Assembly (NCBI GenBank): GCA_021018995.1
Contig: CM037590.1
Span: 72,945,597 to 73,009,596 of the forward strand
Direction of reading: 5' to 3'
DNA: 64,000 nucleotides
DNA from: Chloranthus sessilifolius
Taxonomy: Eukaryota; Streptophyta; Magnoliopsida; Chloranthales; Chloranthaceae
Numbering within the stretch: the first letter of the stretch is position 1; the number at the start of each line of letters is the position of its first letter. A program made the translations under genes and the position numbers. The notes beneath the pieces are model-generated. The model searched no databases. It was not told the origin of the DNA and worked only from the letters and a program-made list of their open reading frames with translations. Below, in pieces: positions 1-64,000 of the stretch.

Positions 1-94
1 AAGCCCGGAACATTATTCATATAGGGGAAAAAAATATAACTGCAAAAGAACACAGTAATCAGCTATAAACATGAATGGGAGTTGTGACAATAAT
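1..94. other. Left edge, no gene; ends with TSD ATAAT (90-94)
   Basis: This is AT-rich sequence with no recognisable coding potential. The last five bases, ATAAT at 90-94, are the left target-site duplication of the solo LTR that follows. Confidence 0.6.
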
Positions 95-2550
95 TGTGAC
101 AGCCTAGATTTCGGCACCTCGAAACCCGCGCCATCGGCACAACCCTCAAGGCCGTGCCTCATAATGAAAGTGCGGAACATTGGTACATCCCATTCATACT
201 ATTAAACAAAAGAAAGTGAGGCAAAATAAATCTCCTTTTCTACAGTACGTTAATCCAAAAACACGTGTCCAAAAGATAGTTCTAATTTCATGACTCCGCA
301 TGAACAAAAGAACCAACCCGAACCATTAGTGCCGTAACTACGGTCACTCTCAATGGTTCGGCAAAAGAATATTACATATTCATTTACCCTTACAAAATCA
401 AATAAGGCTGGACGTATCAAGCCGTAATTCTCTTTTCTTTTTACCAAATACTATCAAAATGCACAGTGAAAATCTTCTAGAAGAATCTCTCCGGAGGAGG
501 CTCAGTCTCCTCCCTAGGAAAGTACTCCAAATCACCGGGATCACCCTCGTCTGTAGCAACTCCTACATCCTCATCAATTTCTAAACCGTCACCTGTGACA
601 TATAGTCAAAGGGTGAGCTACATCCTAGCTCCATAGGGCAATATCACAGCAAGTATATCCATTTTACAAACATATATTTTATGACAAAATAGACATGCAT
701 TCCTAGTTATATCATTTAAAAAAAATAACTTTAAGATGTGACAAAACAACTTGACTTCTTTTATCATTCTGATCATGCATTTCTTTCAATGACTACTAGT
801 TTCCTTAACTGCAACCAGGCTGAGATCATGACTTAAATCTTAACTTAAATAATCCTCGAGCAATATAGCATCGAGCCCCGATGGAATACCCTCCATCGTC
901 GTCTAATCAGACTATTTTTTATGAAATTGTCCTCGTCCACATCTCTTAAGGCGGCAATACTATAATACATCCACAGGATATGTCTGTGTGTCTGGATTAG
1001 CCACCCGTCAGTCCGGATATCACCGCGTCGATCCGGTTATCCGCTTGTCGGTTGGGTATTCTCTGAACCTTAAATCGAATTGTGTAATAAATATAGTTAT
1101 TCACCGTGAATTTGTGCTAATAGATAATAACACTCAGCCCGTGCATTCATGTTTACTGTTTATCTCTTTAACATGGATCTTTAATCCACCTCACATCCCT
1201 GGGATGTCACGCTGTCTATTGCATCTCTGCGATGCCTGTATGTTCTTACATCCCTGGGATGATCTTTCTCGTACATAATGAATTCCTCTTTTACTTATGT
1301 AAACACATGCACTATTGCCATTTTCTTATGCTTTGCATTAACTATAACTCAATAAAATTTAACGAAACATGCATCTTACACTATCATTACATATGGGTTT
1401 GTAATATGGCATACTAGTTAGAGATTCCCCTACCTTACATGAATCTCGAACCTTTGAATCCTCAAACCCGATCCTACTATGAGTAACTCAACGGTTCGGC
1501 TTAACCTAGGCATGATCAACATATGCAAAATATCATTACAATGTCTAAACAGTGGGTCAAGAAGCCTAGGTTCAATTACCATTCATGTATAAACTAAACT
1601 AGGCTCCAAAGCCTAAATTACTCAAATCGATCGAACGATTTTCAAATCGTTCGAACGATTCACAAAATCGTTCAAACGGTTTCTAAATCGTTCAAACGAA
1701 TATCATATCGTTCGAACGAATTTTATTTCGTTCGAACGAATTCTCCTTTTTCTTCTCTATCTTCTGAGCAAACCGTTCAATCGATTTTCATTTCGATCAA
1801 ACGGTTTTCCAAAATCGAACGAACGAAATTCAAATCGTTCGATCGATTTACTCAGAAATCCTTCTCTCTTTTCAAATCTTCTCCTCAGGCCAAATTCGTT
1901 CAAATGGTTTGGAATTCGTTTGATCAAAATTGCCTTCTCTCTGCTTGGATCGAGTTCATCACTTCTTGAACTCATCCAAACCCTTCTTCCAAACCTTCTA
2001 AAACTTCCCCAATCCCATATCCTTATATCTATATTCATATATCTAAACATATTGTTAAATTAAACTAATTTTAAAGAATCTCTTAAGAAAATTTAGCTCA
2101 CCTTCAATGGTTAGATCCTTTGATCCCAAGTCTGATCTTACTAGGGTTTCTCAATCTCACAATTAAATCCTCTCCTCGATCCCGAGCTCGATCTACTAAT
2201 TCTCCGAGCCAAAGTCAATAATTCGCATTCAATACAATCGCATGATTTCTCATATTTACTCTCTCACTCTATCTCTCTTTCTCTTAACTCTCTTCTTTAC
2301 ATTAAAAGGAAATAGCTCTTCTCATTTATCCCTTATAACCTATCCTATTTTAATTTGGTGTAAAGCACATATACCTAACTCAGCGTATATACTTACACAT
2401 TCTACTAACCACTCTTGGTCCACTTAACTTTGTCACCTCCTCATGTTCAACTAAATCAACCCATTAAATGTTGACCCGGTCAAACACCAAACCAGTTGGT
2501 TCGCATCCCGAGGTGAACTATTTAAAATACGAAATTTTCGGGACGTCACA
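95..2550 (-). mobile_element. Solo LTR L1, Tekay-like, minus strand
   Basis: On the minus strand the LTR begins TGTGACGTCCCG (plus end 2550) and ends GGCTGTCACA (plus start 95), with TG...CA termini. It is flanked by perfect 5-bp duplications ATAAT (90-94 and 2551-2555), so it is a solo LTR formed by LTR-LTR recombination. The terminal sequence, the GC-rich block at about 990-1060 and the 'agctcaccctttgacta' block near 600 (reverse strand) match the other Tekay-like LTRs in the window. A cluster of CGTTCGAACG-type palindromes lies at about 1625-1950. Confidence 0.9.
1625..1950. repeat. Palindrome array (ATCGTTCGAACGAT type) in LTR L1
   Basis: About ten copies or near-copies of a short palindrome centred on TTCGAA occur with arms ATCG/CGAT. 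Perfect examples are at about 1646-1659 and in 1705-1740. The array lies about 600-925 bp from the LTR start, the same relative place as the arrays of different sequence in the other LTR families here. Confidence 0.8.
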
Positions 2551-2607
2551 ATAATTTAATAAAAAAAAATATTCTTCGTTATTTAAGTATTATAGCATGA
2601 TACTTAC

Positions 2608-2686
2608 ATCGTCACAAATGCCAATTCCCAACCTGTAGTTCTCATAGAACTCAAACCAGCGGAAGAGCCACCAGTCGACCGATTGG
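2608..2686 (-). pseudogene. Exon-like segment, product unknown
   Basis: On the minus strand a 79-bp open segment is bounded by an acceptor-like TTATTGTAG and a consensus donor GAT|GTAAGT. One frame gives 26 residues containing SVDWWLFRWFEFYENY, rich in aromatics. I do not recognise the family. It lies downstream of the eIF5A exon on the same strand, but its reading phase (one leading base) does not continue that exon, and it does not resemble the next part of eIF5A. It may be an exon of another gene, a captured fragment, or a chance ORF. Confidence 0.35.
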
Positions 2687-2825
2687 CTACAATAATTAGT
2701 CAAAGATATCATGGGCTGCCTTCACTAGATTTTAATAAACAAAATTACATTCAATTAGAATCGCATCAGGTGGAATAATCGTAGCTCTGGCACAATGTTG
2801 GCGTATATACCTAAACAGAGCTTAC

Positions 2826-2948
2826 ATCACAATTATGGGATGAACGCACCATATCTTCAAGCTTCTTGCCATAAAAGATATCAATTGCCACAAACTCACA
2901 CTTGGCATGACCATGCTTCCCTGTTTTGGAAGTGGAAACCCCAACAAC
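2826..2948 (-). pseudogene. eIF5A: Isolated exon of eukaryotic translation initiation factor 5A
   Basis: A 123-bp segment is open for exactly 41 codons between GGGCTATAG (acceptor) and GAT|GTAAGC (donor). It encodes [14 protein letters not shown] followed by FVAIDIF, KKLED and SSHNCD. This is the highly conserved eIF5A segment that carries the hypusinated-lysine loop (the K of KTGKHGHAK). eIF5A promotes translation elongation and termination in the cytoplasm. Its ends match a natural eIF5A exon (…RPCK|VV… and …HNCD|V…). I find no upstream exon (YIVIK…RPCK) or downstream exon (…YQLIDI…) nearby, and several residues differ from the usual plant sequence. The best reading is a relic or captured exon. 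A real gene whose other exons were displaced by the flanking LTR blocks cannot be excluded. Confidence 0.8.
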
Positions 2949-4182
2949 CTATAGCCCATCAAAGTGGAGAATTAAAAATTGCAAAGTGAGTTAAATTTCA
3001 AAGAATGAATATCAGAGATGTAATCTCACTGCAGCCTAAAAATAAATCTTACCATTGACCGCTTTGAATCAAAGGTGAGATTACCTAAGAAAACAAACAA
3101 AGAGAAACAATGAAACTTTTTTTTGATGAACTTCACCTCATGGGCGTATCATCAAAAGGAAATTAAAAAAAAAAAATCCTAAAATTTTAGAAAATAAGCT
3201 GCTAATACTGAATATCTCACATTAAGCAAAGCTGAGAACCGTTGACTTCTTTGAATCAGACGTCTAGTTTTAATTCTGATTGAAAACTCTTCTCTTCAAG
3301 GTAGAGACGAAATTCAATTGTAGAACTCCTCCTCAAATAACAGATAGAATAGTTCACTGACAAATTATTTATAAACCGAATAATTAATAGAAAAAATAAA
3401 TTTATTTTTAGATTAAACTTTTCTTATATAAAAAAGTCAGGGACAGTAAATGAATCAATAAAATAAATATTTATTATATAAAAATGTGATAGCCCGACTT
3501 TTCCCCTTCTCGTAAATGGGAAAGGTCGCGCCGTCGGATCGCCTAACATGATCCTGTCATACAAGGGCATCGTGCACAAAGTGTTACATATGCAGAAGCA
3601 AATTAAATTAACTATGATACATAGAAATATGGTAACAACTGATATGCATTCATTTATCTAAAGCAGCAAACTGAACAGAAATATAAACAGAAAACTATAC
3701 TTGAAGTAGTAAACTATCTTAAACCACACTGCTATTTATACAAGTCTCTCTCACAAACCTCTAAAGGAAAGAAGTCCTCCACATAATCTTCCTCCATGTC
3801 TCCCTCATTCTCCTCCTAATGGTAGGTAGGAACAGTCTCGTGCCCAGGGTCTTGAGCAATATCTGCAGCTAAGACATAAAGTCGTAGGATGAGCTATCAT
3901 CGAAGCTTAGTAGAAAAATTTACAGTGCTAATTTATATGTTAGATTATCCATTCATGTCTAGATGTAAAATAAAATGAAGCACATATTATCTTATATTAG
4001 GTCTATTTTAGCATCAATATATTATAGCAGTATATAACAGAACAAATACTAACTTATGCAATTATTATATCATGCTGACAATGCTGAAATATTCATGTAG
4101 ACCAAATACGAGAACTGACAAGGAATCATACGAGATAATATCAAGGAATCATGCTGAAACAAGACATGTACAAGGATAAAAA

Positions 4183-4420
4183 AAATCAAGCTCCCGAGTA
4201 GCGGGATCACCTGTCAAGCTCCCGAGTTAGCGGGATCACTTGGACCGAGAAAATCAAGCTCCCGAGTTAGCAGGATCACTTGGACCGGGATATTAAGCCC
4301 CTGAGCAAGGTTAATAGGGTCACTTGACTTAAAAAGTCAAGCCCTTGAGCTAGGTTAGCAAGGTCACTTGACACGAGACTGGTCAAGTGCCTGGGCTAAG
4401 TTAGCAGCGTCACTTGGCTT
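4183..4420. repeat. Degenerate tandem repeat, about 40-50 bp unit
   Basis: Five or six imperfect copies of 'caagctcccgagttagc' followed by 'gggatcacttg' occur, decaying towards the right (cccttgagctaggttagc, gcctgggctaagttagc). They lie inside the LTR-like block L2, roughly where the other LTRs have their 'gctcgatgctatattgctcg' block. Confidence 0.75.
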
Positions 4421-5614
4421 AACGCAAATAAGCGATTATCAAGATGAGACCATGTACGAGATCAAGTATGCGAGAGTATCATTCAAGTATACGACATCAT
4501 GTAACAACTGAAAATCATATCAAAGCTTGCCTAGTAAAACTGAACTTCACAGGCTTATTTATCATGAATATTAGCATACTGACATAGCATGTTCATATTA
4601 ATTTCAATCTGGGCTAATAATTTTAACAAAGCTGACTTATCAAAGTTGGAATAGCAAAGTTGAGCTCTTCAAGGCTAAATTTTCAAGGCTGAACTCAAAA
4701 TAGAAATAGCATGGTCATACTACAACATACTTTAAATATTAAACTTATCACCATCAAGTCATACTAAATCCTACTTAAACACCAAGCTATCATTCTCATT
4801 TCCATCTAACTGAATTAGCATTATTGATCTTGCATGCTTATACATCATGAAAACTATTGATCAATGCTAAACTTATCAAAGTTGCACTGTCATGTTCATA
4901 CTACTTCAAAATTGAGCTTCTTACTCTTAACTAAGAGTTTAACAAAACTGAATTTAACAAAGCTGAATTCTTTAAGGCTGAATTTATCAAAATAGCATGA
5001 GCATGGTCCTACTAATCATCTCTAAACACCACACTTGTTATCCTTATTTCTTAACTTTAAGTCTAGCATATCTATTCATACAAAAGTAAATATTACATCG
5101 CAGCTGGTAAACTCAAAACTAACTTAAGTAGCGTCATGTACAACATTCATCAAAACTCGCTATCTATCATCCTCATAAACAACATTTCCATATTCATGAT
5201 TAAGATGGTACTAACATATTTCTCCTGAATAATTTCTTAAATGTACTGATCTTCTTTATCACATGACTAAAACTGAATTGATATGCGTATCAATTTCCTA
5301 TTTATCCACATGATCCTAATAATACTTTGCTTATCTAAACAAGAATCAGAAAACTCAATATAAATGAGGAAGGTAATTTCCCTACCTTATACCAGACTTA
5401 CGTGTAACTGGTTACCCGTGCACGCATGTCTTCAAGCAAACTCGTCATGTGCACCAAATACCTAGGATTTATGGTCATAATTTTAGTATTTTTAATGGTT
5501 TATTGGGTCAACATAAACCTCAAATATGGAACATTTATGGTCCCAAGTCTCATGGTCAAACTCAGCAAGTCATCCCAGCACAAACCCCTGACAGAGGTGT
5601 CACCAAGTGCGCCA

Positions 5615-6065
5615 GATACAGGGTTGCTGCGGTAAGCTTTATAGCTGAGCATTTTGAATACGACTTGTCACCAGTTGTTAACCCCTTAAACGTTGGATTC
5701 AGAAATTTGTTCCTTCATGAACATTGTAGGGCTTGTTGTTCCCTTTTCAATGTATCAAGAATTGTACCAATCGGAGTTCAAAATAAAAAGTTATGATTAA
5801 AATACCGACTAGTGGTCTGAGCATATTGTTGCCGCAGCAAGCCTGAGTACCTTGCTGCATCTTGTTACTAATTTTTGACCCTTTAAATGTTAGATTTAGA
5901 ACTTAACTACTTCATAAAAATTGTAGGGCTCGTTGTCCCCTTTCCAACGCATCAAGAATTGTGCTATTTAGAGTTCGAAGCCAAAAGTTATGACCAAAAT
6001 ACCAAACAGTAGTCAGTGCACAATGTTGCCGCAGCAAGCCTGAGTACCTTGCCGCGGCAAGCCTA
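5615..6065. repeat. TTGCCGCGGCAAG-type palindromes in L2
   Basis: Copies of TTGCCGC(A/G)GCAAGCC occur near 5828 and 6025-6062, with a perfect TTGCCGCGGCAAG-type core at about 6048-6060 and a related 'gttgctgcggtaagc' at about 5622. A looser pair, CTTGCC…GAGGCAAG, is at 6863-6915. This is this block's version of the CG-rich palindromes seen in every other Tekay-like LTR here. Confidence 0.6.
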
Positions 6066-7262
6066 TCAGGCTGGGCTTGTCGAGGTGTTTTCTACTCTAT
6101 TTTGGGTTCTTTTACTCAGGCAATTGGCCGGGTATTTTGTATACATATGGATAATATATTTCATATATATATTGCACAGAAATTGGGATTTTCTTATTCA
6201 GTTTTGTCCGAAATTTTCGGTGTAGTTTATTCACCAATATGGGTTTTAAAACCCATTTCAATTTGTGATTCGTGTTGCCGATTCGATCTCAGTGAATTGA
6301 CACTACAGATTTATAGTTGATCATAAATAATTGATGGAAGGAACCTAGACTAGTACGTGAGTTGTTTACGACATACCTTTTGGTGAGGTTTATTGTTACG
6401 ATGACGCCCGACGTGTCGGTGTCATTGAGTTCGTTGAGCTCGTGAGAACTAGGCTACAAGAGCTCCTCGAGACCAGTGTGTGCCTTTGACTCGAATTGCA
6501 GGATCTGATTGGCTAAGGGTTTTTGAAATGGAAGAAGGAAGAAGGAAGTGGCTGGCGATTGCGTGCATGGGAGTCGAGAATGACACACATGCGTGTAGGT
6601 TGTTGGCGAACAAAACAGCTTATAAGCTTATATGGGATGGAATCCCATGTATTGCTCACATAAAAATTTCAATGTATAGGCATATAATCCAATTGTGGCT
6701 TGGCTTTAATACAAGTCTTATACACTGTTTTGAGTGTATAAGCCTTGTAAAGCTTGGGTTTGGGCTGTAGTGTAAAGCTACTACACCTATCTTATATATT
6801 ATATGATATAATATTATAAGTATGTACTTCTAATACCTATAATTTTATTAATTGTTTTCGCTTGCCTTGGTGGCCGAGGCAACCACTTGTGCTTGCCTTA
6901 GGTGCCGAGGCAAGGCCATCAGGCCTTAGTTGGCATTTTTTCTCCATGCCCTACTGGGTCTTGGGTTAGAGGATTGATACTCTTCAGTGTCTAGCAGTTC
7001 TATGCATCATTTAAAATTGTGTTATGCAATTTTTCATCGTTAGGAAGGCTCCGAATATTTTAATTCCTACCAAATCTATGATCAACCGTTGTTTCACTTC
7101 ATAATTAAGATTGGGCCACTTAGGCTCCACTATTTAACAGTCATTCTCAAAATTCCAACTCAGTTCTTTGTATCACATTTTTGGCACAAGCCTGACCCTA
7201 CTCAAGTTCGTACCCGATGTTGTCAGGATCAAAATGTGGCAGCTGTTGCGAAAAAAGTCACA

Positions 7263-7537
7263 GGACTGTAAATGAATCAATAAAACAAATATACTACCAT
7301 CATAAAAAAGGGAGGGATAATAGCTTTGACTCATTTAAACATCAAAATAATGTTTGAAATCATCCTATACCACTAAAATTATCATCATCCATTCATCTTA
7401 TACCACTAAAATTATCATCATCCATTCATCTTATACCACTAAAATTATCATTTTTATCTCACACCAGTGAAGTGTGATAACCCATCTAAATTGGATTTGA
7501 AAATTCTGATTGATGAATATTAATCTCAAGCCATTGT
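7263..7537. repeat. Spacer with 33-bp tandem repeat (7365-7450)
   Basis: A unit beginning 'ttataccactaaaatt' repeats with a 33-bp period (starts at about 7365, 7398 and 7431), about 2.6 copies, nearly perfect. The rest of the spacer shows no gene. The stretch 7248-7310 resembles 3430-3484. Confidence 0.8.
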
Positions 7538-9779
7538 GTGACAACCCGAATTTTCTACCTCAAAATCGGTACCGTGAGATTGCAAATCACAATCAAATAC
7601 AGTATCATCTTTAACCTAAATGTGGAAATCAAATAGATATCCCATATATATAGTGGAAACAAATCTCCATTTCTATATAAAACATAATGGAAAGAAACCC
7701 AAAATAAACCACTGGTGATGGCCATCCATCACCTGAACAGCAGTATGAAATTTGTCTATACAAATCTAATCTCACCATTCAAACAGTCACTTAATGTACT
7801 AAGTTAAAATCCCCAAAGCTCACCACTATACCAAATTTAAATCACTTGTCTATGGGAAGAAATCCTCCGGTGGAAGATCTTCTTCCGGTATGTAATCAGG
7901 ATCAGTCTCCAACTCTAGGTTCTGCCCAATATCTACACCTGTGACGTGTAGTCGGGGTGAGCTAACAGACTAAGCTCAGTGGAGAAAATCAATATCAATC
8001 ACATTCTATCAATCTGTGCATAGATTCCATGATCATTCAAAAATCAATTCAAAAGTATTTGAATATCAGTCGGACTTTCAAAAACAATTCATGTTAAACA
8101 AATCTCAATATCTCATTTTTTGTATTCAAAACAAAGAGTCCTGTCAGGAATAGAAACATATCAGTAAACAGAACACATAAACGGAAATGAAACACATCAA
8201 TGATGAATCACATCGATAAAGAGACAACTCATCAGTAATTGGAACACATCACATCATGAACCTAAGCAACCCATCTTTTGGGCACCGAGCAACCAATCTT
8301 TCAGGCACAAGGTAAAAACCCCAGGGCCTCTACCCCTCTCTGGAGACTCTACTCCTCTTAGAGTTCAATCACATAACACATCAATTTGGAACACATTCAA
8401 AGTTCAAGACATTGCGGAAATTAACGGATTCGATGTTCACATACGGTGTTCATTTTCAATTTCACATTAAAATCTTAAAGACTTTAGAATTCGAATCATG
8501 AAAATTTATGAGTCAATACATGTAAAACATTTAATCATATCATGCGTCTATGAATCAAAATCAATAATGCAATTGTATAATTTAATTTCCCCACCTAAGT
8601 TCCCAAAGTGGTATGCTAGCAATCCAACGATCCAAAGCCTTTAATGACCGCCTCAATTCTCAATCTATAACTCATTACATGCACCTACTATGTGTCAATG
8701 GTCGATAAATTATTCTTAAAATTTCTCATTTTCTTATGTCAACAGAGCGATGTGGCTTCCCTGACAGTGTTCTGTAATAGAGTCCATGGCACACTGTGAT
8801 TTCCATGACAACACGCTGTGGCTTTCATGACAGCGCGCACGCTGTGGTCTTCATGACAGTGCGTTGTGGTCTTCATGAAAATGCGTCGTGCTGTGGTCTT
8901 CATGACAGCCCGTTGTGGTACAATGACCACATCTGTGTATATTTATAGCTCTTCCTGTTAGTGGGGGTAACAATGTGCTATGGTTTCCCTGACAGCTTGC
9001 TGTTATCATTCACAGCGCGCTGCTGCATCTTGACAGCACGCTACGATTGGAGAGTTCATCTTCTCCGCGGTGCCACTTTTAATTCTCATGACAGGGCGTT
9101 GTGGGTATTATCATAGCGCGCTATCATTAGTGACGGCGCATTGTGGTTGTAGTTATGGCATGCTGTCATCAGAAATTTTAGGATCGGAATTTCTTTGGAA
9201 ACTCTAAGTTCCAAAACTCATTTATAAAATCTAAGCTCAATACTTTGAGCACATTCCACACAATATAATCCTAGTCTAATGCATCAATAATATATGATAT
9301 TTACCTCCTTAAATCGGGCACACGATGCTCACGATGATCATATCTAAAATCGATGCTTCGCGCTCCCGCGTTCGTCTGATGGTTTGAAAATGAAAACCCT
9401 TCGTTCCTCGCGATCGAACGGAGTCGTAAATTGAATCCTTGCGACAAATACGATAACTCCACGCTCTCTTGAGTGTAGAGGAAGAGCTTGGTTGAGGGTT
9501 TCAAAGAAAACCAAAGAGGGTTTTGAGAGCAATGGTTTCTCTCGTTCATAAATGCGTCACTGCCAACATTCTTCTCGCGGTGATCGATGATGAGGATGAA
9601 GTTGAGGATAACAACACATAAAGGAGAAGCAATGGAAATCTCTCTTCCTCTTTCTCTACTCTTTCTCCTTCTCTCCTCTCTCTCCACTCTTGCAAGGAAC
9701 AAATGAAGCTTCTAAGAGAAGCTTCATTTATTCATTGTGAAGCTGACATGCCTAAACAACTTATATAGCTTTTGAGTTT
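7538..9779 (-). mobile_element. LTR-like block L3, minus strand, truncated by A1
   Basis: The minus-strand 3' end at 7538 (…TTCGGGTTGTCACA) matches Tekay-like LTR ends. A conserved 'ggggtgagctaac' block lies near 7955, and a pyrimidine-rich leader-like stretch at 9610-9700 corresponds to the purine-rich R region of the other LTRs. The expected LTR start (TGT…TCCC) is absent: the block stops at 9779 where Athila-like element A1 begins, so A1 probably inserted into it. Whether the rest of L3 is solo or part of a full element lies outside the window. Confidence 0.7.
8739..9180. repeat. GACAGCGCGCTGTGG-type palindrome array in L3
   Basis: About a dozen copies of ACAGCGCGCTGT or near variants (gacagtgcgttgtgg, gacagcccgttgtgg, catagcgcgctatc) occur in 440 bp. 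They lie at least 600 bp from the LTR start on the minus strand, matching the position of the arrays in the other families. The small apparent ORF across it (8739-8930) only reflects the repeat. Confidence 0.8.
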
Positions 9780-9822
9780 TGATCATTCACATAGTATACC
9801 AATTTATCACTCTTAACTAAGT
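9780..9822 (+). repeat. 5' LTR of A1, first piece
   Basis: TGATCATTCACATAGTATACC… is colinear with the A3 LTR start (18309) and the reverse of the A2 LTR ends. It continues at 12371 after solo LTR L4. TSD TAAGT occupies 9818-9822. Confidence 0.85.
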
Positions 9823-10085
9823 TGTAATATCCCGAAAATTTATGTTGAATAGTGACCTCGGGATCCGTGCTCGATTGGTCATAGGTTTGACCAAGTGGGA
9901 GTCCACTAGTTGACTCGAGAGTGATGAACGAATATGATGTGAATATGATGTAAGAAAGAGGAGTGTAGTGTAAATCTGGAGTCGCATACACCTATCTTGG
10001 GTGTATGTGCTCAACACATGGACAAGGGGTGTATAAGGGTTTAAAGAACCCTAACTTCATTGTTTTGAGTTGTTGAAGAGAATTA

Positions 10086-10087
<2 letters not shown>

Positions 10088-10124
<37 letters not shown>
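10088..10124. repeat. (AG)n microsatellite
   Basis: A run of about 18 AG dinucleotides lies in the purine-rich leader part of solo LTR L4. Confidence 0.9.
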
Positions 10125-10126
<2 letters not shown>

Positions 10127-10425
10127 AAAGAGAGTTGTTGAGCAAGGAGTGAATGCAAGCCAAGGAAGGATTCGAGTATTTAAGGCCGAATTCAATGCGA
10201 AGGATTCCTTACAGCCAAAGCTGGAACCCTAGCCATTCCAACCTTGAGATCTAATCAAATTGAGATTCGATTGAGGTAAAGTTATTGTGAATTAAATGCA
10301 TAGATCATAGAGGTTTAATTGTAGTCAAAATTTCTTAAAATCATAGGATAAAGGCTTAGAAAAAGAAAGAAAAATTTGTTGAGAAGGATTTGGAAGATCA
10401 GCCCGAAAGGGGGTTGAGTCTGGCA

Positions 10426-10875
10426 AAATCGATTAATCGATTTGGGAAGTCGATTAATCGATTTGGTCTGAAAAGTTGAAAAGTCAAAGGACCCTGAAAT
10501 CGATTAATCGAACTGAGTTTCGATTAATCGATTTAGTATCGATTAATCGACTGAGAAGCTCTAGTGGCTGGAGAAATGAGACCTGGTGAAATCGACTAAT
10601 CGAATTAGAATTTCGATTAATCGATTTTAGATTTCGATTAATCGATTTGGGATCGATTAATCGATTTTGGAATCTCGGTTACTTGAATTGAGAATCGATA
10701 TGTGTAAGTTGAGACTTTCGATTAATCGATTTGAGATCGATTAATCGATTGAAGATTTCGATTAATCGATTTTGGGAATCGATTAATCGATTTGAATTTC
10801 GATTAATTGATTTTGGAAATCGATTAATCGAATCAGGTTCGATTAATCGAATTTGGAGATCGATTAATCGACTGA
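10426..10875. repeat. TCGATTAATCGA palindrome array in L4
   Basis: About 15 exact TCGATTAATCGA palindromes plus a few one-base variants occur in 450 bp with irregular 15-40 bp spacing. The array starts about 600 bp from the LTR start. The word is unrelated to CGCTCGAGCG of T1 and T2, but the array is in the equivalent place. Confidence 0.95.
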
Positions 10876-12370
10876 GATTGTTTTAGTTGACTTCTTAATT
10901 TGACTTTGAGATTCAGGGAGGGTCTTGGACCTTCTTTGTTACATCTTTAGTGATGAGTTGCGTGTGTTATGTTGTACCATAGGTGGTACGTGTGAGCATG
11001 AGCACAAGGAGCCGCGTGGGACCTTGATGCTTGGAAATTCAAAGACTTAAGGAAGGGAGCACCTTGAACATGTACTTTAATTTGCAAGAGCATGTATGTT
11101 GTGATATGTAATTTAAATCGGAAATTGTTTTAGTTAAGTAAAGTTTTGTGAAAAGGGTGTGTGTGTGACACCAATAGTGTAACTAAGAATAAGACATCCC
11201 CAGGGGATGAGAAAGTAACAAGATAGCAAAATGATAAGAGTAATTGGATACATTTTAGGGATGTAGACAAGATTGAGTAACATTTGATAAGGCCTAACTG
11301 ATATAAGATAGCACACTTACACGGTGAACAACTATATGTAAAGCACCTATTATTTTTGTTATTTGAGGCTTGACTAGGATACCCCACCGACGTGGCGAGA
11401 TACCCACGACTGACGCGGCAGGATATTCGTGACCGATACGGCGGTGAAACAGTAAGCCAGTACGGAGGTTTATCAGTATGCAGTAAGCACATCCCAGGGA
11501 TGTTGAGATATGAATGAACTCCGTCGCCGATTCTCAGGGAAGAGGGGCTTGGCTAGTTTTGTATTCCCAGGGAATACGTATAACAATTATCTATTTAGAC
11601 GACGATGAAGGGTATCTCATCGGGGCTCGATGCTATATTGCTCGGGGATTACTTAAGTTGAAGATTTAAGTTTTGCTTTAGGCCTTTTCAATGTCATTCA
11701 TGACCCAGTAAAAGAGATGTGAAAACTGTAAACTGTCATTCAAAGCAAATGTACATTACCATCTTTTCAAACTATTTTCTCAGTAATTGCATAGATCCAG
11801 CATGCTTAAAATATCATGGAATATATGTGAGGTTTTAACTTATATGTTCATAGTGTCTGTTCCCTATTGAGCTAGGATGTAGCTCACCCTTTAGACTATA
11901 CGTCGCAGGTCTAGTACTAGCAGCAGCGGAGGTTGCGGGTGATGTGGATCCTGGTGAGTCGGATCACACGCCCTTAGATGAGTTGGAGCCACCTCCAGAG
12001 GACTTCTTCTAGAGGACTCTGCTGTGCATTTTGAGAGGGTTGTTTTGTGAGATTTTTGGTACGGCTTGATATGTCAAGCCTTCTTTTCTGTTTAAACAAT
12101 ATAATTATATTGAGATAATTCCTTTGGGTGAACCATCTGGGATGATTAGTTATCATTGATGGTTCGGATCGATTCTCCACCATGCAGGGGTAGGAGGGTA
12201 AAACTGTCTTTTGAGAAATGTTTAAAGTCATGATGTTCCACATTTTATATCATTGTTCTTTTGTTTATAATTTGATTGATGTACCAATGTTTCGTGCTTA
12301 GCCAAGGGGCACGGTCTGGAGATCATGCTGATGGCACGATTTTCGGGGTGCCGAAATCCGGGCTGTCACA

Positions 12371-12785
12371 TAAGTGATGCTAGGACTTAGTCTATTACTA
12401 ATAAGTTACTAATGTGTAGCTATTAAAGAAAAATAACAAAAGAGAACCAAAATGATAATATTCGTCAAAATGAACTCATAAAGCAATAAAAAGACGATTA
12501 AACCAAAAGACAAATCTTCGCCTATTGAAAGGATGAAAAATCGTGCTTTACGATTTTGTGGAACAATGCAAAGCAAAAGAAAGAAATAAGAAATCATAAT
12601 TTATGATTCTTCAGAGTAACTCTTACAATTTTTGAGAATTTAGAATGCAAAATCGTGCTTTACAATTTTGTGGAACAATGCAAAGCAAAAGAAAGAAATA
12701 CGAAAATGTAATTTACGATTCTTCAGAGAAAGTCGTTCAAGTGAAGTGCGATACAAAAGAAAGCGATGAATCGTAAAGGAAGAAT
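12371..12785 (+). repeat. 5' LTR of A1, second piece
   Basis: This continues the A1 LTR after L4 (12371-12375 is the duplicated TAAGT). It carries A1's own inverted motif (AATCGT…ACGATT, for example 12538-12560). It ends at AGAAT (12781-12785), the TSD of A2, and resumes at 38533. Confidence 0.85.
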
Positions 12786-14256
12786 TGATTGATCTACTTA
12801 AGTCTTAATCTATTGCAAGTGCACAATAGAAATTATAGTACTAACGAAGGATCGTTCCCACAGAGATCAATTTACTATATTAATTCAATTTTTCTGAAAA
12901 CTTATACTTATCTTTTAAGATCCTAAACTACTGGAGAAATATGAATAAAGAATTTATTTATTAATCTAATTTATATAAAATAAATCCTAATTTTCAAACT
13001 TCGGATTACGGTCGTCAATCAAAATCTTCTACTATCAGATATTTATGAAATTAAACAGTACCATTATACTATATCTCAAGTATCCTAGTGTTGGTCATTA
13101 ATCAAAACTAGAATTCTATCAATACAGATTTAATCTAATCAACAATCTCCTAAAACTTGGGCATCAATGAAATTTTAAAAAATTAAAGATGGAAAAGTAA
13201 AAACCGTTACACTAATTTACAAACTTCAACTTGAGTCATCAATTAAAATTAAAATTTGAAGATGCTTATAAAGCAGGAAAAAAATAAAAATAAAATCTAA
13301 ACTAGAAAGCAAAGTAAATATATCCTTCACCCCTCAGCCATAGTCGTCAATTGCTTCTGAGAAACTACAGATATCTACCTTAATCTTCAGTACCCAATAA
13401 CAGTCGTCAATTGCTATTGAGAAACCTTGGATATCTAATCTACAAAGCAATAAAAATCTACTCTAAATTGATCAAAAGAAAACCCAACCTCAGTCGTCAA
13501 TTGATGTTGGGAATTTCTTTGATGGTTTATTCCTACACCGGACTCTCTTATTTATAGATCATAAGGAGTCGGTTTACAAGTTCTAATTCTAATGAAAGAA
13601 ATAAAAGATTTTTATGATAACTCTAATTCTAATTCTACTCTTCCTTGCTTACTTTAGTTGATGCGCTTATGAATTTTTCCTTTTTATTCAGTAGCAGAGT
13701 CCTCTTTAGATTCTTCTTCATCAATCTCTCAAATTCGTGCTTAGCAAAACTTCTAATTCAAGAGTTCTAATTCTGTACATGGCAATGTTCATTCTCACGT
13801 GATCAGCAACAGTAGTGGCAGTGGTAGTGGGAAAGCTTCTAATATCAAAATTGTAAATCACGATTATTGTCTTTTCTTGAAAAATCGTAAATCACGATTT
13901 TCTATCTTTTAGAGCTTTCTCATAGTTGACTTGACTTGGCGATTCTCTAAATTACAATTCATCGCTTTTCTTCTATATCATACTTTCTCCGAAGAATCGT
14001 AAATTACAATTTTTCATAGCTTTCTAGTCAATCATTTTGTAAAATCATAAAACACGATTTTTCATTCTTCAGTAGGCGGTGAATTATCTTTTTACGCTTA
14101 ATCGTCTTTTACTGATCTTTTTGACAAAGATTATCACTTTGGCTCTCTTTTACTGGTTATCCTTAATATCTGCACATCATTAACTTATTAGTACCAAACT
14201 AAGTCCTAACATCACTAAGTTAAAGGTGATAAAATGGTATATTATGTGATTGATCA
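12786..14256 (-). repeat. 3' LTR of A2
   Basis: On the minus strand it starts TGATCAATCACAT (plus end 14256), directly after a PPT, and ends GATCAATCA at 12786, next to TSD AGAAT. It is 1471 bp, against 1517 bp for the 5' copy. It contains repeated AATCGT/ACGATT inverted words (13850-14060). Confidence 0.9.
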
Positions 14257-14268
14257 CACCCCCAAACT
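14257..14268 (-). other. Polypurine tract of A2
   Basis: The minus strand reads AGTTTGGGGGTG immediately before the LTR start, the expected plus-strand primer for reverse transcription. A second similar tract, AAGTTTGGGGGG, lies at about 16063-16074 (minus), within the 3' non-coding region. Confidence 0.85.
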
Positions 14269-16464
14269 TACGTTTTGCTAGTCCCTAACAAATAAGAAAA
14301 TATAAACTAAAAACTTAAATGCCACTTTTATAGGGAGCACGATTACATTTAGCAGATGCAACAAGCCTTTAAACCCCTAGGTGATCCCTAGTGGAGGAGT
14401 TGTAGTCTCCTGAAGGTTTTTAGTGAAGTTACCTACAAACTTTAAATACTTTTAGATTTTTCAAAAATTAAAATTAAAAGAAAAGTTAAAAATCTAAACT
14501 AATTTTATTACACTAACTAAGTTAATTAAGTTACCCAAATGATCAAATTTTCAATACATAATTTTATTACAATTTTAAAAAATTACTAATCTGCTGTCTT
14601 TACTTTCCATTATAATAGTTATCTTTGATTAGAACTCCAACAATCTCAATTCATAATAAGCACATAATGTATATGCATTAGTGAACAATTTATTCTTCAT
14701 AAATTTTTTTAAACTGCAGATTTAGAAAATATTTTTATTCAAAAACTCACTATTTACTCTCAAAAAGATATCAAAATTTTTTGGGTTCTCTCAATATATT
14801 TTCAGAAAAATTCAGTCAAAGATACTTTGTAAAAATTAATGAATCTCATGAAAAAGATAATCTATTCTATTCCTATGATTCCCTGTGTAATCCATAATAT
14901 CTATTATCCATATATTTACTAGGCTTATGCTTTTGCAAATGATAAATCAGAAAGGTCTTTTCTTTAGCTTGTAATGGGGCTTTGAGTTTTAGGAGGTATC
15001 AAAGAAAGGTAGAAAAGGATTCAAAGTTTTTTTCTGAGAATTTAGCTCTTCTTTCTCCTATCTACTTCTGACTTCTTTATTCTTCTCAATAAGTATCCAA
15101 GAATTGGATAACTTCTTCCCATTTATTTTTTATTTATACATCCCAGTTCTTCAGCTATAAAATCTTATTTTACGATTTTTCTTCTTTTGAAAGCTTTTTG
15201 CTAAATCATAATTTTCTTTTTCAAAAATTGTTCTTTATGATTTTTCTTTCTTTTCCCAGATTCTCTCTTTTATTTCTTCAGTTGTACCTCTTTTTGCATT
15301 CCCTTTATCTGTTCTACTTTTACTCCTTCCACTCCCTCTTCTTTCCTTCTTTTATATTCCAAACTCTCAGAAATTGTAAGGGTTAAAGGTAGAAAGCTTT
15401 GGGTAGTACATATGGTTAAAAGTTTATCAAATTTTTTGTACAAAGAAGTTCAGTTTAGGCTTTTAATATGGGTTCAAAGGATAAAATTTTCTAAGATTTT
15501 AGCTTTTTGGCTCTGATTTAAACAAAAGATGACCTTCAATCATCTTTACGATTTACTTGCATAGATATCTTATTACTTTGATATTTCTAATATATAGTTC
15601 TAGAAAAAAATTAGTCCATCATTTTCGTCGAATATTTTGATTCTATATTCAACAATATAAGATTTCATAGTAGTGTAGAAGTTCAAAAAAATTTTGATTG
15701 AATAGAAATAGTCTCTCTCTGAATAAAAGAGGAAATATGGCTCAAAAGCTCACTAGTTTATAATTTTAAAACTATAGTCTAAATTTTTACAGTTTAGATC
15801 AATCTATTATTTCAAACATCCATTCTAATACAATGTTCAACGAGCTAAGCATGTATTATACTATTCTATATTCTAATTATTAGAACTTCTACTATAATGA
15901 ATCGTAAGTTTTCAAGATTTGTCATTTTTTCTATCATAATTCTTATGCACTGAACAACTTAAAAAATTTGAATTTTTTTTTTTACAAACATAAACTGCTA
16001 AACTAACTACTGATATACTAATTATACTAAATAAAACTACTACTATATAGAAATTGTGTATCCCCCCAAACTTAAATCGGATAATGCCTTCATTGGCATA
16101 AAAATAGGGGACACAAAATTATTTTCTAGAAATGATTGATATACTAATCGTTTATCGGAAAAAATTTATTACCAGATATATACTCTACCCCAAACTTGAG
16201 AGAAAATATTCGCAACTTATTCTTGGTGTATCAATAACAAAAAAAATGTTAGAAATGTTAGTAACAATTACATTGTTAGTAAAAAAATTGAAAGTTAGTC
16301 AATTAGTTAAAACCAAATTTCATATCTTACTGAATATTTACAATGAACAAAAAAATAAAAACTAAAAATTACTATGAAAAAAACCTAATTACATAAAAGA
16401 GTATAAACCCAGGAAAAATCTATTGAGATCATACTTGCGAGGTTTATAATGTTATGTAATATTT
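14269..16464 (-). other. 3' non-coding region of A2
   Basis: This is 2.2 kb of AT-rich sequence between the ORF2 stop and the PPT with no credible gene. Phe- and Leu-rich ORFs such as 15198-15386 are low complexity. Features seen are a second purine tract near 16063-16074 and scattered AATCGTAAATTACGATT-like half sites near 15160-15240. Confidence 0.6.
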
Positions 16465-19400
16465 TTACTCACTTGTAGATGTAGGATATGGTACAAGGGT
16501 AGAAGTAGTGGGGTCATCTTCCCATTCTGACATCTCAGTAGTAGAATAACCATCTTGACCCTTTTCTGTAGGTGAATCCTCATGTGTCGACGGTTCAGCC
16601 TCACTTGTGTTTCCCTTTTCCACAATCATCTTGCAAGAAGTTCCTTCTGGACACTGTTGCTCCTTATCAGCCTTTTTTTTCAAATCATCAGTCAGTTTCT
16701 TTATCACAGCAAATTTTAATCAAATTTCTGTTCTTAATTTTTTTGCTATATCCTGTTGTTTTGCTATTGCGGACACGTTATTATTTGTTATAGACTTAAT
16801 TTTCTTCTTTTGTTCAACATTGATGGAGCTTAGGGAAACTTTGTCTTCTTACAGTTGCATTATTTTCTCTTCAGCTATAGTCAATAAGTGGTCCTTCTCA
16901 CTCAGCTGTTGGTGGAGTTATTTCTGGTAATCCTTAAGAACTTTTTCTCTTACAGTTTCTACATCATCAGGGACTACCATTAAATTTCCAGACTGTTCAA
17001 GTATAGCTGCCATGTTTTCTTCATACGCCTTTCTTTCAACCTTTCAAGTTGTTATTTTTTGCTCATGATTCTATTCTCTGCTTGCAGCTGGGTAATCTAT
17101 GCTTGAAGGGTTGAAGTGGCATCTTAGACTCGCTTTTCTGTTTCTGTTGCCCATCTCGCCCCTTGATCCTGTACAACTTTTCGTTGCAAGCTGTCCATTA
17201 TTTTTGCTCACTCTTGAGTTGTCAAGGTAGTATCCATGACTCTCTTCTTTAGTCCTTGAAATTCCCCCATCCACTTTCTTACTATACCTAGCAGTTGTAT
17301 CATAGGTGGGGCATTTGTGGAGATCCATTGTTCTAGTTTTCTCACCCTTCTTTCTACTTCAAGTAATGGTAATAGATTTGGTTCATGTGTGAGTTGCCAT
17401 TACTCCACTGTCTTCAATCTCCAATCTAACTCGTGAATTGATGTGGTGGTGAGTGGAGGATCCTCAGGGGATGTTTCTTCTTCATTTAGTAATTCTATAA
17501 AGCTTTCTCTTGGTAACTCAGAGTTTTGTCCTTTTTCAGCAGCTTGAGCTACGAGAGTTTTCTTTGTATTGGCTAGAATTATAGGCTATGCAATGGGTTC
17601 TACTGGTACAGGGATGTGGCTAGCAGTAGCCATGTCAGTAATATGTGGATCAATTGTGGAAGGAATTTCTTAGTTTATCTGAATATTTAGACTCTCGGAG
17701 GCTACTTCAGTAGTAACTGACAGTGTGTCTACCTCTGTTGAAGGGGGAATAGCAGGACCTACTGGTGAGTCCAAAGCAGGGTCATACAAACTGGCATGGT
17801 CTACAACTGAGATTCCTGATTCGGTTATTCTTTCTTGTACTGAAGAGCTGATCTCTGCTCTCATGAGATGGAGTAGAAGTACTCACACCTTCTTCCATAA
17901 CTACTTCTGGGGCTACGATTTCTGCTGGCTGCTCTATGATAGTCTCTTCTCGGTCCTCATAAATTTGTTGGACTTGTGGTACAGAGGGGGTACTTTTGGT
18001 GCAAGGAGCTAACAAAATTTTCTTTTTATTTTCAGCACCTAAAGTTCTCTTATAGGCTGGGATTGTTAAGCATTCCTCTGGTCTTGGTAACGCTTTTTCC
18101 TTGGGGTCTATACTATACCCCACGTTCATTAGCAGATTCGTGATAAGTCCTCCAAATGGCAGGGTCAACTTCTTCGTTGGTATTTTTCTTGACTTAGTTT
18201 CTCCCTCAAGGTAGTGATTACTTCAAAAAGGTAAGAGGGCACATTGAACCAATAGCGATTCACCATTAAGTCTAATGCCATGGCAAAAAGTGCCATTCTC
18301 TATGTTCCTGATTAGTCACATAATTTACCATTTTATCACTCTTAACTTAGTGATACTAGGACTTAGTTTGCTACTAACAAGTTACTGATGTGTAAATATT
18401 AAGAAAAAATAGTAAAAGAGAGCCAAAGTGTTAATATTCATCAAAATGAACTCAAATAGCAGTAAAAAGATGATTGAGCAAAAAGAAGATGATTTGTCAC
18501 TGATGAAAATCAAGAAATCGTAATTTATGATTGTGCGCTAAAGCTAAAGACAAGAGAAGTAGAAGCTAAGAAATCGTAATTGACGATTCTTTAGAAAGTG
18601 ACAAAAGGAGTAAAAAGCGATAAAAGAAAAGCAATTGTTCGAAATAAAAATCGTCCAGTAAGGAAGCTGTGTGAAAATGAGAAATCATGATTTACGATTC
18701 TCCAGACAAAGAAGAGCAATCGTAATTTATGATTGTGTAAACTTTCTGCTGCTACACCTGCTCTTACTGATCACGTGAGTGAAGACTATCACCGCTATGC
18801 ACAAAATTAGAAGATCTCTAAAGTTAAAAGTTTGGTGAATCACAGATCTGAGAAGATTGATGAAGATAAGCTCTTAGGAAATCTCGATTGCTGAAATAAA
18901 GGAGAACAATCTAGAAGCGAATCAACTAAAGAAAGCAAGGAAGAATAAAATTAGGAATTAGATTTATATTAGGATACTTTTACTTTAGTAGTTTCTTTTA
19001 TTAGAATTAGATCTCTGTAAACCGACCCTTTATGATTTATAAATAAGAGGGCTTGGTATAGGAATAAGCATCGAAGAATTTCAGCATCAATTGACGCCTG
19101 AGGTTGAATTTTCTTTTGATCAGTAGTGTAAAATAGTTAGAGTAGATTAGATATCAGAGGCTTCTCAAGAGCAATTAATGATTGCTATTGGATGTTGAAG
19201 ATTAGTGTAGATATCCTAGTTTCTCAGAAACAATTGACGATTGCGGCTGAGGGGTGAAAGATATAATTTACTTTACTTTCTAGTTTAGATTTTATGTTCT
19301 TTTATTTTTGCTTTGTAAACATCTTCAAGTTTTAATTTGAATTGATGACCCAGGTTAGAATTTGCAGATTAGTGTAACGGTTTTTACTTTTCCATCTTTA

Positions 19401-20630
19401 GTTTTCTAAGGTTTGATTGACTCCCAGATTTTAGGAAGTTGTTGGTTAGATTAAATCTGTATTGATAGGATCTTAGACTTGATTGATGATCAATGCTAGG
19501 AGACTAGAAATATGGTATAATGGTGCTATTTATTTTCATAAATATCCAATAGCTAAAGATTGGGATTGATGACCTCAATTTGAAGGAGGAGTAGGATTTA
19601 TTTTCTGCAACTTAGTTTAATAATGAATTCTTTTATTCATATTTCTCCAGTAGATTAGATCTTAAAGATGAATAAAAGTTTTTAAAATAAAGATTTAAAT
19701 AGAAGATATAAATAAGAAATAAACAGATAGACAAACTTCCAAGTGGGAACGATTCTATGCTAGTACTATGATTTCCATTGTGTGCTTGTAATAGATTAAA
19801 GTTTGAATTTAACATAATTTTAATACATAGAATAAGCTGACCAGTTCCATGACCCGTGGGGTGAATAGTCTTATGAATTAGCACGTCAAAGAAGTGAAGT
19901 GATAAACTTCTTGCTTCTAGGTCCTTTCGAAGGAAAATGACCTGTCCCGTGGAGCTTTTCCTAATAGTTCTATTGCCATTTGAATAAAGTTAGGGAGGGT
20001 ATCTGATGACATCCTCAAAAGGTTAGCCTCTGGGTTATCTTGGGACAATTATGGTATTTCTAGGGGTGCATGCATCACCCTGGCAACCATTTCCTTTGTA
20101 ATCTTGATCGGAAGTCTATCAATGCTGGTGGAGAGAATTAGGGATGGTCCTTGGTTGCCTTTGATCATATTTTTATAAAATAGCCTCACCAATCTAGGAT
20201 AGACTGGTGTGACTCCTGACTCTAAGAAATAATTCAGTCTGACATCCTTAAAATATTTAATGGCTTCTCCACCCATTTCTAATTTTTCTAAAGACTCAAC
20301 GTCTACTGCAATTTCAGCTCTCATAATATGATGTTTCATTGAAGTAGGGAGTTTATCTGCTAGCATAGCAGAGGACGCTGGCCTTTTTCTTTTATCTAAT
20401 TTCAGCCCCTTTTTAGGGACAGACACAGATTCTATCTTAGTTGTGTCTTTAGAAGTTTCTCTGATAACTACCCCAAAAGATTTGAGTTTCTTTTTGGGTG
20501 GGTCTGCTGCTTTTGATTTGGTCTCAAGGGCAACAGACCGTGTGATACGGTGAATGATTGAGGTGTTATCAGAACTATTACCTTCTTCTTCTTTCTCTTT
20601 CCTTTGTCGTTTGCCCGTCTAGTTCATCAT
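16465..20630 (-). pseudogene. A2 ORF2: accessory protein with plant-transposon-type core, interrupted
   Basis: On the minus strand it starts at ATG 20630 (Met-Met-Asn, then an early stop), and its frame pieces run to the stop at 16465. It is split by solo LTR A3 (18309-19843); without A3 it is about 2.6 kb, some 870 codons. In order I see a Lys/Arg-rich N-terminus (PPKKKLKS, KLDKRKRP), a core with VYPRLVRLFYKNM (about 20190-20225) and LPIKITKEMV, then across the A3 insertion ALDLMVNRYWFNVP and LPFGGLITNLLMNVGYS (about 18110-18165), an acidic/Ser-Thr-rich linker, a probable coiled-coil-like Gln/Glu/Lys segment (about 17330-16980), and an acidic tail. The core pattern, LVKLFY…I…LP(F/Y)xxLI, matches the accessory ORFs of T1, T2 and T3. 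From memory it resembles the Pfam 'putative plant transposon protein' domain. Function is unknown. Several stops make this copy broken. Confidence 0.75.
18309..19843 (+). mobile_element. Solo LTR A3, Athila/Tat-like, inserted in A2 ORF2
   Basis: It begins TGATTAGTCACAT and ends AGCTGACCA. Perfect TSDs GTTCC lie at 18304-18308 and 19844-19848. At 1535 bp it is the size of the A1 and A2 LTRs, but its 3' end is diverged. It carries AATCGTAA/TTACGATT words at 18515-18740. Confidence 0.93.
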
Positions 20631-21250
20631 GCTTCCACTCTCTTTTTTGCAAAAGTTTAGAACAACACCATTAATTAAACTTAAAATTCCATGTATTGAG
20701 TAAAATTTTCTTACAGAAACCTTTCCACTCTATAATTAAAATCGTCACCTTACCTCCTTGACGATTGGAACCCTAATTTGTAATTGTGGAATAAAATGCA
20801 TGTAGGGTTCTTCAAAATAAAACAGAGGAAGTAAGGGGTTTATAGGAAAATAAATGGTTGGATTGAGTGGAAGAACGGTTAAGATTTCGGACATTTTGAA
20901 AAAGAGAGGGAAGGTGGGAGGAGAAAATAGGAAGGCTTTGAAAATGGGACCGACATATCCTTTTTACAAATATATAGGTCCTGCTTTTAGTGACGACTTA
21001 CTGAGCCGATCATCACTTAAGTTTTATCCTATAATCGTCGGTTGATTCTAGCTTTCAATAGGTAAGAATCGCAATCACTGTGCTTTTACTTAGAGACATG
21101 ACTACGATCAATCGTAAATCCATACGATTGTTCGTTTTAATATACAGTAGTTATGATATTACGATTTGTCGTTTTCCAACAATTTAGGTCATATTATAGT
21201 ACTTAAAGAGAAAAAGAAAAAGAAATAGTTTACATAATTTATAATTGGTG
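20631..21250 (-). promoter_or_regulatory. Putative internal promoter and leader of A2 ORF2
   Basis: On the minus strand, upstream of the ORF2 ATG, AATCGT/ACGATT words (21103-21173) are followed by a TATATATTT box (20968-20976) and a pyrimidine-rich leader. A splice-donor-like GGAGGTAAGG follows near 20755. The AATCGT words are the same as those repeated in the A-type LTRs. The order of motif cluster, TATA box and ORF is the same as in T1, T2 and T3. Promoter activity is inference. Confidence 0.45.
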
Positions 21251-21390
21251 CTACGGATGAGTCGGTAGCTCGACAATCCAAGAGGTTTTTATATTTAATT
21301 TTGGGGAGGCAATGTCTCCCCCAGGAACACTTGTCCTCTAAGATTATTTACTGGTTGCGTAGGTAATTGACCACTCTCCCTTTTGGCCAC
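21251..21390 (-). other. A2 spacer between gag and the ORF2 promoter
   Basis: This short stretch has no credible ORF. 'ggggaggcaatgtctccccc' near 21301 is a small inverted repeat. Confidence 0.4.
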
Positions 21391-22573
21391 TTGAGAAGCT
21401 AGCTGGTCTATCTGGCTTTCTAGCTTTGAAATGGATTGCGTGTGTGAATTAAGTACTTGGGCGAATTAAGCCAGCTGATGTAAGTCTTTCGAGTGCTGAT
21501 GCGACTGTTGCTATAAATCCTGAAGGATTTGAACAACTGTGGCATTAGGTGCATTACTCTGTGGTCCAAATTGGGGTTGCGCGACCGACAATTGTGGTCT
21601 TTACTAGAAAATAAAGTCTGGGGAAATCTGGGCTGCACAACTATTGGTGATAGATGTGCTCCTCCTGTGAAACCATAATTGAATCCAGGGCGGTTCCTCC
21701 ATGATGGGTAATAGGTGTTCCCATAGTCTCCCCTCTCAAAGGCCATTACTTGTTCATTTTCCACTACCTCTTGGTATGGTGGTGTAGCTGGGTTTTCAGT
21801 AAATTTGTGAGTTTGACTATTAGAGTAGCTGGCTACAGAGCTGTTCGGAGTGCTAGATTTGGCTGTCATTATGTCACAATTTGATGTTCCAAAGCCGAAA
21901 TTTTTGCACTCATATCCTCCTCCTTCTTAACTTTATTTATATTGATATTGTAAAGTCCACCCCTCGCGAGCGGGGTGTGGCGAGTAGTATCAGGGCCAGA
22001 TCTAAGCAGAGCCTATTTCTACTTTGAGCTATTGGCCAATCTCTCGAATAAATTCTAGGACTGCTGGCCATTTTGAGTCATAAAGGCTCTTCTACTTACG
22101 ACATTGACTGTAGACTGGTTAGTCTCAATTAATCCTTGATAGAAGCTTTGCACTATCGACCAATTTGGTACCTCATGATGAGAACACTTCCATAACAGAC
22201 CTTCATCCATTTCCAGCTCTCACAAAATAGTTCTTCCGGCTTTTGCCTAAAGTCTTGAATTGCTTGGCAAATTTGGTTAGTTTTACCAATTGGGAAGTAC
22301 TCGCCCAAGAACTTGGACTGCAGTTCCTCCCATGTGACAATACTTCTGGCAGGTAACGAAATTAACCATGCCTTCGCCCTATCCTTGAGAGAGAATGGAA
22401 ATAGACATAGTTTTATGGCTTCTTTATTGGCAGTCGATAATTGCAACACTGTGCAAAGCTCTATGAAGTCCCTTAGATGCTGGTAGGGATCTTCTCGATC
22501 AAGCCCATGAAAGGTCGGTACAGATTGAAGTGTATGGAGCTTGATTTTATAATTTTGACCCACAGACACCTCT
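21391..22573 (-). pseudogene. gag: A2 gag, middle and C-terminal part
   Basis: On the minus strand the capsid part reads VPTFHGLDREDPYQHL (about 22515-22470), then FPFSLKDRAKAWL and LPARSIVTWEEL. This is the Retrotrans_gag fold shared by Athila/Tat elements. The C-terminal part has NTYYPSWRNRPGFNYG (about 21720-21670), matching the conserved YNPGWRNHPNF-type motif of that lineage. Gag forms the virus-like particle in the cytoplasm. Frameshifts lie between the two parts. The N-terminal part is on the far side of inserted LTR L5 (36640-36820). No zinc knuckle or protease follows. Confidence 0.85.
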
Positions 22574-22853
22574 TGTAACATCCCTAAAATTTTGATTTTC
22601 GAACAATCCAACTTGGGATGCGTGCCCAATATGTCATGTAGTTCAAGATGAAAAAGGTGATTCGTTAAGTGAACAAGGATGAAAACTAAAGATAAAATGA
22701 TCGTAAGATGAGATGACGTACACCTACGTGTGGTGTACCAGCTTAGCACCTAAACTAAAGCTTTGAATATAAAAGCCTAACTTGGATAAGAAAATCGTTT
22801 CTTGCTTTCTTGGGTAAGATTTGGTAATAAAGAAGAGAAGAGAGGAAAGGAAC

Positions 22854-25018
22854 TGTCACAACCCAAATTTTTGAGATCTGTGCACGGCACATACTTACAC
22901 ATAGGTGTATGTGTTTCACAAGGAGACCAAAAACGACCCACATACGTTAAGTGTGTACGTGGGAAACACACTAGTATTATCCCAAAAATTTAGATATAAA
23001 AGTGAAAGAGATAGAGAAGAACCTTTACGTAACTCTATTCTAACCTAAATAGAGAGAAGGAGAATAAAGAGAGAAAGAAGAAAAGAGCCTAGTGGAGAAC
23101 TAGGGTTCATTGAGACTTAGGTCGAAAGAAGGGATCAGAGGAAATGACGGGAGAAAGAACCAGGGAGGCCGGATAGCCGAGTAGATATTCAATCATAAAT
23201 CGGACCTGTGCGTGATTCATCGTCAGAGGTACGTTAAAAAAAAACATGATAGATGCCTAGGAATGTTTTGAATAGTAGGAAGGATGTTGGCTGTATGTTA
23301 CTTTATATAAGATTAAGGTTAAATGAAGGATGGAAGCATGATCTCGATCTGATCGAGGGACAAAATCATTGTTCCTCGCTCGAGCGGTCTAAAGAGGCTC
23401 GCTCGAGCGAGGATGAACATAGAAAAATGTGGCTCTGGGCTCGCTCGAGCGGTCCCTAAAACTAAAGGGGAGTTCGCTCGAGCGAGGGTCCACAGTAAAA
23501 TTTGAGAGCTCGATTTAACCGCTCGAGCGATCTCGATTTGACCGCTCGAGCGAGGTCAAGAGACCGCTCGAGCGAGGTCAAGTGATCGCTCGAGCGAGGG
23601 CTAATGACCGCGCGAGTGAGGTTCGGTGATCACTCAAATATTGGTTTTCTAATATAAGAAACTCGGGTGTCTTACACCCCAAAGACCTTAGATCATCCTA
23701 AAGTAAAATTCTTTTAAATGTAGGTTGATGCATTATAACCCTCTAAGGACAAGCGTGCTTTGAGATTCGTCGAGGTAGGGAATTTTCTCGAACATGTGCA
23801 TTATTCTGTGAACTCATATGTGTAGTATAGTCCATTTAAATAGTGTATATTTCATAAATCCTCATGATAAGGGTGTGTGCGTGTGTTCCAATGTGGAAAA
23901 TCCTGAGGTCCCCAGGGGACGAAAGATAATGTGGTTAAATCAAAGAAAGGTGAAATAGAGGCATGGGGCATCCCAGGGATGCGTAAGAAAACAAACAGAG
24001 AAACAAAGATAATGTGATAAGGCCTAATGTAATATATTTAACACAATCACGGTGAATAACTATATGTAAAGCACATTAATACTTTTGTTATTTAAGGTTG
24101 ATTAGAATACCCCACCGACGTGGCGGGATACCCACGACTGACTCGGCAGGATATCCGTGACCGGTACGGCGGCCAATCCGTACAATTATAACATCCCAGG
24201 GATGTAGATTGAGAATAGACCCCGCCGCCTATGAGGAAGGGGCTCAAGGCGATATTCGTGGAATGCACATAACAACTGTCTAGTTAGACGACGATGGCGG
24301 GTATTCCATCGGGGCTCGATGCTATATTGCTCGAGGATTAATTAAGTTAAGATTTAAGTGATTAGGCCAAGTTCACAAACAAGTTTATAAAGAGATTAAA
24401 CAAAGCCATGATAAGTAGTGATTGGAACCATTGAGTTATTCCTGTTATCCAAATTGTTGTACATAAATGTTTTCTTGAAAATTTATGTTTTATTAAGTTA
24501 CTGACATATGTGTGAAGGATGATCTATATGTTCATTTGTTTTCCCTACGGAGCTAGGATGTAGCTCACCCCTTAGACTATACGTCACAGGTCAAGGACTA
24601 GCGGCGACAGGGACTTCAGGTGAAGTTAATCCAAGGGCATCGGAGTCCAGACTCTTGAAGAGACAGAACCTCCTCCTGAGGAATTCTTCTAGGAAACCCG
24701 CTGCATACCCTAAGAGTGAGTTGAGAGAGTACTGTGTATGACATGATATATCGAACCTCATTATTTGGAAGGTTTAAATACTGTCTCTTGGTAAACTATT
24801 TAAGAAGGATAATTGTCATTTAACTTTTGGGTATGTCCTTATGTCCATGAATTGGCATGGAACAGGGACAGCCTTGTAGGATCAACTATCCTATAACTTC
24901 TTATTTTTATTTAGAGTGTTGGCATGTCTTTGCAATTACTGATTTTGGTATATATATCGAGAGTTATGATATGAATTTAAGGCACGGACCTTGAAGGTCG
25001 GATGGCAGATTTTGGGAT
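22854..25018 (+). repeat. 5' LTR of T1 (3' end deleted)
   Basis: It starts TGTCACAACCC. The TATA box TATAAAA is at 22995-23001, with a purine-rich leader after it and a CGCTCGAGCG array at 23377-23622 (eight exact copies and one degenerate). Conserved LTR blocks lie at about 24110-24180 and 24545-24595. Compared with the 3' LTR, the last ~20 bases and the start of the PBS are missing: the sequence jumps from 'ttttgggat' to 'aagccttt'. Confidence 0.9.
23377..23622. repeat. CGCTCGAGCG array, T1 5' LTR
   Basis: Eight exact 10-bp palindromes CGCTCGAGCG plus one degenerate copy occur about 520-770 bp from the LTR start and downstream of the LTR TATA box. The same word forms the array before the T1 accessory ORF. 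Confidence 0.95.
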
Positions 25019-25105
25019 AAGCCTTTCTTTCCATAGTTACGACTATCATATCATCGTAATATAGGGACTTACGCTAACGAGATTATGAATTCTCATGCAG
25101 ACGTT

Positions 25106-26440
25106 ATGTTTCCTAGAGGAGAGAGGCCGACCGGTGGCCATGATAGGAATTCTGCATGAGAGATGGGTTCGTCTCACGCAAAGCAGTGCCGTTGGGAAAG
25201 CAGAGATTCCGAGGCGGTGGCAGGAGAAACCAAAATCAAGCGGAGGGCAAGATCTAGATAGGCAAGATCGAGATCAGAGGGAACAAGATAGGGTGAGAGA
25301 AAGAAATGAAGAAAGAGAAGAACGGAGAATGATGCACAATGGAGACCATGGCAACGCCATGGCACAACAACGGCGTCCTTAGCTGCATGCATTGTAACCA
25401 CAACGAACACCTACCCCTCCGGTGGGACTTACACCTCAGTGGCTTCAACATTCACGAGTTCAAGAATGAGACCTCCCAACTTTTCGTGATGATGCAGACC
25501 ACGATGGCCACGCTGGTTGGGAGAAATGGAGAAGGTGTTTAGTGTCTTGACATGCACGAGACGATGAGGCGTCTGGGCAGCATATACATGTTAGATGGAG
25601 AAGCCGGACCTTGGTGGAAATCGTTGTCATGGACGAGAGCACAAGAAACTCCAGATGTGCCGTGGACTTGGGTGAATTTGTAGAAGAATTCAATAAACAA
25701 TATTTTCCTAAGTTGTGAGAAATCGATGGAGACCCAATTTTACAACTAGCACAGGAAGAATGACCGTGAGAGAATATGGAGTGGAATTCATGAGATTGGC
25801 TCGCCTCCGGACTCACGTAATCTCGGGCGTGATGAAAGCGAAGAGGTTCCAACAAGGCTTAAGGTCGGACATACGAGGAGGGGTTGCCCTTCCAAATTTA
25901 AAACTTATGGAGAAGTAATGAGTAAGGCATTGGTGGTTGAGGAAGAAAATAATAACCGATACCGTCGGAGGAACATCAAGGCGTAGAAAGCATCGATCTA
26001 AAGCAGACGGGGTTATGAATCGGCATATAAGAAACCGAGGTTTATAACACCAAATCGTAAAATGCTCCAACAGTTATGGGAGAGTCCACAACAACCGACT
26101 CATCAAAATTATCCGTTCTTGGCATCGGGGAGATCGATGAGGTATCAAGGTCCTACTTTTTCGGCGAGGCTACAACTCCACAAGTTTTTGAGAGTCACTA
26201 ATTCATTTCCAAGAGAAACTTGTGCAAAATGTGGCAAGTCCCACAAAACAACCGAATGAAAGGTGGAATGCGAGGTCTTCAAGTGTGGCAAGATAGGCCA
26301 CATGATTAGAGATTGCCCCGAGACAGTCAAAGAAAAACGGCTCCAACTTCCATGCCACAACCTATTCAATCTCGAAAGCTTATTCGAGGAGAGCCTCGCA
26401 GATTCGCCCAAGAAGCGGGGAGTGTACGATGTTATCCAAG
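25106..26440 (+). pseudogene. gag: T1 gag (broken)
   Basis: The start is ATG 25106 by alignment with T2 (MFPRG…). Recognisable parts are a Gln/Arg-rich segment (25200-25340), GEAGPWWKS-like capsid residues near 25590, MTVREYGVEF (about 25759) and KAKRFQQGLRSDIRGG (about 25836). A CCHC zinc knuckle, FKCGKIGHMIRDCP (about 26278-26320), follows a CAKCGKSHKT repeat. Gag packages element RNA in cytoplasmic particles. Numerous single-base indels and a stop between the two Cys clusters break the frame. Its last codons …DVIQ abut the splice donor at 26441. Confidence 0.88.
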
Positions 26441-26601
26441 GTGAGGTCTCCTTTAAAATAAAGAATTTCGTTTGCAATACAACTCTAGATAATGAATGAA
26501 TTTTCCATTAGGATAAATATCTATATAAGCATTATTAAACTCAAGAGTGAAAATTTTTATATTAAGTATATGTTATGTATGCGTATATGCATGCATTGTA
26601 G
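26441..26601 (+). other. Putative gag-pol intron, T1
   Basis: The 161-bp segment runs from CCAAG|GTGAGG to CATTGTAG|GTATT. Joining its ends restores the reading …DVIQ-G-(T/I)L(Q/I)IYE… into protease. Read through, Gag would end 18 codons after the junction. Length, position and phase match the T2 (161 bp) and T3 (160 bp) segments. Confidence 0.8.
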
Positions 26602-29600
26602 GTATTCTGATTTATGAGAAAGGGTGCTACGTAGCACATGGCGTGGATCTTGATAGACCGAGGTCTACCCACTCTTTCATCACCTAGATTTGCAAAAGGA
26701 TGAAGATTATTTAGGAAGCCGGACTTTGTGTTATCGGTCCATCCCAACAGAGAATTAGTGCACACGAGTTAGTCGCAAATCGGTAGTAGTAAGCATTCGG
26801 GATCACGCGGTCCACGAATTGAACGCAAATTTAATATGGTTGGACATGCAAGGATTGACGTAATCCTTGGCATGGATTAATCCCAACATTGCACTGTGAT
26901 GGTGCAAGGATAAAGTTGTTGTTTTCCGTCCTAACACGAGAAGATCGTTTCGATTTCAAGGGGAGAGGTCGACTCAGGTACCACTCATATCTGCAGTAAG
27001 AGTAAAATGTTTAATCAGGAAAGGGTGTAGTGGTTATTTAGCATTTTTGTAGGAAGATAAAGAAGAAAAGAATATTATCTCCATATAGCTGCGAGAATTC
27101 CCGAGATGTATTTCGGAAGAATTGCGGGATTACCTCCGAAAGGGAGGTAGAATTTGCGATCGACTTAGCACCAGGAACGGAACCTGTTTCAAAAGCACCT
27201 TATAGAATGGCCCCTGCAGAGTTGAAAGAATTGAAAGAACAACTGCAAGAGCTCATGGACAAGGGATTCATACGACCAAGCGTGTCTCCATGGGGAGCAC
27301 CAGTGTTGTTCGTGAAAAAGAAAGATGGGTCGATGCGGTTGTGCATCGACTACAGAATAAAGTCACGGTGAAGAATCGATACCGTTGCCAAGGATAGATG
27401 ACTTATTCGACCAATTGCGGTGCAAAACATTTTTCCAAGATCGACGACCTAAGATCGGGTTATCATCGATTAAGAGTCGTACGAGGACATTGACGGCTTT
27501 TAGAACACGGTATGGACACTATGAATTTTTAGTAATGCCATTCGGGTTGACGAATGCACCAGCGTCGTTTATGGACTTGATGAATCGAGTGTTTAAACCT
27601 CACTTAGACTCCTGCGTGGTAGTGTTTGTGGATGACATCTTAATCTACTCAAAATTGAAAGCGGAACATGAAGAACACTTACGTGTCGCTCTACGAACCT
27701 TGCGTGAACACCAACTGTACACCAAGCTCAGCAAATGTGAGTTTTGGCTAGAAAAGGTTAGCTTTCTGGGACATGTCATCTCCAAGCATGGTGTCACTGT
27801 AGATCCCGCTAAGATCGAGGCAGTAGTGAACTGGGAACAACCAAAAACGTCGGATGACATCCAAGTTTCCTGACCGGGTGGCGGTTATTATCGGACGCCA
27901 GAGAAGGATTTTCAAAAATATCAGGACCTCTTACGAGACTTACAAGAAAAGACTCAAGATTTGAGTGGATTGAGGCGTGTGAGAAGAGTTTTCAAGAACT
28001 CAAGAAGAGGCTCACCTCAGCTCCAGTGTTAGCCATTCCATCAGGCAGTGGAGGATTCGCAGTTTATAGTGATGCTTCGTATAACGGGTTGGGTTGTGTA
28101 CTAAATCAATATAAAAGGGTGATAGCTTACGGCTCCAGACAGTTGAAAGAGCACGAAAGGAACTACCCAACACACGATCTAGAGCTAGCAGCAGTCATAT
28201 TCGCATTAAAGATATGGCGACATTATCTATACGGAGAAACATTTGAAATTTTCACTGACCACAAAAGCCTCAGATACCTGTTTAACGAAGGCCCGAATAT
28301 GAGGCAGCGTAGGTGGATGGAATTCCTCAAAGATTACGATTGTTCTATACAGTACCATCCAGGCAAAGCTAACGTAGTGGCCGACGCCTTGAGTCGAAAG
28401 AGTTCGGCCCAACTGGCTAGACTAATTTTGGGTATACATCGATGGAAGTTGTTGGAAGATCTAGCGTTGTGTGGCGCAGACATACAACCACAAGCCACAG
28501 GAGCCTTCTTAGCCAACATATCAGTGAAGCCAGTGATATTCGAGCACATACGAGAACTACAGATGAAAGATCCGATTCTAACAAGGATACATCAAAATGT
28601 AATTGAAGGTACTACCTCTGAATTTTCAATTAAAGAAGACGGTTCCTTAACATTCAAGGGGCGGCTTTGCATTCCGGACAATGCGGAGTTGCGACGAACG
28701 ATTCTTGATGAATCCCACAGGTCAAGCTATGCGATTCATCCGGGAAGCACAAAGATGTATCAGGACCTGAAAAAGAACTACTGGTGGAGAGGTTTGAAAC
28801 AAGATGTGGCAGAGTACGTGTCACGATGTTTGACGTGTCAACAAGTGAAAATCGATCATAGACACCCCGCAAGCCTATTACAGCCTTTACCCATACCGGA
28901 ATGGAAATGGGAATCTATCTCAATGGATTTCATAGTCGGATTACCACGAACTGCAAGGAGGCATAATGCCATTTGGGTAGTGGTTGATCGATTAACTAAG
29001 TCGGCACATTTCTTGCCGTACAACACGATGTACACAGCGGGAAGATTAGCAGAACTTTACATGAAGGAGATCGTTCGGCTACATGGGATTCCAATTAGCA
29101 TTGTTTCAGACCGAGACCCATTATATACATCAAAGTTTTGGAGGAAATTCCAAGAAGGAATGGGAACTAAGTTGGATTTTAGTACGGCGTTTCACCCACA
29201 AACAGACGGACAGACTGAGAGGGTCAACCAAGTCATTGAAGACATGCTTAGGGCATGTATGCTATAATTGCAAGGATCATGGGATCAACATCTACCATTG
29301 ATTGAGTTCGCTTATAATAATAGTTTTCGCAGCATTGGGATGGCACCGTATGAAGCCTTGTACGGAAGACGATGTAAGTCGCCAATCAATTGGGAGGAAA
29401 CTGGGGAGAAATTCATTTTGGGACCCGAGCTACTTGAAGATAACGCTGCCATTGTCCGCATGATCAGGGAAAGACTAAAAGCGGCTCAGAGCAGACAGAA
29501 AAGTTATGCTGACATCAAGCGGACTAGTGTAGACTTTAAAGTGGGTGGACATGTGTTCGTGAAAGTATCACCGATGAAGGGAGTGATGAGATTTGGGAAG

Positions 29601-29969
29601 AGAGGGAAACTAAGTCCCCGCTATCTTGGACCGTTTGAAGTTTTGGGTCGAGTGGGAGAAGTAGCCTACCGCATTGGTTTGCCACCATTGTTTGATCAGG
29701 TACACAACGTGTTCCACGTGTCGATGCTTAGAAAATATCTCAATGACCCTGATCACGTGCTGAGTGGCCAATCATTCGAAATGCATGAAGATATGACCAT
29801 GATTGAAGAACCCGTAGAAATTTTAGATCAAAAGGAACAGGTGTTGCGAACAAAAGTGATTCCATTAGTGCTTGTCCGATGGAAGAACCATCCGGCCGAA
29901 GAGGCAACATGGGAACGTGAGGCGGATGTTAGAGAACAATATCCTAAATTGTTCGAACTTGCCAACTGA
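26602..29969 (+). pseudogene. pol: T1 pol: PR-RT-RNase H-IN-chromodomain (broken)
   Basis: The protease region (26602-26880) is badly shifted. RT starts near 27135 ([33 protein letters not shown]) and has the catalytic box FVDDILIYS (about 27627). RNase H lies at about 28026-28400 (YSDAS, TDHKSL, ADALSRK). Integrase has the zinc finger H…H…CLTCQQVK (about 28830), the catalytic D in MDFIV (28921), D in SDRDP (29106) and E in QTERVNQ (29215). The chromodomain (about 29815-29960: EILDQKEQVLR, WKNH, EEATWE) ends at 29969. From 28026 to 29969 a single frame is open except for one TAA (29265-29267), but upstream frameshifts break RT. A chromodomain would direct integration to marked chromatin. Confidence 0.92.
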
Positions 29970-30149
29970 ATGCTTCATTCGTTTGAGAATATGTAATTTC
30001 GGGTACTATGAAGGCTATGTATGTTTTCTTTTGATATGTTGATTTCAAACAATGTTTGAGAAATTTTTTCGTCGAACTCTAAATTGATGAAACTAGTGAT
30101 GTATTGAAACTAAACGAGCAAGAAAGTACCAGAGAAATGTTTCTGGTCT
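29970..30149 (+). other. T1 spacer after pol
   Basis: This is an AT-rich untranslated stretch between the pol stop and the palindrome array, colinear with 53478-53659 of T2. No gene is seen. Confidence 0.6.
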
Positions 30150-30350
30150 CGCTCGAGCGACCACTTATGACCGCTCGAGCGAGACCACATAAAATCATAC
30201 TTCCTCTCGCTCGAGCGATAACAAATCCTCGCTCGAGCGAGGTATGTAGACCGCTCGAGCGATGACTTATAACCGCTCGAGCGAGGTAACAGTATATGAC
30301 ATTATGATTTCTGTTCTCGCTCGAGCGAGGACTAATGACCGCTCGAGCGA
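30150..30350. promoter_or_regulatory. CGCTCGAGCG array upstream of the T1 accessory ORF
   Basis: Eight exact CGCTCGAGCG palindromes occur in 200 bp, ending 9 bp before a canonical TATA box. The word is identical to the LTR array word of T1 and T2. Spacing is irregular (12-45 bp) and the flanks differ from those in the LTR, so this is not a simple LTR fragment. Confidence 0.9.
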
Positions 30351-30358
30351 GGCGGAAC

Positions 30359-30366
30359 TATAAATA
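30359..30366 (+). promoter_or_regulatory. TATA box (TATAAATA) of the T1 accessory ORF
   Basis: TATAAATA follows the last palindrome directly and precedes a leader of about 200 bp and the ATG at 30568. A TATATATATA sequence is at the same place in T2 (53869) and TATTTAA in T3 (60083). Transcription from it is inferred. Confidence 0.65.
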
Positions 30367-30567
30367 TGGCAGGCCAGAGCGTCTGTTCATCTTCAAGCGA
30401 GAGAAAAGAGAGAGACGATCGGGGGAAGGGTTAGGGCAGCCGTTTTCAACCATTTTTCTTCCGATTTCAAACGGATTTGAGCAATCCGATCCGTTAAGAC
30501 GATTCTCCTAGGTAAACTCTACCTATTTCCTAAAGTTTTTCCTTCATTTTTAGCATTATTATACTAG

Positions 30568-31801
30568 ATGGCCTCAAGCCCGAACCCCCAACCAAAGAAA
30601 CGGATGGCGACTCGGTCGCCACCGGCGCGCAACAAGGCGCCACAAACCTCTCAACAATCATCAAACCCACCCTCTACTCCAATCACACTGGATGATTGGT
30701 GGGGATCAAAAATTTTTGAAGCCGAGTGGGAAATACACCCTGCTTGTTTGGAGATCCGGCGTCCACCCAGTGGACATCGGACTTCATCACCAACAATCAG
30801 CTCAAGACCCTGCTTACGCCGTTCGGGGATCGATACTACCAGAGGCTAGTGAAATTATTTTACCAGACCCTACAATTGAGCGTTGATGAGGATGCCATAC
30901 TCATTACCATCGATGGTAATGAGTTAATTTTCAGATGTGCCGACATTTCCTCAATCATGAAATGTCCTCACATCTACACCCCTAGCCCACACATCCTACC
31001 ACCTTTATCTGGGAACGTAGATTTCCCAACGATAATCTCCGACATCGGACCGCCGGACAATCCATCACCCGATCACAATTACCACATGTGGCTTTTAGAA
31101 ATTATCTTCAAAAAGAATTTGCACCCAACCGGCCATGACCAAGAACGCCGAGGTGCGTTTTTGCGAGCACTACATACCGCACTTCACAATAGGTAGATCA
31201 ACGCCCCTATGGTTGTCATAAAAGGCATGGCGATGCCTACAAAAGGAATGTAAGGTGTGTCCTCCACCGATCAACCGATTACCTTATGTTCGGTTGATTT
31301 CACTCTTGATTCGCGAAATGGGAAGGGAGGATTTAGGATTCGGAGGACGAGTTGTTCCTCATCGACAACGCCGCGTCCCCATACCTTGCCCCAAGATTGG
31401 AGCGAAACCTTAAGAGCCTCCAAACCAGCGTACGACAAAAGAGAGACCAGGTCTCCGATCACCACCCATCAAGCAAGGGACCGACTACTTCCTCTACCTC
31501 AATACCGCAGCCCATACCCACTACTGACACGGGCATGATGCGGGAGATCCTTCAGCAAGGGAGGGAGATCAGGTTGCACCAGAGGTTCCAGGAGGCGCTA
31601 CTCATAGACCTCATGGGCTGCATACCATAGCCTTACATGCAGCGCGTAGGTGCCATGAGGGATGCTATTTTTGGAGCATCTAGCTCCGGCCCGGCTACGA
31701 GGAGCACCACAGTGGGTACCGCAGCCGTCACGGTGGACGATGGCGATGACGACGACGACTATGACGACGACGACGACTATTATGAAGAGGAGGAGGATTA
31801 G
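30568..31801 (+). pseudogene. T1 accessory ORF (broken)
   Basis: It starts at ATG 30568 (MASSPNPQPKKRMA, a basic, NLS-like N-terminus) and ends near the acidic tail before 31801. The core motifs are spread over frames: DDWWGSK, then LLTPFGDRYYQRLVKLFYQTL (30810-30870), IFRCADISSIMKCPHIY (30930-30980), HPTGHDQERRGAFLRALH (31122-31175), LQTSVRQKRD, MMREILQQGREIR, and a tail of alternating Asp/Glu (31735-31798). Frameshifts near 30750 and 31190-31330 and stops break it. It is colinear with the T2 ORF at 54076-55353. It has no signal peptide or membrane segment, so it is not an env-like protein. Function is unknown. Confidence 0.85.
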
Positions 31802-32097
31802 ATGATAGTGAATATTTGAAACTTTGCATGTAATATTTTGAAAACTTGGATGTGGATGTTAAACTTAGATATGGGTAGATGATAAATATGTGTGGAATGT
31901 AATATCGATAATATCTTGGTTAATTATTTTTGTTTTTGTCGTATGGAAATGGTGGGCATAACCAACATTGGTTGCTGCAAAATGGGGCAAAATAGTTAAA
32001 TTTCTGCTTTGTTATGAGAGTCGGATGACAAAAGTGGTACCTGGTTAAGAAAATAATATCGATTTTCGAGGGCGAAAATCTTATAAGTTGGGGTGAT
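31802..32097 (+). other. T1 3' untranslated region with PPT-like tract
   Basis: This is non-coding AT-rich sequence ending 'tcgagggcgaaaatc…aagttggggtgat' just before the 3' LTR. The 'cgaggacgaaaat' and G-rich tract is the usual Tekay pre-LTR signature and would serve as the polypurine primer. Confidence 0.75.
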
Positions 32098-34285
32098 TGT
32101 CACAACCCAGATTTTTGAGATCTGTGCACGGCACATACTTACACATAGGTGTATGTGTTTCACAAGGAGACCAAAAACGACCCACATACGTTAAGTGTGT
32201 ACGTGGGAAACACACTAGTATTATCCCAAAAATTTAGATATAAAAGTGAAAGAGATAGAGAAGAACCTTTACGTAGCTCTATTCTAACCTAAATAGAGAG
32301 AAGGGGAATAAAGAGAGAGAAGAAAAGAGCCTAGTGGAGAACTAGGGTTCATTGAGACTTAGGTTGAAAGAAGGGATCAGAGGAAATGACGGGAGAAAGA
32401 ACCAGGGAGGCCGGATAGCCGAGTAGATATTCAATCATAAATCGGACCTGTGCGTGATTCATCGTCAGAGGTACGTTAAAAAAAAAACATGATAGATGCC
32501 TAGGAATGTTTTGAATAGTAGGAAGGATGTTGGCTGTATGTTACTTTATATAAGATTAAGGTTAAATGAAGGATGGAAGCATGATCTCGATCTGATCGAG
32601 GGACAAAATCATTGTTCCTTGCTCGAGCGGTCTAAAGAGGCTCGCTCGAGCGAGGATGAACATAGAAAAATGTGGCTCTGGGCTCGCTCGAGCGGTCCCT
32701 AAAACTAAAGGGGAGCTCGCTCGAGCGAGGGTCCACAGTAAAATTCGAGAGCTCGATTTAACCGCTCGAGCGATCTCGATTTGACCGCTCGAGCGAGGTC
32801 AAGAGACCGCTCGAGCGAGGTCAAGTGACCGCCCGAGCGAGGGCTAATGACCCATGGCGAGGTCCGGTGATCACTCAAATATTAGTTTTCTAATATAAGA
32901 AACTCGGGTGTCTTACACCCCAAAGACCTTAGATCATCCTAAAGTAAAATTCTTTTAAATGTAGGTTGATGCATTATAACCCTCTAAGGACAAGCGTGCT
33001 TTGAGATTCGTCGAGGTAGGGAATTTTCTCGAACATGTGCATTATTCTGTGAACTCATATGTGTAGTATAGTCCATTTAAATAGTGTATATTTCATAAAT
33101 CCTCATGATAAGGGTGTGTGCGTGTGTTCCAATGTGGAAAATCCTGAGGTTCCCAGGGGACGAAAGATAATGTGGTTAAATCAAAGAAAGGTGAAATAGA
33201 GGCATGGGGCATCCCAGGGATGCGTAAGAAAACAAACAGAGAAACAAAGATAATGTGATAAGGCCTAATGTAATATATTTAACACAATCACGGTGAATAA
33301 CTATATGTAAAGCACATTGATACTTTTGTTATTTAAGGTTGATTAGAATACCCCACCGACGTGGCGGGATACCCACGACTGACTCGGCAGGATATCCGTG
33401 ACCGGTACGGCGGCCAATCCGTACAATTATAACATCCCAGGGATGTAGATTGAGAATAGACCCCGCCGCCTATGAGGAAGGGGCTCAGCAAGATTCCTGT
33501 GGGAATGCACATAACAACTGTCTAGTTAGACGACGATGGCGGGTATTCCATCGGGGCTCGATGCTATATTGCTCGAGGATTAATTAAGTTAAGATTTAAG
33601 TGATTAGGCCAAGTTCACAAACAAGTTTATAAAGAGATTAAACAAAGCCATGATAAGTAGTGATTGGAACCATTGAGTTATTCCTGTTATCCAAATTGTT
33701 GTACATAAATGTTTTCTTGAAAATTTATGTTTTATTAAGTTACTGACACATGTGTGAAGGATGATCTATATGTTCATTTGTTTTCCCTACGGAGCTAGGA
33801 TGTAGCTCACCCCTTAGACTATACGTCACAGGTCAAGGACTAGCGGCGACAGGGACTTCAGGTGAAGTTAATCCAAGGGCATCGGAGTCCGCATACCTGA
33901 AGAGATGTAACCTCCTCCTGAGGAATTCTTCTAGGAAACTCGCTGCATACCCTAAGAGTGAGTTGAGAGAGTACTGTGTATGACATGATATATCGAACCT
34001 CATTATTTGGAAGGTTTAAATACTGTCTCTTGGTAAACTATTTAAGAAGGATAATTGTCATTTAACTTTTTGGTATGTCCTTATGTCCATGAATTGGCAT
34101 GGAACAGGGACAGCCTTGTAGGATCAACTATCCTATAACTTCTTATTTTTATTTAGAGTGTTGGCATATGCTGCAATTACAGTTTGGCTGTATATATCGG
34201 CGAGTTATGATATGAATTTAAGGCACGGCCTTGAAGGTCGTGCAGATGGCACGGATTTTGGGATGCCGAAATTCGGGCTGTCACA
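32098..34285 (+). repeat. 3' LTR of T1
   Basis: It runs from TGTCACAACCC to GGGCTGTCACA, 2188 bp, almost identical to the 5' copy (a few substitutions and small indels, for example near 32825-32870 and 33487). The palindrome array at 32620-32868 has six exact copies and at least two mutated ones, against eight exact in the 5' LTR. Confidence 0.95.
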
Positions 34286-34614
34286 GGAACTCTCGTGTGT
34301 GTTCGATTTGATCATGAGAAGACGGGTTATGAAACCCTTTGATGTGTGGGAAAAGAGGAGCCAAAGATTTAAAGACTTAGACCGTTGGTGTGCGAAGATT
34401 ATGATTTTTCAAGTAAGAATTTGTGTTTGAAAGCATGTGTGATTAGGATTGGTAGTTGGGAAATCAATGCCCTAAAAGATTGAAATTTAATGTTCAACCA
34501 TGATGTGTGGTTGGGCAATAAATGCCCTAAAAAGAGTTATAATAAATGTGTTAAGAAATTAGGGAAAAACAAACTTAAGAGAAGAAAGCCCGCGTTGCTG
34601 AGAGTCTTCCAAAA

Positions 34615-35008
34615 CTGATCGATCGAAATGTGAATCGATCGATTTTGATAGGATGTGAAGAGTTTTGGCAGAACAGAAATGGTATGGTTTCTGAAGGAAA
34701 CCGATTGATCGAATGGAAATTCGATCGATCGATTTGTGTGTCGACAGGTTGGCCTGAAGGGTCGACTGGATCACCTGAAGGGTTGACAAGTTACTGTAGA
34801 AGTCAACAGGTTCCTGTTGAGTTGACAAGATGAGATGTGAAGTTGACAGGATTGGTTTATGAGTAAACTGATTGATCGAGTGTGGGACAGGCTATACAAA
34901 CAAAGATGTGTGTGTTTTTCGAAGGAAACCGACCGACCGAAATATGTTGCTATCGATCGATTTTGGGAACCAATCGATCGGATTGGGATTCCATCGATCG
35001 ATTTTGCT
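34615..35008. repeat. CGATCGATCG palindrome array in L5
   Basis: Several copies of ATCGATCGAT/CGATCGATCG occur (34616, 34635, 34721, 34953, 34972, 34992) with diverged ones such as 'cgaccgaccg'. Counting without T1, the array begins about 600 bp from the L5 start. Confidence 0.85.
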
Positions 35009-36060
35009 AGATTCTGGCATTTGTTTATTTGAGAAAAATACTTTTGAGACCTCTTTTTCTTCGTCACTTATGACGTGTAGGACGTGAATTGATGTATTCT
35101 AGGTTAAGACTAAGAATGTGTGACGTGAAGGTGCTTGTGTGAAGAAAAGACCTTCATGTGGACTTCGCGTTGAGGTAAGGAAATCCTATAACCTGTGCCT
35201 TTGTTACAATAAGTATATAAATTTGGATATGATCAATACGTGTGTGTGAAAATCATGAAACTTTGCTATTTAACATGCATGAGCTTTGTATACGGATTCA
35301 AGTGTAAATAAGTGAGTGTGTGAACTCAGTGAGACATTAGTATGTGTGTGTGTGTGAACTTTAGTTTTCAAATCCTAAACCTAGTTATAGATTACGACAA
35401 TTTCACGGTGATAAACTATAAGTTAAATTTCATACTTTGATTTAAAGTTTGTGAGCGAATACCCAACTGATGCTGTGGTATAACCATGACTGATGTGACG
35501 GGATATCCGTGACCGGTACGGCGGGATATCCGTATATTATGGACCGCATATGGCCAATGTGAAGCACAAGTGACCTTGTTAACGTAGCTCAGGGGCTTGA
35601 CATGAATTGTGAAATAGTTCATTGAACGACGATGGTGGGTATTCCCATTGGTATATTATGGCTCATAATGCTATATATGCTCGGGAGTGTAGTTAAGTGA
35701 TCAATTTAAGTTTCTTCTTGTGTTATGTAAAAAGTTTTTGAAATCATGTAATTAACTTGAAATGTGCATCCAATTCAGTTGGTTTTGATTCAAATGCCTT
35801 TGAAAATATGTCCTTCAATTATTTCTATATATGTCATGAGATTATATGTGTGATGTGATAAAAAAGCATGCTATGGATATTTTTCCTATTGAGCTTAGAA
35901 TGTTAGTTTACCCTTCGACTACACATCACAGGTACATGTGTAGACACTGGTATTGAGGATCGTGAGCTTGAGGATCCAGAGTTCATGTCAGAGGAGTTAG
36001 AATCCTCCCCTGAGGATTATTTGCCTTAGGGGAATTGTGACTATATACTTTTGAGATTTT

Positions 36061-36528
36061 ATGTATAGTTAAGGCTTGGTATGTCCAGCCATGTGTCTTT
36101 AGAATTCAGATTTATGTAAATATGCTAAATATTATTTTGTGAACCATGTTGGATGGCCTTCACCAGTGGTTCTTTGCGGTTCTTTTGTCCATGTGTCTCT
36201 ACATGGGATTAGAACCGTTATATTGAGCACACTTTGATAGTAGAACTGGAGATTTCTTTTGATAGTTAGAGTTATATGCTTTATTTTCAGCTTTATGTGT
36301 AGTTAAGGCTTGGTACGTCCAGCCATGTGTCTTTAGAATTCAGATTTATGTAAATATGTTAAATATTATTTTGTGAACCATGTTGGATGGCCATCACCGG
36401 TGGTTCTTTTCGGTTCTTTTGTCCATGTGTCTTTATATGGGATTAGAACCGTTATTTTAAGCACACTTTGATAGTAGAACTGGAGATTTCTTTTGATAGT
36501 TAGAGTTATATGCTTTATTTTCTGCTTT
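36061..36528. repeat. 234-bp tandem duplication in L5
   Basis: Two successive copies (36061-36294 and 36295-36528) start 'atgt(a/g)tagttaaggcttgg' and end 'ctttattttc(a/t)gcttt'. They differ by about 10 substitutions. The duplication lies in the 3' part of L5 and includes its 'ggttcttttgtccatgtgtct' block. Confidence 0.9.
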
Positions 36529-36639
36529 GTGTGTGGATGTACCAAGTGTTCGTGAGTTTCGTTTCGGGATCGGTCTTATGGGCTGATCGGTCAAAGCTAT
36601 GGGGTGAAATGTGCCTGGATTGACAAATCATCAACCATT

Positions 36640-36820
36640 ATTAAGGATTATTTTGTTGAAATTCGGTTCACTACCAAATTATGTCGGAGAGTCCTTTCAA
36701 TCTCTGGATCACACTCGAAGAAATCTAGACCCCGAGATCGGGTGTGATGCAGAAAAGAAAACTCTATTTTTGGTATTTTAAAATTTATCTAATTTTTATT
36801 CTAGAAAGTAGGGAGAGAGA
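36640..36820 (-). pseudogene. gag: A2 gag, N-terminal part
   Basis: The minus strand carries FECDPEIERTLRHNLVVNRI (about 36725-36665), the N-terminal 'DPEIERT' motif of Athila/Tat gag. The reading is lost near 36645, shortly before LTR L5. About 40 residues appear to be missing before the part at 22573, which fits a deletion at the L5 junction. Confidence 0.75.
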
Positions 36821-36991
36821 ACAAATCTAAGCCTCAAGCTTCTCTGATCAGGGGAAGTTGAGACTCTAAGTCGTCGCTCCTAATAAACCTGCGAAAGATT
36901 AAGAAGTAATCAAAGAAAATTAAAATATAAAGAAATATAAAAAGAGAAAGATAAATACTTATTTTATTGAATTAATATACTAAAGCGCTGA
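36821..36991 (-). other. A2 leader between PBS and gag
   Basis: This untranslated leader is colinear with A1 39620-39790 (shared 'ttaatcttt(c/t)gcaggtttatt' and 'gatttgtt'). No gene is seen. Confidence 0.7.
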
Positions 36992-37009
36992 TCCCCGACA
37001 ACGGCCCCA
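36992..37009 (-). other. Primer binding site of A2 (tRNA-Asp type)
   Basis: The minus strand reads TGGGGCCGTTGTCGGGGA, close to TGGCGCCGTTGCCGGGGA, the complement of the plant tRNA-Asp 3' end used by Athila-like elements. It lies six bases after the LTR. Confidence 0.85.
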
Positions 37010-37015
37010 AAACCT

Positions 37016-38532
37016 TGATTGATCTACTTATATGTATCTAATTAAGTCTTAACCTATTGCAAGTGCATAATGAAATTCATAGTACTAGCAAAGGATCGTT
37101 CCCACAAAGATCGATTTACTATATTAATTCAAATTTTCTAAAAACTTATACTTATCTTTTAAGATCCTAAACTACTAGAGAAATATGAATATAGAATTTA
37201 TTTATTAATCTAATTTGCATAAAATAAATCCTAATCTTCAAACTTCAGATTATGGTCGTCAATCACAATCTTCTACTATCAGATATTTATGAAATTAAAC
37301 AGTACCGTTACACTATATCTCAAGTATCCTAGTGTTGGTCTTCAATCAAAACTAGAGTCCTTTCAATACAGATTTAATCTAATCAACAATCTCTTAAACC
37401 TTGGGCGTCAATCAAATTCTAGAAAACTGAAGATAGAAAAGTAAAAACCGTTACACTAATCTACAAACTTCAACCTGAGTTGTCAATTAAAATTAAAATC
37501 TGAAGATATTTACAAAGTAAGAAATAAAAGAACATAATATCTAAACTAGAAGCGAAGGAAATATATCCTTCACCCCTCAGCCGTAGTCGTCAATTGCTTC
37601 TAAGAAACTATAAATATCTACACTAATCTTCAGTACCCAATAACAGTTGTCAATTGCTCTTGAGAAACCTTGGATATCTAATCCACAAAGCAATAAAAAT
37701 CTACTCTAAATTGATCAAAAGAAAACCCAACCTCAGTCGTCAATTGATGTTAAGAATTTCTTCGATGGTTTATTCCTACACCGGGCTCTCTTATTTATAG
37801 ATCATAAGGAGTCGGTTTACAAGTTCTAATTCTAATAAAAGAAATAAAAGATTTTTATTATAACTCTAATTCTAATTCTACTCGTCCTTGCTTTCTTTAG
37901 TTGATGCGCTTTTGGATTTTTCATTTTTATTCAGTAGCAAAGTCCTCTTTAGATTCTTCTTCATCAATCTCTCAGATCTGTGCTTAGCAAAACTTTTAAT
38001 TCAAGAGTTCTTCTAATTCTGTACATGGCAGTGTTCATTCTCACTTGATCAGCAGCAGTAGTAGCAGTGGTAGTGGGAAAGCTTCTAATATCAAAATCAT
38101 AAATCACGATTATTCTCTTTTCTTTCTTTTTTTGGAAAATCGTAAATCACGATTTTCTATCTTTCATAGCTTTCTCATAGTTGACTTGACTTGACGATTC
38201 TCTGAATTACAATGCATAGCTTTTATTCTATATCACACTCTTTCTCCGATGAATCACAAATTACAATTTTCCATAGCTTTCTAGTACAATACTCAATCAT
38301 TTTGCAAAATCGTAAAACACGATTTTTCGTTCTTCAGTAGGCGGCGAATTGTCTTTTTACGCTTAATCGTCTTTTACTAATCTTTTTGAGTTCATTTTGA
38401 TAAAGATTATCACTTTGGCTCTCTTTTTCTGGTTATCCTTAATATCTGCACATCATTAACTTATTAGTACCAAACTAAGTCCTAGCATCTCTAAGTTAAG
38501 GGTGATAAAATAGTATATTATGTGACTTATCA
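37016..38532 (-). repeat. 5' LTR of A2
   Basis: The minus-strand start is TGATAAGTCACAT (plus end 38532) and the end is GATCAATCA at 37016. It is 1517 bp. AATCGTAAATCACGATT-type inverted words occur at 38095-38155 and 38215-38330. It differs from the 3' LTR by many substitutions and short indels, so A2 is older than T1 and T2. Confidence 0.92.
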
Positions 38533-39595
38533 AGAATCGTTCAATAGGAAGCTGTATAGAGAAAAAATAGAAAATCGTTATTTACGATTTTCTACAGAAA
38601 GAAGCTTTCTGAAGTTACTGATCACATGAGATTAACACCACCATGCATAAAATTAGAAGAATTCTTGACTGAGAAGTCTGGCTGATCACGAATCTGGGAG
38701 ATTGATGAAGAAGACTCAGCTGCAGAAATAAAGAAAGAACTCTAGAAGTACATCAACAGAATAAAAGCAAGGAGAGATAGAATTAGAAGTAGAGTTATAT
38801 TATGATAGTTATGTGTCTTTCATTAGAATTAGGAGTTTTATAAATTGACCCCTTATGATTTATAAATATATCGACCCCTTATGATTTATAAATAAGAAGG
38901 ACTGGTATAAAAATCGAAGAAATTCTCAGCATCAATTGACGACTGAGGTTAGATTTTCTTCCGATCAAAATTTAGAGTAGTTTAGTTTAGATATTCATAG
39001 TTTCTCAGAAGCAATTGATGCCTGCGGCCGAGGGGTGAAGGATATATTTAATTTTTATTTTCTAGTTTAGATTTATTTTATTGCAATTTCCTACTTTGTA
39101 AACATCTTCGAATTTTAATTTGAATTGACGACTTAGGTTGAAGTTTGCACATTAGTGTAATGGTTTTACTTTTCCATCTTTAATTTTCTCGAATTTGATT
39201 GACGCCCAAGTTTTAGGAGATTGTTGATTAGATTAAATCTGTATTGATAGGATTCTAGTTTTGATTGATGACCAACACTAGGATACTTGAGATATAGTGT
39301 AACGGTATTTTAAATTTGTAAATATACGATAGCTAAAGATTGTGATTGACGACCATAATTTGAAGTAGGAGGATTTATGATTTATTTTTTGCAATTTAGA
39401 TTAAACAAATAATTATTTATTCATATTTCTCCAGTAATTCAGGAACTTAAAATATAAGTATAAATTTTCAGAAAAATTATTAATATATAGATAAACCTGT
39501 CTCTGTGGGAACGATCTTATGCTTGTACTATAATTTTCATTGTGCGCTTGCAATAGGTTTAGACTTAATTAGATCACACATATAAGCCGCTAACA
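38533..39595 (+). repeat. 5' LTR of A1, third piece
   Basis: This continues the A1 LTR after A2 (38533-38537 is the duplicated AGAAT) and ends …GCCGCTAACA. A short direct duplication, 'gaccccttatgatttataaata', occurs at about 38848-38898. Confidence 0.88.
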
Positions 39596-39601
39596 AGTTT
39601 T

Positions 39602-39619
39602 TGGTGCCGCTGTCGGGTA
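39602..39619 (+). other. Primer binding site of A1 (tRNA-Asp type)
   Basis: TGGTGCCGCTGTCGGGTA lies six bases after the LTR end. It matches the tRNA-Asp type PBS with several mismatches. Confidence 0.8.
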
Positions 39620-39911
39620 TAGCGTTTTAATATATTAATTTATGAAAACAAGTATTTATCTTTCTCTTTTTATAGTTCTTTATATTAAATTTTTTTTTTA
39701 TCACTTCTTAATCTTTTGCAGGTTTATTCGGAGTGACGAATCAGAGTTTCCACTTCCCTTGATCAAAGAAGCCAGAAGCTCAGATTTGTTTTCTCTCCCT
39801 GCTTGCTAAAATAAAAATTGGATAAAACTGAAATTAAAATAGATATTTACAATAATTGTTTTAGCCATCCCACTATGTCCTAATTTTATTACGGCAGGAA
39901 AAGACTAATAT
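39620..39911 (+). other. A1 leader region
   Basis: This AT-rich leader is colinear with the A2 leader. No gene is seen. The N-terminal gag motif seen in A2 is not recognisable here. Confidence 0.6.
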
Positions 39912-40500
39912 GTGACTAAGACGATGGGGGAATATTACGCATTGACACCTCTTACACCTCTCCCATGCATTCAAATACACCCTACAGCCGATAATAGGAC
40001 TTTTGCAATTACATCCAATGTACTTCAAATACTTTCAACTTTTCATGGGCTAATGGACGAAGACCCCTATTTGCTTGTAAATAAGTTCATGAAAGTATGC
40101 ACTATGATTTGAATTAAGAGCTTGACAGAAGCATCCACTTGGATGAGGCTGTTTGCATATTCTTTGAGAGATGAAGTAAAACAGTGGATAAACTCTTTGC
40201 CCCATAATTCGATTGCTAATTGGGAAGAACTGAAACGCATGTTTCTTATGAAAATTTTTCCAATCTGCAGGTTGAATAAAATCTAGAATCTTATTATAAC
40301 ATTTTACCAATTACCGGATGAATCTCTTCGAGAATGTTGGAGCCATCTTAACGGTCTTCTGCACAAGTGCCCTCACCATGGGGTTATGCATTGACAACTT
40401 GTGCTTACTTTCTATGGACTTGAAGATGCAACCCGACATATGATTGATTTGGCTTGTGGTGGTATGTTTCGTAAATTGACAATAGAAGAAGCTTAAGAAC
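39912..40500 (+). pseudogene. gag: A1 gag fragment, cut by T3
   Basis: Retrotrans_gag residues of the Athila/Tat type are visible: ILSTFHGLMDEDPYLLVNKF (about 40026-40090), LRDEVKQWINSLPHNSIANW (about 40165-40225), then ESLRECWSHLNGLLHKCPHH (about 40320-40380), LTFYGLED and MIDLACGGMF. Stops and at least two frame changes (near 40111 and 40285) break it. The gene stops at 40500 where T3 begins; the five bases before T3 are AGAAC. The remainder must lie beyond the window. Confidence 0.85.
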
Positions 40501-42812
40501 TATAATATCCCCAAATTTTGGGCAAACACGTAAGTCAAACAGATGCGTCTGTGAATGTGGTGTATTTGGCTCACAAGGGAACCTATGAAAATAAGTACAC
40601 ACTTTGGTGTGTATGTATCTCTCACTAAAAGAATAAGTGGATATGTGTAACACACAATTTTTGTGTTTGTGATTTAAATGAAAGCAAAGTGATTGCTTGG
40701 GTGTGAGGGACAGATAACCCACGTGTGATACCCATTTGTGGGTTTACTAACTTGTTTGTTTTGAAAGAAAAGGAAGAGGGGTTTGAAGAGAGGAGAAGGT
40801 TTTCTTTGAATCCATATGTTTTGAATCATTCGATCGTAGTGAGATTTGTGCTAGGTGTGTGTGAAGGATCGCCGTATGATTGTGTCTGTATAGTGGTGAT
40901 CGTGGAGCTTATAGAAGATGGAAAGGGTTTTGAAACCCATTTACTTGCAAGGAGGAAGACGATTTGATCTTCGAGTGAATCGTTGAGTTAAATGTGAGAA
41001 ATTGATACTCAAAGAATGTAAATTTTGTTAATGGAATGTTTTATAAGATGTGTAAGAAGTGTGAAAGAAATTAGAGAACAAAATGAGAAGATCGAGTTGA
41101 GAAAAAACTCATATCTAAACAAACTCTGGTTCTCGCGCGCATGAGCTTCAGAGCTCGCTCGAGTGAGAGGCCTTTAGAAGGCTTATGTAGCATTTAAGGC
41201 TCTGAGTCTCGCTTGTGCGAGGACTTAAGTGAACAAAAGGTTCGCTTGCATGAGGGCTTGCATGCCTAGCTTCAATAGGCTAAAATCCAATCGGTCGACC
41301 GAGTTTCAGATGAACTTTTGAGCTCGCGGGCTCGAGCTCTAGAGCTCGCTCGCGCGAGAAACAAAGTCAAGTTTATTTGGATTATTTTTGTATGAATTCT
41401 TTGAAATTATGTATCTTAGGCTTTCTTAGGTTTTTACTAAGGGGGTATTTGGACAATTTGAATGTAGGACTAAAGCATTGAGCTTATGTGTGAGTTCTCA
41501 AGAGAGCTATCTGTGGAATACGATAAGCGTGACTTGAGGTAGGAGAAACTTACGATCATTTTAATTTATTGTGCTCCGTATAAGTTAAGTAATGTAATGT
41601 GATAAACCATAAGAGTTTTGTGGAAAACAAGCATGTGATATACTATTGTTTCAAACAAGTTTTGTAATGTGATAAGTCATGATGTGAAATTCTTTAATTC
41701 AAACAAGTTTTGAATAGAATATATATGATGTGAAAGAAGCAAATGTGATGTGTTAAATGTGAAATGTGAGAATTCCGAAAATATATAAGAATATTAGCTT
41801 TTCCAAAAATAGTATAATGTATCACTCAACACGGTGTGAAACTATAAGTTAGAACCTGCACATTCATTTAAGGTTTAGTATAATGAATCCATTGTGCTCC
41901 GGTATGATGGGATATTCATTCATTGTGCTCCGGTACGGCAGAATATCCGTTCATTTCTCTTACCGGCCAACGGTAATATTATTTGGCACAAGCATCCCTC
42001 CTAACGCAGGGGCTTGGGCTTACGTGACAATGGTTCATTGAACGACAATGGTAGGATTCCCATCGGTATTATATGCGGCTTCTAATATTATATTTGCCTA
42101 GAAAGATATTTAAGTTAATGCTTTAAGTTATGACAAATGTTTTAAAACAAAATATGTGATTCAAGCATGTGTGTGATTAAATTTTGCATATGGAATTCAA
42201 TTGAGATAAATGTGGAATGTGCCTATGAAAATCAGTTAAGTGACATTATGCTTGAGATATGATCTTGAATGCTACTAATTTTTTTTCCTATTGAGCTTCA
42301 ATGTTAGCTCACCCTTCGACTATACGTCATAGGTGAGGACTTAGAGAAAGATCTGGATCTTGAAAGTGATCCTGAATACGAACCTAAGGAGGTGATTGAG
42401 CCCCTACCGGAGTTCTTTCCCAAGTAGACCGTGTGGGTGTTTGAGCAGTAAAGAGTGCATTTTGTTTGGCTTGGTACGTCCAGTCATTTTTGAGTTATAC
42501 TAGTGATGTAATATAATTGTTTTGAATATTCTTTTTATGAACCATTGGTTGGTGATAGTTGTCTATCACTGATGGTTCTTTTCGGTTCTTTCCTTCATGC
42601 ATTTGGCATGGAATTTAGAACCATTATTTTGAGTAAGTTATATTTAGAAATGTAATTTCTTTTGAAGTGAAGAATGAATCTATCTGTCTAAAGGAGATAT
42701 CTATGTGAGATCTACTTATGTGGATGTGCCAAGTGTTCGTGTAAGAGTGGGATCGCTCTAACGGGTGATCAGATGGCACTGGTTTCGGTGTACAAAAATC
42801 CAGGCTTTCACA
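40501..42812 (+). repeat. 5' LTR of T3
   Basis: 2312 bp. It starts TATAATATCCCC (the G of the usual TG is mutated; the 3' copy at 62490 has TGTAATATCCCC) and ends CAGGCTTTCACA. The GCGCGC/CGAGCT motif array lies at 41131-41360. Conserved blocks are 'attgtgctccggtacggca' near 41920 and 'gttagctcacccttcgactatacgtca' near 42303. Confidence 0.92.
41131..41360. repeat. CG-rich palindromic motif array, T3 5' LTR
   Basis: Words of the type CTCGCGCGC…GAGCTTC and AGAGCTCGCTCG(C/A)G(C/T)GAG occur as pairs of half-palindromes, about eight in all, some decayed. The 3' LTR has the matching set at 63117-63348, and the internal set lies at 59849-60077. Confidence 0.75.
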
Positions 42813-42814
42813 AT

Positions 42815-42826
42815 TGGTATTAGAGA
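42815..42826 (+). other. Primer binding site of T3 (tRNA-iMet type)
   Basis: TGGTATTAGAGA differs slightly from TGGTATCAGAGC, the complement of the initiator tRNA-Met 3' end. It lies two bases after the LTR. Confidence 0.85.
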
Positions 42827-42997
42827 GAGTTTAGGCTCTAGATTCCGTGAGGATCAATTGTGTCATGTGTTACATAGTTGATATCACAACTTCATTTTGC
42901 GATTCTGATAGAGTTAGAAGTGAGTTGCAGTGTGTGTTGTGTAGTGTGTTTAGAACTCTCTGTTAATGAAACTTTTGTTTCATGTTAACATAATAGA

Positions 42998-44328
42998 ATG
43001 CCTCCTAGGGGTAGAGGACGACCGAGAGGTGGTCGTGCCTGAACCACAAGGAGTGGTGAGAGAGTGGACACTAGTATGGAGGATATTTTGATGAATGAGA
43101 ACATTGCTACGAGTTCGAATAGGAATTCGAATACAGAGAGAGATCTTCCTGAACAAGGAGATCAAGGCAGAGAAAGATTGGGAATAGAAAGGATGACACT
43201 TGCCATGGAGATCGTGGCTAATGCCATGGCGCAGCAGACAAACTTTATTGCTGCTAGTAATACCGATAATCATCAATAGACACCACCTCAACCACCATTT
43301 CAGCCACAAGTGCAACCATTAGCATTTGTAGAGTTTAAAAGAATGTGTCCTCCCAGATTCTCAGGACAAGCTGAACCAATAGGGGGAGAGAACCGGATCA
43401 AGGAAATGGAAAAGATTTTCAGTGTGCTTCTATGCACTATAGATGAGAAAGTAAGATGGGCGTCATTTAAATTAGATGGGGAAGCAGGCCCGTGGTGGAC
43501 ATCAGTATCAAGAATTAGGGAATAGGTTACACCAGGCATGCTGTGGATGTGGGAAGAGTTCCTAGAGAAATTCTACAAGGAATATTTTCCGAAGCAAGTA
43601 AGGGATCAGATGGAGGTAAAATTTATAAATCTGGAACAAGGAAAAATGACCGTGCGAGAGTACAGAGTAGAGTTTACAAGATTGTCGAGGTTTGCATTAG
43701 AACATGTAGCCTCAGATAGGTTGAAAGCAAAGAAATTTCAAAGGGGATTGAGGCTGAACATCCGAGACCGAGTTTCGATGTTTCAATTGGAAGCATATGG
43801 GGAAGTAATGACCAAGGCTTTAGTTGTAGAGGAAGATATAGATGAAATGTACAAATGAAGGGATTAACAGAACAAAGGTAAAGCAAGTCATGGGAAGTTT
43901 GGAAATTCTGATTCGGCGAATAAAATGCCGAGGTACACGGCACCAGCTCCTACGCAATTTATTCAAGGAAATTATACTAGACCATTTGAGCCTATGCCTG
44001 TTAAATCATTTCGTCCTTTTAGCCCTACTCGTACCATCGGAGGGTCAGTTGCTCAAGGAATTTCGAAAGCAGCGTCGTCTACACCACATGACAAGTGTGC
44101 ACGTTGTGGTAAACCACATAAGACTACGGACTGTAGAAGAGGAACAAGAGCATGCTTTAAATGTGAGAAATAAGGGCATGAGAAGAGATTGTCCAATGTT
44201 GAAAAGTGAGGGAAGAGTAGCTCCTGCGGGACTGCGAAGGCCTACGCGGCAATCACGACCTATAGTGCAAGGCCGAGCGTATGTAGTCACAGCTAAGGAG
44301 GCCAACACAAGCAATGACATAATCGAAG
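42998..44328 (+). pseudogene. gag: T3 gag (broken)
   Basis: It starts at ATG 42998 (MPPRGRGRPRGGR, basic, then a stop at codon 15). Motifs visible are MCPPRFSGQAEP (about 43340), GEAGPWW (about 43480), MWEEFLEKFYKEYFP (43543-43590), MTVREYRVEFTRL (43646), and a zinc knuckle pair CARCGKPHKTTDC and CFKCEK (stop) GHEKRDCP (44098-44200). The gene ends …DIIE at the intron donor 44328/44329. Stops at about 43040, 43277, 43523, 43856 and 44170 and frameshifts make it a pseudogene. Gag would form the particle and bind RNA. Confidence 0.88.
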
Positions 44329-44488
44329 GTATAAATTATTTAATTAAAGTCATTTGAGATTCTTACTGAAATTTTAGATGAAGAAGGTGAATACATAGAA
44401 AAGTAGAAATTTTCTTTTATTTATTTCTATGTTGATTGCTATGTTTCTTTCGTTGTGTTTTTAAATTCGTAGTGTGTATATAATGTAG
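44329..44488 (+). other. Putative gag-pol intron, T3
   Basis: 160 bp, from CGAAG|GTATAAATT to ATAATGTAG|GTACG. Joining gives …DIIE-G-TLQMYRKG…, running into protease. Read through, Gag ends ten codons into the intron. It is homologous in place and phase to 26441-26601 and 49927-50087, although the sequence is much diverged. Confidence 0.82.
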
Positions 44489-46244
44489 GTACGTTACAAA
44501 TGTATAGAAAAGGTGACTATCTTTGTTATGAAGCCCGAGTTCTGATAGACCCAGGGTCTACACATTATTTGTGATACCTGAATTCGCGGTAAAGGTGAAG
44601 GTCGTTCTCGAACCTTTAGACTTCATTTTGGACGTGTTAGTCCCAACAGGGAATTCGGTCAAGGATGGTAAACATCAGGGGAGGTGGAGATCACAAATTA
44701 GAGGCAAATTTGATCTTGTTGAATATGCAAGGATTCAATGTAATCCTTGGCATGGACTGCTTATCCACCCATGATGCAAATGTCAATTGTCGGAGGAAAA
44801 TAGTTACATTTCGCCCAAATGAGGGTAGATCATTCAAATTTCTCGGCATGCAACCTTTGTCTCATTCATTTCTGCGATTCGTGCAAAGCGGATGATGAAA
44901 AATGGGTGTATTGTATACCAAGCATTTTTGCAAGAACAGAAGGAGGAGAAAAATGTGATAGCAAAAATTCCGATAGCTTGTGAGTTCCATGATATTTTTC
45001 CTGAAGAGTTGCCGGGATTGCCACCTGATAGAGAGGTTGAGTTTGCCGTAGACTTAGATCCAGGTACTGAACCAATGTCTAAAGCATCGTATAGAATCGC
45101 TCCAGCTAAATTAAAAGAGTTGAAAGATCAACTACAAGAGTTGTTAGATAAGGGTTTTATAAGACCAAGTGTGTCTCCTTGGGGAGCACCGGTTTTATTT
45201 GTTAAGAAGGACGGGTCGATGAGATTGTGCATCGACCATCATCAATTAAATAAATTAACTATGAAGAATCGATTTCCTTTGCCAAGAATCGACGATCTAT
45301 TTGATCAGCTACAAGGGGCAAGATTCTTTTCAAAGATAGACTTGAGATCGGGTTATCATCAGTTGAAGGTGAAAGCCGAGGATGTTCAGAAGATGACATT
45401 CAGAATTAGGTATGGCCACTATGAATTCCTGGTGATACCTTTCGATTTAACCAGAGCTCCAGCTTCATTTATGAATCTCATGAATAGAGTATTCAAGTCA
45501 CATTTGGATACGTGTGTTGTGGTGTTCATAGACAATATTCTTATATACTCAAAGTCTTGAGAGGAACATGAGCAACATCTGAGGATTGCTCTGCAGACAT
45601 TGCGTGAACACTAATTATATGCTAAACTCAGTAAATGTGAGTTTTGGCTTGAAGAAGTAAGCTTTTTCGGACACGTGGTCTCAGAAGCAGGTGTTACTGT
45701 GGATCTTGCAAAGATCGAGGCAGTAGTGAAATGGTAACAACCGTAATCTATGACTGAGATTTACAGTTTCCTTGGTCTAGCGGGATACTACGAGAGGTTT
45801 GTGGAAGGGTTTTCAAAGATTTCGGGGCCACTCACGAAACTTACAAGGAAAGACATTAAATTTGAGTGGACGGATGAATGTGAAAAGAGCTTCCAAGAAC
45901 TCAAGAAGAGGTTGACAACAACACCAGTGTTAACCATTCTATCAGGGAGTGGAGGTTTTGCTGTGTATAGCGATGCGTCGCATAGTGGCTTAGGCTATGT
46001 GCTAAATCAAAACAGGAAGGTTATTGCCTACGGATCTAGACAACTTAAGGATCATGAAAAGAACTATCTGATGCATGACCTTGAGTTAGCAACTGTGATA
46101 TTCACACTGAAGATATGGAGACAATATCTATATGGAGAAACCTTTGAGATATTCACAGACCACAAGAGTCTCAAGTATTTATTCATACAGAAATACCTGA
46201 ATATGAGATAGAGAAGGTGAACGGAATTTCTTAAAGACAACGAT
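44489..46244 (+). pseudogene. pol: T3 pol, first part: PR, RT, RNase H start
   Basis: Protease carries ARVLIDPGSTH (about 44528-44560). RT (about 45030-45560) has [31 protein letters not shown] and [10 protein letters not shown]. Its catalytic box reads [11 protein letters not shown], so the second Asp of the usual (Y/F)VDD is Asn: a catalytically dead RT. A stop follows at 45558. The RT connection and RNase H (45750-46244) have [16 protein letters not shown] and TDHKSL. Pol copies RNA to DNA and degrades the template. The gene is cut in RNase H at 46244 by T2 (TSD ACGAT) and continues at 57912. Confidence 0.92.
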
Positions 46245-48431
46245 TGTCACAACCTCAGATTTTTGAGATGAGTGCACGTCATGCATTACATATAGGTATA
46301 TGTGTTTCACAAGGAGACCAAAACGAACTAAAGACACTATGTGTGTACGTGGGAAACACACTAGTATTTCCCTAACTTATATGTATAAAAGTGAAAGAGA
46401 GGAGAGAAGAACCCTTGCGTAACTCTATTCTAACCTAAATAGAGAGAAGGAGAGTATAGAGAGAAAGAAGAGAAGAGCCTAGTAGAGAACTAGGGTTTCG
46501 TTGGGACTTAAGTCGGCAAAAGAGATTAGAGAAAAAGGCTGGGGGAAGAACCTTGGAGGCCTGTTAGCCTAGTAGAATTTCGAATCTTAAATCAAACTTG
46601 CGCGAGACTCATCGTCAGAGGTATGTTAAAGACATGATAGATGCTTAGGCATGTTTTAAATAATAGGAAGAATGTTGGTTGAATGTTTTTTTATGAGGTT
46701 AAGGTTTGAATGAAGGGAGAAAGTATGTTCTCGATCTGATCGAGGAGCAAAAAATCATCGTTCCTCGCTCGAGCGGTCTAAAGGGCTCGCTCGAGCGAGG
46801 ATGAATAGAAAAAAATATATATAACTCTGGGCTCGCTCGAGCGGTCCCCAAAACTAAAGGGAAGCTCGCTCGAGCGAGGGTCCCCAGAAATACTTCGATG
46901 GCTCGATTTAACCGCTCGAGCGAGGTCAGGTGACCGCTCGAGCGAGGTCAAGGGACCGCTCGAGCGAGGTCAAGTGACCGCTCGAGCGAGGTCTGGTGAC
47001 CACTCAGTTCTGGGAATTTTCGAATACAAGAAACCTGGGGTTGTACACCCCAATGGTTCTAGTGATCTTTCTAAGCCTATACTAAATTGAAATGTAGGTT
47101 TGACGCATGGTCATGAAGTATAAACCTCTACGAGAAGGGGTGCTTTGAAATTTGTCGAGGTAGGGAATATTCTTGAAACATGTGCATTATTCCATGAAAT
47201 TCATATGCGGAGTCTAATCTATTTAAATAGTCAAATATTGCATGATCCTCATGATAAGGGTGTGTGAGTGAGTTTACAACGTGAAAGTCGTGAGGTCCCC
47301 AGGGGACGAAAAAATCATATAGTTCATACAAAGAAGGGTGCGACGGAAATATGGGGCATCCCAGGGATGCAGATGAAAACTAACAGAGAAACGTAAGTAA
47401 TGTGATAAGGCCTGATGTAATATAATTAGCACAATCACGGTGAATAACTATATGTAGAGCACATTTGATATTTCTATTATTTAAGGTTTGATTAGAATAC
47501 CCCACCGACGTATGGATACCCACTGACTTCGGCAGGATATCCGTGAGCTGATGCAATGCAGATCCAAGACTTCCATAGTACATCCCAGGGATGTAGATCT
47601 AAAAATAGACCCCACCACCTATGAGGAAGGGGCTTGGGCAGTATCCCCAGGGGATACAGATAACAACTGTCTAGTTAGACGACGATGGTGGGTATTCCAT
47701 CGGGGCTCGATGCTATATTACTCGAGGACTACTTAAGTTAAGATTTAAGTGATTAGGCCAAATTCACAACTAAACTAATAAGGAGATTAAACAAAACCAT
47801 GCTAAGTAACGATCAAAATCATTGGTTTATTTCCAGTTACTCAAATTGTTGTCCATAAGTGATTACTCGATAATTCTATGCTTGTTAAACTGCTGACATA
47901 TGTGTGAAGGTCAATCCATATGTTCTTTTTGTTTCCCTACGGAGCTAGGATGTAGCTCACCCCCTTAGACTATACGTCGCAGGTCCAGGACTAGCGGCAG
48001 CAAAGACTTCTGGAGAAGCTGGTCCAAGGGTTTCGGATTTCGTGCCCACAAAAGAGTCAGGACCTTCTCCTGAGGAATTCTTCTAGGAAACCCGCTGCAT
48101 ACTTTGAGAGTGAGTTGAGAGTATTATGTATGGCTTGGTATATCAAGCCTCTTTATTTTGAATGTTTTAATTACCGTTTCTTGACAGAACGTATAGGATG
48201 AACTGTTATCACTAAACATTTGGGTAAGTTCTTATGTCCATGAATTGGCATGGGACAAGGACTGCCTTGCGATACCTTGATTATTTTTGAGTTTTTATTT
48301 AGAGTAGTTACGTGTGCCTCAATTACAGTTTTGGATTGTATATATCAATGTTTTGTAAGGAACCCGGGGCACGGCCTTGAAGGTCGTGCTGATGGCACAG
48401 ATTTCGGGGTTCTGAAATTCGGGCTGTCATA
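46245..48431 (+). repeat. 5' LTR of T2
   Basis: It starts TGTCACAACCTC. TATA box TATAAAA is at 46384-46390, the palindrome array at 46766-46988 (eight exact CGCTCGAGCG), and the conserved 'gagctaggatgtagctcacccc' block at about 47943. It ends TGTCATA (C to T in the terminal CACA). It is 2187 bp; the 47505-47575 stretch is scrambled by small indels relative to the 3' copy. Confidence 0.93.
46766..46988. repeat. CGCTCGAGCG array, T2 5' LTR
   Basis: Eight exact palindromes. The 3' LTR has eight exact plus one mutated copy (56213-56458), because one extra 'ccgctcgagcgacctcgattta' unit is present or was lost. Confidence 0.95.
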
Positions 48432-48433
48432 GT

Positions 48434-48446
48434 TGGTATCAAAGCC
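48434..48446 (+). other. Primer binding site of T2 (tRNA-iMet type)
   Basis: TGGTATCAAAGCC lies two bases after the LTR, one mismatch from the usual TGGTATCAGAGCC. Confidence 0.9.
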
Positions 48447-48528
48447 TTTTCTTTCTAGTTCTGGTTATCATATCGTCAGAATATAGGGACTTCTGCTAAC
48501 GAGACTATGGATTCTCATGCAGACCGTT

Positions 48529-49926
48529 ATGTTTCCTAGAGGGAGAGGCCGACCCAGGGGTGGTCATGATAGGAATTTACGCAGTACAGATGGGTTCGTC
48601 TCACCTACAAACAGAGTGCCATTGGGAAACAGGGAGATTCCCGAGGGCAGTGGCCAGGGAGGAAACCAAAATCAAGCAGAGGATCAAGATCTAGATCGAC
48701 AGGATCGAAATCAGAGGGAACAAGATAGGGTGAGAGAGAGAAATGAAGAAAGAGAAGAGCGTCAGAGGATGATGCACACAATGGAGACCATGGCAACTGC
48801 CATGGCACAGCAAGCAGCGTCCTTGGCAGCGCATACAGTACCAGAACCACAACGAACACCTACCCCTCCAGTGGGACTTACACCCCCAGTGGCTTCAGCA
48901 TTCACCGAGTTCAGAAGGATGAGACCTCTAAATTTTTCAGGATAGGCAGACACAATGGCAACCGAAAACTGGCTGGGTGAAATGGAAAAGGTGTTTAGCG
49001 TACTGACATGCACAGAGGATGAGAGCGTCCGTTGGGCGGCATATATGTTAGATGGAGAAGCTGGACCTTGGTGGAAATCCGTTTCGCGAACAAGAGCATA
49101 AGAAACTCCAGATATGCCGTGGACTTGGGACGAATTCGTAGAAGAATTCAATAAGCAATATTTTCCTGAAGTTGTGAGGAATCAGATGGAGACCCAATTT
49201 TTACAACTAGCGCAAGGAAGGATGACCGTGAGAGAGTATGGAGTGGAATTCATGAGACTGGCTCGCTTCGCCCCAGACTACGTAGTTTCAGACGTAATAA
49301 AAGCGAAGAGGTTCCAACAGGGCTTAAGGTCGGACATCCGAGGAGGGGTTGCGCCCTTCCAGCTGAAAACCTATGGAGAAGTAATGAGTAAGGCATTAGT
49401 AGTCGAAGAAGAAAACAATAACCGATACCGTCAGAGGGAACAACAAGGAAGAGAAAGCATTGATCCAAGCAGGACGGGGAGCTATGAATCGGTACATAAG
49501 AAACCGAGGTTTGTAGCACCGAATCAGAGACAATCGTTCCAGACAGGGTATGGGAGAGCTGCACAACAAGCTACTCATCAAAGTTTTCCGTTGCTAGCAT
49601 CAGGGAGACCGATGAGGTATCAAGGTCCTGCTATTTCCAGCAGGGCTACAACTACACAAGGTTTTTTGAGAGCTGCTACTCCAACACCAGGGGAAACTTG
49701 TGCCAAGTGTGGCAAGTCCCACAAAACAGCGGATTGTAGGTAGGGAATGTGAGGCTGTTTCAAATGCGGCAAGATAGGCCACATGATTAGAGATTGCCCT
49801 GAGACAGTTAAAGAAAAGGCGGCCCCAACTTCCATGACACAACCTATTCAATCTCGAAAGCCTGTTGTTCGAGGGAGAGCCCTCTGTGATTACCAGAAGG
49901 TGGGAGTGTACACGACATCATCCAAG
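48529..49926 (+). pseudogene. gag: T2 gag (nearly intact, a few stops)
   Basis: It starts at ATG 48529 (MFPRGRGRPRGGHDRN, Arg/Gly-rich). Next come a Gln/Arg/Glu-rich helical segment (48650-48775), RPLNFSG then a TAG at about 48943, WLGEMEKVF, GEAGPWWKS (about 49057), a TAA at 49099, WDEFVEEFNKQYFP (49126), MTVREYGVEF (49224), KAKRFQQGLRSD (49300) and CAKCGKSHKTADC (49699). A TAG at 49741 precedes CFKCGKIGHMIRDCP (about 49755-49798). The capsid plus nucleocapsid layout is typical for Tekay elements. A frameshift just before the donor must be allowed for to read …DIIQ. Gag assembles the particle. Confidence 0.92.
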
Positions 49927-50087
49927 GTGAGATTTCTTTTAAATAAAGAATTTCGGTTGCAATACAATTCTAGATAGAGAATGTGCTTTCATTAGGAAAA
50001 ATATATATATAACCGTTGTTGAGCATTTGAATTTTTTTTTTTTTAAAAATAAAGTATATGTTATGTACGTATATGTATGCATTATAG
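49927..50087 (+). other. Putative gag-pol intron, T2
   Basis: 161 bp, CCAAG|GTGAG to GCATTATAG|GTACG, with a T-rich stretch at 50028-50045. Joining gives …DIIQ-G-TLQIYEKG… and leads into protease. The unspliced frame stops about seven codons in (…GEISFK stop). It has the same length as the T1 segment. Confidence 0.85.
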
Positions 50088-53000
50088 GTACGTTACAAAT
50101 CTATGAGAAAGGGTGCTACGTAGCACATGACGCACGAGTGCTGATAGACCCAGGGTCTACCCACTCCTTCATCACCCCTAAATTTGCAAAGAAGATGAAG
50201 ATTGTTCCGGAGACACTAGACTTTGTGTTATCAGTGTCTATCCCAACAGGAGAATTAGTGGACACAAAGTTAGTCTGCAAATCGGTAGTGGTAAGCATTC
50301 GGGATCACGTTGTCTACGAACTAGACGCAAATTTAATATTGTTGGACATGCAAGGATTCGACGTGATCCTTGGCATGGATTAGGCATCCCATCATCGCGC
50401 AATTGGATTGCAAGGATAAAGTTGTTATTTTCCGTCCTAACACGAGGAGATCGCTTCGATTTGAGGGAGAGATCGAGTACCACTCATATCTCGCAATGAG
50501 CGTAACGCTTAATCGAAAGGGTGTAGCGGTTATTTGGCATTCGAAAGAAAATAAAGAAGAAAAGAATATTATCAGAGATAGCGATGAGCGAGAATTCAGA
50601 TGTATTTCGGAAAGAATTGCCAGGGTTACCTCCAGAAAGAGAAGTAGAATTTGCGATCGACTTAGCACCAGGAACGGAACCTGTTTCAAAGGCACCTTAT
50701 AGGATGGCCCCTGCAGAGTTGAAAGAGTTGAAAGAACAATTGCAAGAGCTCATGGACAAAGGGTTCATAAGACCAAGCGTGTCTCCATGGGGAGCACCAG
50801 TTCTATTCGTGAAAAAGAAAGATGGGTCGATGCGGTTGTGCATTGACTACCGTCAATTGAACAAAGTCACGGTGAAGAATCGATATCCGTTGCCAAGAAT
50901 AGATGACTTGTTCGATCAGTTGCAGGGAGCAAAACATTTTTCCAAGATCGATCTAAGATCTGGATACCATCAGTTAAGAGTCAGGGCCGAGGACATTCAG
51001 AAAACGGCTTTTAGAACACAGTATGGACACTATGAATTTTAGTGATGCCATTCGGATTTAACGCACGCAAGGCGTCGTTATGGACTTGATGAATCGGGTG
51101 TTTAAACCACACCTAGACTCCTGCGTTGTAGTGTTTGTAGATGACATCCTGATCTACTCAAAATCAAAAACGGAGCATGAAGAACACTTACGAGTCGCTC
51201 TACGAACTTTGTGTGAACACCAATTGTACGCCAAGCTCAGCAAATGTGAGTTTTGGCTAGAAGAGGTTAGCTTTTTGGGACATGTCGTCTCAAAGCATGG
51301 TGTCACAGTAGATCCCGCTAAGATCGAGGCAGTAGTGAACTGGGAGCAACCAAAAAGCTGATGACATCAAGTTTCCTGTGGCGGAGTTATTATCGACGTT
51401 TCGTAGAGGGATTTTCAAAAATATCAGGACCTCTTACGAGGCTTACAAGAAAGGGCTCAAGATTTGAGTGGAGTGAGGCGTGTGAGAAGAGTTTTCAAGA
51501 ACTCTAGAAGAGACTCACCTCAGCTCCAGTGTTAGCCATTCCATCAGGCAGTGGAGGATTCGCAGTTTATAGTGATGCTTCATATAATGGGTTGGGTTGT
51601 GTACTAAATCAATATAAAAAGGTAATAGCTTACGGCTCCAGACAGTTGAAAGAGCACGAAAAGAACTACCCAACACACGATCTGGAACTAGCAGCAGTCA
51701 TATTCGCATTAAAGATATGGCGACATTATTTATACGGAGAAACATTTGAAATTTTCACCGACCATAAGAGCCTCAGATATCTGTTTACACAGAAGGAACT
51801 AAATATGAGGCAGCGTAGGTGGATGGAATTCCTAAAAGACTACGACTGTTCCATACAGTACCATCCAGGCAAAGCTAACGTAGTGGCCGACGCCTTGAGT
51901 CGGAAAAGTTCGGCCCAGTTGGCTAGTCTAATTTCGGGTATACATCGATGGAAGTTGTTGGAGGATCTAGCGTTATGTGGCGCAGACATACAACCACAAG
52001 CCACAGGAGCCTTCTTAGCCAACATATCAGTGAAACCAGTGATATTCGAACACATATGAGAACTACAGATGAAAGACCAATTCTAACAAAGATGCGTCAA
52101 GATGTAACTGAAGGTATTACATCTGAGTTTTCCATCAAGGAGGATGGTTCCTTAGTATTCAAGGGGCGACTTTGCATTCCGGACAATGCCGAATTGCGGC
52201 GAACGATTCTTAATGAATCTCACAAGTCAAGCTATGCTATCCACCCGGGAAGCACGAAGATGTATCAGGATCTGAAAAAGAATTACTGGTGGAGAGGTTT
52301 GAAACAAGATGTGGCAGAGTACGTGTCACGATGTTTGACGTGCCAACAAGTGAAAATCGATCATAGACACCCCGCAGGCCTATTACAGCCTCTACCCATA
52401 CCGAAATGGAAGTGGGAATCTATCTTAATGGATTTCATAGTCAGTCTACCGCGAACTGCAAGGAGGCATAATGCCATTTGGGTAGTAGTCGATCGATTGA
52501 CTAAGTCAACACACTTCTTGCCTTACAATACGATGTACACGGCGGGAAGATTAGCGGAGCTCTATATGAAAGAGATCGTCCGCTTACATGGGATTCCAAG
52601 TAGCATTGTTTCAGACCGGGACCCATTATATACATCAAAGTTTTGGAGGAAATTTCAAGAAGGAATGGGAACTAGGCTAGATTTTAGTACGGCGTTTCAC
52701 CCACAGACCGACGGACAGACTGAAAGGGTTAACCAAGTCATTGAAGACATGCTTAGGGCATGTATGTTAGAATTACAAGGATCATGAGATTAACATCTAC
52801 CATTGATTGAGTTCGCTTATAATAATAGTTTCCAGACGATCATCGGAATGGCACCGTATGAAGCCTTGTACGGAAGACGATGCAAATCGCCAATCAATTG
52901 GGAGGAAATTGGCGAGAAATTTGTTTTGGGACCCGAGCTACTTGAAGATAACGCGGCTATTGTCCGCATGATCAGGGGAAGACTAAAGGCGGCTCAAAGC

Positions 53001-53477
53001 AGACAGAAAAGCTATGCTGACATCAAGCAGACTAGTGTAGACTTTAAGGTGGGTGAACATGTGTTCGTAAAAGTATCACCGATGAAGGGAGTGATGAGAT
53101 TTGGAAAGAGAGGGAAGCTAAGTCCCCGCTATCTTGGACCGTTTGAAGTTTTAGGTCGAGTAGGAGAAGTAGCCTACCGCATTGGATTGCCACCATTGTT
53201 TGATCAGGTACACAATGTTTTCCACGTGTCGATGCTCAGGAAATATCTCAATGACCCCAACCACGTGCTGAGCGGGCAATCATTCGAAATGCATGAAGAT
53301 ATGACCATGATTGAAGAGCCGGTAGAAATTTTAGATCGAAAAGAACATGTGTTGCGAACAAAAGTTATTCCCTTAGTGCTTGTCCAATGGAAGAACCATC
53401 CTGTCGAAGAAGCAACATGGGAACGTGAGGCAGATGTTAGAGAACAATATCCCAAATTGTTCGAAATTGCCAACTGA
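50088..53477 (+). pseudogene. pol: T2 pol: PR-RT-RNase H-IN-chromodomain
   Basis: Protease: ARVLIDPGSTHSFITPKFAK (about 50125-50190), followed by DMQGFDVILGMD. RT (50590-51360): [24 protein letters not shown], catalytic [11 protein letters not shown] (about 51137-51170), [14 protein letters not shown]. RNase H (51529-51910): [22 protein letters not shown]. Integrase: zinc finger H…H…CLTCQQVK (about 52345), catalytic D (MDFIV, 52428), D (SDRDP, 52616) and E (QTERVNQ, 52715), then GMAPYEALYGRRCKSPINW. Chromodomain: 53315-53470 (EILDRKEHVLR, WKNHP, EEATWE), stop at 53477. It is broken by a TAG at about 50381, frameshifts near 50560, 51040-51080 and 51355-51400, a shift near 52055, and two stops near 52785-52797. 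Active-site residues are all present. Confidence 0.95.
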
Positions 53478-53659
53478 ATAGTCTTATCCAAATTAAGAAT
53501 ATGTGATTACGAGTAGCATGAAATCTAGTTATTTTTGAAAGATAAAATTTCTATATATATATGTTGACTCCAACCAATGTTTGAACCACCCTTTTTGTTG
53601 AATCTTTGAGATTTGAAATAAAAAATGAGCGAAAGAATACCAGAAAAATGTCCTGGTCT
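53478..53659 (+). other. T2 spacer after pol
   Basis: This non-coding stretch before the palindrome array is colinear with T1 29970-30149. No gene is seen. Confidence 0.6.
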
Positions 53660-53862
53660 CGCTCGCGCGACCACTTATGTTCGCTCGAGCGAGCCACATA
53701 AAATAACAATTTCCTCTCGCTCGAGCGATAACTATTCCTCGCTCGAGCGAGGCTTTGTAACCGCTCGAGCGAGGCATTTTGACCGCTCGAGCGAGGCCAT
53801 AGCATATAATATAAATCTTCCTGGTCTCGCTCGAGCGAGAACTAATGACCGCTCGAGCGAGG
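53660..53862. promoter_or_regulatory. CGCTCGAGCG array upstream of the T2 accessory ORF
   Basis: Seven exact CGCTCGAGCG copies and one CGCTCGCGCG variant occur in 200 bp, with the same order and spacing as T1 30150-30350. The array ends 7 bp before a TATA-like box. Confidence 0.9.
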
Positions 53863-53868
53863 AGGAAC

Positions 53869-53879
53869 TATATATATAT
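53869..53879 (+). promoter_or_regulatory. TATA-like box of the T2 accessory ORF
   Basis: TATATATATAT follows the last palindrome. A leader of about 200 bp leads to ATG 54076. The leader's 'ttcatcttcaagcga' segment is conserved with T1. Confidence 0.6.
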
Positions 53880-54075
53880 GGCAGAAAGCAAGATGCCTGT
53901 TCATCTTCAAGCGAAGGGAGTGGAGACGAGCGAGGGGTTAGGGCAAGCGATTTTCAATCTTTTCCGTCCGATTCCAGCCGGATTTAGACCATCTGATCCG
54001 TTAAGACTACTCTTCTAGGTAAAATCTACCCATCCCTGAAATTTTTCTTTTCTTTTTAAACCCTTTAAATACCAA

Positions 54076-55353
54076 ATGGCTTCAAGCCCAAACCCACAAC
54101 CTAAGAAACGGATGGCGATTCGTCCGCTTGATAACAAAGCGCCACAAACCTCACAACCATCACCAAACCCACCCTCCACTCCGATCACACTGGATGATTG
54201 GTGGGGAGCCAAAACTTTTGAAGCCGAATGGGATATACATCCCTCCTGTTTCGGGGATCCGATGTCCACCCAATGGACATCGAACTTCCTCACCAACAAC
54301 CATCTTAAGACCCTGCTTACGCCGTTCGGGGATCGTTATTACCCGAGGCTTGTGAAGTTATTTTATCAAACCCTAAACTTGAACATCGACGAGGACGCTA
54401 TCCTCGTCACAATCGATGGAACTGAGTTAATCTTCAGATGTGCCGAAATTTCATCGGTCATGAAATGTCCCCACATCTACAGCCCTAGCCCACTTATCCT
54501 ACCACCTTTTTCTGGGAACATCGATTTCCCAACGATCATCTCCGACATCACAGGCGGCATGTCCGCTTCGGGACAATCTATTACTCGATCACAACTACCG
54601 CCGCGTATGTGGCTTCTAGACGTCATCTTCAAAAAGAACCTACACCCAACCGGTCATGATCAAGAACGCCGAGATGCGTTTCTGCGGGCCCTACACACCG
54701 CATTCCATAATAGGTGGATCAACGCACCTATGATCATCATAAAAGGCATGGCGCATGCCTACAAAAGAAATGTAAGGGGTGCTGCTCCTCCACCCATCAA
54801 CCGATTACCATATGCTCGGTTGATTTCCCGACTCTTAGACTCACGAAATGGGAAGGGAGGATTTAAGATCTGAGAGGACGAGTTGTTCCTCACCGATAAC
54901 GTCGTCCCCTATCTCGCCCAAGACTGGAGCCGAAACCTTAAGAGTCTACAAACCAGCGTCAACAAGAAAAGAGACCGTCAGGTCTCCCGACAAACCACCC
55001 ATCAAGCGCCGGCAGGACCGACCACTCTCTCTACCTCAGTTCCACTGTCCATACCCACTACCGACACTGGCATGATGCGGGAGATCCTTCAGCAAGGGCG
55101 GGAGATCAGATTGCATCAAAGGTTCCAGGAGGCACTACTTATCGACCTCATGGGCCAGGCATACACGCAGTCATACATGCAGCGCGTCGGTGCCATGAGG
55201 GATGCTATTTTTGGAGCGTCTAGCTCCGGCCCGACTACGAGGAACGCCACAGCGGGTACCACAATCGTCAGGGTGGATGATGAGGATGAGGATGGCGAGG
55301 ACTACGAGGATGATGATGACGACGACGACGACTATGAGGAGGATGAGGACTAG
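54076..55353 (+). pseudogene. T2 accessory ORF, about 425 codons with one in-frame TGA
   Basis: This is the best copy of the accessory gene. The start ATG 54076 is the first ATG after the TATA box and is conserved in T1 and T3. The frame is open to 55353 except for one TGA (54871-54873), where T1 and T3 have a sense codon. By residue: 1-35 basic and Pro-rich (PNPQPKKRMA, NLS-like). A core at about 36-265 has DDWWGAK, MSTQWTSNF, LLTPFGDRYYPRLVKLFYQT, LIFRCAEISSVMKCPHIY, HPTGHDQERRDAFLRALH and NRLPYARLISRLL. About 266-330 has LQTSVNKKRD and Ser/Thr/Pro, then a helix MMREILQQGREIRLHQRF, then an Asp/Glu tail (about 395-425). There is no signal peptide, membrane segment or enzyme motif. The core resembles A2 ORF2 and, from memory, the 'putative plant transposon protein' family. 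A nuclear DNA-binding or chromatin role is a guess from charge layout and context. Confidence 0.88.
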
Positions 55354-55690
55354 ATAGTAACGTAAATTTTGAACACATAATATGTAATATTTTTGAGACA
55401 TTTTGTATGAGGTGGTTTCCTGGTCAATGTTTTTTTTTTTTTTAAACTATCGTGACATGAATGTCACAAAATTTTGTGAATGATTAATATAACGATTGAA
55501 TGAGTGTGGTGAATGATGATGCCTTTCATTTATGTGGAAATAAATTGACATGGCCAACGCTTGTTGCTGCGAAATGCGGCAAACTGTTTAATTACTGTTT
55601 TGGATATGCAGGGTCGGGTAACAGTAGTGGTACCAGCTTAAGAGAATATCGTCGATTTTCGAGGACGAAAATCTTGTAAGTTGGGGTGAT
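55354..55690 (+). other. T2 3' untranslated region with PPT-like tract
   Basis: This is AT-rich non-coding sequence with a T run (55430-55443). It ends 'cgaggacgaaaatcttgtaag' then TTGGGGTGAT, the pre-LTR purine signature. Confidence 0.75.
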
Positions 55691-57906
55691 TGTCACAACC
55701 TCAGATTTTTGAGATGAGTGCACGTCATGCATTACATATAGGTATATGTGTTTCACAAGGAGACCAAAACGAACCAAAGACACTATGTGTGTACGTGGGA
55801 AACACACTAGTATTTCCCTAACTTATATGTATAAAAGTGAAAGAGAGGAGAGAAGAACCCTTGCGTAACTCTATTCTAACCTAAATAGAGAGAAGGAGAG
55901 TATAGAGAGAAAGAAGAGAAGAGCCTAGTAGAAAACTAGGGTTTCGTTGGGACTTAAGTCGGCAAAAGAGATTAGAGAAAAAGGCTGGAGGAAGAACCTT
56001 GGAGGCCTGTTAGCCTAGTAGAATTTCGAATCTTAAATCAAACTTGCGCGAGACTCATCGTCAGAGGTATGTTAAAGACATGATAGATGCTTAGGCATGT
56101 TTTAAATAATAGGAAGAATGTTGGTTGAATGTTTTTTTTATGAGGTTAAGGTTTGAATGAAGGGAGAAAGTATGTTCTCGATCTGATCGAGGAGCAAAAA
56201 ATCATCGTTCCTCGCTTGAGCGGTCTAAAGGGCTCGCTCGAGCGAGGATGAATAGAAAAAAAAATATATAACTCTGGGCTCGCTCGAGCGGTCCCCAAAA
56301 CTAAAGGGAAGCTCGCTCGAGCGAGGGTCCCCAGAAATACTTCGATGGCTCGATTTAACCGCTCGAGCGACCTCGATTTAACCGCTCGAGCGAGGTCAGG
56401 TGACCGCTCGAGCGAGGTCAGGTGACCGCTCGAGCGAGGTCAAGTGACCGCTCGAGCGAGGTCTGGTGACCACTCAGTTCTGGGAATTTTCGAATACAAG
56501 AAACTTGGGGTTGTACACCCCAATGGTTCTAGTGATCTTTCTAAGCCTATACTAAATTGAAATGTAGGTTTGACGCATGGTCATGAAGTATAAACCTCTA
56601 CGAGAAGGTGTGCTTTGAAATTCGTCGAGGTAGGGAATATTCTTGAAACATGTGCATTATTCCGTGAAATTCATATGCATAGTGTAATCTATTTAAATAG
56701 TCAAATATTGCATGATCCTCATGATAAGGGTGTGTGAGTGAGTTTACAACATGAAAGTCGTGAGGTCCCCAGGGGACGAAAAAATCATATAGTTCAAACA
56801 AAGAAGGGTGCGACGAAAATATGGTATGGGGCATCCTGGATGCAATGAAAACTAACAGAGAAACGTAAGTAATGTGCTAAGGCCTGATGTAATATAATTA
56901 GCACAATCACGGTGAATAACTATATGTAGAGCACATTTGATATTTCTATTATTTAAGATTTGATTAGAATACCCCATCGACGTGGCGGGATACCCACGAC
57001 TGACTCGGCAGGATATCCGTGAGTGGTACGGCGGCAGATCCGCACTTCCATAATACATCCCAGGGATGTAGATCTAAAAATTGACCCCACCACCTATGAG
57101 GAAGGGGCTTGGGCAGTATCCCTAGGGGATACAGATAACAACTGTCTAGTTAGACGACGATGGTGGGTATTCCATCGGGGCTCGATGCTATATTGCTCGA
57201 GGACTACTTAAGTTAAGATTTAAGTGATTAGGCCAAATTCACAACTAAACTAATAAGGGGATTAAACAAAACCATGCTAAGTAACGGTCAAAATCATTGG
57301 TTTATTTCTAGTTACTCAAATTGTTGTCCATAAGTGATTACTCGATAATTCTATGCTTGTTAAACTGCTGACATATGTGTGAAGGTCAATCCATATGTTC
57401 TTTTTGTTTCCCTACGGAGCTAGGATGTAGCTCACCCCCTTAGACTATACGTCGCAGGTCCAGGACTAGCGGCAGCAAAGACTTCTGGAGAAGCTGGTCC
57501 AAGGGTTTCGGATTTCGTGCCCACAAAAGAGTCAGAACCTCCTCCTGAGGAATTCTTCTAGGAAACCCACTGCATACTTTGAGAGTGAGTTGAGAGTATT
57601 ATGTATGGCTTGGTATATCAAGTCTCTTTATTTCGAATGTTTTAATTACCGTTTCTTGACAGAACGTATAGGATGAACTGTTATCACTAAACATTTGGGT
57701 AAGTTCTTATGTCCATGAATTGGCATGGGACAAGGACTGCCTTGCGATACCTTGATTATTTTTGAGTTTTTATTTAGAGTAGCTACGTGTGCCTCAATTA
57801 CAGTTTTGGATTGTATATATCAATGTTTTGTAAGGAACCCGGGGCACGGCCTTGAAGGTCGTGCTGATGGCACGGATTTCGGGGTTCTGAAATTCGGGCT
57901 GTCACA
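55691..57906 (+). repeat. 3' LTR of T2
   Basis: 2216 bp, from TGTCACAACCTC to GGGCTGTCACA. It is nearly identical to the 5' copy. The palindrome array is at 56213-56458. Confidence 0.95.
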
Positions 57907-57911
57907 ACGAT

Positions 57912-59624
57912 TGTTCCATACAATACCATCTTGGTAAGGCAAATGTGGTTGCAGATGCTTTGAGCCGAAATACTTTAGCTCAATTATCGAGTCTTATTTT
58001 GGGACTCCACAGATGGAAGCTGTTAGAGGACATATCGTTGTATGATAGAGGATAGAGGAGAAAGCTTCTGGAGCTTTTTTAGCAAATGTTATGATCAGAC
58101 TAATGATTTTTGATCGCATATATGACCTTCAGATGAAAGATGAAGAGTTGTTAAAAATTCGGCAAGGGGTGAAAGATGGTACAAGTTCAGATTTTTCTAT
58201 CAAGAGTGATGGATCACTGTTATGCAGAGGACATTTATGTGTGCCTACAGATGCCGATATGCATCATACCATTTTAGAAGAGGTCCATATATCAAAATAC
58301 GCAATCCATCTGAATGGTACAAAGATGTATCAAGGTCTGAAGAAAAGCTTCTGGTGGAGAGGTTTGAAGAAAGACGTAGCTGAGTACGTTTCAAAATGTT
58401 TAGTTTGTCAACAGGTGAAGGTGGATCACAGGCATCCATCTAGGTTATTACAACCATTGCTGATACCTAAGTAGAAGTAGGAATCTATTTCTATGGACTT
58501 TATCTTAGGATTACCACGGATTGTGAGGAAGCATAATGCTATTTGGGTGATCATTGACAGATTAACTAAATTGGCTCATTTCTTGCTTTATAACATAACG
58601 TATACTACAAGTAGACTGGCAGATATGTATATGAGGGAGATCATTCAGTTACACAGTATTCCAGTAAGCATCATTTTTTATCGAGATCCTTTGTATACTT
58701 CTCAATTTTGGTAGAAATTTTAAGAAGGGATGGGCACTAGACTAAATTTTAGTTCAGCGTTTCATCCACAGACAGATGGTCAGACTGAACGAGTAAATCA
58801 AATCATAGAGGATATGCTACGGGCTTGTATGCTGGATTTTCAGGGCTCATGGGATCAACATTTACCATTGATCAAGTTTGCATATAACAATAACTATCAG
58901 ACGAGTATAGGTATGGCACCGTATGAAGCTTTATGTAGAAGACGGCGTAGATCTCCAATCAATTGGGAAGTGATAAGAGAGAAATTTATTTTGGGACCAG
59001 AGATTCTTGAGAGTACCACTGACACGGTACATGTGATTAGAGAGAGATTAAGGGTCACACAAAATAGACAGAAGAGCTATGCTAACCTTAAAAGGACAAG
59101 CGTGGAATTTAAGGTAAAAGTTAAAGTTTTGTTGTGATGAATTGCGTAATTATATATATCTAAATATCTGTAAATTATCAATGTTGATGCAGAGTATTTC
59201 TTTCAGACGGGAGAAAATGTCTTCATCAAGTTTTCACTGACTAAGGGCATTATGCATTTTGGAAAGCGTGGCAAGTTGAGTCCACTGTATGTCGAACATT
59301 TTGAGGTTTTGGGACGTGTTAGAGAGGTTGCTTACCGAGTTGCACTCCCACCGCAACTCTCAAGCATGCACAATGTATTTCATGTCTCAATGCTGAGACG
59401 GTATGTGATGGATCCAACTCATATTGGATTACCAACCGATCGAAATATAGGGAGACTTGACGATCAAGGAAGAATTACTACAAATTCTTGATCGGAAGGA
59501 ACAAGTACTATGCACGAAGAGGATTCCTTTGGTTCTTGTAAAGTGGAGGAACCATTTGCCAGAGGAAGCCATGTGGGAACGTGAGTCGGATGTGCGTGAT
59601 GCTTATCCGAATTTGTTTACATGA
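57912..59624 (+). pseudogene. pol: T3 pol, second part: RNase H end, IN, chromodomain
   Basis: It resumes with the RNase H end (ADALSRN, about 57951). Integrase has SKYAIHLNGTKMYQ, the zinc finger Cys pair CLVCQQVK (about 58400), catalytic D in MDFILGLP (58493), IFYRDP (about 58670, where SDRDP is usual; the catalytic Asp appears lost to Tyr) and QTERVNQ (about 58772). Then comes GMAPYEAL. A 93-bp intron-like insertion (59114-59206) splits the IN C-terminal part. The chromodomain is at about 59465-59620 (ILDRKEQVL, KWRNH, EEAMWERESD), with the stop at 59622-59624. Stops at about 58472, 58712 and 58721 and frameshifts break it. Confidence 0.9.
59114..59206 (+). other. Intron-like insertion in T3 integrase
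   Basis: 93 bp, TTAAG|GTAAAAG to TTTCTTTCAG|ACGGG, with in-frame stops inside. Removing it joins VEFK to TGENVFIKF, exactly colinear with T1/T2 DFKVGEHVFVKV, which have no insertion. Confidence 0.7.
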
Positions 59625-59848
59625 GTTTTGTGTAGTTATGTATAATTTTGAACAAGTGTTATGAATTTAATGTTCAATTACGATTTTTCTTTATTGAATG
59701 TGTAAGGTTTTGGTAAACGGTAGTCCCATCAAAGATTGGTAACAAGTTAGACGCAAAAAGGCATCTCAGTCAAGGTAGAATTAAGGTACAAAAGCAAGGG
59801 AAGTGGAAAATATAGATAAAATTCTACAAAACAAATATAGCCCAATTC
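59625..59848 (+). other. T3 spacer after pol
   Basis: Non-coding; no gene is seen. It corresponds to 53478-53659 of T2 in position. Confidence 0.6.
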
Positions 59849-60077
59849 TTGCGCGCTCGAGCTTTGGTGCTCGCTCACTCGAGGCACTTAAATAAAAGAA
59901 TCAGGAAGGGAAGTTCGACTTCCTGAGAGCTTACTGAGTGTCGCTCACGTGAGGTTTAAAGCTCGCTCGCGCGAGCCACTCATAAATGAAAAAAATATAT
60001 ATAATAAAAGGAAATCGAGTTTCTAGTGACTAACTGACACTCGCGCGCCCGAGCTGTCTTAAGTCGCGCGCGTGAGG
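59849..60077. promoter_or_regulatory. CG-rich motif array upstream of the T3 accessory ORF
   Basis: Words such as GCGCGCTCGAGCTT, GCTCGCTCACTCGAGG, GCTCGCTCGCGCGAGCC, TCGCGCGCCCGAGCT and GTCGCGCGCGTGAGG occur, about six half- or full palindromes. They match the type found in the T3 LTRs (41131-41360, 63117-63348) rather than the CGCTCGAGCG word of T1 and T2. Confidence 0.7.
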
Positions 60078-60082
60078 AAGAC

Positions 60083-60089
60083 TATTTAA
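60083..60089 (+). promoter_or_regulatory. TATA-like box (TATTTAA) of the T3 accessory ORF
   Basis: It follows the array directly, about 200 bp before ATG 60283. It has the same layout as T1 and T2. Confidence 0.5.
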
Positions 60090-60282
60090 CCATTATCGAT
60101 GACATTTTACATCAAATCTTGAGAGGGGGAGATCTAGGGTTTGAGTTTTTTCGCAGCGGAGCTTTGTATACGCGTGATTCATAAGATTTCTTTGCGATTC
60201 AATCGGATTTCCTTACACACAAGGTAATCTTGAATCACTTTTCAAGCTCCATTTTCATTTATTTTGATTTCCAAGCCCTAGA

Positions 60283-61607
60283 ATGGCTTCTACGTCCCCA
60301 ACCCCCAAACCTAGGAAGAAAATGGCGGTGAGACCACCAAGTTCACGCAAAAGGAGCGCTCCACCACCAATTCCTTTGACCGAACCTGCCCCATGGTGGG
60401 AAGATAAAATCTTTGAACTCGAATGGTCGAGTCACAAAGATGTTTTTGAGGATCAACCGTCCACCCAATGGATGTTAGATTACATTAAAGCGAATGATTT
60501 GAAACCGCTATTATCGCCGTTTCACGCGCGCTATTACCCCTGTTTGGTGAAACTGTTTTGCCAAACTTTTAAGACGGATGACACTCAAACCAAAGTGATT
60601 TGCGAGATTGACCAAAGACCATTTATTTTTGATGACGAGGATATTTAAAATGCTATGGAATGCCCACTGGAATACGTGGATGATGGGGCTTTAAAATCCC
60701 CAATCCGAGGAACTGTAGAATTTCAGGATATTGTGACCAATATGACCCAAGGAGCGACTGACACAGGAAAATCGGTGACGCTCCAGTTATCGGAACATAT
60801 GTGTTCCTTAGATATTATTCTTAGGAAAAATATATTTCCCTTGGGCCATGAACAAGAGAGACGGGACACATTTCTATAGGCCCTCTATGCGGCTCATCAG
60901 GGTAGGTGGTTTAGTGCGCCTATTCTGGTGAGAAAAGCGATTAAACATGCTTATGATCGAATCAGATCGGGTGCCATTTCCACACTAGTAAACCGGTTAC
61001 CTTACGCTCGGTTAATCTCATGATTTTTTGAATTACGTGATGGGATTGATGGTTATGAAATCCCACCTAATGGGCCCATACTCACGGATAATGTCAAAAC
61101 CTATCGAGCCAAGGATTTAAACCAAAGCATGAGCAGCCTTCAAACCAGTGTTAAAAGGAAAAGAGAGTGAGAGATAGCAAAATAGGCGGCACAGCAACAA
61201 CCCCCTCAACCCGGAACTAGTATGCCACCTCCAACCCAAACTCAGACATGCTCACAGACCCAACCACAACCACCCACAGATTTATGAGTAGAATGAACAT
61301 TCAGGATGAGATGCTTCGGGAAATACTCCAGCAGAACTAGGAGATGAGGCTGCAGCAGCATTTTCAGGAAGCCATTAGCATAGACTTGATGCGTCATGCA
61401 TATCCGGAGACATTCCGTCAGCGCCTAGAGATACTGCGAAATGCGACTTTTGGTGCTTCCAGCTCTGCCGGCGTTGGTGATGTTGAGGCTGATGATGATG
61501 ATGGCAATGAGGCCGATGACAGTGATGAGATCGAGGATGAGTCAGGTTCAGGAGAGGAGGATTCAGGAGATGAGGAGTCGGATCAGGGCGACGATGATGA
61601 GAGTTAG
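60283..61607 (+). pseudogene. T3 accessory ORF (broken, diverged homologue)
   Basis: The start is ATG 60283 (MASTSPTPKPRKKMAVRPPS, basic). Core: PWWEDKIFELEW, PSTQWMLDYI, LLSPFHARYYPCLVKLFCQT, FPLGHEQERRDTF, NRLPYARLIS and LQTSVKRKRE. Then come a Gln/Pro-rich linker, MRLQQHFQEAISIDLMRHAY (about 61344-61400), and an Asp/Glu/Ser tail ending at 61607. In-frame stops lie at 60646, 60877, about 61021, 61168 and others, with a frameshift before 61344. The order of elements equals T2, while the core is only partly identical. Conservation of these blocks amid diverged DNA suggests past selection on the protein. Confidence 0.85.
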
Positions 61608-62489
61608 CTGCTATGGTTATGGAAACCATTTTGGGAAATTTTCAAATTTTGAAATACAACAAGGTGAAATTTTGTAATTTTTGATGTATAAGTTTTAAAA
61701 CTATGGTGACATAGCTGTCACATTTCTATGGTTAAATGTCTGTATAACTTACTCTTATGTGATGTAATTAGTTAACTTTGAATGTGAATAGTGTAAATTT
61801 TGGGGTATTAGTGGAGAACTTTCCGATGTAATTAATTATGATTTTTGTTAGTAATGGTTACAATTCTCGTATGAATGGTTTACTTTGTGAATGACTTGAA
61901 TTTTTGTACATTGTTTAGAAGTAGTATGTGGTGACTTGTCGTGCAGGTACCCATGTGTGGAAATGTGTGGTTGTATTTGACTGCATGTGGATTGCTTTGT
62001 TAAACCATTAACAACTAATTTTGTGGATGTGTGTGTAGTAGGACTTGTGTATGTCTTTATTTTGGTTTCATATGTTTGAATGTAGTAGTCTACTCACTAT
62101 GTGTGAATGTACAGTTGGAATTAGTTATGGATTTAGAAATTTGATGAGCATGGTGTTGATTTACTTACTATGGAGAGAAGTGGATTAGATTGTTACGTAC
62201 TTTTGAAATTCTCAATGCCTATTTGCATGTAAATACAGGTTTGATTGTGGGTCACTTTTGACCAATGGTAGATTAGATGTGTAATCTACGTGTGCACACG
62301 AGGAGGTGTGCTTTGCCTCCATACGTACATTATCATTAAACTGTGTGTGTACATTCTTGTTTATAAATTGGGTTATTTTATTAAATATCATTAACATATG
62401 CGTGTGCATAATTCCATTATCTGTGTGTGGTTACATTTGGGTGCCCTTGGTCAATTTTCGAGGACGAAAATTTTATAAGGTGGGGTGAA
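61608..62489 (+). other. T3 3' untranslated region and PPT-like tract
   Basis: This is 0.9 kb of AT-rich, TG-rich non-coding DNA. No gene is seen. It ends 'tcgaggacgaaaattttataagg' then TGGGGTGAA before the 3' LTR. Confidence 0.75.
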
Positions 62490-64000
62490 TGTAATATCCC
62501 CAAATTTTGGGCAAACATGTAAGTCAAACGGATGTGTGTGTGAATGTGGTGTATGTGGTTCACAAGGGAACCCATGAAAATAAGTACACACTTTGGTGTG
62601 TATGTGTCTCACACCAAAAGAATAAGTGGATATGTGTAAAACAAAACTTTTGTGTTTGTGCTTTACATGAAAGCAAAGTGATTGCTTGGGTGTGAGGGAT
62701 AACCGACGTGTGTAACCCATTTGTGGGTTTGCTAACTTGTTTGTTTTGAGAGAAAAGGAAGAGGGGTTTGAAGAGAGGAGAAGGTTTTCTTTGAATCTAT
62801 ATGTTTTGAATCACTCGATCGTTGTGAGTTTGTGCTAGGTGTGTGTGAAGGATCACCGTATGATTGTGTCGGTATAGTGGTGATCATGGAGCTTAGAGAT
62901 GACGGAAAGGGGTTTTGAAACCCATTTACTTGCAAGGAGGAAGACGATCTGATCTTCGAGCGAATCGTTGAGTTAAAGGTGAGAAATCGATACTCAAAGT
63001 ATGTAAATTTTGTTAATGGAATGTTTTATAAGATGTGTAAGAAGTGTGGAAGAAATTAGAGAACAAAAATGAGAATATCGAGTTAAGAAAAAAATCATAT
63101 CTAAATAAACTCTGGTTCTCGCGCGCCCGAGCTTCAGAGCTCGCTCGTGCGAGAGGCCTTCAGAAGGCTTATGTATCATTTAAGGTTCTGATTCTTGCTC
63201 ACGCAAGGACTTAAGTGAACAAGAAGCTTGATTGCACGAGGGCTCACGTGCCTAGCTTCAGCAGGTTAAAATCCAATCGATCGCCCGAGTTTCAGATGAA
63301 CTTCTGAGCTCGCACGCTTGAGCCCTAGAGCTCGCTCACGGGAGAAATAAAGTCAAGTTTATTTGGATTATTTTTGCATAAATTCTTTGAAATTATGTAT
63401 CTTAGGCTTTCTTAGGTTTTTCCTAAGGGGGGTATTTGGATAATTTGAATGTAGGACTAAAGCATTGAGCTTATGTGTGAGTTCTCAAGAGAGCTATTTA
63501 TGGAATACGATAAGCGTGACTTGAGGTAGGAGAAACTTACGATCATTTCAATTTATTGTGCTCCGTATAAGTTAAGTAATGTGATGTGATAAGCCATAAG
63601 AGTTTTATGAAAAACAAGCATATGATATATTATTGTTTCAAACAAGTTTTGTGATGTGATAAGACATGATGTGAAATTCTTTAATTCAAGCAAGTTTTGA
63701 ATAGAATATATGTGATGTAAAAGAAGCATATGTGATGTGTTAAATGTGAATTGTGAGAATTCCGAAAATGTGTAAGAATATTAGCTTTTCCAAAAATAGT
63801 ATCATGTATCACTCTACACGGTGTGAAATTATAAGTTAAAAATTGCACATTCATTTAAGGTTTAGTATAACGAATTTATTGTGCTCCGGTACGACGGGAT
63901 ATCTGTTTCTTGTGCTCCGGTACGGCGGGATGTCCGTTCAATTCTCTTACCGGCCAAGGGTAATATTATTTGACACAAGCATCCCTCCTAACGTAGGGGC
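62490..64000 (+). repeat. 3' LTR of T3, cut by the window end
   Basis: It starts TGTAATATCCCC and is colinear with 40501 onward for 1.5 kb with scattered differences. The motif array is at 63117-63348. Its end and the TSD (expected AGAAC) are outside the window. Confidence 0.93.

What the first reader, a model, noticed from the sequence alone, without database searches (positions are those of the whole stretch)
30150..30366. Matched palindrome arrays in the LTR and in front of an accessory ORF
In T1, eight exact CGCTCGAGCG palindromes stand right before a TATA box and the accessory ORF. The same word forms the array inside both LTRs (23377-23622, 32620-32868). T2 repeats this (53660-53862; 46766-46988; 56213-56458). 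T3, a diverged family, has a different word type, yet again the same type in the LTRs (41131-41360, 63117-63348) and before the ORF (59849-60077). The pairing within an element, with the word changing between families, looks like coevolving binding sites for one factor. The simplest candidate is the accessory protein itself, in the way the VANC proteins of VANDAL transposons bind clustered short motifs in their own DNA to counter silencing. A host factor or structural role is the alternative.
Basis: partly seen in the sequence, partly recalled or inferred. Interest (0 to 1): 0.92.

Follow-up and report, generated by a model that had tools for sequence, protein, structure and literature searches.

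The report
Family-specific palindrome arrays in plant retrotransposons
Plant jumping genes in this stretch carry evenly spaced rows of one short mirror-symmetric DNA word, both in their ends and in front of an extra gene, and related families use different words, which suggests landing sites for a protein that changes together with them.

Summary
The arrays are real. CGCTCGAGCG occurs 45 times, all inside the six T1/T2 arrays named; 30 shuffles gave none. In T1/T2 a TATA box starts 10 bp after the pre-ORF array. Words are conserved between T1 and T2 far above their surroundings (pre-ORF 79/80 bases vs 386/472; CpGs 24/24 vs 6/13), but not between the two LTRs of one element, so selection acts on the replicating lineage. 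LTR-derived profiles assign 20 of 21 pre-ORF sites to their own family, although T3's word is a loose relative of T1/T2's. New here: two solo LTRs, T4 and T5, carry arrays at a similar LTR position with clearly different words (ATCGATTAATCGAT, ATCGTTCGAACGAT). All share a CG-N6-CG palindromic frame, mostly 19-23 bp apart (41 of 61 intervals; simulation mean 12). The accessory ORF evolves as a protein gene (dN/dS 0.31) and weakly resembles Pfam PF20167. Most likely the arrays bind a dimeric element-encoded regulator, probably the accessory protein; anti-silencing versus plain activation is open. Binding is untested, no comparator genome could be searched, and the structure prediction failed.

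The parts
22854..34285 (+). T1, full-length chromodomain-type Ty3/gypsy element, 5-bp target duplication GGAAC
23377..23622 (+). T1 5' LTR array, 8 exact CGCTCGAGCG (LTR position about 524-743)
30150..30349 (+). T1 pre-ORF array, 8 exact words, spacing 22,36,22,22,22,44,22
30359..30367 (+). TATA box TATAAATAT, starting 10 bp after the last word
30568..31811 (+). T1 accessory ORF, broken (frame changes and stops); basic start, acidic tail
32620..32868 (+). T1 3' LTR array, 6 exact words plus variants
46245..57906 (+). T2, full-length element nested in T3, target duplication ACGAT
46766..46988 (+). T2 5' LTR array, 8 exact words
53660..53862 (+). T2 pre-ORF array, 7 exact words plus 1 variant, same spacing as T1
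53869..53879 (+). TATA box of T2 accessory gene
54076..55353 (+). T2 accessory ORF; first piece 54076-54870 (265 aa, PF20167-like), in-frame TGA, second piece 54883-55350 with acidic tail
56213..56458 (+). T2 3' LTR array, 8 exact words plus 1 variant (one unit more than the 5' LTR)
41131..41360 (+). T3 5' LTR array, 6 loose sites (CTCGCKCG..GCGAG type)
59848..60076 (+). T3 pre-ORF array, 5 loose sites; TATTTAA at 60083
60283..61605 (+). T3 accessory ORF, several stops; homologous to T2's (42% over 264 aa)
63117..63348 (+). T3 3' LTR array, 6 loose sites
9823..12370 (+). T4 solo LTR, target duplication TAAGT
10428..10872 (+). T4 array: 17 sites of ATCGATTAATCGAT type, mostly 19-21 bp apart
95..2550 (-). 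T5 solo LTR, target duplication ATAAT (plus strand)
1626..1847 (-). T5 array: 9 sites of ATCGTTCGAACGAT type, mostly 20-21 bp apart, several departing from the consensus

Best explanation
The arrays are cis-regulatory binding sites for a sequence-specific, dimeric DNA-binding protein encoded by the element itself, most probably the accessory PF20167-like protein. Two subunits would read a 14-bp palindrome NTCG-NNN|NNN-CGAN: the outer CG is constant, and the inner three bases of each half are family-specific. Sites about two helical turns apart would let dimers sit side by side and fill the array cooperatively. In front of the accessory gene the array abuts the TATA box, which gives autoregulation (probably positive feedback). 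In the LTR it would keep the LTR promoter active or unmethylated. Families change word and protein together, so each element activates only its own kin. Shown: word identity, constraint, spacing, word switching, coding constraint on the ORF. Inferred: binding, dimerisation, identity of the binder, activation or anti-silencing, place of the LTR promoter.
For: Words and their CpGs are conserved between T1 and T2 well above context: pre-ORF 79/80 vs 386/472 bases, CpG 24/24 vs 6/13; 5' LTR 80/80 vs 1689/1994, CpG 24/24 vs 29/52. Within one element's LTR pair they are not: 78/80 vs 2042/2074; 79/80 vs 2061/2099. Masking on one element's words alone gives a like result. Pre-ORF site spacing is identical in T1 and T2 despite diverged spacers. 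LTR profiles assign 15 of 16 T1/T2 pre-ORF sites and 5 of 5 T3 pre-ORF sites to their own family, while masked LTR and pre-ORF spacers are only weakly alike (26, 8 and 13 of 300 shuffles reach the score). Word switching at a similar LTR position in T4 and T5 within one genome, with a constant CG-N6-CG frame and 19-23 bp spacing (41 of 61 intervals; simulation mean 12, maximum 25 in 20,000). Accessory ORF dN/dS 0.308 over 384 codons T1/T2; its dN is about 2.9 times that of pol (0.189 vs 0.065). It has a basic start and an acidic tail (22 of the last 40 residues in T2).
Against: No binding data. No recognisable DNA-binding domain: PF20167 matched only T2, below the curated cut-off (36 vs 45 bits). 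The fold could not be predicted (pLDDT 33). Only two families have both array sites in view, and their words overlap. T1 and T2 share ancestry and the intervals include tandem duplicates, so counts are not independent. Two of the three LTR/pre-ORF spacer comparisons are nominally below 5% (8 and 13 of 300), and by eye a stretch such as CTAATGACC stands beside words in both T1's LTR and pre-ORF arrays, so an old copy of part of one array into the other is not excluded. gag, integrase or a host protein could be the binder. All four arrays folded are stronger RNA folds than every shuffle. The LTR transcription start is not mapped: TATAA-type words lie on both sides of the LTR array in several families, so I cannot say whether the geometry matches the accessory promoter.
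Confidence: 0.55

Rival explanations
1. Host transcription factor sites: the LTR and the internal promoter recruited the same host activator, with cooperative spacing.
For: Regularly spaced sites next to a promoter are typical of enhancers; conservation between lineages fits. [quoted passage not shown]
Against: One host genome holds four word types in related LTRs at a similar position; a stable host factor would not require the word to switch, nor LTR and pre-ORF to follow each other. No host factor for these words is known to me (recall, not searched).
Confidence: 0.2
2. Structural role of the transcript: self-complementary words pair with each other in RNA (dimerisation, packaging, or hairpins that feed small RNAs, as discussed for maize Sireviruses). 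Any word works as long as all copies match.
For: RNA folding z-scores -11.9 (T1 pre-ORF), -3.4 (T3 pre-ORF), -13.0 (T4), -3.7 (T3 3' LTR), with no shuffle folding as well in any of the four. The rival explains word switching and LTR/pre-ORF matching without a protein. Sirevirus palindrome clusters are associated with small RNAs (PMC10760457, passages).
Against: Strong folding is a mechanical result of repeating any palindrome; T3's sites are imperfect palindromes and fold much less. The constant CG-N6-CG frame and the spacing are not needed for RNA pairing. Pairing tolerates G-U changes, yet words hardly changed between T1 and T2.
Confidence: 0.15
3. Neutral tandem duplication: arrays grow by slippage and words look alike because copies are recent.
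For: T2's 3' LTR has one unit more than its 5' LTR, and the last units of the LTR array are near-identical.
Against: Spacers diverged while words stayed; CpGs in words are kept 24/24 (5' LTR) and 24/24 (pre-ORF) while 23 of 52 and 7 of 13 outside are lost; LTR and pre-ORF arrays share words but spacers only weakly.
Confidence: 0.05

Closest known systems
VANC anti-silencing proteins of VANDAL transposons (PMC5735166, PMC10398659; passages seen)
   Same: Works like: element-encoded accessory gene; short motif arrays in non-coding parts (upstream regions, introns); motif differs between related families; arrays change by tandem repetition; accessory protein more variable than the enzyme.
   Different: VANDALs are Mutator-like DNA transposons (recalled); VANC carries DUF1985 and DUF287; the VANC21 motif YAGTATTAY is not palindromic and lies in one orientation. 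Here: LTR retrotransposon, PF20167-like protein, palindromic CG-framed sites about 20-22 bp apart, array abutting the TATA box.
Sirevirus LTR palindromes of maize (Bousios et al. 2016, as described in PMC10760457, passages; the original was not seen)
   Same: Clusters of palindromes in LTRs of plant retrotransposons, thought to define the cis-regulatory region.
   Different: Copia superfamily; the Copia consensus CACCGGACNNNGTCCGGTG has a 3-base loop; discussed as RNA structure and small-RNA target; no paired array before an accessory gene in the passages seen.
Athila 3' accessory ORF (PF20167, related to Athila ORF1 PF03078; PMC11728184, passages)
   Same: Sense ORF with PF20167 similarity at the 3' side of the element; nuclear localisation predicted for the sunflower Athila protein.
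   Different: The element here has a chromodomain integrase; the Tekay accessory ORF in that paper is a 5' ORF without known domain; no arrays in the passages seen ('palindrom' occurs 0 times in its main text).
Retand and Grande accessory genes (PMC11963269, PMC7264820; passages)
   Same: Accessory ORFs between pol and 3' LTR; tandem repeats there in about half of the Retand elements studied; own promoter in Grande; suggested DNA-binding or regulatory proteins.
   Different: Those ORFs are mainly antisense and of other families (TRP28 in Retand); no shared LTR/pre-ORF word in the passages seen.

Membership tests
VANC/VANDAL system | Carried by a Mutator-like DNA transposon | tested here: not met
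   T1-T3 have LTRs and RNase H/integrase relatives; T1 and T2 have 5-bp target duplications
VANC/VANDAL system | Accessory protein with DUF1985 | tested here: not met
   Pfam scans: 4 accessory pieces (T2, T3 x2, T1) at E up to 10 and T2's and T3's later parts at E up to 1 gave no DUF1985; HMMER's filters drop most matches above 0.1, and a distant relation is not excluded
VANC/VANDAL system | Arrays of a short motif in non-coding parts of the element, differing between families | tested here: met
VANC/VANDAL system | Protein binds the motif | not testable with these tools
   needs EMSA, DAP-seq or ChIP-seq
VANC/VANDAL system | Loss of DNA methylation on its own family | not testable with these tools
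   needs methylome data
Chromovirus (Ty3/gypsy) | RNase H before integrase, chromodomain after the integrase C-terminal domain | tested here: met
   SH3_Tf2-1 and Chromo in T1 and T2; RNase H then integrase in T1's 28026-29264
Tekay lineage of chromoviruses | Reverse transcriptase phylogeny | not tested
   no plant reference sequences on hand
PF20167 (Transposase_32) | Score above curated cut-off | tested here: not met
   T2 piece 36 bits against 45, E 8e-9, profile positions 3-172 of 177; T1 and T3 pieces no match
Sirevirus LTR palindromes | Copia superfamily element | tested here: not met
   gypsy-type order and chromodomain

The most novel reading that the evidence does not exclude
A self-contained, fast-evolving cis/trans recognition code in an LTR retrotransposon: the PF20167-like protein is a dimeric DNA-binding anti-silencing or activating factor whose half-site changes family by family (CTC, C[T/G]C, ATT, TTC inside a constant CG frame). 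By extension, the related Athila 3' ORFs, long discussed as envelope-like, would be nuclear regulators with their own arrays.
Probability: 0.3. Interest if true: 0.9.

Novelty: new variant of a known kind. Interest (0 to 1): 0.74.

Why it matters
It would extend the principle of family-specific, element-encoded anti-silencing from Mutator-like DNA transposons to LTR retrotransposons, the largest part of many plant genomes. It would also give a testable function to accessory ORFs whose function is unknown. The arrays name the sites to test and the words to swap, and the four word types in one 64-kb window make a ready natural experiment on how protein and site change together.

Tried and rejected
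Protein homologues: none at E <= 0.01 among 455 candidates. Viral contigs by accessory protein and integrase, and prokaryote contigs by integrase: no relatives. A paired-word DNA pattern hit one viral contig (L001), which I did not read and take as chance. AlphaFold2 on the 265-aa T2 accessory piece with 5 partial relatives failed (mean pLDDT 33), so no fold search was made. PDB by profile: two matches at E 0.99 and 1.3, taken as chance. A weak Herpes_ORF32 match in T3's first piece (E 0.008, 24 residues, below cut-off) and a NOA36 match to the acidic tail are taken as chance. Helical phase: the resultant rises broadly to 11.5-11.75 bp with no peak at 10.5, so I claim spacing, not exact phase. 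A copy-paste origin of the pre-ORF array from the LTR was tested through spacers: weak similarity only, not excluded. My first dN/dS count used overlapping matches twice and gave 0.276 for the accessory ORF; one search counts each codon once and replaces it.

Paper searches: among the papers listed (lists capped, titles and starts of abstracts seen) none describes paired palindrome arrays in LTR and before an accessory ORF. They cover open PMC papers only.

Full report
What is there. The window holds three chromodomain-type Ty3/gypsy elements with an accessory ORF between pol and the 3' LTR: T1 (22854-34285, target duplication GGAAC), T2 (46245-57906, ACGAT, nested in T3) and T3 (5' LTR from about 40503, 3' LTR from 62490 and cut by the window end). 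Integrase, SH3-like and chromo domains were found by Pfam in T1 and T2; T3's integrase region is homologous to T2's by tblastn. I did not test the Tekay label. The accessory ORFs of the three are homologous (tblastn E 2e-87 and 9e-65 from T2's first piece). T2's first piece matches Pfam PF20167 at E 8e-9, below the curated cut-off; the T1 and T3 pieces scanned do not match on their own.

The arrays. In the pre-ORF region the spacing is 22,36,22,22,22,44,22 in both T1 and T2, and the TATA box begins 10 bp after the end of the last word in both. T3's sites are looser: 6, 6 and 5 sites related to CTCGCKCGNGCGAG. The two LTRs of an element match because both are copied from one template; that match is no evidence.

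Two more families. Counting 10-bp palindromes over the whole window showed CGATTAATCG (15 times) and CGTTCGAACG (3 times). They lie near where LTR alignments place the array: in T4, a solo LTR at 9823-12370 with duplication TAAGT, and T5, a solo LTR on the minus strand at 95-2550 with duplication ATAAT. Both align with the T1 and T2 LTRs over 737-1262 columns at 61-65% identity downstream of the array; the array regions themselves gave no alignment. Array positions in the LTR are about 524-743 (T1), 522-744 (T2), 627-853 (T3), 604-1048 (T4) and 704-925 (T5). So the eight LTRs of this kind identified in the window all carry an array, with four word types. All share a palindrome with CG-N6-CG, usually NTCG-N6-CGAN; the inner six bases differ (CTCGAG, CKCGNG, ATTAAT, TTCGAA). 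Neighbouring sites are mostly 19-23 bp apart: 41 of 61 intervals in eight arrays. The 3' LTR arrays of T1, T2 and T3 were left out as near-copies, and two weak calls (23501, 46894) were dropped; keeping them would give 41 of 63. Random placement gave a mean of 12 and a maximum of 25 in 20,000 runs. Intervals are not independent, since T1 and T2 are related and some units are tandem copies.

Constraint. Between T1 and T2, word bases are kept 79/80 (pre-ORF), 80/80 (5' LTRs) and 74/78 (3' LTRs) against 386/472, 1689/1994 and 1734/2056 outside. CpGs in words are kept 24/24, 24/24 and 18/18 against 6/13, 29/52 and 42/63. Masks from one element alone give T1 words to T2 79/80, 80/80 and 60/60, and T2 words to T1 70/70, 80/80 and 74/80. 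Between the two LTRs of one element, where copies decay freely, words are not favoured (78/80 vs 2042/2074; 79/80 vs 2061/2099). The constraint therefore belongs to the replicating lineage, not to the host's use of old copies. Choosing exact words biases these counts somewhat upward.

Pairing. Profiles built from LTR sites assign 15 of 16 T1/T2 pre-ORF sites and 5 of 5 T3 pre-ORF sites to their own family; the exception is a variant site in T2. With words masked, LTR and pre-ORF spacers are weakly alike (26, 8 and 13 of 300 single-base shuffles reach the score; two of three nominally under 5%), and by eye short pieces beside words recur (CTAATGACC in T1's LTR and pre-ORF arrays). This speaks against a recent copy of the whole array but does not exclude an old partial one. 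Since T1/T2 and T3 words overlap, this is modest support for coevolution. T4 and T5 show clear word change but no pairing, as they are solo LTRs.

The accessory gene. T1/T2 dN/dS is 0.308 over 384 codons, against 0.164 for 824 pol codons; dN is 0.189 against 0.065. T2/T3 amino-acid identity is 44.6% over 379 codons against 72.2% over 769 for pol (each codon counted once, stops skipped, two pol pieces overlap by about 110 bp in different frames). So it evolves as a protein gene and changes faster than pol. It starts with a basic stretch and ends with an acidic tail (22 of the last 40 residues in T2). T1's and T3's copies are broken, T2's has one in-frame stop. AlphaFold2 failed (pLDDT 33).

Geometry. 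A TATAA[A/G] word lies at LTR position 140-142 in T1 and T2 and 210-214 in T4 and T5, upstream of the array; T3 has none there. But other TATAA[A/G] words lie nearer the array (T1 453, T3 538-540, T5 524) and behind it (T1 800 and 1533, T2 875, T3 1077 and later, T4 1480), so the LTR start is not known. A splice-donor-like AGGT sits between the first TATAA and the array in T1, T4 and T5 by the scan, and before the array in T2 and the T3 3' LTR by eye. If the first box is the promoter, the LTR array lies downstream of it, perhaps in an intron; VANC motif arrays also occur in introns and upstream regions (PMC5735166, passages). If a box behind the array is used, the LTR would resemble the accessory promoter.

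Mechanism. The frame-plus-variable-core palindrome, the near-constant spacing, the conservation in replicating lineages and the switching of words between families of one genome fit sites for a dimeric protein that changes with the element. The accessory protein is the natural candidate: its gene carries the second array and it evolves fast. Whether it activates, represses or keeps methylation off is not decided. RNA structure remains a rival: the arrays fold with z-scores of -11.9, -3.4, -13.0 and -3.7, no shuffle folding as well, but this follows from repeating any palindrome, and the constant CG frame and spacing are left unexplained.

Limits. The genome search did not complete (11 attempts), and the collections searched held no plant relatives. 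All comparisons rest on eight LTRs and three accessory genes of one window.

Noticed in passing
95-2550 (-) and 9823-12370 (+): Two solo LTRs of related families with intact target duplications and their own palindrome words; taken up into the main finding.
   Followed up: yes
46245-57906 within about 40503-64000: T2 is inserted inside the pol region of T3 (nested elements, duplication ACGAT).
   Followed up: yes
24985-25060: The end of T1's 5' LTR lacks the terminal bases seen in its 3' LTR, so its LTR end and primer site look damaged (by eye).
   Followed up: no
LTRs of T1, T2, T4, T5: TATAA-type word about 140-214 bp into the LTR and a splice-donor-like site before the array in several LTRs; the array may lie in a 5' intron. 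Other TATAA words lie behind the array.
   Followed up: partly
12792-14256 and 37036-38532 (also 18305-19687, inverted relative to 37135-38536): Another repeat family with 90% and 77% identical copies; not identified, and the palindrome count showed no array word there.
   Followed up: no
36058-36534: Tandem duplication of about 240 bp, 95% identical.
   Followed up: no
54076-55353: A sense 3' accessory ORF with PF20167 similarity, reported for Athila in sunflower (PMC11728184), here in an element with a chromodomain integrase.
   Followed up: partly
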